This document shows positions 1 through 64,000 of a stretch of DNA of 64,000 nt, piece by piece (position 1 is the stretch's first letter; the number at the start of each line of letters is the position of its first letter). This DNA is from Pontederia crassipes. Its lineage: Eukaryota; Streptophyta; Magnoliopsida; Commelinales; Pontederiaceae. Position numbers and translations under genes: made by a program. The notes beneath the pieces are model-generated. The model saw nothing but the letters and a program-made list of their open reading frames with translations. It was not told the origin of the DNA and searched no databases. The DNA lies in assembly GCA_030549335.1 (NCBI GenBank), contig CM060194.1:18788171-18852170 (forward strand), written 5' to 3'.

Positions 1-23
1 ATGTTATTATATTATTATTTTTA

Positions 24-221
24 ACTCCGCCTATGTTTTATAGCCGGTCCCAAGCCCGGATAAAGGAGGAGGATTGTGTTAAGCCCCGACAGCCAGCGTA
101 AAACGCTGTCGAATCTTATGAACATGGATCAACGAATAGAGCGGAATGTCGTCGTATGATCCATGTAGCCGACCCCACCTAGTGGGATAAGGCTTTGTTG
201 TTGTTGTTATTATTGTTGTTG
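24..221 (+). mobile_element. Short RTE-derived SINE-like element
   Basis: This 0.2-kb element has the 5' end of the RTE LINE seen at 35,533 (ctccgcctatgttttatag...) joined directly to the RTE 3' end (gatccatgtagccgacc... gggataaggctttg) and a TTG-type tail. Almost the whole LINE body, including both enzymatic domains, is missing. It is flanked by an exact 17-bp direct repeat, ttatattattattttta, at 7-23 and 222-238, which I read as the target-site duplication. It codes for nothing. It was probably mobilised in trans by RTE proteins acting on the shared 3' end. Confidence 0.85.
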
Positions 222-238
222 TTATATTATTATTTTTA

Positions 239-428
239 TAATTATAATAATGATTAAATGTCAAGTATTTATAATAAAATATTTTATTATAAAATAAAAT
301 ATATTTGAAATTTATTCCTGTCGAACCAAACAAAGGACAGAATAAGAATATAAAAAGAATATTATATTCTCATGAATAAAATTTCTTATTCTTCAAAAGA
401 TATCCTTCATCCAAATGGGCCCGTAGTA
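239..428. other. AT-rich flank, no gene seen
   Basis: AT-rich sequence lying between the short RTE element and the point near 429 where homology to the right-hand tandem unit begins. It contains a possible MITE-like end (gggcccatttgg on the minus strand), but I found no partner terminus. Confidence 0.4.
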
Positions 429-2290
429 AACAAACAATGAAAAAAATAAAATAAACCATAACGCAAAATTTCAGCACCGAGGTTAGATGCCATAAAAGAT
501 AACATGAAAAATGGTCAAGACCACTCACTTAACTTCAGACAACATTTGCAGTTGTGACTCCCACATTAGTGGCCAGATAGAGACAAGCTTTAGCATGCAG
601 ATTTAATTGGCTTGCCTTGAACATTAGTAAATCAAGTAGCAAGGTAGCAACATGGAAGAAAGCTAAGTCTTTCTTTTTTACCAGAAATGGTTTTAGGCTG
701 CAAGAAATGGTTATGTCAGTTAACTCCTGACGAAAGAAAGAATGCATGATAGTAACCCAATACATATATTAAACCAATGGATCTTAAACATTAAAATAAG
801 TAAACCACAATGCATGCAATTCTTTTGCATTTGAAAATTGTTTTGCCTGTGTATATTCCACACTTCCAGTGCACTGCAACATAGACAATGAAAGTTAGAC
901 AAGCTCATGAATGAGGCAGAAAGGACATAGGTGATTTTAAGAATTAACAGAAATAAATAGAGCAATTTTTCAGACAAGGTCAACAACCCGTTATGTAGAG
1001 CCAATCCATTGTTCAAGAGAAAGCAGGATAGATAAAACCTAACCAAATTGGGGGCTCTAAGAAACGAATTCAAGAGTACTAGCTCCCATGACTTGGACTT
1101 ACGTGCTATCCACCTGAGCAAACCAATTTGGTTTGGTAATGCTCTTTAAAAGAGAGAAGGTTGTGTTTGATCAAGTTTGCAAGGAAAATGTTGATGACCA
1201 ACTTAATTATGATACTAGGAGTTCCATGAGCTACGCTTCTCTACATTGAATACTCTATTTTTTCACTTAAAAAGAGGAGGCCTACCAGATTTGTAGGCAT
1301 CATATTTTTATTAATGAAATTGATATTTACATTGACAAGGTCAACATTGTATTTAAAACTCTTTTAGTTTCCTTTATGCGTTGGTGATGTATAGACATCA
1401 TTGAAGTCTAATGTTCATACCCAATTTGGTGGAAAATTATGTGCAGATACTTAAAATAGGTAAAGTTCATGTTTTAACTTCATCGTTTGACAACTAGAGT
1501 TTGGATATTTAAAATAGGTACAGTCCATGTGTTAGCATAATTTGAGCATATTTACCTAAAAACTTATTAAGGAAGTAAAGTTATTAAAAATACACATGAC
1601 ATAGGAAGCAAAAAACATCATACACAAAACCACTGTGAGAAAATATCAGGCAACTTTATCACTAAATGTCTCAATCATCTTTAGAGGGTTTATTAGTGGA
1701 ATATCTTTCGGAATCATTTCTTTAACAACAGGAAAAAGAAGAAAAATATACATGTATTATTTACCGAGCATACGAAAATGGGAAGCATATTTCAAAAGAA
1801 TATTTTCCCTGAACAATCATAGGTTAGGCTCATATAAAACATAGGGGACTGTTAAGAACCTTTATGATATTTCATGAAGGAGATCTATCAACAGAATCAA
1901 ATAAATGATTTCATGCCTGCTTTTTTATATGCTCCCTTGCTCAGGAACCAATGACACGTCAAAAAGAACATAAAATTTGAAAAATTATAAGTTTTTCCTG
2001 TGAATTAATTGAGAATTTGATCCCAAAGTCATTGCAGCATATGATGGAAATGGGTGGTATGTAGTTCTTTGGGACATAACATGGAATCTGAACCAGAACT
2101 GATAGCAGATGATTACTCAATTTTCTTAATCATCGATCCTGTTCATTAGAAAAAAGAAACACTCGGATCATTTTTAAGTCCTGCAAGAAATGAAGATCTA
2201 GAAAAGGAACAAAATCACAAAGCTAAACTAACCGTTTTCATCAATGAGCTCCAACAACCGCAACAAAATGGAAAATAACAGTCTTCTCAA
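429..2290 (-). repeat. Inverted partial copy of the 1.9-kb tandem unit plus leader
   Basis: Read on the minus strand this stretch matches 34,690-34,834 and then 38,880-40,495 of the right arm, at roughly nine bases in ten by eye. Near 2,141-2,160 it runs uninterrupted through the point where the right arm carries the 4-kb SR/RTE composite, so it represents the pre-insertion state. The homology stops near 429 in the middle of the unit. Short open stretches inside it are not preserved between copies, so I call no gene. Confidence 0.8.
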
Positions 2291-2300
2291 AAAAAAAAGA

Positions 2301-2946
2301 AAAGAAAAGAACACACAAAATGAATTAGGAAAAGTGCAAAAAGGCATAACGTTAGAACAGGAACAACATGAAGAAAGGTGAGGGCGACATCCAGAACCTT
2401 CAAGCGCCTAAGCGTGACGGGTCGGCCAACGAGTCCTGGCCACCTGCGGCAGGTTTCGAGGGGCTCGAGGGCGTCGTCCAGAACCTTCGAGCGCCAAAGT
2501 GCCGCGGCGGTCGGCCGACGACCAGGAGAAATGGTGGCGAGATTCAAGGGGCCTGACATCGCCCTCACCTGCCGGTCCCCTCGTCGGCCCCTCGAAACCT
2601 GCTGTCGGGCCGTGCCGCGGCCCTCGCGCTTTGATGCTGGAAGGTCTCATCGGCCCCTTGAAACCTGCCTCCGATGGCCTGGACTCAGATGCGGCAGTCG
2701 GCCAACGGCTAGGGGAAATGGTGGCGAGAGACGGCACCTGAGTCCAGGCCACTGAGGAGAGGACAGGCAATAGAAAGGAGGAGGCTGGAGGTGGAGGCGA
2801 AGGCGGAAGCAACGGCCGGCTGCGGCGATGGAGGAGTAGTTGAGCGGTCGGAGAGGGTTTGGGCGGAGGTTTTTGTGGGGGAGGAAGAAGAGAAAACACC
2901 AAGAACACGAATCTTGTTTTTGTAACGTATGAATTTTGATTACTTT
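2301..2946 (-). other. GC-rich island with pyrimidine-rich leader (copy 1 of 3)
   Basis: A sharply GC-rich block in AT-rich surroundings, with copies at 32,187-32,735 and 34,086-34,625. Read on the minus strand it opens with a CT-rich, C-run leader like a plant 5' UTR. It then runs as an open frame of 166 codons (2,908-2,408) rich in Pro, Ser and Arg. The DNA holds internal direct repeats (gccgaccgccg, gcaggtttcgagggg) and an inverted copy of the latter, so it can fold. The product resembles no family I know. It may be a first exon or promoter fragment of a host gene caught in the duplication, and the open frame may simply reflect high GC content. Confidence 0.5.
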
Positions 2947-2961
2947 AAACTAGTGAAACCC

Positions 2962-2976
2962 TTGCACTTCGTGCAA
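2962..2976 (-). other. Helitron 3'-terminal hairpin
   Basis: The inverted repeat ttgcac-ttc-gtgcaa lies 8 bp inside the CTAG terminus (2,950-2,953 on the plus strand). Its position and form match the termination hairpin of plant Helitrons. Confidence 0.8.
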
Positions 2977-5739
2977 TTTTAAGTTATTATAATATCAATT
3001 ACCAAATAAATATTTATTCCTTATTATAAGAAATATGTGAATCACTTTTATATAATTATTTTAATTTTGTATTAAGTAAAGTTTTATATCTTCTATATCA
3101 TGTTTAAGCAAATATTAGATAGATTGCATGTGATATGTTAGTTATAATCTAATTTAAAAAAATGTGTGTTCAATTTAATTTTCGCAAGTGTGTTTGCAAA
3201 AAATTCTAATGTATAGTTTTTAGTGGAGGTCAACTTTAATTGTGGGAAATGAAATAAACTAAAATGTGACTATTGATTTTTTTTAAGGATGGAAAAAAAA
3301 TTGTTTGGCCTACTTTCTTATTATGAAATGACACAATATATATAATAGTTAAATCATTACTTTATCAAGAACACATAATAATACCATAATGCAAAGATGA
3401 TCATATATAATGAACGTAAAGAATAAAGATGGAGAATTAGAATAAAAAATAAAATTGATCACAAGAAAGCATATGTGAAGTTAAAAAGGGTGCTTGGAGC
3501 AATTTAGAATAAGGCCGTCGAAATTTCTTGTATTCAAATGTCGATTTTGAAGAAAGATAGAACCAGAGAGGCCGTCGCGAAATGAAGTAGAACGAACACT
3601 ATTTTGGGGAAAATAGAAGTAAAATAAGGAAAGAAGAGAAATTACATAAATACTAAATGAAATAAAAAATAAATAATTCAAATATTGAGTAAAAACATGC
3701 TTGGGAAATTTCAAAGAACGAAATAAAATACATAATAAATATTAAATTATGAGGATAAAAAAACTAACAAATAGAAAATAAAATGCAAGTTATACATAAT
3801 GAACCCTGCTTATGCTTATGATCCTTCTCCTCATAATGTGGACAGCCTTCCTCCAAGAATGATGAGTCATATATTGTGGAATGGTTAGTTATAGTTGAGT
3901 GGCGGTGGAGATGAAGGGATTTCTTTGTGTAATGTGCACATACAATGAGTTATAGTTGAATAAGGAATGATAATTATTGTGTGTTATGAATAGCTAATCC
4001 TATAATTAGAAAATAGATAGTTACTTATGCTTCCATTTTTCTCATATATATATAATGCTTAAGGGACAATATAAATTATTTAGAGACTATTATTAAGGGA
4101 GAGTATGAAATAAGTTAGCAACTATTTGATAACCAAGAATTTGTATTTAAATTTATAACCAAATTTGTTGAAAAAATAATTAATGATTTAGGACCTATGA
4201 TAAAAAAATATAAAGGACAGAAACTCTTAAAGTGAGCGTAACGGTTACAATTTCATTAGGTCACTCGATGATATTAAACGTGGAATTTAAATATACGGTG
4301 CTCCATGAGAAGAGAGGAAGATGTGAGAGAAAACAATAAAAACTGACAAAAATAACAAAATAGATAAATACTTGACTTAAAAGAATATATATATCCTAAT
4401 TAACATATATATAATTATATATTATATTTATCCAAGTTTTAAAAGATCTAAAGGTACTAAATTATTGCCATCATAAAAAAAAATAGATCACTTTAAAAGA
4501 AGATAAAAAATTATTTGAGGAAATAAAAAAGATTAATAGTATGTATAAGTGACAGAGTTAAAAAAGTGATGCCATATTTATAAATGAGTTGCTTCAAAAA
4601 ATCTGGCTCAAATCCTATTATATTACCAGAATATTAATTCCTTAAATTATTTTATTAAATAATTTTCTTTGCTGAGATTATAGAAATTTAACCATTTAAT
4701 ATGATCATACAATTAATATTTTGACTACATGAAGTGAATGGCAACGTGGGAGGTATAATACATCCTTTTAGAAAAAAAGTAAGCGTATTCTTTTTACTAT
4801 AGGATACGAATCATGCTAAGCAACACCAGAAACATTTCTTTTGCATCAACTTTATTCAATAAAAAATTATTAAAGTCATAGTGAATGATGCCTCACAAAT
4901 CATAGATATAAAAACCTGGAAGCTGGTACTCAACAATGGTAGCATGCTCTAGTCACTTCCTTTCGTGATCGACTTCTACGAGGATCTTGTTGTCTCTTCA
5001 TTTAGATCATTAATCCAAGCAGTAATATTTACCATTGGCTACATGCTACCATGTATGTATCATCAAAAATTCACGCATGACCTACATGTACATAGTCGTT
5101 CAAGAGAACCAGCACGTAAGACCCTAGATTTTGTCTATAGTAATATCATATATTTTGGAAAAAAATAAGATTAATCTTTATAATATATCTCCTAGATTTG
5201 ATATTTGTCTATATGAAAAGAGCTTATCTCAAAATCGATTTAATTTTGCTTTGATATTTTAATATGGCTTACAATAGAGCTCAGTTGCTTTGCCTTGGGC
5301 TTCTTTACTATCATCACAGTGCAGTGCGCATGATGAGCACAGTAATCGCTCACGCTGCCCCATACAACCCTGCAATCCATAATTATTTGTTTCGTAATTA
5401 ACACAATCATAAAAAAGAGATTTTTTCAAAAAAAACAAACACTACAAGAAATCTTACCTCTTTTTGTAATCGGACAATGAAAAATCATTCTGATATAAAA
5501 AATTAGCCAAAAGATTGAAGAGATTTTTCTGCCTTCTGATAAGTTTATAAAACATCTTCTTAGTTTACACTTCTAATCTCAAAGAAAGTAAATTACTTAT
5601 GCAGAATATTAATTTTCTTTATAATTATATTTTCCTCAAAATTTCATTGTATTAATATAAACACGTACAATTAAATATACATGTATACATATATTATGAA
5701 TGCACCTGACCTTTACAAACATATATATTATCACCTTTT

Positions 5740-6360
5740 GAGCGCTCCATAACCATGGCTCCCAATCACCAACATATACTGCATGATGTCTTTCTATGAC
5801 TGTTCTCGCATCTCCTTCCTTTACTTCATATTTCGTCTGACGCCTGAACATATGTAGATAAATATATCTATACGTTGCACAGGAAAATAATTGTATTTTC
5901 CTTCGTTTCTTTGGTCCTTTGGTTTTTTATTACGTACCGCGCTCACCTTGCAGAGCTCCTATGCTCGGTCGATCACCTTCATCGATGCCGTCTTCTTTAG
6001 ATCTGTCTCCACAGACTTCGTCTGATCCTAGATGTAGCAATTTTTCAATGATAGATAAGGGAGGGGGAGGGGGAGAGAGAGACCAAGGCAGGCGAGGCCG
6101 ATGATGGAGGTGGCCATGGGCCTAGAATGGAGGATGAGGAAGTGGAAGGAGGGGCTGGATCCCTTGGGGAAGAAGTGTTGGAGAGTCCACTGCAGGGCGT
6201 AGCTTTGTCAGCTCCATCCGAAGGTAGTGCTCCATGTAATCCTCCACCTCCAACACCACATGCACCGGCGAAACCAGTCGCCATTGCCTATTGGGATCCA
6301 TGAGAGACTTGTTCGTCATGCACACCTTCATCCTGTGCGTTTCCTCCATTGCCTTCAACG
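5740..6360 (-). pseudogene. Possible captured host gene fragment inside the Helitron
   Basis: This GC-richer patch contrasts with the surrounding AT-rich Helitron body. On the minus strand an open stretch (6,358-6,122) reads with ordinary protein-like composition, including MKVCMTNKSLMDPNRQW and then VVLEVEDYMEHYLRMELTKL. It is followed by Pro/Ser-rich low-complexity sequence that overlaps a polypurine run near 6,060-6,085. I do not recognise the family. Gene capture is typical of plant Helitrons, but here it is inferred only from composition and reading frame. Confidence 0.35.
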
Positions 6361-7069
6361 TATATGAATCTAGAGAGTAGTAATTTTTGGTGTGAACTTG
6401 CTCCTTTTAAACACCATCTTTGCTATTCATTTTCCAAAAGAGAAAACAAATTCTAAACTGTTCTATAACTTTACATATTCTAAACTGTTCTAACTTAAAA
6501 GGCAAGATGAAACAACACCCGGTTGCATGCACACATCAAGGATAGAAGAACTAATGATGTAGTTATTATAATGGACACGTCTTATTATTATAATTGAGGA
6601 GAGAGAATAGAAGAAGGATAAAAGTTCGAAACGGACACTAGGACTCAGCTTCTTATAAATTGAAAAAAATTAAATAATTATCTTTTATTTAATATTTTAA
6701 TGATTCATTAAAAAAGGAGTTACAAATGTCTGACATTCAAAGATTGAATGCTATGGAATATTGTTAATGATTCATGAAAAAAGGAGTTACAAATGCTATG
6801 GAATATTTTAAAATATTCAAAAAAATTAAAACACTTAGAAAAAAGAGAAAATCAAATCCTATGACGAGAAGTACTAAGTATTAAATGGGTACCTTAGTTG
6901 AATGGGAGTTACATGAAAAAGAAAAAATTGATTTGACAATGGGAGTTACACGAAATAGGAAACCAATTGAAGGAATGGAGGTTACACAACAAATAAAAGA
7001 GATGAAAGGTAAGTACCTAGAAAAAAGATAAAATCAAATGGTGCAATGTGAGCCTCTTCGATGCATCAA

Positions 7070-7092
7070 CTTTATATATATATATATATATA
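7070..7092. repeat. (TA)n run at the Helitron 5' end
   Basis: Alternating TA run immediately inside the Helitron boundary at 7,094. TA-rich 5' termini are common in plant Helitrons. Confidence 0.8.
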
Positions 7093-7094
7093 TA

Positions 7095-8259
7095 GCTTTA
7101 TTGAGATTATTTTTTAATTTTAAAAATTATTCATATTTTAAATACGTGGATTATTCTGTATAAAGTTCGAATCACAGAAATACTACATAAAATCATATCT
7201 TATTTTATTTATTTAATATTTTCTATCCTTTCTAATATATAATTTAATTAAGAAATATAGTATCACACATTGAAAATCTAGTTACAATAATGGTTTAAAA
7301 TAATAAAAATATAATAAATTATACTTATTGTCGTTAACTAATTATGGATATAATAGGTTATCCATAATTTTATGATTGGTTATAGAACTTCTCTCTCCGT
7401 CATAATAAAAAATAATGAAGTTTTTTTCATACGTTAATAACTATAAAAATCTATTCAAAGTCTCAAAGGGCAATAAGAATAAATATGTTTGGCAACAGTA
7501 ACTGGAGTTCAAGTTCTCGTAGTTCTAATTGTGTATACATAAAATATTATGTAATAAGGTCTTTCCCACTCATAAAATATTATGTATACATTTATATTTA
7601 TTAGATATAAGGTAAATCGTAAATATTAGTAATGTCATGGAGGAAAGGAAGGATCTTTATGCGGAGACTATAAATTTACCAAGATAATCAAATTTACTTG
7701 ACCCTATCGTTAAGGCCTAGCATATGTCAAAATAGTCTGAGCTCTAGCATTTGCACTAAGAGATAAGTTATCACAAAATTGAATATTTTTCATTATCTCA
7801 CTTTTTAGCCTAAAGGAACTTGAATATCACTAAGGGCAAGATAAAGCTTGGAAGTATGAACACTACTTAGTCATCCTCAAATTATTCGTTTATTATAAAT
7901 CTTTTATTTTTTGAGAAAATGATTCTAGAAAATCGAGTTAAAAAAACTTATGTCAATGATATTCTAAAATATCGGAGAGGACAAGGATAAATTTCTTGCA
8001 TATTAGTTTAAGAACCAATTGTCATATAAGATGCAAAATATCTATGGAACACATAAAACAATATGACAAAAACCTACACAAATAAACTATTAGATTAAAT
8101 AATATACATAACATGCAAGCATTACAAATATGATGTAGTGTGTTTTAGGAAATTGCAATCTTAATCATAGAACTCAAGTTATCCTCTTCATAATGCCTAC
8201 ATAAAAAGGTACATATTCAAAAATTTATCTTACAACGTCATATGGAAACTTATGCTAAT
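7095..8259 (-). mobile_element. Copia (SIRE-like) 5' internal/leader remnant
   Basis: Non-coding, AT-rich sequence adjoining the LTR end at 8,260 on the minus strand. It corresponds to the region just downstream of a copia 5' LTR. It occurs again at 29,698-30,714, 31,000-32,150 and 32,880-34,041 in the opposite orientation. A fossil; the coding capacity is lost. Confidence 0.6.
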
Positions 8260-9368
8260 TGTAGAATCAAAAGCATCGAAAGGGAGTGAATTGATGTATA
8301 AAAATCCTATCGTGAAATCAATTTCAAAAAGTTGATAAAATCGATCACAAGCAAATAATGATAAAGAGCAAATAAGAGATAAGGAGCAAAACAAAGAGAA
8401 CACAATGTGTTGACGAGGTTTTGCCCAATTCGTTGGCCTACGTCCGCTCCGACTTGTCGTCCTCAAGACCACCGGAGTTCCACTAGCTTTTTCTTTTCTT
8501 GTAGGGAGAGAACAATCCTCTTTACACCACACGTCTTCTTCTCCGCTCAAGAGAGAAGGCACACCTCTTCTTACAAAAAGTTCTCAACTTCAGTAAATCT
8601 CACTAAAGAATTCTCTCTGACTCACTTCTTCTACAACTAATGCTCACTCTTAAAATATAGAAGAGAAAGAGATTATTTGCAAACTTTTGATTCAAGAAGT
8701 GTTTTGAACTTAGGTAGAGCTCCGGAGTGTTTTCTCTTGCTTGGATAATCTTTTTTCAGGCTTTGGTACTCCTTTTATAAGTTTCTTCATGTGTTGATTA
8801 CTTCCAAAAAGTCTTGCATAAATTTCATCTTAAAAATTAGTTGTTACTACTTCAGTCTATGATTGGTCGACCATATTTATAGACCGGTAAATATGATCAT
8901 AGCACATTTTCTGTGTTGTATGGGCTGACTGGTCGATCGATCCTTCGACCGATATGGTCACAACATTTGTTGAATTCATTTTTTGAGTTGATCGGTGGGC
9001 CGATTCTTCGACAGTCATGGTCGCGACATTTGTTGAATTCATTTTTTGAGTTGATCGATAGACTAGTGCCACGACCAAACCATCAACCATCTTCGCATCA
9101 TGTGTGGAATTTGTTCTTCTGTTGGTCGGTCGACCCATGCCACAATCAGTCCATCGATCGTCATCTTTGCAGTGTATTTCTACTCGATATCCATCGACCG
9201 ATCGACCGACTGTCAGTACAAAATTTTTCTATTTAATCTTTTAACTTTGCGACTTATTCTACAAATATAGTCATGTCAATCTTACACATGCATTGTCATC
9301 ACTTAAGTATATATTAGTAACTTTTATGCCAAATTTAATTTGTTATCATCAAAACATATGATTCAATA
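8260..9368 (-). mobile_element. Copia (SIRE/Maximus-like) LTR
   Basis: An LTR of about 1.1 kb on the minus strand. It follows a purine-rich tract (gagagattattgaat..., gggggagattattg in the right arm) and the typical SIRE-lineage opening tgttttgatgataacaaa. It contains a TATA box (tataaaagg) and ends ...cctaca before the primer-site zone. It carries several gtcgacc palindromes and an internal direct repeat (actcaaaaaatgaattcaac, twice). The right-arm partner is 28,606-29,697, about 6% different by eye. It is a fossil: a remnant with no intact coding region attached. Confidence 0.7.
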
Positions 9369-10540
9369 ATCTCTCCATTTTTATGATGACAAACTAATTG
9401 AACGATAGAGAAGAAAAGGTAAATTGGAACCATAAGAAATGAATAGTAAACAAGCGCCCCCTACATTCATGCACATTTCACATTTTTTCCCCTAAATAAG
9501 TGGCCTTTATGTTTTCATAATATGAAGCTATGACATCAAGAGCTATAGACACAAGATAAATATGAGATATTAAAGTACAGCCATCAAGAAGCAAAATGTT
9601 ATTACCTTGCTTCCATAATCAACACATCCATCATGTGTTCAAACACTAACATATGCGACTATAGTCAGTGGATGACACTAGTACAAATAAAAATTGTGAA
9701 CACATAGCAACTAGCAACTAACAAACATAGCAACTACTAGGAGCACATAGCAGCATCCAAACTTCTCCCTCTTTTGACATCATCAAAGAGGGAAGCAACT
9801 CATCTACATCTCATCGGGACTATCATCATCATGAATCATGGGAGAAATAAATCATTGTGATGCATAGTACGCCTGTAGCGAGCCAACAAGATATGAGTCA
9901 CTCAACAAAATCCACTTGCTATGAAAGAACAATAAAGTCGTAGGCTGAAGTCGATGCGGCATAGTGTGGGAGTCCCTGCTCAAAAGGTGCATGCCTTAGA
10001 GGCGAACTGGGCTGACGACGACAAGATCAAGCCTCCTGTATGCCATGTGTATCCATAAAAGCTAGCTCTCCATCAATGGCATCATCTCCATCATCAGTAT
10101 CCAACCTAAGATATTTTCGGTGCAAAGTTGCTGAGTCAATAACGTCCCAGGGGCGGGGTCGAATGTACTCCTCTCCCGTAGAAATGTCGACATCGAAATG
10201 AAGTAAAATCCTAATTATCTAGACTCTAAAATATAATGGGTAACGGTCAGAGGAGACCTTCTAGAGTGATAAAAAACATAGTGGCCAAAATGAAGAAATG
10301 ATGCATCTCGGATTCAGAGACAATGAACGGATGGATATATAATATAATTTTGAAGGAAAAACCCGTTGAAAACATTGATATTAACATATTAGTCATATGT
10401 TTAAATTATATTATATATTTTTTCTTATAAATATAGTTACTGATGGATCACGCCATCGGTTTCCAATCCGTCGGTAATCCCGAAAGTTGTGTCATATTAA
10501 AATACTAGTCATATGTTTAAATTATATTGTTACTGTAATA
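9369..10540 (-). mobile_element. Copia (SIRE-like) 3' internal remnant
   Basis: Minus-strand sequence leading into the LTR at 9,368. It has the spacer features usual in this lineage upstream of the 3' LTR: 'gatgatgtcaaaagagggag', then 'agggggcgcttgtttac', then the polypurine tract. A coding-like stretch near 10,060-10,190 resembles no domain I can name. Its inverted partner is 24,530-25,736. The end at about 10,540 lies in CACTA-type subterminal sequence, so the fragment boundary is not a natural element end. Confidence 0.6.
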
Positions 10541-11590
10541 TCTCAAATCTAATTCATATATCATTATATGTTGTAATATTATAAACCTATGATTGATGAA
10601 CGATATGATATATGTGTTCATTCTAATGTCACTTATCAAATTTTTAAAATTTTATTCAATTTAAATAAAGTATTAAGATATAATTAATAGACATTCTATG
10701 CTAAAGCATATAATCATATTATTAAGTATGCATATAGTTATTAACATGTAGATTAAATCTCAAGAACCAATCAAATGTTATCAAGTGGCACCTAGGAAAA
10801 GTATGTGTAAAAAATATTCAATATAGAAAATGTATGAATAAATTATTTGGGTTATAATATCATAATATATACTTAATAATGAACAATTATTGTCCATTAA
10901 TAAGTTATTTTGGATGTCAAAATTTTATTGGATAAAAAAGTTGCTCACATACAAGCTGCCGGCAACCTAGCAGCTTGCCACCTCATGCTTAGCTGATTTT
11001 TTCAACCGCCTTTCTCATGTGATAAAAATCTAAAAAAAAATCCTCCTGTCTCCATTACATGTTTAGAAATTTCACCTAAATTATCAGATCTTGGCAATTC
11101 TAATCCTAAGCTAATGGTCCTTTTCATGATCATCTTTTAGTCGTCAAGTCTTCTAAAAAAATTATGAAATTTCTTTTTGATCCTCTATGAGTCTACTTTC
11201 ATTGAGATTTGGAATCAAGTTAATATGATTTCTGTAGAAAAAGTTATGCTCTTATCTTTAAGGTACTATTCCGCCGAAATTATTATCCGAATTTTTAAAT
11301 TATGTATTAAATCCAATATGTCGTGGAATTATGGAATTATTGGATGACGACAATCTTTCTCATTCAATGAATTCCTAAATAATTCCTTATAAGTTATAGG
11401 TACAACATGACCTTTGGATTATCTCTATATCATGATCATTAAGGCATAACATTATGCATCTCTGCGATTCTCATAGGTAGCATTCTCAACTAAGCTAGAT
11501 ATCAACTTTCTAATTTGAATCCATACTCTTTCCTAACATTATGATTAGGAATCCATTGAGGTCTCCTTTAATTCACTATTTGATAATAAA
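10541..11590 (-). mobile_element. Gypsy LTR fragment
   Basis: AT-rich at first. From about 11,020 to 11,340 it matches, in reverse, 27,990-28,230 within the gypsy LTR at 26,069 (shared blocks around 'gagtctactttcattgag' and 'aaaagttatgctc'). No coding is seen. A degraded fossil fragment of the same LTR family. Confidence 0.5.
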
Positions 11591-12949
11591 TGTCATACTT
11601 CACTTGTTGTGTTGACCTCACTTCTATCTCATTTTCTAATGCCTTAAGAGTAACATGGGGATAAGGAGGGTTTTGGTTATTCAACCTTAAAATAACCTCC
11701 TTAGAACTTTGGTTATTTCTTTCAGAATAACCTCCTTAGGCGTTGCCTTACGCCATCAATTAAACTATTCTATTTCCATCATTTAAGGATTTGTGTTATC
11801 CCTCACTTTATCTTTGGCTTCACCAACCAATTTCCTTCTGGCATAGGTCAACTTGCGGTCCTTGCCACAATCCATATCAAAGAAGATCTGCTCAACCTCC
11901 TCGATTTATCTTTCTGCGTCCTCGAAGTCGGCCTTTCCGCCGAAGGTCTACAATTTTAGGAACCTCTATAGTGTCTCTACGATCATGCCCAAACTACCAT
12001 GCAAGATTCATGGGTGGGAGTATGCAGTGTAAGCTAAGTGGGATCCATAGATATCCTTATCTCAATCCCATTCAATTGGGGATCTCGGGTCTACTATCTA
12101 TTTTCTATTGGGCTCTAAGTCTACTGCTCATTAGCCTATGAGCATAGGGTCTGCTGAATGACCTACTACAATCCATTCTTGGGAGCCCGTGGGAAATGGT
12201 CCGGAAAAGCCATAGTAGCTGCTCCCAAACATCAATAACAATAACCATTATATTAGTGTGAGCTCCATAATCAATATCACAATACAATACTTACTTGACC
12301 CTACTTGTTGGTTGCAGTGGTTGCTCGTGACAGTTGCACATGTTAGACACAACTAAGAAGTGCCTCTCCTTAGTCTCTGATACCTTATATAACGTCCCGA
12401 GATTCACGTGACTTTCACGTGCTCAGAGTCGTTCCGAAGGCGCTACACTATTCTATATAAAATAATTTTTGCAAAATTATAAATTATAAAAGCGGAATTA
12501 ATAATAACAATATCTAAAAATCCATAATATCAAGGAGCTGAAAATGTCCATGTCTACACCATATGCTAAATATGCGAAAAATTAAAGCTAATCAATACTC
12601 TAGTAGGACATAATCCTACATCATGTGCAATATCTCTGTTACTGAGCTGACCACCTACATCACCATCTTCTATTGTCTCACCTGCATGAATTTAGAAGCA
12701 GGGGAAAATCCATGAGTATAAAAATACTCAGTACGTAAGGTCTAACCATAACGATAATCAATAATCAACAGTACTAGATAAATCAATGACAATATGGAGC
12801 AATAAACAATATAGCACTGGATAAGACAATATGAGGAGTTCAATAATCAATAAAACAATATAGCCATAAATCAATAAAGATGATCACGAAAGGGGGTCAA
12901 TAAATCGATCAATATCGTTTAACAATAATCAATTAACAATTATGTCTCA

Positions 12950-13170
12950 TCACTATGGCACTGTCCAATTTAACAATTTCAATTCAATTATCAATATCAA
13001 TGGTCATCGGCCAATAACAATTTCTATTCGATTCAATGGGAGGAGGCAAAGCCGATCAACGTCAAAATTCGAATGACTATGATTCAATTCGATTCAATTC
13101 TATGTCCATTCAATTCAATTCGATTTCCATTCTTTTCAGTTCAATCTTTGAAGTTATTCAATTCAATAGG
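12950..13170. repeat. Short ATTCAATTC(G)-type repeat tract inside the LTR
   Basis: Many overlapping copies of caatttcaattcaa and ttcgattcaattc-type words, densest at 13,078-13,170. It is a low-complexity expansion inside the gypsy LTR. Confidence 0.65.
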
Positions 13171-13679
13171 GAGTGCTCAGTCAATTAAGGGAAACTTTAT
13201 GTCTCTTTCATGTAGGTTAGTGGGGGATCAAACCACAGTAAGTCACCCTCCAATAATAGCGCTAATAATAGCTTAATGATGACGGGGGACCATGGCCATC
13301 ACAGGACAACCATAGCTTCTCTAAAGGATGATGTCTCATACCTCTAGGTACACTATCTGCCCTGTACAATATCCATAATAATATCAATATGGCCCAGGGA
13401 GCTTAGAAACAATCGGAGAACATGGAGACCCAGTAGTTTCTATCTTTTAACAATTTAATTTAGGTTAAACAAGGACCCAATCGAAAAAAACTACTAGATC
13501 AATATTATGGTTAATCACATAATCAAGTAAAACAATAAGATCAATAATCTCAAGTCAGATTTGAAGAACATGATAAGGTCAGATCTGTTAACAATTATGG
13601 TCATAAATGGTTATGAACATTAACCATAATAACTATTTAATTATATTAACAAATTACCCAAAATTACATTTTTTTGTCC

Positions 13680-13930
13680 CAGAGCTCGGTCCGCGTCGGG
13701 TGGAACTCGAGCCGTGTTCGAAAATGCTCAATCTCACCTCCGTCAGAGCAAACTCGGGTCGGGTCAATCGGTTCACCCTCAATCACGCCCGTGCTATGCC
13801 AAAGCACAACTCAGTTGGGCCAATAGCAACCCGGGCCAGGTTAGACAACCCGATCCAATTCCGAATCCAACTCGGTCTGGATTCAACAAAATTTGGGCTG
13901 GGTTCTGCCGCTGACGAAGAAACGTCTTCC
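13680..13930. other. GC-rich block within the gypsy LTR
   Basis: A locally GC-rich tract of about 250 bp with repeated 'ctcgggtcgggtc'-like words in an otherwise AT-rich LTR. Open frames on both strands here are not protein-like. Confidence 0.4.
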
Positions 13931-14644
13931 GACGTGACTTTCCAACCACCATAACTATGTCATACGATGTCCAAACTATGCGTATGATATCAATAGATTC
14001 ACGATACAAAGAAGAAGATGATAGGTTCCATGCCGTGAAAAATCGATGACATAGGGATTCCCCTACGTACCTAAAATTGGCAGAAAAACCAACTGAATTC
14101 TCTCTACCTGTGCGAGTTGTCCGGACGCCGACTTTGGCCGACGATCTCTCTGTCCAGGTTTCGAAACTCGCGGCCACCACTTGAAAGTTCTTCACCTATA
14201 TAACGACTTCGAAACCAGCCATCGCATGCTCTATGGAATGCCTCGATTCATGTGCAAATAAGAAGAAAAGAGAGGCTCGTGGGCAGAATTCTATTTTGGC
14301 CAAAAAGGGGTTTTCAGCCACCCGTTTGATGTCTATTTATAGTGCAGGTTAGGATTTTCAATTCTATTAGGCCTTGGACTCTTTTAGGATCAATCTTGAC
14401 CATCCATCATTGATTAATCATTCCATAATTGTTTAGATTTAATTAAATCTGAATTTACTTATTAATCCACATTTATCTTCATAACTATTCTATCTCTATT
14501 CAAATTCCATCTTATCTTTCCAACTTATCCCATAATTTCCATCAATTTCAAAATTAAATCATTCTAGAATATTAAATAATGATTTCCAGATATTATAAAT
14601 GAATAAAATTCATTTATTCATTTTATAAAAATTGGGATTGTCAT

Positions 14645-15370
14645 AGATACACTTCATGCAAATCCTTCTAAAATGCCTCATGAGAAAGAAGAGTTATTTG
14701 AGGCTGTTGTGCGACGAGTAGATGCATTAGAAGCAGAGCTTATTTCTACAAAAAAAGGTCATATGTTTCCTACAAGAGGTTTCATTTAAATTTTGTAGGT
14801 CCAAGACTTTGAATGTGTAATTACTGGTCTCTACTTATCAGGATAATTTGTTAGATGATGTGAAAAGATAATATAAGATCAACTGAAATCGTATATCGAA
14901 ATTCTGAAGCACAGGTATATTTTGGACTTCAAAAGTGGAAATTATCACACATGCACATTCACATACGTGGAATGTTACCTTCAAATGCAAAAAAAATGAG
15001 GAAAAAAATAGATGTATTTTGGTTTTGCATCCTCATAAGGAAAATTATACTAGAATAATCTTGAAAGTTTATGTGATGCTAATTTTTTTCTATTACTTCT
15101 TTAAGCACAAGTTGATCCAATTTTATTGTAGTTCAGAGATGCATAAACATTCTTGAAAATTATTCATTCAGTTTCTCTTCATATTTTTCTTTGTCATAGT
15201 GCTTGTTCTAAATAAGGTTATAGTTCTCAAAGGAGGCTAAATGTGCTCTGAACATGTTTTCCCCGATTAGGCTTAAGCTTTGATGAGACAAGAAGAATTG
15301 CTAGCATACATTGACCAACAAAAGGATGCTAAGTTTCAGGTGAGAAGAATTTGAAAATTTGATCAGACAA
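14645..15370 (+). pseudogene. Exon-like remnants of an unrecognised host gene
   Basis: Two stretches read like coding exons on the plus strand. One is at about 14,640-14,790 ([20 protein letters not shown], then AELISTKK, acidic and helical). The other is at about 15,275-15,340 (ALMRQEELLAYIDQQKDAKF), followed directly by a good donor, cag|gtgag. Both have the heptad-like Leu/Glu spacing of a coiled coil and may be exons of the same gene. The sequence between is AT-rich and intron-like. The first stretch runs into a stop without a clear donor, so I treat this as a fragment. I do not recognise the family. Confidence 0.4.
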
Positions 15371-15929
15371 AAGGATGATATCATTGCCCCTAATGTTTCA
15401 TCACCTCAGCAAACAGATTGAATATACTTGTTCGACTATACCATCGTTGCACATCAAATTGCAGGAGAATCTAGGATATATTTTAAGTATAATCATGTCA
15501 TGTCAATCTTCTGATTGATCACGTTTCCTTTTCTTCTCTGTAGAGAAAGAAATTTTGATTCTAACGCATGGACGCCTCCCCAGTAGCAAATGGTTGTGCA
15601 GCCAGAGCCTCCTCACTTTAAAACGTGTAGCTCTTATTTGCACATCGGGAGCAAAAATGAGAGAGAGAGAGAGACAGAGTGAGTGAGAGAGGTTGGAGGA
15701 GCATCTCACCTGTAGTTGTCGGCTGCCACTCCTGTGTTCGCCGAAGCGAAGGAGGGTCTGACTTCGAGAGAAGAGGAGGGAGACATAAAAAGGGGAAAGG
15801 GAGAAGGAAAAATTCAAGCAGGATAGGAAAATCTGATCAAAATACCGCGAGATGTACGTTACATCTGGACGGATGTCTTCATGTGAGTAGTTGAATCACA
15901 TCTAAATGGTCCATATGCCGTTTCATACA
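15371..15929. other. No gene supported
   Basis: Intergenic-looking sequence with a purine-rich gagagagagaga run near 15,658-15,690. Open frames here are low-complexity and unsupported. Confidence 0.4.
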
Positions 15930-16443
15930 CTGTGAACACCCTTCGGGTGAAACTTGGTGTAACACCCTAATATGAGCTCTTAATTTTAGATCCAGGGGTT
16001 AGATTATTTCACAATTTTCTCTCCCTCTCTCTCTCCTCTGCGCTCTCTCTTTTGTCTCTCCCCTCCGTCGCTCTCTCTCCTCTGCCCTCTCTCTGCTCTC
16101 TCCCCTCCGATCACTCTCTTCTCTCCTCCGATCGTCGCTACACATCCCCAATTTGTGTTGTCGCCGCCTCCCCTCCGCTCTCCTTTCTCCTCTCCTTTGA
16201 TCGCCACCCTCGAGTCGATCTGCACCATCGCCGCTGATATCTCGCTTGGTGCTGCCACAGCCACCTCCCCTCCGCTCTCCTTTCTTCTTTCTTCCGATCG
16301 CTGCCCCCATTGCCGATATGTGTCGCCGTCGTTGATATGTGTAGCCGATCTCTCACGTCGATGGGGTCGATGGGGGAAGAGATGTGATCTGCCAACGACT
16401 CATATGCAAGTGTTACACAATGTTTCACCTAAGGGGTGTTACA
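15930..16443. mobile_element. Small TIR-bordered element with CT-rich core
   Basis: Imperfect terminal inverted repeats of about 32 bp face each other: aacacccttcgggtgaaac...tgtaacac at 15,932-15,963 and the reverse complement of ttaggtgaaacattgtgtaacac-type sequence at about 16,410-16,443. The core is a CT-rich tract with repeated cctccgctctcctttct words. No convincing target duplication flanks it. It could be a MITE, or a short solo LTR, since tgtaacaccc...ggggtgttaca also fits an LTR. It codes for nothing. Confidence 0.45.
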
Positions 16444-16559
16444 TCCCTATTAGTCCCATATAATGAAAAGATGGTGAAATTTTGTCAAGTAATGAAAAGA
16501 TGATTTTTGAACATGATAGAATTAAAAACAAAGTTCCAAGAATTACTTTTATATGTTAA

Positions 16560-18290
16560 AGTATTGCCTATATAAACTCCTTAGGAGACGAGACAAAAAT
16601 TAGCGTAATTGTAATTGTCTTAAGTTTATGTCTAATCGGCCATCGCTTTAAAATTCTGTGCGCATTGCATAATTTCTCTAGTACTAAATTTCTAACACGA
16701 TTTAACGCTCAAACTTAGAACAACCAACCTTTTAAATAGTTTTCAAAAATTTTAACGAGTATTCTATTTGTGATTCAAATTTGTTTTATTTTCATATATT
16801 GTGATAAGTGTCCTAATTTTGAAGAATCAAAATTAGGTTAAAATTCATATCATATATAAAGGTAATCTATATACACTTCCTACAATTCGACAAAAAAAAT
16901 TAGTTGTAATCATCATCTATTTACGTATCAAATATTCAGTCATCGTTTGAAAATTTTGTGAGTTGCATAATTTCTCTCATCCAAAATTTCTAACACAAAT
17001 CTATGCTCGAAATTAGAAGAATCATACTTTTAGTTTCTCTCATCAGCTTACTTTTGAATTTATGCTGAGTGATTATTGCAGAGTCCTAGGTTAAATTACT
17101 ATCACATATAAACGGAGCAGCTATATAAAGTTTCTGAGGGTAGAGACAAAAAATTAACTTAGTTGTGATTTTCTTCTATTTACATCTAATAATATTAGCC
17201 TTATTGTGTGTTGAGTAATTTCTCTCATACAAAATTTGTAACACAAATCTATGCTCAAACTTAGAACAACAAGACTTCTATATATTTTATATATATTGTA
17301 GGGAGCATTCTATATGTGATTTGGATTTATTTTAATTCCATATATTCTGATAGGTTTCATATGTTTAAGGGATTAATAGCAAAGTCCTAGTCTAATTAAT
17401 TTTTATCGCCTATGAAAGGCATCCTAATTTTGAGTGTTTAAATGCAAAGCCCTAGTCACATTAAATTTTTTATCATTTATAAATTGTGTTATAAACTCTT
17501 AAGAAAGAAAATTAATCTAGTTATAATTCTTCTTTGTTTATGTCCAATAATATTCATCTACCTTGCATAATTTCATAAAATTCTAACACAAATTTATTCT
17601 CAAACTTAGAATCACCATAAGTTTAAATAATTTTCTCAATGTTTAGGGTGTATTCTACTTGTGATTTAGAATTATATAAGTTTCATATATAATTGTAGTT
17701 GTCGTAATTTTAAGTGATTAATACAGAATCCTAAGTTAGGATAAATTTTTTATCATTTATAAAGGAAGTGTGTATATAAAATCTTTAAAGGTTGAGACAA
17801 AAGATTAACCTAGTTGTAATTCTCCTCTATTTACGTCTAATAATATTCAATCGTCACCTTAAAACATGTGTAGCTACTCTCGTACCAAAATTTCTAAACA
17901 CAAATCTATATTGTTGTTATATAGCTCCATATGTTATAGATTTTCTAATTTTGAGTGATTAATGTAGAGTACTGTCCAGGTTAAAATTTTTATAATCAAT
18001 AAATGAAGTGCGCATATAAACTCTCAAAAGGGTCATGACAAAAAATTAACCTAATTCTCTTCTACATATGTCTAATAAAATTAAACCATCACCTAGAAAT
18101 TCTACGTGTTACATATTTTTTCTCATATGAAATTTTTAACACAAAAAATTTAGAATAAGACTCTTAAATAATTTTCATATATTTTAGGGTGTATTCTTTT
18201 TGTGAGTCAAAATTATTTGTGCAAACTTTCTAGGGGTCGAGACAAAAAATAATAATCTAGTTATAATCCTCCTCTATTTACGTCGGGGAA
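16560..18290 (+). repeat. Degenerate tandem array of a ~300-bp LTR-promoter-like unit
   Basis: About seven diverged units. Each carries a TATA-like 'tatataaactc', then 'gagacaaaaaattaacctag', then 'ttctcctctatttacgtct'. The key block recurs near 16,570, 16,870, 17,125, 17,485, 17,780, 18,015 and 18,230, so spacing is 216-360 bp. The same module, followed by a typical LTR 3' end, occurs once at 21,720-21,940. I infer that an LTR promoter fragment was amplified in tandem and then decayed. No coding. Confidence 0.6.
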
Positions 18291-18319
18291 GGGATCTTTT
18301 CAATAATTATTTACTAGCA

Positions 18320-18861
18320 ACCTATCTAGGTGGCAGTGAATTCTAACACGACCCAAGCGATTATTACACCTTGTGTAATTAAAGCCATTGGGTTTACATC
18401 GAAGCAGATTTCTAAATATGCTAATAGATTCGGTTAAGATGGATGCTTGCTACCCCTCTTATCCTCCAATGACAAGAGGAAGTAGAAGTCCCCAATTAGA
18501 GTCAAGAGAAAATTCACCGAGCTTATCAGTGAACAACCTATTCCAAAGGTTTGGAAGGGGGCTCACAAGCACACATGATAACAGAAAATGAAACTTATCA
18601 CAACAAATACAGCATGAAGGAAATGAGTGGAAGTGAGTATAGAGATTACCTGAGTGTCATGCCCACACAAGGACAAGTCAATACCTCCGGATGCGCTCAA
18701 TCCCACACAGCAGATATCGATCCAATAGCGCCCATAGCGGATGACCTATTTAACTTTTACAGAATTTACATTAGATTCAATTAAAATTACAAGTTCTAGC
18801 TTTGGAGCCTTAATTATGTCATTAAATCCATCTCTAATATTGGACCTATCTAGGTGGCAGT
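18320..18861 (+). pseudogene. Coding-like insert between 18-bp direct repeats
   Basis: The exact repeat acctatctaggtggcagt occurs at 18,320-18,337 and 18,844-18,861. Between them lies about 0.5 kb that is richer in GC than its flanks. On the plus strand an open stretch (18,388-18,591) includes MDACYPSYPPMTRGSRSPQL and RENSPSLSVNNLFQRFGRG, with natural-looking composition. The frame is then lost, although a second coding-like patch follows (TSGCAQSHTADIDPIAPIAD, near 18,690-18,750). No poly(A) tail is visible. It looks like a relocated gene fragment of unknown identity. Confidence 0.4.
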
Positions 18862-19249
18862 TGTCATTTTATCTTTTTTCTGCCAGTTCAGCTTCTCCTT
18901 CTCAGCGACGTTAGGTACTCCCATGTCAAGCTCCTTCCAGAGCAGTTGTTGGATACCCCATGCATGTAAAGGTGAGGGTACCTACTGAAAGATAAAAGTA
19001 TATAAATCCATAAGATTTATCTATATTTTCAACAAAAGAACGAAGATGACATAACCTCTTGGTAGTGTCAACACTAGCGTAGAGGTTAAATATCTTTAAT
19101 TTTTTGAAGCTTTTTTTTACATTGCTCTGTCCACTCAAACTTTACATTTTTTTCGAAGAAGGCTGGTTAATGGAATTGCAATCATAAAGAAACCTTCAAA
19201 AAACATTGATAATATCCTCCTAAAATATGAAAATATCTCACTTCTGTCA
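18862..19249. other. No gene supported
   Basis: Low-information sequence leading into the gypsy pol remnant. I see no motif that supports a gene. Confidence 0.4.
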
Positions 19250-20160
19250 CACTCTTTGGAGGCTCCCACCTTAATTTTGTCTCAACCTTTGTTGGGTCCA
19301 CATAAATGCCTTATGTTGATATTACAAGTCTAAAAAATACAAGTGAATTGAGCCAAAATTCACACTTGCTGAATTTTGTAAATAATAATTTCTCTTGTAA
19401 TATATGCAAAATAATGCTTAAATTTCTTCATGTTCTTCTATCCTTCAAGAATAATCTAGTATATCATCAATAAAAATTTAATCACAAACTTATCCAAGTA
19501 AGATTTTAAAAGTCAATTCATTAGATCCATAAAATCTATAGGCGCATTTTCTAAACCAAATGGCATCACCCAAAATTCATAACGTCCATATAGAGTTCTA
19601 AAGGCAGACTTAGCAATGTCAGCATCTTTAATTCTCAATTAATGATAGTATTGTTGTAGGTCTATTTTTTAAAATACCTTTGCTCATTGTAATTGATAAA
19701 AAAAGATCATCAATCCATAAGAGGATTTGTCTATAATCAATGCACAGCTGGAACGTTCCATCCTTCTTTTTAACAAATAATATTGGTGCACCTCAAGAAG
19801 AAACACTTGGTCTAATGAAGCCTTTGGCCAATTGTTCTTATAATTGCATCTTTAACACTTTTAATTTTATTGATGCCATTAGATAAGGAGCACTAGATAT
19901 AGGTGTCGCCTAAAAGAACCTCAATACTAAACTCGAACTCTCTTTCCAGTGATAATTCAAAAAGTTCCTTTGAGAAAACATCTACAAATTCATATACGTT
20001 TGGAATATCTTCCAACGGTGCCCTTTTACTTATATCAATCACATAACTAACGTAAGCTTCACATCCCTTCTTGATTAATTTATGCGACAATGAACCCATG
20101 GAGTTTAATATTAACAAAGTACACATGTCATAATCTCAATATCAAATAAATTTTCTTATT
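19250..20160 (-). mobile_element. Gypsy reverse-transcriptase remnant
   Basis: On the minus strand the stretch is recognisably the reverse-transcriptase region of a Ty3/gypsy polyprotein, colinear with 59,900-59,300 of the complete gypsy element. It has no LTR attached on either side and is heavily decayed, with many breaks. An old fossil. Confidence 0.65.
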
Positions 20161-20860
20161 TTAGCATCGCAAGCATTATTCCCTAAAAATATTTCATGTA
20201 AGAGTTTGCTTTATCTCATATCAAATTCTTGAATATATCATAAGTACTATCCATAGAACAAAATCATTTTCAATAATTATAATAATAATCCTTAGTTCAA
20301 ATATTACTATAAATAAAAGAAGCAACATATATCATTTTGCTATATTGTAAAATTACCCACTCACCTTGCAATTTATTTTTTCAAGAATGTTTACTATATT
20401 TTCTCCCTCCCATTTGTAACTTAATGATTCCCTACAAACAATAATGCCTTTTACTTTTCAATCACAAATAAAGTAACATGCAATGCATTCTCACGATGCA
20501 TAAATGCATATGCACCCTGAAATGCATCGTTTAAATATTCGTGTTTAATTTCATATATTTATGTTCATATGTTATTGTATACTTGAAACTACTCAATATT
20601 TCAAAATGTGACTAGGTGTTGTCTTAGAATCCTAGACAGAGTGTCTATCCATTAATAGCTCATAACTTATTAATTATAAGTTCAAATCCTATGATTCTGG
20701 ATGAAATAGAAACTAGACTTATTATGGTCTGCAATCTATGAATATCGTCAATTGAACAATTTATAAGGGTTAAGAGAATTGAACATAGATTTCATGTTCT
20801 AGCAGATTATTTTTCATTGAAATAATAATTATACCTTTCTCAATACTTTTCTATTTGACA
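20161..20860. other. AT-rich intergenic sequence, probably old repeat
   Basis: No gene or clean repeat boundary. Parts resemble worn LTR sequence, but I cannot define ends. Confidence 0.35.
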
Positions 20861-22190
20861 ATATTATAATTTTCCTAAAAGCTAGACTTTATTTTTATCT
20901 GAAATAGTATTATTTTATTGACATTATTATACTTTTCTATATATTTTAATTTTATACTATTGATACAAATAAATAAATATACAAACATTAATATAATCTA
21001 AATTTTTTTGTCTAAAATAGTATTATTTTATTGTCGTTATTATCTTTTTATGTATATTTTAATTTATTATATTGTTTTTAAAAAATTAAGTATGATTATA
21101 AATATTAATGAAAAAACATTTATGTATAGTTTACATGGTTAACGAACAAATGAATAAAAACCTTGTTATATACAAGGCTGACAAGTTCGAGTTTCTACCT
21201 AAGTTCGTTTTAGGGGGAGGACTCGTATCATAAATTTGGTATGTATTTTAAATACGTAGAGTTCAGATACAATAGTAATTTAACCATTTTTAGTTTTAAA
21301 ACCACTTTAAAATATATAAATAAATACATAAAAATTAAAATAACATGAATAGTTAGAGAATAAAATTTCACAATTATAAACTTGCAAGAACATCAAATGC
21401 AATCTATTTTAAAGTTGTCAAGATCCAAAAAAATATATAAATTCAATTGAAACCTCGTTAGTTAATATAATGAAATTAATAAATTTAGATACAAATAGAT
21501 AAATGTATAAAATAGTATAGTTTAAATTTTTATCTGAAATAGTATTATTTTATTGACATTACTATACTTTTCTATATATTTTAATTTATTATACTATTGA
21601 TACGAATAAATAAATATACAAGCATTAATATAGTCTAATATTTTTGTCTAAAATAGTATTATTTTACTGGGGTTATTATCTTTTTATGTATATTTTAATT
21701 TATTATACTGTCTTATTTTGGAGATTAATTCAGAGTCCCAGTCGGTTTGTAATTCCTATCATCTGTTAAAGGGAATTCATATATAAACTCTCTAGGAGTC
21801 CAGATAGAGATCCATCATTGTAATCATCATTATTTCATAACAAAGAAAGCCGCCGCTTTCCAAGAACGTAACCCGATTTAGGATGAACCTCGTAAATCTT
21901 CCTATGTGTTCGTGCGATCTCTCTCCCTTTTTTCGTAACATAGTCTAATATTTTTGTCTAAAATAGTATTATTTTATTGCCGTTATTATCTATTTCTGTA
22001 TATTTTAATTTATTATACTCTTTTAAATGAATTAAGTATGATTATAAATAGTAATGAAAAAAACATTTATGTATAGTTAAATGTTTAACAAACAAATGAA
22101 TAAAAGCCTTATTATATACAAGATTGTCAAGTTTGAGTTTCTACCGAAGTTTGTTTTAGGGAGTGAACTCGTATCGTAAATTCTGTACGT
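20861..22190. repeat. Repeated AT-rich blocks around an LTR fragment
   Basis: A block beginning 'tctaaaatagtattatttta' appears near 21,012, 21,650 and 21,957. The tail block 'ttatatacaag...gacaagt/gtcaagtttgag' appears near 21,170 and 22,115. Between the second and third copies sits 21,720-21,940, an LTR fragment with a TATA-like box and an end-like 'gaacctcgtaaatcttcct'. Together they look like two nested or duplicated old elements. No coding. Confidence 0.5.
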
Positions 22191-22344
22191 TAATACTAAT
22201 ATTTTAGGTATCTTAATATATGTCTTAAATTCAAGTCAAATTGGGTTTAATCTTTTATTATTGAGTCATACAAATATTGTGTATCTATTAAATAATAATA
22301 ATAATAATATGAATAAATAAATAAGAAAACCTCATCATATACTT

Positions 22345-22440
22345 AGTGGTGTTTATGGGTCGGGTTTGACCCGACCCAACCCATCCGATTTTGATCGTAT
22401 CCGATCAACCCGTTGAGTGGTCGGGTGATCCAAATAACAT
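22345..22440 (+). mobile_element. hAT-like terminus fragment
   Basis: tagtggtgtttatgggtcgg followed by gtttgacccgacccaaccc resembles the tagGGGTGTTcAtggg... ends of plant hAT/Ac-like elements, with the palindrome ggtcgggtttgacccgacc at 22,359-22,377. I found no matching opposite terminus nearby, so I call only a fragment. Confidence 0.4.
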
Positions 22441-23840
22441 TATTTTCTTTTTAATTTTTTTTGCTTTTTTATATTACTTAATATAAAAATATTATATACT
22501 ATTTATTTAAAAAGCATAAAATAATTTGTTAAACATTTAAATATTATTTTCACATTCAAAATATATTATTTTAATATTTTTATACAAAATATAAAATAAA
22601 ATTTAAGATATATCTGCGGTGAGATTATGGGAAGCTTCCGAAGAAAAAAATTCCAAACAATATATATTCTCTTGAGATGATTTTGCAAGATGAAAACATA
22701 ATTTTGTGATTATTTCCATTTGTAATCTTTATCTTATTATGTTTTTAGCTTTCCTTAAGCTACGTAGAAACTCCTCCATATAAAATGTGATGTATATATA
22801 TTGCCTCTATGTCTATAGTATTTATTTGAAATGTTATTTTATTATTTTATGTAATGAAAATTTTCAATGCTATAATAATATGGTCAAACTACGTGCAAAG
22901 TCAACTACGTGGTAAATGCACAATGAGGCATTATTTAAAATAAAAAAATTTATTAACAGTATTATCAATGAAATTTCATCATTTTTATGAATATATATAT
23001 AGACAATTAATGAAATTTGTGGAGTTTCATCATTTTTATGGAGTTTCATCAATGAAATTTGCATAATCTTACTTCTTTGTCAATAAAATATTTGAGGGAA
23101 ATTCAACCGAATCGTTCTTCAAATATTTATGAGTCAAGCACAATGTAATTCAAATCATTGCAATGACTCATCGGCCGAGTGAATCTAAGTCCACACCTCT
23201 TTAAATGTTTTTCAGTCATTACTTCACATTTTCTACTGTTGCTGAATCCTTCTTTTGTTCTTTTTTTTATTATGTGATACTTTCTTCATCTTTTATCTTT
23301 CTCACATAACATTAGCATCTTAACTTCATTCAATGTTTTAAGACACATCTTAAGAAACACAAACATCATAATAATTGTGAGATACTTTATTTCTAATATG
23401 ATTTACGAATACATCCACTTTTCTGATGAGTGACTTATTTCTTGAGAAGAATATACATAAATATAAGAATTTACTTCATGAGAGATTGTGCCCTTGAAGC
23501 ATGTACATAAGGTATAGGACTTTACTTATCATCTTTACTTTATCTGTAATAATCCAAAATTTTGGGCCAAGGATATTTGACCCTTTTGATCAAAGCTCTA
23601 ATATCAATCCTATATAAAGAACCCACAACCTTATTAATCCTAAAAAATCTAGCCGTCAACTCCTCTTCTCTCTTTTTCTTTTGGACAATCTATCCATGAA
23701 ACATAAATGTTTTAAACATTAGTAAGATATTTTACATCATTAAACATTCATTTATATAGAATACCTCATCAATCAATAGCTGCAACCAGGTATGTCACAT
23801 GCTCTCATTGTCGTTACACACACCCAAGCATAATAGGTCT
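22441..23840. other. AT-rich stretch, no gene seen
   Basis: AT-rich sequence with small repeats. At about 22,965-23,065 the words atcaatgaaatttcatc and gagtttcatcatttttatg recur in direct and inverted form, giving a small fold-back. No coding stretch of note. Confidence 0.4.
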
Positions 23841-23844
23841 TAAA

Positions 23845-24125
23845 TGTAATGGGTTCACACTCGTAATGGGTCATAACCACCGGTAATGTGTCATAACCAC
23901 CGATAATGGGTTATTACACCACCCTTTATAAAACCTCTTCACAACTAACTTTTAAATGTGTGTGAAACTCCTCGAAATGGGTCATAACTTGGTGTGAAAT
24001 GTGTAATGGGTCATGACTCACACCCTCTAATGGATTGTGACATTAGCTATAATGGGCCATTACATTTGTAATGGGTGTGAAACCCGTAATGGGTCATAAC
24101 AATATCATGGGTTTGAAACTCGGGG
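23845..24125 (+). repeat. Minisatellite of taatgggtcataac words
   Basis: About a dozen imperfect copies of '(g)taatgggtcataac(cac)' and shorter 'aatgggt' forms are strung over 280 bp, for example taatgggttcacactcg, taatgggtcataaccaccgg and taatgtgtcataaccaccga. No coding. Confidence 0.7.
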
Positions 24126-24337
24126 ACAAAATAGTTTCACACACAACTAATATTTTTGTCTATTATGGTTGTGACATAAGTGTCATGGTCGTAACGGGCA
24201 TGCCATGGTCGTGATACAATTGTCAAGAGTGTGATAGGAATAGTTTCCTGCTTCAGTCGCGAGCGTGATCAAAACTATTTTTTTTGTGAAGACCATTACC
24301 ATACTGGTCATGCCCATTACGAAAGCCCAAGACCTAA

Positions 24338-24655
24338 CACTACAAGAAAACTACGAATTTGCGACGACATTTGTTTATGGACTAAAATTCTTCATAATTT
24401 TTTACGACGTTAGTGACAGTGAGGAAAATCCTTCCAAAATATTGACGATCAAAATGTCCGTCGCTAGTACCAATGGTAAAATTCGTCGATAATTTATCGA
24501 TAGTGGACGCCTTCGATATGGTGTGATCCGTTAGTAACAATATAATTTAAACATATGACTAATATTTTAATATGACTGAGCCTTCGGGATTACTGACGGA
24601 TTGGAAACGATGGCGCGATCCATCAGTAACTATATTTATAAGAAAAAAAATATAA
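24338..24655 (+). mobile_element. CACTA transposon 5' terminus
   Basis: Starts CACTACAAGAAAAC, the canonical plant CACTA end, preceded by a possible 3-bp duplication 'taa'. Inside are short subterminal repeats in both orientations (cgtcgataat, gatccgtTagtaac, gatccatcagtaac), as expected for transposase binding zones. The other end is not in the window at a sensible place. Part of the subterminal zone (about 24,530-24,655) belongs to the inverted duplication and recurs at 10,440-10,540. Confidence 0.6.
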
Positions 24656-26068
24656 TATAATTTAAACATATGACTAATATGTTAATATCAATGTTTTCAA
24701 TGGGTTTATCCTTCAAAATTATGTTATAATATCCATCCGTTCATTGTTTCCGTATCCAAGATGCATTATTTCTTCATTTTGGCCACTATGTTTTTATCAC
24801 TCTAGAAGGTCTCCTCTGATCGTTACCCATTATATTTTGTAGCCTAAATAACTAGGATTTTACTTCATTTTGATGTCGACATTTCTACGAGAGAGGAGTA
24901 CATTCGACTCCACCCCAGGGACGTCATTGACTCAGCAACTTTGCACCGAAAATATCTTAGGTTGGATACTGATGATGGAGATTATGTCATTGATGGAGAG
25001 CCATCGCTTATGGATACTCACAGCATACCGGAGCTTGATCTAGTCGTCAACCCGGTTCACCTCTGAGGCATGCATCTTTTGAGCAGGACTCTCACACTAC
25101 ACCGCATCGACTTCACATGGAGCCTACGACTTTATTGTTCTTTCATAGAAGGTGGACGTTATAGACTACTGAGTGACTCATATCTTGTTGGCTTGCTATA
25201 GACCTACTATGCATCACAATGATTCATTTCTTCCGCAGTTCATAATGATAATAGTCCCGATGAGATGTAGATGAGTTGCTTCCCTCTTTGATGATGCCAA
25301 AAGAGGGAGAAGTTTGGATGCTGCTATGTGCTCCTAGTAGTTGCTATGTTTGTTAGTTGCTCATTGCTATGTGTTCACAATTTCTATTTGTACTAGTGTC
25401 ATCCAACTATAGTCGCATATGTTAGTGTTTGAACATATGATGGATGTGTTGATTATGGATGCAATGTAATAACTTTTGTTTCATGATGGCTGTACTTTAA
25501 TATCTCATATTTGTCTTGTGTCTATAGCTCTCGATGTCGTATGTTTATATTGCTTCATATTATGACAACATAAAGGCCACTTATTCAGGGGAGAAAATGT
25601 GAAATGTACATGAATGTAGGGGGAGCTTGTTTACTATTCATTCCCTATGCTTCCAATTTATTTTTTTCTCTATCGTTCGATTAGTTTGTCATCATAAAAA
25701 GGGAGAGATTATTGAATCCTATGTTTTGATGATAACAAATTAAATTCAAAATAAAAGTTACTAATATATACTTAAGTGATGACAATGGATGTGTAAGATT
25801 GACATGACTATATTTGTAAAATGTCGCAAAGTTAAAAGATTAAATAGAAAAAATTTGTATTGACAGTCGATCGGTCGATGGACATCGAGTAGAAATACAC
25901 CATGAAGACGACGGTCGATGGACCGATTGTGGCATGGGTCGACCGACCAACAAAAGAACAAATTCCACACATGACGCGAAGATATTTGATGGTTTGGTCG
26001 TGGCACTAGTCTACCGATCAATGCAAAAAATGAATTCAACAAATGTCATAATCATGACGCTCGAAGTG
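24656..26068 (+). mobile_element. Copia (SIRE-like) 3' internal region and partial LTR
   Basis: The inverted partner of 10,440-9,040. It runs from a coding-like patch (near 24,870-25,020) through the polypurine tract (about 25,695-25,710) into the first 330 bp or so of the LTR. A gypsy LTR starts at 26,069 and interrupts it. The segment 25,557-26,060 is repeated at 28,452-28,950. A fossil, broken. Confidence 0.6.
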
Positions 26069-28446
26069 TCACGACCCCGATTTAAATGGTGATTTAAATC
26101 AGAGCTCGTGATTAATTCCAGACGATCAAATAAATTTTTTTTAAAAAGATTATGCATAACTCCTCTAGATAATACAAAAAATGATAATACATATAAGCAA
26201 ACCGCGCAGTTTATATTGATCATTCAGAACATGTAACAACTCTAGGATTTACACCACCACATAGTCATAAAAGATTTACATTTTACAAGATACAAAAGTA
26301 CTTTTCATACATAGCACATATCAAACTCTCTTCATATCTCAACAGAGGAATACGATAGCTACAAGTCTTCTATCTAATACGCGCGGTGGGGCACATGACT
26401 TCTCAATACCTTAGCAGCAAAAAGAATCCACACCCTGCTAAGGCTATCTCTCGCGCTCCCAAAAGTTCTACTAATCTGAAAAAGTGTACAACAACACTGT
26501 GAGCAAATAATAGATCAGTAAACTAATAACTCATAAGCTATGTGTTACCATCTAATAAATTCAAGAAGACATAAGCATACATGCATTAATCATAACATCA
26601 AAGTCAATATCTTCATACATTTACTATATATATATATATAACATCCCAATCAAAAGTATTGCACTCAATTTACATTCATTATCACTTAAATATATCAAAC
26701 ATGTGTATGCAATGCAACACTCTTATATATATACACGGATCACCAACTGGCCAATGGTCGGTAGGTGAATTCTAGAGGTGGCTCCCATCGTGATCAGTGA
26801 TGTAGCACTTAGCTCCATTCTACCTCATCTCTTTTGGGGAACTGATCATATAACAATTGGTGGATTTTAGAGGTGAACCCTATGGATTCTAGAGGTGGCC
26901 CCCATCCGACTACTCACGATGTGGCACTTAGCTCCACATGACACTTAGCTCTAGCCTATCTCATCCCATTTCTGAGGAACAAAATGATGCATTGGATTCT
27001 ATAAGTAGCTCCCATCGTGATCAGCGATGTAGCACTTAACTCCAACAATCATATATACAAATGCAAATGGATGTCATTCATCATATAACAAATACCTCAT
27101 GAGTATCAAGAGATGAATCAATCCAATACCATTTCAAAATGAACAGGATTGCACTTATCGCAATCCATTTATATCATATCACATAAACTTTCCATAATTG
27201 CATTTCTCGAAACCAATTCATAGAATTCCAAAACATATTCAATACTTATAATAATCGATGTCACACCAAATTTAAAAAAGGTGAAAACATAGAGTAAGAG
27301 AAATCAACTTACCTATAAGGACTAACAAAATGTTTTACTTTCTCTTTTCACTACTTTACTCTTCTACTCCTATAACAATAATAATAAGAAACACATTACT
27401 ACTATGATATGAATACAAGCCCATCACGTATGAAACATAATTAATTGAAATGGTATATGAACCTTAAATGTTTACTCTTATAACTCAAGTAACTATTAAA
27501 CATAAAGATTGACCTAATATTATAACAAATTGCACACATAATAAAGAAAAATACATATCTTCTGGTATACATAATCAAATGACATCATTCCAATTTTTTT
27601 TACTTTCATATTACAGAGACATTAATTTGTAAAAGTTTCATTTCCTACTTCATTATGATTTGCTCTCATGAAAATCAATATTCATCCTAACTTTATGTTA
27701 TTTCTATGTCCTGACAGATTGAGTAACCTTACTTTTATAATTTATATAAAATAATAAACCTTCCTTGTTCTGATTCTTTTAATTTTCTCAAATAGTAGAC
27801 ATGATGCAACTCATAAAATTACTTAAATTTATATCTATTTATACTGAGCACAATAAATTTAACTAATACTAGCATAATCTGCCATAAGTTCCCTCCTGAC
27901 AAACTGAGTAAGGCTCGGTAAATTATTTATAACTTTTGCTACGCATATCATTTTCTAGTGATTCCAATTGTCAATGAACCCTAACATCAATGTCTATGAC
28001 ACCCTAAATTATCAAATAATTCTACGACATATTGAATTTAATACATAATTTACAAATTCGGGTAGCAATTTACGCGAACAGAGTGATAGTACCTTAAAGA
28101 CACGAGCATAACTTTATCTACAAAAATCGTATTAACTTGATTCCAAATCTCAATGAAAGTAAACTCATAGGGGATCAATCAGAATTAGTTTCATAATTTT
28201 TGGATCACTTGAAAGTATGGAATTATGTAGCTAAAAATTCGTGAAATCAATTGAACATGGCTAGGGTTAATCTTACCCATGAACAACATGAGTTTTGCCC
28301 CATTTTGAAGTAAAATTCGAAAATGAATAGGTGAGATAGGTTCAGAGAAACCCTAATTAGGAACTATGTAGTTAAAATCTAAAGGAAATTAAGTAGGAAC
28401 TTACCAAAATCTAAAACCCTAGTTGCCCCTTTTCTTCCTCCAATTC
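26069..28446 (+). mobile_element. Gypsy LTR (solo or truncated)
   Basis: Starts tgtcacgaccccgattt, a common gypsy LTR opening. It has LTR-like content throughout, including an internal tandem repeat near 26,760-27,050 with recurring 'agaggtggctcccatcgtgatcag' and 'gcacttagctcc' words. There is no second LTR or coding region. The right edge abuts a second copy of the interrupted copia sequence rather than the continuation of the first, so the end at 28,446 is a rearrangement breakpoint rather than a natural terminus. Confidence 0.55.
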
Positions 28447-30714
28447 CTTCATATTATGACAACATAAAGGCCACTTATTCAGGGTAGAAAATGTGAAATG
28501 TGCATGAATGTAGGAGGAGCTTGTTTACTATTCATTCCCTATACTTCCAATTTACTTTTTCTTCTATATCGTTTGATTAGTTTATCATCATAAAAAGGGG
28601 GAGATTATTGAATCCTATGTTTTGATGATAACAAATTAAATTCGACATAAAAGTTACTAATATATACTTAAGTGATGACAATGCATGTGTAAGATTGACA
28701 TGACTATATTTGTAGAATAAGTCACAAAGTTAAAAGATTAAATAGAAAAATTTTGTACGATCGGATGGATATCGAGTAGAAATACACCACGAAGACGACG
28801 ATCGATGGACCGATTGTGGCATGGGTCGACCGACCAACAGAAGAACAAATTCCACACATGGCGCGAAAATGTTTGATGGTTTGGTCATGGCACTAGTCTA
28901 TCGATCAACTGAAAAAATGAATTCAACAAATGTCACGGCCATGACGGTCAAAGAACCGATCGAAGGACCGGTCCACCGATCAACTCAAAGAATGAATTCA
29001 ACAAATGTTGTGACCATATCGGTCGAAGGATCGATCGACAACCCATACAACATAGAAAATGCGCAACGATCATATTGACTGGTCTATAAATGTGGTCGAC
29101 CAATCTTAGACTGAAGCAGTAACAACTAATTTTTAAGACAAAATTTATGAAAGACTTTTTGGAAGTAATCAACACATGAAGAAACTTATAAAAGGAGTAC
29201 CCAAGTCTGAAAAATAATTATCCAAGCAAGAGAAAACACTCCGGAGCTCTACCTAAGTTCAAAACACTTATTGAATCAAAAGTTTGCGAATCATCCCTTT
29301 CTCTTCCATATTTTAAAAGTGAGCATTAATTGTAAAAGAAGTGAGTCAGAGAGAATTCTTTAGTGAGATTTATTGAAGTTGAGAGCTTCTTGTAAGAAGA
29401 GACGTGCTTTCCCTTTTGAGCGGAGAAGAAGACGTGTGGTGTAATTATTTTCTCCCTACAAAAAAAGAAAAAGCTAGTGAATCTCCAGTGGTCTCGAGGA
29501 CGAGAAGTCGGAGCGGACGTAGACCAACGAGTTGGGCCAAACCTCGTCAACATCGTGTTCTCTTCATTTGCTCCTTATCTCTTATTTGCTCTTAATCATT
29601 ATTTGCTTATGATCGATTTTATCAACTTTCTGAAATTGATTTCACAATAGGATTTTTATACATCAATTCACTTCCTCTGGGTGCTTTTGGTCCTACAATT
29701 AGCATAAGTTTCCATGTGACGTTGTAAGATAAATCTTTGAATATGTACTTTTTTATGTAGACATTATGAAGAGCATAACTTGAGTTCTATGAGATTGCAA
29801 TTTCTTAAAACACACTACATCATATTTGTAATGCTTGCATGTTATGTATATTATTTAACCTAATATTTTATTTGTGTAAGTTTTTGCTATATTCCGTTAT
29901 GTGTTTCATAGATATTTTGCATCTTATATTAATTGATTCTTAAACTAATATGCAAGAAATTTATCCTTGTCCTCTTCGATATTTTAGAATATACAGTGAT
30001 CATTGACATAAGTTTTTTTTAACTTGAATATCTAGAATTATTTTCTCAAAAAAAAAAAAAAAGATCTAGAATAAACAAATAATTTGAGGATGACTAAGTA
30101 GTGTTCATACTTCGAAGCTTTATCTTGACCTTAGTGGTCTTCAAGTTCCTTTAGGCTAAAAAGTGAGACAATGAAAAATATTTAATTTTGTGATAACTTA
30201 TTACAAATGCTAGAGCTCAGACTGTTTTGACATATGCTAGGCCTTACGATAGGGTCAAGTAAATTTGATTATCTTAGTAAATTTGTAGTCTCCGCAGAAA
30301 GATCTTTCCTTTCCTTCATGACATTACTAATAGATAGAGTTTACCTTATATCTAATAAATATAAATGTATACATAATATTTTATGAGTGGGAAAGACCTT
30401 ATTACATAATATTTTATATATACACAATTAGAACTACGAGAACTTGAACTCCAGTTTTCGTTGTCAAACATAATTATTCTTATTGCCCTTTGAGACTTCG
30501 AATAGATTTTTGTAGTTATTTTCATTATTTTTTATTATGACAGGAGAGAGAAGTTCCATAACCAATCATAAAATTATGGATAACCTATTATATCCATAAT
30601 TAGTAAATGACAGTATGTAAAAATTATTATATTATTATTATTTTTAACCATTATTGTAACTAGATATTCAATGTGTGATACGATATTTTTTAATTAAATT
30701 ATATATTAGAAAGG
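28447..30714 (+). mobile_element. Copia (SIRE-like): 3' internal end, LTR and leader
   Basis: Internal tail with polypurine tract at 28,447-28,605, LTR at 28,606-29,697 and leader at 29,698-30,714. The LTR has a TATA box near 29,186 and ends ...gtcctaca. This is the inverted counterpart of 9,500-7,095. Internal-type sequence lies on both sides of a single LTR, as after recombination between neighbouring copies. A fossil with no intact coding region. Confidence 0.6.
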
Positions 30715-32746
30715 AGACGAGAAGAAGACGTGTGGTGTAAAAAGAGTTGTTCTCTTCCTATAAGTAAAGAAAAAGCTAGTGAAGCTCGGAGGATGAGAAG
30801 TCGGAGCGGACGTAGGCCAAAGAGTTGGGTCAAATCTCATCAACATATTGTGTTCTCTTTGTTTGCTCCTTATCTCTTATTTGCTCTTTATCATTATTTG
30901 CTTGTGATCGATTTTATCAACTTTCTAAAATTGATTTCATGATAGAATTTTTATACACCAATTCATTTTCTCTTAGTGCTTTCGATCCTACAATTAGCAT
31001 AAGTTTCCATGTCACGGTGTAAGATAAATATTTGAATATGTACTTTTTTATGTAGGCATTATGAAGAGGATAACTTGAGTTCTATGATTAGGATTGCATT
31101 TTCCTAAAACACACTACATCATATTTGTAATGCTGGCATGTTATGTATATTATTTAATCTAATAGCTTATTTGTGTAAGTTTCTGCCATATTGCGTTATG
31201 TGTTTCATAGATATTTTGCATCTTATATGATAATTGGTTCTTAAACTAATATGCAAGAAATTTATCCTTGTCTTCTCCGATATTTTAGAATATATAGTGA
31301 TCATTGACATAAGTTTTTTTAACTCGTTTATCTAGAATCATTTTCTCAAAAAATAAAAGATTTAGAATAAATGAATAATTTGAGGATGACTAAGTAGTGT
31401 TCCTACTTGGAAGCTTTATCTTGCCCTTAGTGGTCTTCAAGTTCCTTTAGGCTAAAAAGTGAGACAATGAAAAATATTCATTTTTGAGATAACTTATCTC
31501 TGGTACAAATGCTAGAGCTCACTGCTTTTGACATATGCTAGGCACGATATGGTCAAGTAAATTTGATTTGGTAAATTTATAGTCTTCGTAGAAAGATCCT
31601 TCTTTTCCTCCGTGACATTACTAACAGATAGAGTTTACCATATATTTAATAAATATAAATGTATACATAATATTTTATGAGTAGAAAAGACCTTATTATA
31701 TAATAATTTATGTATACAAAATTAGAACTACGAGAACTTGAACTCCAATTTTTGTTGTCAAACATATTCTTATTGCCCTTTGAAGGATTGAATAGATTTT
31801 TGTAGTTATTAACCTATAAAAAAAACTTCATTATTTTTTATTATGACGGAGAGATAAGTTCTATAACCAATCATAAAATTATGAATAACCTATTATATCC
31901 ATAATTAGTTAATGACAGTATGTATAAATTTTTATATTTTTATTATTTTTAACCATTATTGTAACTAGATTTTCAATGTGTGATACTATATTTTGCAATT
32001 AAATTATATATTAGAAAGGATAGAAAAATATTAAATAAATAAAATAAGATATGATTTTATGTAGTATTTCTGTGATTCGAACTTATACAGAATAATCCAC
32101 GTATTTAAAAAATGAATAATTTTCAAAATTAAAAAAATAATCTCAATAAATTTAAAGTAATCAAAATTCATACATATAGTTACAAAACCAAGATTCGTGT
32201 TCTTGGTGTTTTCTCTTCTTCCTCCCCCACAAAAACCTCCGCCCAAACCCTCTCCGACCGCCCAACTACTCCTCCATCGCCGCAGCCGGCCGTCGCTTCC
32301 GCCTTCGCCTCCACCTCCAGCCTCCTCCTTTCTATTGCCTGTCCTCTCCTCAGTAGCCTGGACTCTGGTTCCGTCTCTCGTCACCATTTCCCCTAGCCGT
32401 TGGCCGACCGCCGCATCCGAGTCCAGGCCTTCGGAGGCAGGTTTCAAGGGGTCGACGAGACCTTCCAGCGTCAATGCGCGACGGCCGCGGCGCGGCCCGA
32501 CGGCAGGTTTCGAGGGGCCGACGAGGGGACCGGCAGGTGAGGGCGACGTCAGGCCCCTTGAATCTCGCCACCATTTCTCCTAGCCGTCGGCCGACCGCCG
32601 TGGCACTTTGGCGCTCGAAGGTTCTGGACGACGCCCTCGAACCCCTCGAAACCTGCCGCAGGTGGCCAGGACTTGTTGGCCGACCCGTCGCGCTTAGGCG
32701 CTTGAAGGTTCTGGATGTCGCCCTCACATTTCTTCATGTTGTTCCT
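30715..32746 (+). repeat. Duplicated block R2: LTR tail, leader, GC-rich island
   Basis: Begins again inside the copia LTR (compare 29,423) and runs through the LTR end and leader to the GC-rich island at 32,187-32,735. From about 30,868 it is nearly identical to block R3 (32,747-34,632), differing at only about one base in a hundred by eye. The R2/R3 joint sits at '...gttgttcct|tatctcttatttgctcc', where the two ancestral sequences share tcct. A recent direct tandem duplication. Confidence 0.8.
32187..32735 (+). other. GC-rich island (copy 2 of 3)
   Basis: Same content as the islands at 2,301-2,946 and 34,086-34,625. The open frame starting at 32,197 stops after 128 codons here because of a TAG at 32,581, while the other two copies stay open for 166 codons. 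Immediately downstream the sequence jumps into copia LTR sequence at the duplication joint. Confidence 0.6.
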
Positions 32747-34632
32747 TATCTCTTATTTGCTCCTTATCTCTTATTTGTTCTTTATCATTATTTGCTTGTG
32801 ATCGATTTTATCAACTTTCTAAAATTGATTTCATGATAGAATTTTTATACATCAATTCATTTTCTCTTAGTGCTTTTGATCCTACAATTAGCATAAGTTT
32901 CCATGTCACGGTGTAAGATAAATATTTGAACATGTACTTTTTTATGTAGGCATTATGAAGAGGATAACTTGAGTTCTATGATTAGGATTGCATTTTCCTA
33001 AAACACACTACATCATATTTGTAATGCTGACATGTTATGTATATTATTTAATCTAATAGCTTATTTGTGTAAGTTTCTGCCATATTGCGTTATGTGTTTC
33101 ATAGATATTTTGCATCTTATATGATAATTGGTTCTTAAACTAATATGCAAGAAATTTATCCTTGTCTTCTCCGATATTTTAGAATATATAGTGATCGTTG
33201 ACATAAGTTTTTTTAACTCGTTTATCTAGAATCATTTTCTCAAAAAATAAAAGATTTAGAATAAATGAATAATTTGAGGATGACTAAGTAGTGTTCCTAC
33301 TTGGAAGCTTTATCTTGCCCTTAGTGGTCTTCAAGTTCCTTTAGGCTAAAAAGTGAGACAATGAAAAATATTCATTTTTGAGATAACTTATCTCTGGTAC
33401 AAATGCTAGAGCTCACTGCTTTTGACATATGCTAGGCACGATATGGTCAAGTAAATTTGATTTGGTAAATTTATAGTCTTCGTAGAAAGATCCTTCTTTT
33501 CCTCCGTGACATTACTAACAGATAGAGTTTACCATATATTTAATAAATATAAATGTATACATAATATTTTATGAGTAGAAAAGACCTTAATATAATAATT
33601 TATGTATACAAAATTAGAACTACGAGAACTTGAACTCCAATTTTTGTTGTCAAACATATTCTTATTGCCCTTTGAAGGATTGAATAGATTTTTGTAGTTA
33701 TTAACCTATAAAAAAACTTCATTATTTTTTATTATGACGGAGAGATAAGTTCTATAACTAATCATAAAATTATGAATAACCTATTATATCCATAATTAGT
33801 TAATGACAGTATGTATAAATTTTTATATTTTTATTATTTTTAACCATTATTGTAACTAGATTTTCAATGTGTGATACTATATTTTGCAATTAAATTATAT
33901 ATTAGAAAGGATAGAAAAATATTAAATAAATAAAATAAGATATGATTTTATGTAGTATTTCTGTGATTCGAACTTATACAGAATAATCCACGTATTTAAA
34001 AAATGAATAATTTTCAAAATTAAAAAAATAATCTCAATAAATTTAAAGTAATCAAAATTCATACATATAGTTACAAAACCAAGATTCGTGTTCTTGGTGT
34101 TTTCTCTTCTTCCTCCCCCACAAAAACCGTCGCCCAAACCCTCTCCGACCGCCCAACTACTCCTCCATCGCCGCAGCCGGCCGTCGCTTCCGCCTTCGCC
34201 TCCACCTCCAGCCTCCTCCTTTCTATTGCCTGTCCTCTCCTCAGTAGCCTGGACTCTGGTTCCGTCTCTCGCCACCATTTCCCCTAGCCGTTGGCCGACC
34301 GCCGCATCCGAGTCCAGGCCTTCGGAGGCAGGTTTCAAGGGGTCGACGAGACCTTCCAGCGTCAATGCGCGACGGCCGCGGCGCGGCCCGACGGCAGGTT
34401 TCGAGGGGCCGACGAGGGGACCGGCAGGTGAGGGCGACGTCAGGCCCCTTGAATCTCGCCAACATTTCTCCTGGCCGTCGGCCGACCGCCGCGGCACTTT
34501 GGCGCTCGAAGGTTCTGGACGACGCCCTCGAACCCCTCGAAACCTGCCGCAGGTGGCCAGGACTTGTTGGCCGACCCGTCGCGCTTAGGCGCTTGAAGGT
34601 TCTGGATGTCGCCCTCACATTTCTTCATGTTG
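32747..34632 (+). repeat. Duplicated block R3: LTR tail, leader, GC-rich island
   Basis: Second unit of the tandem duplication. Unlike R2 it continues at its right edge into the sequence found at the same place in the left arm ('gttgttcctgttctaacg'), so R3 keeps the ancestral right flank. It includes an uninterrupted Helitron target site at 34,041/34,042. Confidence 0.8.
34086..34625 (+). other. GC-rich island (copy 3 of 3)
   Basis: A CT-rich leader followed by a 166-codon open frame (34,088-34,588), Pro/Ser/Arg-rich. It is colinear and mostly identical with the minus-strand frame of the left arm. Same uncertainty: possible first exon, possible chance frame in high GC. Confidence 0.5.
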
Positions 34633-34834
34633 TTCCTGTTCTAACGTTATGCCTTTTTTCCCTATTCCTGTTCTTTTCTTTTCTTTTTTTTTTTTGAAGA
34701 CTGTTCTTTTCCATTTTGTTGCGGTTGTTGGAGCTCATTGATGAAAACAGTTAGTTTAGCTTTGTGATTTTGTTCCTTTTCTAGATCTTCAGTTCTTGCA
34801 GGACTTAAAAATGATCCAAGTGTTTCTTTTTTCT
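34633..34834 (+). other. Intron-like sequence shared by both arms
   Basis: T-rich, intron-like sequence that also occurs in the left arm (2,340-2,150, minus). It ends with agtgtttcttttttct, the target of the composite insertion. No coding. Confidence 0.6.
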
Positions 34835-34951
34835 CGGAATATCGCGTCCTGGTGACTGGGCTACCTTCTTCTGCTTCATGGCAAGACTTGAAGGATCATA
34901 TGCGCCGAGCAGGTGATGTCTGCTTCTCTGAAGTGTTCCGTGAGGGTGGTG
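34835..34951 (+). pseudogene. SR splicing-factor exon fragment (SF2/ASF-type, RRM2)
   Basis: From codon gaa at 34,837 it reads [20 protein letters not shown] and then [18 protein letters not shown], about 39 residues. SWQDLKD is the signature heptapeptide of the pseudo-RRM (second RRM) of SF2/ASF-type SR proteins, the plant SR30/SR34 group, which bind pre-mRNA and guide splice-site choice in the nucleus. The exon ends in phase 1 at a good donor, g|gtaagc (34,952). Its 5' side is cut at the insertion border without an acceptor. No other SR exon, including RRM1 and the RS tail, is nearby, so this is a stray fragment, although its frame is undamaged. Confidence 0.85.
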
Positions 34952-35532
34952 GTAAGCTTCTATACCTTTACCCTTGTATTTATTTCATTTGTTGCTGGGG
35001 ATTAATTTTAGTTGTGATTTTTGTGTGCATTTCTTGTACACAACAACAAAAAAAAATCCCGTTGTGATTTGTGTGCATTTCTTGTACACTTGTGTCATTG
35101 GCTTATCCATTAGAAATGTAGGGAATTGCCCATGCATAAATAAACTCTACATTAAGATTGAGCTTCCCCCATGGGTTTGAAACACAATCAAAGATCAATT
35201 GGTATCATTTTTCTGTGGAAATAAACTAGCTAATGTGATTTGGATAATGAAACTAATAAGTGGGAAGGGGTTATTTCCATAAAGAAGGCATGCAAATAGA
35301 GTTCAGGCATATATTATTTATTGTTTGAATAAGATTTTGCACCAAAGTTTTTGGGCCGAGTAAAAGTGAATGAGATATGATCACTAATGATGAAAAAAAC
35401 CTGAGGGTTGATAGTGAATCTTTATAGTTGCACAATCCTTTCTTCACTTTGATCTCTATATAATTGTATTACTCATTAAAAAATGTCTTTGTAATTGTCC
35501 TTTGGTTTCTACATGGCTTCATTGATTTTTTG
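34952..35532 (+). other. SR gene intron sequence
   Basis: Starts at the donor gtaagc and is T-rich and intron-like up to the RTE 5' end at 35,533. It contains a local duplication: 'gtgtgcatttcttgtacac' at about 35,023 and 35,072. Plant SR30/SR34-type genes are known for long introns with alternative splicing in this part, which would fit an intron large enough to host LINEs. Confidence 0.55.
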
Positions 35533-35741
35533 CTCCGCCTATATTTTATAGCCGGTCCCAAGCCCGGATAAAGGAGGAGGGTTGTGTTAGGCCCCGACAG
35601 CCAGCATAAAATCCTGTCGAATCTTATGAACATGGATCAACGAATATATTGTGTTAATGCTAGGTCGTTACCCGTAAGTAACGCGCTGTACAGTTCGGGT
35701 ATAGTGATAAGAGAGCAAGAGCCGCTGCTCGCCTGAATGCA

Positions 35742-36740
35742 GTGTTAAATGAGCAAGGGCTACCGCACTCTAATGGACGGAGGCGGTTAAAGAAGCTAGT
35801 TAATGAGACTAAGGTCAGATTAGGTTCTCGGAACATTGGGACATTGAATGGGAAGCGCCTCGAGGTGGCACAAGTAATGGACCAGTGTAAGATTAGTATC
35901 TTATGCTTGCAAGAAACTAGATGGGTAGGAGAGGGAAGTAAAGATATTAGGTTAAATGGTTCCAAACTTTGGTACACAGGTAAGGTAAATGGAAGGAATG
36001 GTGTTGGTATTATCGCGGATGCAGAATGGAGGAAGAATGTCGTGGAAGTTAAAAGGATTGAGGATCGAATCATATCCGTGAAAGTAATTGTTGGAAAGGA
36101 GACTATGAACATTATTAGTGCATATGCACCCCAAGTAGGAGCAGAATCACATCTCAAGGAGAAGTTTTGGGCAGATATGGAGGGTTTGATTGAAAGTATA
36201 CCAACAACCGAGAAAGTTTATATTGGGGGAGACCTTAATGGACATGTTGGTAAAGAGGCAGGACCACATGCAAGGGTTCATGGTGGTTTTGATTTTGGGG
36301 AGTTGAATGAGGAAGGACAAACTATTATTGATTTTTCTTTAGCATACGACCTTAAGATTATCAACACTTGTTTTAGGAAGAGAGAGGAACATTTAATCAC
36401 ATACAAAAGTGGAACTCATATGTCTCAAATCGATTTTTTCTTGACAAGAAATACTGATAAAAGACGCTGTACTAATTGCAAAGTAATTCCTGGGCATGGG
36501 GTGACTACACAACATAGATTGTTAGTTCTTGATATGCAAATGAAATGTATAAAACCAAAATTCCGAACAGTTTTTGATCGAAAGATCAAGTGGTGGCAGT
36601 TAAAGGGGCAGAAGCGAGAGACTTTTAGAAGTAAGTTATTAGAGGAAAGTGTGTGGGAGTTAGAAGGAGATGCTAGTATCATGTGGAAGAATGTGGCAAA
36701 AAAGGTTGAAATGATTGCTAAAGCCATTTTAGGAGAATAA
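35742..36740 (+). pseudogene. RTE LINE endonuclease domain (ORF 5' part)
   Basis: A 332-codon open stretch holding the APE-type endonuclease that nicks target DNA for LINE integration. In order: RNIGTLNGK (N-terminal strand), LQETRW (metal-binding Glu), NIISAYAPQVG, GGDLNGHVG (catalytic Asp/Asn), MSQIDFFLTR and PGHGVTTQHRLLVLD (catalytic His near the end). All key residues are present. The frame is cut by an in-frame TAA at 36,738, after which the same frame continues with LINE sequence. The true start lies upstream, perhaps near 35,640, since family members begin earlier. Confidence 0.88.
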
Positions 36741-38051
36741 AAAGGTTTTGGACCACGAGATAAGGAGACTTGGTGGTGGAATGAGGAGGTCCAAGAAAAG
36801 GTGTGTAATAAGAAGAATTGTTTCAAGGCGATACACTTGGACAATAGTTCTGAAAATTGGGAAAAGTATCGTTTGGCGAAAAGGGAGGCTAAGAAGGCAG
36901 TTAGTGATGCTCGTGCTAAAGCATATGAGGGGTTTTATAAGGAGTTAGGGACAAAGGCTGGTGAACAAAGGATTTACAAGATTGCAAGGAATAAAGAGAA
37001 GGAGTCGAGAGATTTGGATCAAGTAAGATGCATAAAAAATGAAGTTGGCAAGGTTTTAGTTACTGAAAGAGATATTAAGAACAGATGGGAAGAGTATTTC
37101 TATAAGCTATTTAATGATGGATGTGAAGGTTCCCGTTGTGATTTGGAGGACTTGACAGTTAGCGAATGTGAGCTTAATAGGTCATTTTATCGTAGAATTA
37201 GAGTCTCGGAGGTTAGCGAAGGTCTTAAGAAAATGGAGAATGGTAAAGCTGTTGGACCGGATGGTATACTGATTGAAGTTTGGAAATGTTTAGGAGAAAA
37301 AGGTGTGTTGTGATTATGTAAACTATTTAATGAGATTTTACGATCGAAAAAGATGCCTGATGATTGTGCAAATTATAGAGGGATTAAACTTATGAGTCAC
37401 ACAATGAAATTATGGGAAAAAGTGATTGAGCATAGATTGAGAATGGAGACTAGTATTTCTGAGAGACAATTTGGGTTCATGTCAGGAAGATCCACTATAG
37501 AGGCAATTTATGTACTAAGGAGTATGATGGAGAAGTATCGAAGTAGGAGAAGAGACTTACATATGGCTTTCATTGACTTAGAGAAAGCGTATGATCGGGT
37601 ACCAAGAGATGTACTTTGGAAAGCCTTGCAAAAGAAGAGGGTGAGTGTTGCCTACATTAAGGTAATACAAGATATGTACGATGGGGCATTGACTAGGTTT
37701 AGGACACCCGGAGGTGAGACAAATGAATTTCCTATAGGAATTGGCCTACATCAAGGATCAGCTTTAAGCCCGTATCTATTTAACTTAGTTATCGATGCTA
37801 TAACCGAGAGTATCACAGAGGAGGTACCTAATTGCATGCTATTTGCGGATGATATAGTACCTTTAGCGGATTCAAGAGAAGAGATTAATACAAAATTGGA
37901 AATATGGAGAAATACGTTGGAGTCAAAGGGTTTTCGTTTAAGTATTAATAAAACAGAATATATGCATAGCAATTTCACAAATAAACAACTTAGAGACGAT
38001 TTAAAAGTTAGGGGAGGATATAATTCCTCAAGTGACAGTTTAAATATTTAG
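36741..38051 (+). pseudogene. RTE LINE reverse transcriptase domain (ORF middle)
   Basis: Same frame as the endonuclease. Linker (WWWNEEVQEKV..., YKIARNKEKESRDLDQV), then RT: GKAVGPDGILIEVWK, ANYRGIKLMSHTMKLWE, RQFGFMSGRSTIEAI, MAFIDLEKAYDRVPRDVLW (first catalytic Asp), LHQGSALSPYLFNLV and the FADD box MLFADDIVPL, then GFRLSINKTEYM. Lesions are an in-frame TGA at 37,311, an in-frame loss of about 17 codons between MPDD and CANYRG (near 37,362), where RTEs normally have the 'STLIPIYKNKGD' block, and a frameshift near 38,020. The catalytic residues survive, but the protein could not be made. Confidence 0.88.
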
Positions 38052-38620
38052 GATCAATTGTAAGACAAGATGGTGAGATTGATGAGGATGTTAATCATAG
38101 AATTCAAGCTGGTTGGTGTAAGTGGAGGAAAGCCATTGGAGTTCTTTGTGATAGAAAAGTACCCAATAAAGTTAAAGGAAAATTCTGTCGTACTGCTATA
38201 AGACCAGCAGTGTTATATGGTAGTGAATGTTGGACTATGAAGGGACAACATGAACGTAAAGTGGGGGTAGCCGAAATGAAGATGTTGAGATGGATGTGTG
38301 GTCATACAAGATTAGATATGATTAGGAATGATCATATACGTGAACGAGTCGGAGTGGCTCCTATTAGTGAGAAAATGGTAGAGAATCGTTTGAGATGGTT
38401 TGGTCATGTTCAGAGAAGACCATTAGATGTGCCAGTAAGAAGAGTAGATCAAATAATCTGGAGTCCGATTAAAAGAGGGAGAGGGAGGCCAAGGCGGACA
38501 CTTGGCGAACTAATAGAGCAAGATCTATTGGTGAATAATATACCGAAAGGTTTGGTTACTAATAGAGCGGAATGACGTCGTATGATCCATGTAGCCGACC
38601 CTACCTAGTGGGATAAGGCT
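38052..38620 (+). pseudogene. RTE LINE C-terminal region
   Basis: Shifted relative to the RT frame. It reads the RTE tail: YLGSIVRQDGEID, then IRPAVLYGSECWTMKGQHER, KMLRWMCGHTRLD, RLRWFGHVQRRP and KRGRGRPRRTLGELIEQDL. The usual terminal W-RRMIHVADPT has its Trp codon turned into TGA (38,572-38,574). The element's 3' end follows at once. Confidence 0.85.
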
Positions 38621-38684
38621 TTGTTGTTGTTGTTGTTGTTTGGTAAATTGAGATTTTAGTCTGTATAATATCGATTCATGGAAA

Positions 38685-38865
38685 CTCCGCCTATGTTTTA
38701 TAGCCGGTCCCAAGCCCGGATAAAGGAGGATGGTTGTGTTAGGCCCCGACAGCCAGCGTAAAACTTTGTCGAATCTCATGAACATGGATCAACGAATGCG
38801 GAATGGCGTCGTATGATCCATGTAGCCGACCCCACCTAGTGGGATAAGGCTTTGTTGTTGTTTGT
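38685..38865 (+). mobile_element. Short RTE-derived SINE-like element
   Basis: RTE 5' end (ctccgcctatgttttatagc...) fused to the RTE 3' end, with joint '...gatcaacgaat|gcggaatgg'. It lacks the whole body and ends gtttgttgttg-type next to the composite's right target repeat. It sits 42 bp downstream of the full RTE and on the same strand. Its 3' end is most simply the 3' end of the RNA that was inserted. Confidence 0.85.
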
Positions 38866-38879
38866 TGTTTCTTTTTTCT

Positions 38880-41800
38880 AATGAACAGGATCGATGATTA
38901 AGAAAATTGAGTAAGGTTCAGATTCCATGTTATGTCCCAAAGAACTACATACAACCTATTTCCATCATATGCTGCAATGACCTTTGGGATCAAATTCTCA
39001 ATTAATTCATAGGAAAAACTTATAATTTTTCAAATTTGATGTTCTTTTTGACATGTCATTGGTTCCTGAGCAAGGGAGCATATCAAAAAGCAGGCACGAA
39101 ATCATTTATTTGATTTTGTTGATAGATCTCCTTCATGAAGTATCGTAAAGGTTCTTAACAGTCCCCTATGTTTTATATGAGCCTAACCTATGATTGTTCA
39201 GGGAAAATATTCTTTTGAAATATGCTTCCCATTTTCGTATGCTTGGTAAATGATACATGTATATTTTTCTTCTTTTTCCTGTTGTTAAAGAAATGATTCT
39301 GAAAGATATTTCATGTGGCTTTTAAATAACTTTACTTAATAAGTTTTTACGTAAATATGCTCAAATTATGCTAACACATGGACTGTACCTATTTTAAATA
39401 TCCAAACCTGCCTGCTAGTTGTCAAAACATGAAGTTAAAACATGGACTGTACCTATTTTAAGTCTCTGCACATCATTTTCCCCCAAATTGGGTACGAACA
39501 TTAGACTTCAATGATGTCTATACCTCACCAACACATAAAGGAAACTAAAAGAGTTTTAAATACAATGTTGACCTTGTCAATGTAAATATGAATTTCATTA
39601 ATAAAAATATGATGCCTACAAATCTGGTAGGTCTCCTCTTTTTAAGTTAAAAACAGAGTTTTCAATGTTGAGAAGGAACTCCTAGTATCGTAATTAAGTT
39701 GGTCATCAACATTTTCCTTGCAAACTTGATCAAACACAACCTTCTCTCTTTTAAAGAGCATTACCAAACCAAAGTGGTTGGCTCGGGTGGATAGCAGGTC
39801 CAAGTCCAAGTCACGGGAGCTAGTATTCTTGGATTCGTTTCTTAGAGTCCCCAATTTGGTTAGGTTTTATCTATCCTGCTTTCTCTTGAACAATGGATTG
39901 GCTCTACATAACGGGTTGTTAACCTTGTCTGAAAAAAGCAGCATTGGAAGCTTGCTCTATTTATTTCTGTAAATTCTTAAAATCACCTATGTCAGGAAGT
40001 TCCTTCTGCCTCATTCATGAGCTTGTCTAACTTTCGTTGTCTATGTTGCAGTGCACTGCTGGAATATACACAGGCAAAACAATTTTCAAATGCAAAAGAA
40101 TTGCATGCATTGTGGTTTACTTATTTTAATGTTTAAGATCCATTGGTTTAATATATGTATCGGGTTACAATCATGCATTCTTTCTTTCGTCAGGAGTTAA
40201 CTGACATAACCATTTCTTGCAGCCTAAAACCATTTCTGGTAAAAAAGAAAGAGTTAGCTTTCTTCCATGTCGCTACATTGCTACCTGATTTACTAATGTT
40301 CAAGGCAAGCCAATTTAAATCTGCATGCTAAAGCTTGTCTCTATCTGGCCTCTAATGTGGGAGTCACAACTGCAAATGTTGTCTGTAGTTAAGTGAGTGG
40401 TCTTGACCAATTTTCATGTTATCTTTTATGACATCTAACCTCGGTGCTGAAATTTTGCGTTATGGTTTATTTTATTTTTTTCATTGTTTGTTTACTACAT
40501 GTGAATTTGCTAACTCACTATTTCTTAGTCATTCATCAGCATCTTTTCTAATTCATTAGTTTGACAAGTTTATTATGATTTCGTGCAGCTAAGCTGTTTT
40601 CAATATATCTATAGGTTATAATGCTTCCACATTTCCCGGATAAAGTTCAATGAACCAGATGACACAAAAATGGGAGAGAATCATGCTATTACCCATCTTC
40701 ATCTCCACGAATGTTTCATGTGCTCCGTTGTTCATCTTACTCTAAGGAGGTAACTTTTTTTTTTTGAGAAGAGAAAGGATGACCACCATTAGGTTGTCAT
40801 CCAGGTATATATATATGACCAAAAAGTAGTAGCATGTACATGTGGAGTGCCCTCAAGTAGAGAGCTGCATAAAAGGAGGAGAAGACAAGGATCAATCAGA
40901 GCCCCAATCCCGAAGAAGACAAAAGATGCGATGTACAATACTATCCACCTGACCTCTCTCCCCACAAAAAATAACACGGTTACGCTGAAGCCATATAGCC
41001 CTGGTACCAGACAAAAAGGTCACCAAAAGAGCTCTCCAGTCCAGCCTCTGCGTGTGAAGACGTCTCATAGTCTGCCAAAAGTCCACAGTCGACAAGGGAA
41101 TACCATCGGTGGCGCCCAAACGAATCCACACCTCACGAGCCACCTGGCAACAAAAGAATAGGTGTGTGACATCCTCCTCCATCTCCCCACAGAAAACACA
41201 GGAGGTGTTTGCGTGGGGTGCCCACCGCGCACGGAGAACCCGAGTGAGGATAAGTCTTGACTTTCAGCGGTACACGGGAGCGCCAGATAAGTCTGCAGTC
41301 AGCACTGAAGTCCTCCGAAACTGAGGTAGCCGGAAGAAACCGAAGATAGAGGCTACGCACCGAAAAGGAATCTGATACCCACACCCAGCCATCCGTCCGT
41401 GCCGTATCTGGCCGAAGTGGGGCAATCCTCTGATGAAGTGTCAGCAGCTCGGAGAACCGCTGCTCAGAAAGTGGGGAGCCGAAGAGAGGTGTCCAGCAGC
41501 CGGTACCCGGGCCACCCCTCTCCGACCAGCGTCCGGCTGTGCCACCAAGGCCCGCAACCGAGGAAAAGAGTCGGCAAGAGGGCACCCCGGCGCCCACTCA
41601 TGCTTCCAAAAAGAGAACGCCTCCCCGGAACCGAGGGATGGAACCATGAATGGGCGCACCTGGGAGAATAACTTTAACTCTACATAGTGATATTTTGCTG
41701 GCATTTTCTGAATCTCGGATGCATGATTCTCATTTACAATGTGCGGTAGAAGTATTTGTGCTCGTCAAGGGCAATACCATATCATCCGGTGGAAAACTGA

Positions 41801-41914
41801 ATTTCTTTTCCTATGGCACTTCAGTGCCAAGTATTGTGGTATCTCGCTTCTCACTTCCTATGTACACTCATACGACCTATAATTTAAGATGTTTTTCATC
41901 TAAATTCTTTGTTT
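38880..41914 (+). repeat. Tandem unit copy 1 with leader, split by L1-a
   Basis: Leader 38,880-39,164 is shared only with the left arm. The unit itself begins at 'tgttttatatgagcctaacctatgattg' near 39,170. Marker blocks in order: 'gaagatattcca...', 'gcacatcattttcccccaaattggg', 'ctcaggtggatagcacgtcc', 'acacaggcaaaacaattttc', 'ttataatgcttccacatttcc', 'gcacttcagtgccaagtatt'. Without L1-a it is about 1.8 kb. Short open stretches vary between copies, so no coding is claimed. It is host-like (intronic or intergenic) sequence of unknown origin. Confidence 0.75.
40758..41668 (-). mobile_element. L1-a: 5'-truncated plant L1 LINE
   Basis: Minus-strand 3' fragment of 0.9 kb. The poly(A) tail appears as a T run at 40,755-40,765 and the target repeat is taacttt (40,751-40,757 and 41,669-41,675). 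It codes for the end of ORF2: PFMVPSLGSGEAFSFW, a low-similarity linker, then the zinc-binding reverse-transcriptase tail (zf-RVT) with EEDVTHLFFCCQVAREVWIR (41,182 onward) to the stop after LLRDWGSD. The frame changes once between the two parts. Its 3' UTR carries a ggatgac...gtcatcc stem-loop. Confidence 0.85.
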
Positions 41915-43897
41915 AGCCCCTGTGTTTTATATGAGCCTAACCTATGATTGTCCAAAGAAAATATTCTTTTGAAATATGCTCCCCATTTTCGTATGCTTAA
42001 ATGATACATGTATATTTTCTTATTTTTCCTATTGTTAAAGAAATGGTTCCGAAAGATATTCCACTAATAAACCCTCTAAGGATGATTGAGACATTTTGTG
42101 ATAAAGTTGACCAATATTATCTCATAGTGGTTTTGTGTATGATGTTTTTGCCTCCTACATCAAGTGGATTTTAAATAACTTTTCTTCCTTAAAAACCTTT
42201 TATGTAAATATGCTCAAATTATACTAAATATCCAAACATGCCTGCTAGTTGTTAAAACATGGTGTTAACACATGGAGTGTACCTATTTTAAATCTCTGCA
42301 CATAATTTTCCACCAAACTGGGTATGAACATTAAACTTCAATGATGTCTATACCCCACCAACGCATAAAGGAAACTAAAAGAGTTTTAAATACAATGTTG
42401 ATCTTGTCAATGTAAATATCAATTTCATTGATAAAAATATGATGCCTACAAATCTGGTAGGTCTCCTCTTCTTAGGAAAAAAACAGAGTTTTTAATGTGG
42501 AGAAACATAGCTCAGTGAACTCCTTGTATCGTAATTAAGTTGGTCATCAAACATTTTCCTTGCTAACTTGATGTAACGCAACCTTCTGTCTTTTTAAGGG
42601 CATCACCAAACCAAATTGGTTGGCTCAGGTGGATAGCACGTCCAAGTCCAAGTCACCGGGAGCTAGTACTCTCGGATTCGTTTCTTAGAGTCCCCAATTT
42701 GGTTAGGTTTTATCTATCCTGCCTTCTCTTGGACAATGGATTGACTCTACGTAATGGGTTGTTGACCTTGTCTGAAAAAAAGAGCATTGGTAACTTGCAC
42801 TATTTATTTCTGTAAATTCTTAATATCACCTATGTCAGGAAGTTTGTTCTGCCTCATTCATTGAGCTTGTCTAACTTTTAATGTCTATGTTGCAGTGCAC
42901 TGGAAGTCTAGAATATACACAGGCAAAACAATTTTCAAATGTAAAAGAACTTGATGCATTGTGGTTTATTTATTTTGATGTTTAAGATCCATTGGTTTAA
43001 TATATGTATGGGGTTACTGTCATGCATTCTTTCTTTAGTCAAGAGATAACTGACAAAACCATTTCTTGCACAAGGTTGCTGCCTAAAACCATTTCTGGTA
43101 AAAAAGAAAGAGTTAGCTTTCTTCCATGTTGCTACATTGGTACCTGTTTTACTAATGTTCAGGGCAAGACAATTTAAATCTGCATACTAAAGCTTGTCTC
43201 TATCTGTCTATTAATGTGGGAATCAACTGCAAATGTTGTATGTAGTTAAGTGAGTGGTCTTGGCCATCCGATCTCTAATCAAGTTTATCTATAACAGGAA
43301 CCATCAGTACCATTTTCATGTTATCTTTTATGGCATCTAACCTCGGTGCTGAAATTTTACTTTATGCTTTATTTTATTTTTTTCACTGTTTGTTTACTAC
43401 ATGTGAATTTGCTAACTCACTAGTTTTTAGTCATTTGCCAGCATCTTTTCTAATTCGTTAGTTTGACAAGTTTATTATGGTTTCGTGCAGCTAAGCTATT
43501 TTCAATACATCTATAGGTTATAATGCTACCACATTTCCCGGATAATGTTCAATCAATCGGATGCCACAAAAATAGGAGAGAATCATGCTATTAATCATCT
43601 TCTTCTCCAGAAATGTTTCAGGTGCCCCGTTGTTCAACTTACTTTTGGGAGGTAACTTCAACTCTGCGTAGTGATATATTTTGATGTTATTTTCTGCATC
43701 TCGGATGCATGATTCTCATTTATAATGTGCGGTTGAAATATTTGTGCTCGTCAAGTGCAATACCATATCATCCGGTGGAAACCTGAATTTCTTTTCCTAT
43801 GGCACTTCAGTGCCACGTATTCTCTATCTCGCTTCTCACTTCCTGTGTACACTCATACAACCTGTAATTTAAAATGTTATTCATCTAAATTCATTGA
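41915..43897 (+). repeat. Tandem unit copy 2
   Basis: The only full copy without an insertion, about 1.98 kb, so the best reference for the unit. It begins 'tgttttatatgagcctaacctatg' and ends with 'cacttcctgtgtacactcatacaacctgtaatttaaaatg'. It also has a fuller 5' part (aaagaaatggttccgaaagat... gatgattgagac...) than copy 1. No convincing coding frame. Confidence 0.8.
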
Positions 43898-44027
43898 TTA
43901 GCCCATGTGTTTTATATGAGCCTAACCTATGATTGTCCTGCGAAAATATTCTTTTGAATTATGCTCCCCATTTTCGTATGCTTAAATGATACATGCATAT
44001 TTTCTTATTTTTCCTATTGTTAAAGAA

Positions 44028-44189
44028 CGAAGTCGTATGATCATGGATCTCATACGACTTATTTTGTTGTTGATACATGCATCTAAATTATTCTTATTTT
44101 TCCTGTCGAATCTCATGAACATGGATCAACGAAGTCGTATGATCCATGTAGCCGACTCCACCTAGTGGGATAAGGCTTTGTTGTTGTTG
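44028..44189 (+). mobile_element. RTE-derived insertion with an embedded target-site fragment
   Basis: Flanked by ttgttaaagaa at 44,017-44,027 and 44,190-44,200. It ends in RTE 3' sequence (gatccatgtagccgactcc... ggctttg(ttg)n) preceded by RTE 5'-region sequence (cctgtcgaatctcatgaac). Before that it holds a short palindrome (gtcgtatgatcatggatctcatacgac, in two halves) and a 30-bp near copy of the adjacent host sequence (gatacatgcat...cttatttttcc). It looks like two priming or template-switch events at one site. Confidence 0.7.
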
Positions 44190-44650
44190 TTGTTAAAGAA
44201 ATGGTTCCGAAAGATATTCCACTAATAAATGGTCTAAAGATGATTGAGAGATTTAGTGATAAAGTTGCTCAATATTATCTCACAGTGGTTTTGTGTATGA
44301 TGTTTTTGCTTCCTACATCAAGTGGCTTTTAAATAACTTTACCTCCTTAATATGTTATGGAAATATGCTCAACTTATACTAGATATCCAAACCTGCCTAC
44401 TAGTTGTTGAAACATGGTGTTAACACATGGAATGTATCTATTTTAAGTCTCTGCACATGATTTTGCACCAAATTGGGGGTATGAACATCCGACTTCAATG
44501 ATGTCTATGCCCCATCAATGCATAAAGGAAACTAAAAGAGTTTTAAATACAATGTTGATTTTGTCAATGTAAATATCAATTTCATTAATGAAAAATGTGA
44601 TGCCTACAAGTGTGGTAGGTCTCCTCTTCTTAGTAAAAAAATAGAGTTTT

Positions 44651-46148
44651 TTTTTTAGGGGGGAAAGGATGAGCACCAAGTTAGGTTGTCATCCGTGTAT
44701 ATATATCACTGTGGAAGGGAAATGTACAAAATGTAGGCTCCCAAGAGGAGAGCAGCAAAAAAAGAGGAAAACATACATCACTATCCAAAGCTCCACTCCC
44801 GAAGAAGAAAAGAGCTATGGAGTACAATGCTATCCACCTGAGTCCTGTCCCCACAAAAAATAATCCGGTTGTGCTGGAGCCAAATGGCCCAAGCACCGGC
44901 CAAAAAGGTCGCTAACGATGTCCTCTAATAATGTCGTCTGTTGCTACGAACTCTGAGTGTCTGCCAAAATGTGTCCGGTAACATGGGAAAGCCATTTGTC
45001 ACCCCCAGTCGCGCCCAAACCTCCCGAGATACACTGCAGACAAAAAATAAGTGTGCGAGGTCCTCCTCTGCCTCGCAACATAGGACGCAGTACGTGTCAG
45101 CAAGAGGTGTCCACCTCGCCCTGTACTGCCGAGTGAGAATCCTATGGTGCCGCATAAGCCAAGCTTAGTCCCGCTTCTTCAGTATGCAGATGACACATTA
45201 TTCTTTATTGAGGGCACTGCTCAGGAGGCCAGGCGGGTAGCCATCATGTTGGATCTTTTCGGGGCAGTCTGTGGCTTGCAGGTCAACCATGCCAAGTCGT
45301 CGTTCATCCCTTTTGTATGGTTCAGGAGGAGGCAGATGCGTGTGCGACTGAGCTTCGCACCCCGATTGGCACCTTGCCGATTACTTATCTGGGGCTACCA
45401 TTGTCTGACCATCATATCGGTTCTAGTGGATGGACGACGGTTCCTTCCCCTTCTTCAAACTCCGATGAGAGGATGGAGCACAAGTTGCATGGTTGGAGTT
45501 CGAGACTGCTTTCTCGTGGTGGCCGACTCGTTCTGCTTCGCTCTGTTTTGTCTGCACTGCCGATTTATTTAATGTCCGTACTACGGTTGCCAGATCAAGT
45601 TTGGCGACGACTTGAGTCAGTGCAGAGCAGAGTAGATATTTTTGGCAGGGGAGTGCCACAGCCTAGCGAGCCATTCATCTTGTTTCATGGCAGACCATTT
45701 GTCGCCCCACCTCCTAGGGCGGACTCGGCATTCGTGATCTTTGTTATACCAACTGGGCTTGGGCGGATTATGGGTTCTCACAATAGCCTTTGGAGGTCAA
45801 TGTTCTTCGTTTGCTATGGACAGGACCTATTTTGGGACTCTAGAGCCATTCTTCCCCGTGGGGCCTTCGCGTTCTGGCGAGGTGTTGCCTCCCTCCTTCC
45901 CATGATTCGGCCATTCATGGTCCCCTCTCTTGGCAGGGGGGAGATTTTCTCATTCTGGCATCACGATTAGTTCTCGGGAGGGTCACTGGCAGTCTCTTTC
46001 TCGCACTTATTGGTTGGCACATCCTGATTCTACAGTTGCAGAGGCGTGGTCTGAGCCCGGTGGTCCGGGCACTGGGTCGTGGAACCCCACTTTTAGGTCG
46101 GCCCTTTCTAACAGGCGCATTACAGAGCTTTTGGCGCTTTGTCAGCGG
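44651..46148. mobile_element. L1-b: L1 LINE with 5' inversion (twin-primed)
   Basis: Flanked by the exact 13-bp repeat aaaatagagtttt (44,638-44,650 and 46,149-46,161). The 3' part (44,651-45,165) is on the minus strand, with a T run, 3' UTR stem-loop and zf-RVT tail (CVLCCEAEEDLAHLFFVCSV, 45,155 downward). The 5' part (45,166-46,148) is on the plus strand and codes for the reverse transcriptase C-terminal half. Compared with L1-d the two parts are adjacent segments of ORF2 with about 190 bp missing at the joint, and the outer segment is flipped. This is the twin-priming pattern known from mammalian L1. Confidence 0.85.
45166..46148 (+). pseudogene. L1-b reverse transcriptase fragment (inverted segment)
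   Basis: Opens VPLLQYADDTLFFIEGTAQE, with the YADD catalytic box at its very start, then FGAVCGLQVNHAKSSFIPF. After a shift of frame it continues ITYLGLPLSDHHIGSSGW, LLRSVLSALPIYLMSVLRLP, RPFMVPSLGRGEIFSFW and GTGSWNPTFRSALSNRRITE. These are the usual landmarks between RT and zinc-binding tail in plant L1 ORF2. At least two frame changes make it dead. Everything upstream of YADD was lost on insertion. Confidence 0.82.
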
Positions 46149-46889
46149 AAAATAGAGTTTTCAATGTAGAGAAACGTAGCTAAGTGAACTCCTTGTATCG
46201 TAATTAAGTTGGTCATCAAACATTTTCCTTGCAAACTTGATAAAACACAACCTTCTCTCTTTTAAAGAGCATTACCAAACCAAATTGGTTGGCTCAGGTG
46301 GATAGCACATCCAAGTCCAAGTCACGGGAGCTAGTACTCTGGGATTCGTTTCTTAGAGTCCCCAATTTGGTTAGGTTTTATCTATCCTGCCTTCTCTTGA
46401 ACAATGGATTGGCTCTAGATAATGGGATGTTGACCTTGTCGAAAAAAAGGAGCATTGGAAACTTGCTCTATTTAGTTCTGTAAATTCTTAAAACCACCTA
46501 TGTCAGGAAATTCCTTCTTCCTCATTCATGAGCTTGTCTAACTTTCCTTGTCTATGTTGCAGTGCACTGGAAGTCTGAAATATACACAGGCAAACAAATG
46601 CAAAAGAACTTGATGCATTGTTGTTTATTTATTTTAATGTTTAAGATCCATTGGTTTAATATATGTATTGGGTTACTATCATGCATTCTTTCTTTTGTCA
46701 GGAGTTAACTGACAAAACCATTTCTTTCACAAGTTTGCTGCCTAAAACTATTTCTGGTAAAAAAGAAAGAGTTAGCTTTCTTCCATGTTGCTACGTTGCT
46801 ACCTGATTTAGTAATGTTCAAGGCTAGCCAATTTAAATCTGCATGCTAAAGCTTGTGTCTATCTGGCCACTAATGTGGGAGTCACAACT

Positions 46890-48820
46890 TTTTTTTTAGG
46901 AGAAAAAGGATGACCACCAGAGTTGTGGTTGTCATCCATATATGTATATAACTGTGGAACGGAGAAATTGTACAGGTGTAGGCTCCCAATGGAGAGCAAC
47001 AACAAGATGAAAACTCTCTTCTAAACAAAACCCCACTCCCAAAAAAAGAAAATGTGATGGCACTCAAACAATCAAACATCTCTCCTACCAAGAGTGGCTA
47101 GAAAATGCTGGATCACAATAGCACTACCACTGGTCAAAAGGGATCTTCGACACTCAGTGTCTAACGGGCCAAACTCTTCCAAATCAAAAGGGGCCAAAAC
47201 ACAATGCTCGTCTGCTGCCAGGTGCCTCGAGATGTGGAAACACTGGACCACAATCACCTTCCACCCATCTGCCGCTCCCAAGGTTGGCCCATGCAATCCA
47301 TATGGTTAGCTTCACTCACTCGTCGAGGTTGTTCCCCGTGTTAGTGGCTGCCGGCGTGTGTGGCGGAAGCTAGCAGCTTCCACAACTAGGCGAACCTCCT
47401 CATCTGTCCACCCAACGAGAAGGTGCCCCCCTCAGCATCTTCAACGGAGGTCGGCATAACCGGCACTGTCTGCGGAGCACCCCCCACCACTGGCTGCTGG
47501 GGCAGCGACAACGAAGGCTGCAAGGTCGATTGCTGTCTTGCCGGCGGTGACGACTGTTGCGCGGGAAGCTGCTGTCCTGCTGGCGGTGGTGGTGCTGGAC
47601 GTCTCTTGTGGCTGCCCCTAGAATGGGAGAGCAGCCGCTGTAATGGTCGGTGCAAGGCCACTCCCCTTTTCGGTGGTCGCCGACGAGTGCGGCGGAGACC
47701 GACAACATCTCCACTTGGATGAATCTCCTCGTCCATCCTCCCAGCGAAGAGATGAACCCCATCTGCCCTGTCATCGATGGCCAGCGGGTCCTGCATGGTC
47801 CGTGGCACACCCCCCACCTCAGGCTGCTGGGGAGGTGGTGATGATGATTGCACGAGCGGCTGCAAGTTTGCTTGTTGCAGTAGCAACGGTGGCTGAGAGA
47901 GTAACTGCGGTGTGACAGCCATTGCATGCCGACGATGCTGATAACAAAGGGGGGAAGCTATGGGATCATCACCAACAGGTGTGGTAGTCACTTGGATGAT
48001 CACTGGGATGCCGGTGATAGTGAGCGGTGTGAATCGTGGTGGGGTTGGAGATATCTGACTTGGATGGGAGAGATGAGGCAAAGCTGGCAGTGATGGGGTT
48101 ATGGGCGCGTTGTCGGACTGGAGCGAGTCAGCAGGGGAGGAGTGGGATGGGGTCGACTGGACACTAGTGTGTGGGTGGGAGGGCAGCTTCACGGACTCGA
48201 TGAGGTGGGAGATGGTTAGATTAGGATTTGAGTTTGCTTGGGCTCGAAGCTGGGTTCGCAGACGGGCACGATGAGCAGGTTCAGAGTGGGCGCGAACGTG
48301 GTGGGGCTCCGCTGCGTTGGATGGTGGGATTGGGTTTGAAAGATTTGGGTTATTGGGTTCAGGATAAGAGGCGGCTGAGTCAACTTGCGATTGTGTGTTC
48401 AGTTTAGGGTGGGATGGGTTATGCGATTGGGTGGGGTTTTGAATTTGGGTACGGTTCCTATGCTTGAAGGAGGTGGCACCGCCGGGAAGGAGCCCCCGGT
48501 GATGAGGAGGCTGGATGCCCTAGGAGGCTGGATGCCCTAGATGCACGTCCGTGCTCACTAGGGGAAAGCAGGGGAATGCGAAAGCAGAGAGAGAGAGCCC
48601 AAGTTCGTCGGTGGTGTCATCGGCGGGGGTCGCCAGAGACAGTAGTGGCACAGCCAGAGGGGGTCGCCGGCGATGGCGGTGGCACCGCCGGGGAGAAGCC
48701 CCCGGCGATGTGAGGACTGGATGCCTAGGCGGATGCCCTAGGCAGCGTCGTTGGGTGTCCTAGGCCGCGTCGCCCAGGTCCAGCTTGCAAAGTTGTTCAT
48801 CTTTTCATTTTTTAGTAACA
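46890..48820 (-). mobile_element. L1-c: internally deleted L1-like element
   Basis: 1.9 kb between exact 13-bp repeats gggagtcacaact (46,877-46,889 and 48,821-48,833). The minus-strand 3' end resembles L1-a, -b and -d (T run, stem-loop, similar UTR), but no reverse transcriptase is present. Its 5' part is GC-rich and contains a duplicated block (ggcaccgccggg...agcccccgg... ggatgccctag near 48,472 and 48,679). In between, an open frame of 268 codons (48,192-47,386) is very rich in Pro, Gln and Ser. I read it as an ORF1-region remnant fused to the element's 3' end, moved by another L1's machinery. Confidence 0.7.
47386..48192 (-). CDS. Pro/Gln/Ser-rich open frame in L1-c
   Basis: 268 codons, starting MKLPSHPHTSVQSTPSHSSP. 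It has repeated blocks: LSQPPLLLQQANLQPLVQSS and PPQQPEVGGVPRTMQDPL against LPQQPVVGGAPQTVPVMPT, an internal duplication. Basic patches (RRTRRRPPKRG, HKRRPAPPPP) suggest nucleic-acid binding, as in the low-complexity region of plant L1 ORF1, but the RRM and zinc knuckle of ORF1 are not visible. No family assigned. It is unlikely to be a host gene, because it lies wholly inside an element with target duplications. Confidence 0.4.
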   Translation of the reverse strand: MKLPSHPHTSVQSTPSHSSPADSLQSDNAPITPSLPALPHLSHPSQISPTPPRFTPLTITGIPVIIQVTTTPVGDDPIASPLCYQHRRHAMAVTPQLLSQPPLLLQQANLQPLVQSSSPPPQQPEVGGVPRTMQDPLAIDDRADGVHLFAGRMDEEIHPSGDVVGLRRTRRRPPKRGVALHRPLQRLLSHSRGSHKRRPAPPPPAGQQLPAQQSSPPARQQSTLQPSLSLPQQPVVGGAPQTVPVMPTSVEDAEGGTFSLGGQMRRFA

Positions 48821-49500
48821 GGGAGTCACAACTACAAATGTTGTCTGCAGTTAAGTGAGTGGTCTTGGCCATTCGATCTCTAATCAAGTTTATATATAAC
48901 AGGATCCATCAGTACCATTTTCATGTTATCTTTTATGGCATCTAACCTCGGTGCTGAAATTTTGCTTTATGGTTTATTTTATTTTTTCCATTTTTTGTTT
49001 ACTACATGTGAATTTGCTAACTCACTATTTCTTAGTCATTCGTCAGCATCTTTTCTAATTCATTAGTTTGACAAGTTTATTATGGTTTCTTGCAGCTAAG
49101 CTGTTTTCAATACATCTATAGGTTATAATGCTTCCACATTTGCCGCATAAAGTTCAATCAACGAGATGTCACCAAAATGGGAGAGAATCATGCTATTACT
49201 CATCTTCATCTCTACAAATGTTTCAGGTGCTCCGTTGTTCATCTTACTCTTAGGAGGTAACTTTAACTCTACGTAGTGTTATATTTTGCTGGCATTTTCT
49301 AAATCTCGGGTGCATGATTCTCATTTACAATGTGCGGTAGAAATATTTGTGCTCGTCAAGGGCAATACCATATCATCCTCTGGAAACCTGAATTTCTTTT
49401 CCTATGGCACTTCAGTGCCAAGTATTCTGGTATCTCGCTTCTTTGTTCCTATGTACACTCATACAACCTGTAATTTAAAATGTTACATCTAAATTCTTTG

Positions 49501-51423
49501 ATTAACCCTTGTGTTTTATATAAGCCTAACCTATGATTGTCTTTTGAGATATGCTCCCCATTTTCATATGCTTTAATGATACATGTATATTTTCTTATTT
49601 TTCCTATTGTTAAAGAAATGGTTCCGAAAGATATTCCACTAATAAACTCTCTAAAGATCATTGAGACATTTAGCGATAAAGTTGCCCAATATTATCTCAG
49701 TGGTTTTGTGTATGATGTTTGTGCTTCCTACGTCAAGTGGCTTTTAAAAACCATTTACTTCCTTAATAACTTTTTATGTAAATATGCTCAAATTATACTA
49801 GATATCCAAACCTGCCTGCTAGTTGTTAACACATGGGATGTACCAATTTTAAGTCTCTGCACATATGTTTCACCAAATTGGGGATATGAACATCAGATTT
49901 CAATGATGTCTATACCCCTCCAACGCATAAAGGAAACAAAAAGAGTTTTAAATACAATGTCGATCCTGTCAATGTAAATGTCAATTCCATTAAAAAATGT
50001 GATGCTTACAAATGTGGTAGGTCTCCTCTTCTTAGTAAAAAAACAGAGTTTTCAATATAGAGAATTGTAGCTCAATGAACTCCTTGTATCGTAATTAAGT
50101 TGGTCATCAAACATTTTCCTTGCAAACTTGATAAAACACAACCTTGTCTCTTTTGAAGAGCATTACCAAACCAAATTGGTTGGCTCAGGTGGATAGTGCG
50201 TCCAAGTCCAAGTCCAAGTCACGGGAGCTAGTACTCTCGGATTCGTTTCTTAGAGTCCCCAATTTGGTTATGTTTCATCTATCCTGCTTTCTCTTGAAAA
50301 ATGGATTGGCTCTTGGTAATGGATTGTTGAGATTGTCTGAAAAAAAGAGCATTGAAAACTTGCTCTATTTATTTCTATAAATTCTTAAAATCACCTATGT
50401 CAGGAAGTTCGTTCTGCCTCATTCATGAGCTTGTCTAACTTCCGTTGTCTATATTGCAGTGCCTGGAAGTCTGGAATATACACAGGCAAAACAATTTTCA
50501 AATGCAAAAGAACTTGATGCTTTGTGGTTTTTTTATTTTAATGTTTAAGTTCCATTGGTTTAATCTATGTATTGGGTTACTATCATGCATTCTTTCTTTT
50601 GTCAGGAGTTAACTGACAAAACCATTTCTTGCACAAGGTTGCTGCCTAAAACCATTTCTGGTAAAAAAACAAAGAGTTAGCTTTCTTCCATGTTGCTACA
50701 TTGCTACCTGATTTACTAATGTTCAAGACAACTCAATTTAAATGTGCATGCTAAAACTTGTATCTATCTGGTCACTAATGTGGGAGTCACAACTTCAAAT
50801 GTTGTCTATAGTTAAGTGAGTGGTCTTCACCATCCGATCTCTAATCAAGTTTTTATATAACAGGATCCATCAGTACCATTTTCATATTATCTCTTATGGC
50901 ATCTAACTTCAGTGGAATTTTACTTTATGGTTTGTTTTATTTTTTTCATTGTTTGTTTACATGTGAATTTGCTAACTCACTATTTTTTAGTCATTCGTAA
51001 GCATCTTTTTTAATTCATTAGTTTGACAAGTTTATTATGGTTTCGTGCAGATAAGCTGTTTTCAATACATCTATAGGTTATAATGCTACCACATTTCCCG
51101 CATAATGTTCAATCAACCAGATGTCACAAAAATGAGAGAGAATCATGCTATTATTCATCTTCATCTCCAGAAATGTTTCAGGTGCTCCGTTGTTCATCTT
51201 ACTCTAAGGAGGTAAATTTATATCTACGTAGTGATATATTTTGCTGGCATTTTCTGAATCTCGGAAGCATGATTCTCATTTACAATGTGCGGTAGAAATA
51301 TCTGTGCTCGTCAAGGGCAATACCATATTATCCGATGGCAACCTGAATTTCTTTTCCTATGGCACTTCATTGCCATGTATTCTCGTATCTTAATTTCAAA
51401 TGTTATTCATCTAAATTCTTTGA
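49501..51423 (+). repeat. Tandem unit copy 4
   Basis: About 1.92 kb, uninterrupted, with the same order of blocks as copy 2 and differing from it at several bases per hundred. An open stretch here (49,537-49,977, with KEMVPKDIPLINSLKIIETF) is interrupted in the other copies, so I do not call it a gene. Confidence 0.8.
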
Positions 51424-51728
51424 TTAGCCTGTGTTTTATATGAGCCTAACATATGATTGTCCAGCTAAAATATTCTTTTGAAGTATGCTCCTCATTTTCG
51501 TATTCTTAAATGATACATGTATATTTTCTTATTTTTCCTATTGTTAAAGAAATGGTTCCGAAAGATATTCCACTAATAAACCCTCTAAAGATGATTGAGA
51601 CATTTAGTGATAAAGTTGCCCAATATTAACTCACTGTTGTTTTGTGTACGATGTTTTTGCTTCCTACGTCAAGTGGCTTTTAAATAACTTTACCTCCTTA
51701 ATAAGTTTTTATGTAAATATGCTCAAAG
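51424..51728 (+). repeat. Tandem unit copy 5, truncated
   Basis: The first 305 bp or so of the unit ('tgttttatatgagcctaacatatgattg' onward). It stops at 'tatgtaaatatgctcaaag', where L1-d begins. The continuation seen in other copies (ttatactagatatccaaacc) does not reappear beyond L1-d. Confidence 0.8.
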
Positions 51729-53075
51729 TTTTTTTTTTGAGGAGAAAAAGGATGAACACCAAGTTAGGGTGTCATCCGTGAATATATATAACTATGATGT
51801 GGAAATGTACAAGTGTAAGCCCTCAAGACGAGGGTACCAAAAAAGGTCAAAAGTAGCCACTATCCAAAACCCCACTCACGACGAAGGAAAGCGACGTGGT
51901 GTACAATACCATCGACCTGACATCTCTCCCCACCAAAAATAATCCGGTTGCGCTGGAGTCAAATAGCCCATGCACCGGCAAGGAAGGTAGCTAGCAAGAC
52001 TCTCCGACGCATACTCCGTCCGCCATGGAGTCTCAGGAACTGCCAAAAAGCCTCTGATGAGTGGAAAGGGCCTCCAACCAGGGCCAGTCGTGACCAGACC
52101 TCGCGTGACACGGTGCAGCCAAAAAATAAGTGTGAGATGTCCTCCTCTGCCTCTCCACATAGTACACAGGATGTGTCATCATTGGGTGCCCATCTCGCCC
52201 TGTACTGTCTGGTGAGGATCTTGTCGTGCCGCATAAGCCAAGCAAATATCTTGACTTTAAGCGGCACCTGGGTGTGCCATATAAGAATAAAATCTGCTCG
52301 GAGGACGTCTGAGATCGAGGTGGCTGGCAAAAAGCGGAGATAGATACTGCGAGCAGTGAGTCGTAGTGAAAGACTCAGATGACCATACCCATCCGTCTGC
52401 CTGGTGTGGATTTGGCCGAATGGGAGCAAACCGCTGGTGGAGGGCCATGAGCTCCGATATGCGCCTCTCGGAAAGAGCTGTTCTAAAAGATGGAGTCCAG
52501 GAACCAGTGCCAGCACCACCGGCTTCCGACCATGCCGCTGCAACTGATGAGTCCGAGTGGGCCGCGAGGGCTAGTAGACTGGGGAAAGGTCCCCCTGGGA
52601 GCCAATCATGATGCCAAAAGGAGAAAACCTCACCAGAGCCTAAAGAGGGGACCATGAGCGGATGGATCAATGGAAGGAGAGTAGCAACCCCTCGCCAAAA
52701 GGCGGATGCCCCCCGGGGGAGAATAGCGCGAGAATCTCAGAAGAGGTCCTGACCATAACATGTAAAGAAAATTGCCCGCCATAAGCTATCATGGGGTCCC
52801 ATGATCCTCCCAACCCACCGAGCCAGGAGGGCCCAGTTGGTGAACCGGAGGTCGCGGACACCGAGGCCACCCCAAGAGGTGGGGCGGCAAATAGTCTGCC
52901 AAGATACAAGGTGAATGGAGCGCTGATCTGGGGTGCTCCCCTGCCAAAAAACTTGCTCCGAAAGGAGTCAATCTGCCTCTGAATCTGTCCGGGCATCCGA
53001 AGAATAGACATGTAATATATCGGTAATGCAGATAGCGCCGAACGAAGAAGAAGTGAACATTCAATCATAGCCAAT
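51729..53075 (-). mobile_element. L1-d: 5'-truncated plant L1 LINE
   Basis: The longest uninverted L1 here (1.35 kb), minus strand, with T run at 51,729-51,738 and the 3' UTR stem-loop ggatga...gtcatcc. It codes for the second half of ORF2: SLLLRSALSALPIYYMSILR at the 5' border, RPLMVPSLGSGEVFSFW-type sequence (52,670), GTGSWTPSFRTALSERRISE and the zf-RVT tail (PLKVKIFAWLMRHDKILTRQ, CVLCGEAEEDISHLFFGC). Frame changes occur near 52,660 and 52,400. No target duplication is found. Its two flanks are unrelated sequences. Confidence 0.82.
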
Positions 53076-54552
53076 CAGCTTTCATAACGGACGTTAAACG
53101 GTCGTCGTTGGAAGGGTACCGACGACCGTCAGGTTAATGGTCGACCGATATGGTCCTTTCGGACGATCGAAATCAGACTTCGGTTCATCCGCTAATCACA
53201 GAATGTGACACTCTTCTAAATCGGACGACCGCTGGAATAATGGTTGACCGCTATTGGTCTTTTCGGACGTCCGAAATAAGCTTCGGATCATCCGCTAATC
53301 ACAGAATGTAACTGCTACTCAAATCGGATGACCGCTGAAATATCGGTCGACCGAAACAAGGTGCTCGAACGTCCGCTAATCACAGAATGTGTCGAATGTT
53401 TCGACTACACATATCGGACGACCGTTATTATATCGGCCAACCTTTACATTGCTATCGGACGATCGAAATAGGGTGTTTGGTCGCCCGCTAATCACAGAAT
53501 GTTCGACTCTTTCCAAAATAGACAACCATTATAGAATCGGGACCGTCGGACAGAGTGTGAGACTACAAATGGCCTCCAGAGCGGTCGACCGATACATTAT
53601 CGGTCGCCTATTCTGGGCCGACAAAAACACAACTTTTACAAGATTTCTTTCCAAATCTTACATACATCAATATTTTGAACACATATTGATTAACAAACAT
53701 CATATGAGACATTCTATATCATTCTTAACACTTTAATCATGAACCACATGGGATTTTCACATGAAGACATTTAGCATGCTAATCAAGGTCATACATGTCC
53801 ATGAGCTTCAACATTTTCATAATAAACCATCATAACAACAATGAACATTCTAATACTAAGCATAATGAGCAATTAGAACATGAAGTTACTAAACACATGG
53901 CATTCTAATAATAGATAATAATAGAATAGTAATTTTAAGAAACATAACATCAAATGCACATCTTCCTAGCCCTTCACTCTAAGAACAAGTGGGTTTGCTC
54001 TTATGCCCTAATCCATATATTAAAACATCATTAGGGTGAGATTTGGATCTTTGAATCCCCTCAAATATATCTTGCTTAGCTTATGTCCTAATTCCTAACT
54101 TCTTTCTTCTTCATTTAGCTCCAAAGACTCTAATGGGGTTGCCTGGTGATTAAGAGAGAAAATGGTGAGCTAATCTCTTGCTTATAATCAAACAAAGAGA
54201 GAAATGATAAAGGAGCTTGCTATTGACCAATGGATAAATCATGGGATCTTACTATAGCAGGGTTGGGTTTCTTCTTGCTGTTCACGTCAATGGAGAAAGA
54301 GAATGATCACTGTAGCTACAGTGGAATGGCAAGAGAGAAGGAGATTGGCAATGGGGTTTATTGTAGCAAAAAGATGACTTTGGAGGTGCTTTCGGCCGAG
54401 TGGTGTCAAAGCTACTGTAGCTTTAGGTTAGTTTAAGTTGCCCCCTTTTATACATTTAGTGGTCATGGGTCTTGGGCTTTGTGGGCCGAGTGCGGGTGAG
54501 CTTTTCTTTGCTTGTTTCTTTTTTTTTTTTGATTTATGTACAGGATATTACA
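53076..54552. mobile_element. Truncated gypsy LTR
   Basis: Has the layout of the long gypsy LTRs at 55,155 and 62,015: a block of gtcgacc-type palindromic repeats, an AT-rich middle, a leader-like end, 'cttgggctttgtgggcc', then a low-complexity T tract and the terminus gatattaca at 54,552. The sequence differs, so it is a related family. The outer end is lost at the L1-d border. A fossil fragment without coding. Confidence 0.55.
53120..53510 (+). repeat. ~100-bp tandem repeat in the LTR
   Basis: Four units, each with 'cggacgaccg', 'ggtcgaccg' and 'ccgctaatcacagaatgt'; the last word starts at 53,191, 53,294, 53,375 and 53,487. Each unit is rich in short palindromes. Confidence 0.75.
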
Positions 54553-55149
54553 TTGACCATTGCATCAGAAAAGCAGGCTCGAAAACCTTTTTTACCCAGT
54601 GGGCATTGCAGATACAACACCAGGGTAATATAGATAAAAGCAATCCATAAGATAATACTAAATATTCTTAAAACAAAATGATAACGCCGAATACAAAGGC
54701 TTTACAAAATTGACTACTACCAAATTATAACAAAAAGGATCACAACTGTGATTAGGTGCTATAGTAGGCCTAGACACGGGATGCCTCTCACCGGAGATGC
54801 ACAAAAAAAAAAGATCATACAAGAAGTTGCTAATGCTGGACATGAAAGAGAATTCATATGCCAAGCCCAACATTTCTTCAATCACAAATAATTTATAAGA
54901 TTCACTTTGTTATTTTTTACTGGTCGAGGAAGAGAAGAAGAAACCGAAACCCTGCCAACAACATTCTTTCAACAGAAATGATACATTTTGTGTCTCTCAA
55001 TTTTCAAGTTAAAGCAAAGCATATCAAAAGTGATCCCTCATAACATGCTGTACCAATAATACTATTAGACTACCAGTCATTACGGAAAATGCATTATGCA
55101 TATGCACATTTAGGCAAGTCCACGAAGCATACACCACTCATGATAGTCT
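54553..55149. other. Host-like flank, no gene defined
   Basis: Unique-looking sequence that forms the left flank of the complete gypsy element. On the minus strand some stretches read like coding, such as EEMLGLAYEFSFMSSISNFL near 54,885-54,820 and KHKDYHEWCMLRGLA before a stop near 55,110, but no gene structure can be built with confidence. It could be a 3' exon and UTR of a minus-strand gene. Confidence 0.3.
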
Positions 55150-55154
55150 TTATG
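55150..55154. repeat. Target duplication ttatg (left)
   Basis: The pentamer ttatg directly precedes the left LTR and is repeated at 63,932-63,936 after the right LTR. Five-base duplications are the rule for gypsy integrases. Confidence 0.85.
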
Positions 55155-57022
55155 TGTAACGCCCCAAATCGATCAACGTCACGTGGCGAGAATTTTTCCG
55201 AAGACGTTACGAAAACACTATAACATGGACTATATATTGACCAAAATTTCATTAAAACGATATTAGCTCATCAATAGTAATAAAAAGGAAATATCGAATA
55301 TCAAAAATAGCGGAAGTCTCAAAGTGTTAAAAAATCTCCATAATAGTCATAATATCTGAATTACATCAAAGCTCATAATGCGGAAAATAAAGATAAAGAT
55401 AACTAGGCCCTCTGTTAGTTCATGTGCTATATCATCGCTCGAGCTGATCGCGGCACACAATCTCAACACCATGACCTGACCTTGTGGAAATTAAACACAG
55501 GGGAGAAGGTCCTTCCGTAAGCTATACAGTCTAGTGGGGATACATAAAGTACTCAATGCATAATAATAAATAGCAATAGTCAGAATTAGTAATCACTTGA
55601 AACAAGATTAGATTTGAGAGCATAAGATTATTCGATTTGAGATATCAATGGATGAAAGAGAAGAGATCATATAATCATGAAATGTTACCATAATCATGCT
55701 GAATCAATAATCCTACTTCACTTATCATGCTCATATCACTTATCCATACTCTTTGTGCTTTTACTTTCTCTTAGCATTAGGTGCCTTTAACTTTTGGGGG
55801 TTTTACGCCGAGCAAACAATACAGCCTTGTGCAGCCAATGGGTGATCAAGCCATGACTAAGGGAGCGACCCTTCACTTGTAAGCACTTAGCATGGGTTGA
55901 TCACCACTCCCATTTACATTTCCATCTTTCATACTTAATCACTTTATCAATTTATCATTCTTCCATACTATGAGAGGATTGGATCACTGGACAGATCAAT
56001 ACAATATCAAGGATTCAGTCACATAATATTTCAATCAGCAGGGAGTAGCACATCACACTCATAGAAAGAATCTGAATCAAATCAATAACCAATATGCATT
56101 ATGGTCAGGGTTCGGTCGACCGGTCCTCACTGGTCGGTCGACCGACTTCCGGACACCGGTCGGCCGATATCTCTGGATCGGTCGACCGGTTGGTTTTAAT
56201 GCAATACAATAAGTCCTGAGCACCGGTTGATCGATATCTCTGGATCGATCGACTGATAATACTTAGTCTGAAAAGGAGCTTCGGTCGGCCGATCGGTCGA
56301 CCTATATCGAAAGGAATGGTCGGTCGACCGGTCTCTAACGATCGATCGACTAATTTTCATATCACCGATCGACCGATATTCTGGATCGGTCGACCAGTCG
56401 CAGTGAAAACAGAATCGGACAGAATCCGATTTTCAATTCAAAAATGCAATTAATGCATACAATCAATCATCTAAGCATGGAGGACTAAAATAGAACACAT
56501 CTATAGTCATAAGAATCACAAAAGATGAATCAAACATAAGAAACACAATCAATCATTCCTTTTCCATTCCTTCTCATCAATTAAGAACACATTTTATAAT
56601 AAGAACTCTAATTCTATTCTATTGCTAATTAAGTTATGCAGGAGGATTTCGGATTCACCCACCTCCTTCTGGAGTGATTCTTACTTGAAGCATCTCCGAT
56701 CACCGATAATCACCCTCCCCTTGCCGTTCTCCACCTACAAAGCATTCCGATTGAGGAAGGGAGTGAGAGGATGATGCTGAAAATCAAAGGAGATGCAAAA
56801 TGAAGAAGAACTTTGGTGAAATTTTGCTGGAGCTCCCTTGATCTTGCTGGATGAAATGTGCTTGGGGAAGAAGAGAGAGAGGTGAGGAAGAGAAAATGGG
56901 TGGCTAGGGTGTGCTTAAGGCATCTAATGCTTTTACAGGCTAATCTTTGGGCTTATCATGCTAATGGGCTCAATAATGGGCTATTGTGTTGGTTTTTACA
57001 ACTTAACTTTACTATATTATTT

Positions 57023-57058
<36 letters not shown>

Positions 57059-57076
57059 TTTTAACCATGTATTACA
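55155..57076 (-). repeat. Gypsy 3' LTR
   Basis: 1,922 bp, tgtaacgcccc...gtattaca. It contains a palindrome-rich zone (56,107-56,400) of tcggtcgaccg words and, near its end, a (TTTA)n run. Its partner is 62,015-63,931. Confidence 0.88.
57012..57062. repeat. (TTTA)n microsatellite
   Basis: About eleven tttA units inside the left LTR. The right LTR has only two or three at the equivalent place (about 63,885-63,915), so the run expanded after insertion. Confidence 0.85.
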
Positions 57077-60000
57077 TCATTACCTCCTTAAAAGAAAATT
57101 CGTCCTCGAATTTTGCACTAAGTAGAGGTTTTACCGAACAGATGCGGGAACTCCTGGTGCATCTCTGACTCGAGTTCCCATGTGGCCTCCTCGCCATGGT
57201 GATAACGCCACGCTACTCTGACCATGGGCACCTCTTTATTCTTCTGGCGTTATATTTTTCGTTCCACTATATGTGTCGGGTACTCTACGAAAGTCAAATC
57301 CGCAGCTAGATTTGGCAATTCGATTCGTAAAACATTAGTAGCATCATGCTTGTACTTCTTAAGCATGGAAACATGAAATACATTATGCACTCGTCCATAG
57401 AAAGGTGGCAAGGTTAGCCTGCATGCTGCTTCACCTACTAACTCGAGTACCTCGAAGGGTCCCACGTACCGATGGTTGAGCTTCCCTCGCTTACTAAACC
57501 TCATAACTCTCTTCATAGGAGACACCTTCAGCAGAACCTGATCACCAGCCTGAAAGAACTGCTCATGCCTGCCCTTATCAGCATAACTCTTCTATCTGCC
57601 CTGAGTTGTCTTCATCCTCTGCTTGATCAGCTCCACTTTCTCAACATACTTTACTGCCTCCTTCACTTCTTCCTTGCTCATGATCTTCTCTTCACCCACT
57701 TCACCCCAATGGGCGGGTGAATGACAAGGTCTGCCATATAAAGCCTCGAAGGACGTCATGCCGATACTGGAATGGTAACTATTATTATAAACAAACTCAA
57801 TCAGATGAATATGCTCATCCCAGGTGCCCTGTCAATCTAGTGCACAAGCTCGCAGCATGTCCTCTAATGTCTGAATAGTCCTCTCAGACTGTCAATCGAT
57901 CTGAGGATGGAAAGCAGTGCTGAAATTCAGCCTGGTGCCAAATGCCTCATGCATGCCCTTTTAGAATCTAGCAGTGAATCTGGGGTCTTTGTCAGAAACA
58001 ATCGATGCTGGGATGCCATGTAGTCTAATCACCTTTCTAACATACAGGTTTAGTAGACTCTCTACCGATTGCTTCCACCGGATGGGAATGAAGTGCGTCG
58101 CCTTAGTGAATCTATCTACCACCACCCATATAGCATCATGACCATTCTTAGACCTAGGCAAGTTGGATACAAAATCCATAGTAATATTATCTCACTTCCA
58201 CTGTGGGACATCTAGAGGCTTCAACTTTTCATATGGTCTCTGGTGTTCGATTTTCACCTGCTGGCACACCAGACATTTGGGTACATACTCAGCTATCTCC
58301 TTCTTCATGTCAGGCCACTAGTAGCTGCGCTGCACATCTTTGTACATCTTAGTGCTTCCAGGATGGATGGCAAACTCGAACTTATGGCACTCATCCATCA
58401 CTTTCCGTCTGATGGTGGTATCTGTGGGAACTCATAATCTGTCCCTATACCAAATTCCTCCATCTGCTGATACTTGGAAGTCCTTTGACTCATTCTGACA
58501 TCTCTTCAACACCTTCTGATACTCTGGATCCTCCTTCTGGGCAGCTATGATCCTGTCTATCATGCTGGGCCTCATCTGATGTATCATCCACATCGCTCTG
58601 TTACTGTCAAGTCTGGGACACCACTGATCTATCTCCTGTAACATCTCGTACTCTCGTACTAGGATGTATGCTAATGAACCTTCCCATTTCCTGCTTAGTG
58701 CATCTGCCACTGAATTTGCTTTACCAGGATGGTAATTAATGACAAATTTATAATCCTTCAAGAGCTCCAACCAACGGCGCTGCCTCATGTTAAGGTCCCT
58801 CTGGTCAAAAATATATTTGAAACTTTTATGATCTGTGAAGATCTCAAAGATCTCCTCATACTAGTGTCTCCAGATCTTCAAAGCAAAAACTATTGCTGCT
58901 AGCTCCAGATCATGCGTGGGGTAGTTGACCTCATGCTTCTTCAACTAGCGCGAAGCATAGGCCACTACTTTACCATGCTGCATTAGCACACACCCTAAGC
59001 CTGTCCCGCATGCATCACTATGGACTACATATCCTCCGTTGCCCGTCGGGATGGTAAGGACAGGTGTTGATGTCAGATGATCCTTCAATGTCTGAAAGCT
59101 CTGCTCACACTTGTCAAACCAGATGAACCTTTCCGCCTTCTTCATGAGGTTCGTGAGCGGTGCTGCAATTTTGGAGAAGTCTCTGATGAATCTCTTGTAA
59201 TAACCTGCCAATCCCAGAAAGCTGCGAATCTTGTATGCATTCTTCGGCCTTGCACAATTGGTCACTACTTCTACCTTTGCGGGGTCCACTGAAATGTCCT
59301 TCTTGGATACTGTGTTCAAGAAGCATGATCTCCTTCAACCAAAATTCACACTTAGAGAGTTTGCCGTACAACTTGTGTTGGCGCAGGGTCTCCAACACTA
59401 TCCTGAGATGCTCTCGATGCTGCTCTGGGTTGGACGAGTAGATCAGGATGTCATCCACGAACACTATGACGAACTGATGTAGGTAGGGCCGAAAAATCCT
59501 GTTCATCAGATCCATAAACGCTGCAGGAGAGTTCGTCAATCCAAACGACATTACTAAAAACTCATAATGACCATACCTAGACCGGAATGCTATCTTCAGT
59601 ATGTCTTCCTCAGCAACTCTCAACTGATGGTAGCCACTCCGGAGATCGATCTTGGAGAATATCGATGCCTTGGACAACTGGTCGAAAAGATCATCAATGC
59701 GGGACAGAGGGTACTTGTTTTTCACCGTCACCTTGTTAAGCATCCTGTAGTGAATGCAAAGCCGCATTGAACCATCTTTCTTTTTCACAAACAGTACAGG
59801 CGTTCCCCACGACGAGACACTCGGCCGAATGAAGCCTTTGTCTAACAATTCATGTATATGCTTCTTTAACTCTAGCATCTCAGCAGGTGCCATGCAGTAC
59901 GGTGCCTTGGATGTGCGGTGCCAGGTAGAAGTTCAATCTTGAAGTCTATCTCGCGCCTCGGTGGTAATCCTGAAGTATCTTCAAGGAAAACATCTAAAAA

Positions 60001-62014
60001 CTCACGCACTACATCTATCTGTTGCAGCGCGGTGGCTGGTGCGTCAGTCTTCACCACACTTGCCAAGTAGGCACAACATCCCTTCTGGATCATCTTTTGA
60101 GCCTTCATAGCTGAGACAATCACTTTCTTACTTTCTGATGGAGTACCCCTAATAATTGCCTTAGGCTTGTCCTGTGCACCTATAGTGATCTTTTTTTGCT
60201 TGCAATGCAAAGCTGCATCATGGTAAGAAAGTCAATCCATCCTTAGGATGACATCATAGTCAATCATCGGGATGACAATAAGATCTGCAGAAAAAATTTT
60301 CTTCTCCACGGTGACCGGCACATTCGAAATATACCTAGTCGTGTGAAGATCTCCCATGGGGTGCTCACCCTCATGGCATGAGGCCTCTGCTGTAAAGACA
60401 AGCCAAGAGTTTGGGCACACGACTTCGAAATAAACGAGCGCGTGGCCCCTGAATCAAACAATATAATAGTAAACACGTCAGCAATAGGATGGGTACCTCT
60501 GATAACATCATTATCATTCTGGACAGCATTTGCCTCCATATGGTGCACCCTGCCTTGGACCACGGGATTTGCGTCGCCGGCGCCCTGGTTATCACGACCT
60601 CCCCTAGCATGTTGGGGGCAGTTTCGGGCAAAGTGCCCAAACTGTCAGCACTGTATGTACGCGTCATTCCTCCTGCGGCATTCGCCGAAATGATATCGCT
60701 CGCAATTAGAGCAGAGAGGCCTCTGCTGAACTACTGGTGCCTGTGGCTGAGGCTGACGAGGAGGAGGTGGCAGCTGTCTCAGAGGCTATTACATGAAACG
60801 TGAGTTAATTGTCACGCTTAACATATTCTTAGTTAATATTTTGAAATCTTTATACCTGATGCTGTGCTGGTGATGGGCGATGAGGAGGTGGAGCATAGCG
60901 ATGGGCCTCTCTCTGATAATAAGGCATGTGATGGCGATCGCGACGATCGTCCATCCTGAATTGTCGACGATCTTCAGTTCGAAATCGCTGTGGCTCCGCT
61001 AGCTTGGCTGGGGCTCTTGCTTTGCGCTCAACCTGGTCCTTCTCCATGCGGGTGGCCAGTCTCACCGCCTTTTTTAAGGTGTCACAGTCCTCAGAAAGGA
61101 CTTTGGTCTTAAGGTCCTGTCCCAGACCATTGATGAATTTGTTTGCCCTTATGCGTCCCACAAATGGCATAGGGCAATACTGCTCCAGCATGACAAACTG
61201 TGTGTGGTATTCCACCACTGTCATGGTCCCTTGCACGAGCTCCAAAAATTCTTCATGCTTGCTATCTCGGTCGTGCTCAAGAGTGTATCGGTCTGCAAAT
61301 GCCTCCTTAATCTCCTCCCATGATATCTCTTCTTCATCCAGCCCCCTGAACCTGGTGGCTCTAGTAGTCTTTCACCAACCCATGGCAGTATCGATGATCA
61401 GGTGGATAGCGTATAGCACCTTTCTTCCTTCGACACACCTCATCAACTTAAAGATTCGGTTCAGGGTTTCTATCCATTGTTCAAGCTTTGAAGAAATCTG
61501 ACTTGCCCTCAAACTGAGACGGATTTAGCCTCAAAAATGCCTCTAAAGTATCCTCAGAAATTTCCTGTCGGGGTCCCCGTGTGCAACGTCGGATCGCGGG
61601 CTGGCCGCCTCCGGCAATGAGTTCGTCCTGCGACTGTGCCCTCGCATTGCGGCCTCGACCACGGCCGCGGCTGGGAGTGCGGCCTCGACCACGGTCTCGT
61701 CCCCGACCCTGCTGGGCTAAAGTCTGGGACTCAGTAATTGGGCCCTTTGCGCCTTCTGGCACTTCAGGAGCAATATGGGCCGACCCAACCCCTCTCTCCT
61801 GAATCCTCTCTGATCGTCTTGACATCTTTATCCTTTAATCATGAAAGAACAATACATTAGAACCAATATCATATCATAAACATGAATTTGACTTACAGTC
61901 CTCTTTTGGTGGAGAGTGCGGCGACAGCTCAACGATAGCACATGAACCATTCTTATATCATACTATACAATAAGACATCAAAAGAGTCCGAATAGCGGCT
62001 CTGATACCATAAAT

Positions 62015-63931
62015 GTAACACCCCCAAATCGATCATCGCCACATGGCGAGGATCTCTCCGAAGGAGCTACGAAAACACTATAACATGGACTATATATTGA
62101 CCAAAATTTCATTAAAACGATATCAGCTCAGCAATAGTAATAAAAAGGAAACATCGAATATCAAAAATAGCGGGAGTCTCAAAGTGTTACAAAATCTCCA
62201 TGATAGTCATAATATCTAAATTACATCAAAGCTCATAATGCGAAAAATAAAGATAAAGATAACTAGGTCTTCTGTCAGTTCATGTGCTTTATCATCGCTC
62301 GAGCTGGTCGTGGCACACAATCTCAACACCATCACTGACCTGACCCTGTGGAAATCAAACACAAGGGAGAAGGTCCTCCCATAAGCTATACAGTCTAGTG
62401 GGAATCCATAAGTACTCAATGCATAATAATAAATAACAATAGTCAGAATTAGTAATCACTTGTAACAAAATCATATTTGAGAGCATAAGATCATTCGATT
62501 TGAGATATCAATGGATGAAAGAGAACAAGAATCATATAATCATGAAAGGTTACCATAATCATGCTGAATCAATAATCATACTTCACTTATCATGCTCATA
62601 TCACTTATCCATACTCTTTGTGCTTTTACTTTTTCTTAGCATTAGGTGCCTTTGGGTGCCTTTAACTTTTAGGAGTTTTACGCCGAGCAAATAATACAGC
62701 CTTGTGCAGCCAATGATTGATCAAGCTATGGCTAAAAGAGCGACCCTTCACTTGTAAGCACTTAGCATGGGCTGGCCACCACTCCCATTTACATTTCCAT
62801 CTTTCATACTTAATCACTTTATCAATTTACCATTCTTGCATATTATGAGAGGATTGAATCATTGGACAGATCAATACAATATCAAGGATTTAGTCACATA
62901 ACATTTCAATCAGCAGGGAGTAGCACATCACACTCATAGAAAGAATCTAAATCAAATCAGCAATCAATATGTATTCTGGTCAGGATTCGATCGACCGGCC
63001 CTCACTAGTCGGTCGACTGACTTTCGAGCACCGATCGACCGATATCTCTGGATCGGTCGACCAGTTGGTCTTAATGCAATACAACAAGTCCTGAGCACCG
63101 GTCGACCGATATCTCTGGATCGGTCAATCGATAACACTTAGTCTGAAAAGGAGCTTCGGTCAGTCGATCGGCCGACCTATAAAAGGCTCGGAAGGAATGA
63201 TCGGTCGATCGGTCCCTAACAATTTTCATATCACTGGTCGATCGATATTCTGGATCGATCGACCGGTCGCAGTGAAAACAAAATCGTAAAGAATCCGATT
63301 TTCAGTGATTTTCAATTCAGAAATATAATCAATGCATACAATCAATCATCTAAGCATGGATGACTAAAACAGAACACATCTATAGTTATAAGAATCACAA
63401 AACATGAATCAAACATAAGAAACACAATCAATCATTCATTTTTCATTCATTCTCATCAATCAAAAATACATTTCATAATAAGAACCCTAATTCTATTCTA
63501 TTGCTAATTAAGTTATGCAGGGGGATTTCGGATTCACCCACCTCCTTCTGGAGTGATTCTTGCTTGAAGCCTCTCCGATCACCGATAATGACCCTCCACT
63601 TGCCGTTCTCCACCTACAAAGCATTTCGATTGGGTAAGAGAGTGAGGGGATGATGCTGAAAATTAAAGGAGGTGCAGAATGAAGAAGAACCTTGGTGAAA
63701 CCTTGCTGGAGCTCCCTTGATCTTGCTGGATGAAATGTGCTTGGGGAAGAATAGAGAGAGGTGAGGGAGAGGAAATGGATGGCTAGGGTGTGCTTAAGGC
63801 ATGCTTTTATAGGTTAATCTTTGGGCTTATCATACTAATGAGCTCAATAATTAACTATTGTGTTGGTTTTTACGACTTAACTTTATTATATTATTTATTT
63901 ATTATTTATGTATTTTTAACCGGGTATTACA
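62015..63931 (-). repeat. Gypsy 5' LTR
   Basis: 1,917 bp, tgtaacaccccc...gtattaca, with the same palindrome-rich zone at 62,985-63,265. It is followed on the minus strand by the iMet-type primer site and bounded on the plus strand by ttatg at 63,932. Confidence 0.88.
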
Positions 63932-63936
63932 TTATG

Positions 63937-64000
63937 TTTCTTCTTCTGAGCCAGTTTATGGCAAAAATAAAACTTATAAACAAATAAGAATTACATTCGA
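63937..64000. other. Right flank of the gypsy element
   Basis: Short stretch to the window edge. On the minus strand it reads T-rich and then 'ctggctcagaagaagaaac', like an intron end followed by an exon start that would continue at 55,149 in the pre-insertion locus. Too short to call. Confidence 0.25.

What the first reader, a model, noticed from the sequence alone, without database searches (positions are those of the whole stretch)
34821..38879. Host SR-factor exon and intron moved by an RTE LINE as one RNA
Seen: a 5'-cut exon coding for the SWQDLKD region of an SF2/ASF-type SR protein, its donor and intron, a full RTE LINE and a short RTE derivative lie on one strand as one 4.0-kb block. 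The block ends in TTG repeats and is bounded by a 14-bp direct repeat. The inverted left arm shows the same locus without the block. Known: RTE inserts by target-primed reverse transcription, giving target repeats, a 3' tail and frequent 5' truncation. Inferred: an unspliced SR pre-mRNA carrying intronic RTE copies ended at the short element and was copied as template. LINE-driven 5' transduction of a host exon plus intron is rarely seen this clearly in plants, and it is a route to exon shuffling.
Basis: partly seen in the sequence, partly recalled or inferred. Interest (0 to 1): 0.85.

Follow-up and report, generated by a model that had tools for sequence, protein, structure and literature searches.

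The report
Plant LINE insertion carrying host exon
A jumping element of what looks like a plant genome appears to have copied a piece of a splicing-factor gene, exon and intron together, into a new place, a kind of gene-fragment capture that a 2026 review says had not been reported in plants.

Summary
A 4.03-kb block (34835-38865) lies between perfect 14-bp direct repeats (34821-34834, 38866-38879). The inverted left arm has the same flanks joined at one 14-mer, without the block. On one strand the block holds a 5'-cut SR34-type RRM2 exon, a GT donor and 581 bp of presumed intron, a near-full RTE LINE, 42 bp, and a short RTE derivative whose TTG tail meets the repeat. That is a target-primed insertion with the short element's tail as 3' end (about 0.9). 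New here: the three 5'-complete RTE copies begin with sub-threshold but strong twister-P1 ribozyme matches. Such ribozymes are reported at RTE 5' ends, probably freeing RTE RNA from upstream transcripts. The full copy has lost the A at the cleavage site and should not cut; the short copy keeps it, which counts against plain read-through unless cleavage failed. The source gene could not be searched.

The parts
34821..34834 (+). left copy of the 14-bp target-site duplication TGTTTCTTTTTTCT
   Evidence: exact match to 38866-38879; single copy at 2148 (-) in the left arm
34835..34951 (+). 5'-cut exon of an SR34/SRSF1-type SR protein, first part of RRM2, open frame
   Evidence: PDB 6x89_S5 E 6.8e-20, SRSF1 entries E 2.6e-15 to 5.5e-15; RRM_1 20.5 bits, just below the 20.7 cutoff
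34952..35532 (+). presumed SR intron with donor GTAAGC; no identified acceptor
   Evidence: translation leaves the SR family at the donor; one other match in the window, 21 bases at 90.5%, E 0.03
35533..38640 (+). near-full-length RTE LINE, 5' end short by at least 2 nt, endonuclease and reverse transcriptase, TTG tail, two in-frame stops and a frame break
   Evidence: Pfam PF03372, PF00078; ORFs
35526..35585 (+). twister-P1 ribozyme match at the full RTE 5' end; cleavage-site UAA reads UUG
   Evidence: 52.8 bits, E 3.8e-10, below gathering score 67.2
38641..38682 (+). 42-bp spacer of unknown origin between the two RTE units
   Evidence: two other matches in the window, 29 bases at 79.3%, E 0.03
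38683..38865 (+). short non-autonomous RTE derivative: RTE 5' end joined to RTE 3' end, TTG tail; 3' end of the moved block
   Evidence: 93.8% and 96.9% identity to the two ends of the full RTE; 94.5% to the copy at 23-205
38678..38737 (+). twister-P1 ribozyme match at the short element 5' end; cleavage-site UAA reads AAA
   Evidence: 59 bits, E 6.4e-12, below gathering score 67.2
38866..38879 (+). right copy of the 14-bp target-site duplication; its first TGTT may also be tail
1697..2949 (-). left-arm empty site: same flanks joined at the single 14-mer 2148-2161
   Evidence: blastn rows 2148-2949/34834-34042 (93.4%) and 1697-2161/39313-38866 (92.9%); alignment
23..222 (+). independent short RTE copy, a control for how this family inserts: 16-bp duplication (8-23, 223-238), twister cleavage site UAAC intact

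Best explanation
The block is one target-primed insertion (about 0.9). RTE-type machinery took the TTG-ended 3' end of the short RTE derivative, nicked the target at TGTTTCTTTTTTCT, and copied the RNA through the short element, a full RTE and host intron until it stopped inside an SR34-type exon. The most likely template (about 0.5) is an unspliced read-through transcript of an SR gene that carried both RTE units in sense in one intron, i.e. a 5' transduction. Shown here: duplication, empty site, tail, order and strand, exon identity. Inferred: the RNA intermediate, the in-trans enzyme, the source locus. RTE elements are reported to begin with a twister ribozyme that probably cuts upstream host RNA away. 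The full copy here has lost the conserved A at the cleavage site, so it should be unable to cut. The short copy keeps it, so in this reading cleavage there must have failed on the copied molecule.
For: Perfect 14-bp duplication and exact empty site (0 of 1487 random pairs). Block ends at the short element's TTG tail, next to the repeat. Exon, donor, intron, RTE and short element share one strand. The same short family at 23-222 has a 16-bp duplication and a 5' end within one base of the ribozyme cleavage position. Twister matches at 3 of 3 5'-complete copies. PMC7761336, passages read: truncated but competent twister at RTE 5' ends, most likely for 5' processing from upstream transcripts.
Against: The full RTE has no recognisable target duplication of its own, though its decay suggests it is young. 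The short element's ribozyme keeps the conserved A and may have been active, which should have cut the transcript. The source SR gene was not available. No spliced junction or poly(A) proves an RNA intermediate. Twister matches lie below Rfam's gathering score, and plain folding shows no special stability (four folds, z 0.87, 0.86, -1.33, -0.84).
Confidence: 0.5

Rival explanations
1. Template jumping: one target-primed event began on an RTE(-spacer-short) RNA; on reaching the RTE RNA's 5' end the reverse transcriptase jumped to the 3' end of a nuclear SR pre-mRNA fragment and stopped in its exon. The SR gene never held an RTE.
For: No recognisable target duplication around the full RTE (196 of 1487 random pairs as good) although it looks young. 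The RTE part ends within about two bases of the RNA 5' end that the twister would set, where jumping would happen. Chimeras by jumping are known for other LINEs (recalled).
Against: Needs an RTE-spacer-short tandem elsewhere, or a second jump, and an SR pre-mRNA fragment ending in an intron. LINE insertions without visible duplications also exist (recalled).
Confidence: 0.27
2. Two steps: SR exon-intron plus short element inserted first, and the full RTE landed inside the block later.
For: Order and strand allow it; RTE decay (about 1.4%) is within the time since the arms split (3.2-4.3% between them).
Against: A later, young RTE should show its own duplication; none recognised.
Confidence: 0.08
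3. The block is older than the arm duplication and the left arm lost it by a precise deletion between the 14-bp repeats.
For: Recombination between the repeats would leave the same single 14-mer.
Against: It would change the timing only; repeats plus TTG tail still need an insertion.
Confidence: 0.05
4. DNA-level patch: a piece of an SR locus with RTE copies was inserted during break repair, and the 14-bp repeat is incidental.
For: The region is full of duplications and an inversion.
Against: A 14/14 repeat at both ends, with the short element's tail at one of them, is not expected (0 of 1487).
Confidence: 0.05

Closest known systems
SVA 5' transduction in human (named in PMC13317346, passages read)
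   Same: host sequence upstream of the element, transcribed from outside it, copied and inserted together with it
   Different: here TTG-ended RTE-type tail, unspliced exon plus intron, a full LINE inside the transduced part
RTE-derived SINEs with the RTE 5' end (Bov-A2, RTESINE1, MAR4, RTE1-N1_LA; table in PMC3747384, passages read)
   Same: short element with the RTE 5' end and RTE 3' end
   Different: family with TTG tail in what looks like a plant; the plant RTE partner pair in that table, tobacco TS, has a tRNA-type head instead
Gene transduction by plant LTR retrotransposons (Bs1 maize, TRIM in Arabidopsis, Rider tomato; PMC13317346, passages read)
   Same: host gene fragment carried by a retroelement
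   Different: LTR elements; the review says 5' transduction had not been reported in plants
Twister ribozyme at RTE 5' ends (PMC7761336, passages read)
   Same: same place in the element
   Different: here the cleavage site of the full copy is lost and upstream host sequence was carried along

Membership tests
LINE-type target-primed insertion | target-site duplication and matching empty site | tested here: met
   14/14 and exact empty left arm
LINE-type target-primed insertion | element 3' tail adjoins the duplication | tested here: met
   TTG tail to 38865, duplication from 38866, TGTT shared
LINE-type target-primed insertion | RNA template | not testable with these tools
   no spliced junction or poly(A) in the block; no RNA data
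5' transduction | non-element sequence upstream of a complete element 5' end, inside the duplication | tested here: met
   exon and intron 34835-35532 upstream of the RTE 5' end shared by three copies; the full RTE itself is short by at least 2 nt
5' transduction | the same sequence lies upstream of the element at its source locus | not testable with these tools
   no genome held
RTE clade LINE | one ORF with endonuclease and reverse transcriptase | tested here: met
   PF03372 and PF00078 on pieces of one frame, broken by stops
RTE clade LINE | TTG-type 3' repeats, as in the 7 flowering-plant RTE families tabulated in PMC3747384 | tested here: met
RTE clade LINE | place in a reverse-transcriptase tree | not tested
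   no relatives in viral contigs; no other collection was searched with the protein
twister-P1 ribozyme | match to RF03160 | tested here: inconclusive
   E 1.6e-13, 6.4e-12, 3.8e-10 over the full model, but 52.8-61.7 bits against a gathering score of 67.2; 0 matches at gathering in the window
[quoted passage not shown]
   present in 2 of 3 copies (UAAC at 22-25, AAAC at 38682-38685), lost in the full copy (UUGC)
SR34/SRSF1-type SR protein exon | RRM2 start with SWQDLKD | tested here: met
Pack-MULE, Helitron or other DNA-transposon capture | terminal inverted repeats or Helitron ends at the block borders | tested here: not met
   read from the sequence: borders are an exon fragment and a TTG tail with a 14-bp repeat; no inverted repeat of 100 bp or more in 20000-50000, shorter ones not searched by tool

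The most novel reading that the evidence does not exclude
This is a first documented 5' transduction in a plant: an RTE-derived short element carried an unspliced host exon, donor and intron plus a full RTE to a new gene-like site. It happened because the 5' twister ribozymes that normally cut RTE RNA free of host transcripts were dead (full copy) or failed (short copy). The ribozyme would then be what keeps 5' transduction rare in RTE elements.
Probability: 0.4. Interest if true: 0.75.

Novelty: new variant of a known kind. Interest (0 to 1): 0.6.

Why it matters
[quoted passage not shown] A locus with an exact empty site, perfect target repeat and a captured exon with its donor would be a clean case of LINE-driven exon movement. 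The ribozyme reading gives a testable reason why it is rare: RTE copies that have lost the cleavage-site adenine should be the ones with host sequence attached upstream. The host site also supplies an AG soon after the block (38887-38888, after the T-rich repeat), so the captured exon could in principle splice onward; that is inference.

Tried and rejected
RTE reverse-transcriptase piece in viral contigs: no relatives. Twister core pattern: 0 in viral contigs and 0 in genome contigs. These are collections of viral contigs and prokaryote genomes, so the misses say nothing about plants.

Considered that the SR gene itself lies here: three SR queries found nothing else convincing in the window (best other E 0.071). 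Considered a coding gene in the arms: Pfam at E 0.01 on the six frames of 24533-34120 with X at stops gave 0 families; 34121-34834 and the flank right of the block were not scanned. Looked for a decayed duplication around the full RTE: best ATTGATTTTTT/ATTGAGATTTT, 196 of 1487 random pairs as good; an earlier local test gave p about 0.11, and 6-base matches and one 10-base near-match in the flanks are listed. Thought first of an HDV-type ribozyme at the RTE 5' end; Rfam gave twister-P1 instead. E-value-mode Rfam scans covered 34800-38900 and 1-600 only.
Full report
What is there. The block runs from 34835 to 38865 on the plus strand and is flanked by TGTTTCTTTTTTCT at 34821-34834 and 38866-38879. 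This 14-mer occurs in the window at those two places and once on the minus strand at 2148. The window holds an inverted duplication: pieces of 423-10534 (left arm) match pieces of 24533-40498 (right arm) at 89.5-93.4% identity. In the left arm the sequence runs through the single 14-mer without the block into the same right flank. Next to the site the arms differ by 33 of 771 and 14 of 433 aligned bases, 4.3% and 3.2%, gaps left out. That the genome is a plant's rests on the kinds of elements and the SR34-type exon, not on a named record.

The pieces of the block. (1) 34835-34951 codes, with T34834, for [39 protein letters not shown], the start of RRM2 of an SR34/SRSF1-type protein: PDB 6x89_S5 E 6.8e-20, SRSF1 entries E 2.6e-15 to 5.5e-15. 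Its RRM_1 score is 20.5 bits, just below Pfam's cutoff of 20.7. (2) At 34951/34952 lies G|GTAAGC; past it the translation no longer follows the family, so 34952-35532 is presumed intron. (3) 35533-38640 is an RTE-type LINE with endonuclease (PF03372) and reverse transcriptase (PF00078) matches, two in-frame stops and a frame break, and a TTG tail. (4) 42 bp of unknown origin. (5) 38683-38865 is a short element made of 113 bp of the RTE 5' end and 65 bp of its 3' end (93.8% and 96.9%), again with a TTG tail, which runs into the 14-bp repeat. The stretch TGTT can be counted to tail or repeat, so the true duplication is 10-14 bp.

How sure the insertion is. Random position pairs drawn from 10600-24000, with the same slack of placement, reached the block's repeat score of 14 in 0 of 1487 cases, and the score of 16 of an independent short copy at 23-222 in 0 of 1487. 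That second copy shows how the family inserts: complete 5' end, TTG tail, long duplication. At 44101-44194 lies a 5'-truncated copy; compared with sibling repeats it seems, by eye, to have a duplication too. So the block's outer borders are those of an ordinary RTE-family insertion, with the short element as its 3' end and the 5' end cut inside the SR exon.

What is not settled. If the SR gene's intron carried the full RTE before the move, that RTE should have its own duplication. The best match between its flanks scores 7, reached by 196 of 1487 random pairs. Two stops among 2898 coding bases correspond to about 1.4% divergence, interval 0.2-5%, so a duplication would probably not have decayed. 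Either the RTE inserted there without a duplication, or its junction with SR sequence was made during reverse transcription by template jumping. I give the read-through reading 0.5 and jumping 0.27. The source gene decides, and no genome is held for this window.

The ribozyme. Rfam's twister-P1 model matches the 5' end of the three 5'-complete RTE copies that blastn found in the window, over its full length: 18-77 (61.7 bits, E 1.6e-13), 38678-38737 (59.0 bits, E 6.4e-12) and 35526-35585 (52.8 bits, E 3.8e-10). These three are below the gathering score of 67.2, and a gathering-level scan of the whole window lists 0 families. Plain RNA folding gives no support, as expected if pseudoknots matter, which such folding cannot show. 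A review states that truncated but competent twisters are conserved at RTE 5' ends, citing work in preparation, most likely to free the RNA from upstream transcripts (PMC7761336, passages read). The adenine 3' of the cleaved bond is highly conserved and important for catalysis, while the uridine before it is less conserved (PMC5408937, passages read). In the copies here the site reads U|AAC (23-222), A|AAC (short element of the block) and U|UGC (full RTE). In the first copy the duplication ends at the cleavage position to within one base. The full RTE's ribozyme should therefore be dead, which would let host RNA stay joined to it. The short element's may not be, which counts against the read-through reading unless cleavage failed on that molecule. 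This link between ribozyme loss and transduction is my inference.

What is known. [quoted passage not shown] Short elements with RTE 5' and 3' ends are known in mammals (Bov-A2, RTESINE1, MAR4, RTE1-N1_LA), and the plant RTE families of that survey end in TTG or TTGATG repeats (PMC3747384, passages read). I therefore call this a new variant of a known kind. My paper searches cover open-licence papers only.

Verdict. Observation confirmed, mechanism partly supported, interest 0.6: a clean single locus, with the decisive source-gene test still open.

Noticed in passing
window 2950-7096 (-): Left-arm-only insertion with Helitron-like 3' end: CTAG after a short hairpin (GCACGAAGTGC), at an A^T site without duplication, empty in the right arm (34041/34042) and in a third copy (32150/32151); its other end reads GCTATATA, not TC. 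Only a weak Usp match below cutoff.
   Followed up: partly
window 55155-63915: Ty3-type LTR retrotransposon on the minus strand: direct repeats 55155-57041 and 62014-63915 (89.5%), RVT_1 at 59117-59932, gag at 60853-61371.
   Followed up: partly
window 44000-44195: A 5'-truncated short RTE copy (44101-44194) and, just before it, a TTG-ended stretch that may be another RTE fragment; sibling repeats at 39200, 41950, 49520 and 51440 lack both (read by eye).
   Followed up: partly
window 30854-34637: Tandem pair of 1.89-kb units at 99.0% identity (30854-32746 and 32749-34637) with GC-rich coding-like stretches; the part up to 34120 matches no Pfam family at E 0.01.
   Followed up: partly
window 51962-52570 (-): zf-RVT domain (E 1.5e-19) of a probable L1-type LINE remnant; partly overlapping similar sequence at 40757-41251 and 44645-45164, 69-74%.
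   Followed up: no
window 38866-38888: The target is a T-rich tract followed by AATGAACAG, which looks like an intron acceptor; with the captured donor at 34952 it could form a new intron. Read from sequence only.
   Followed up: no
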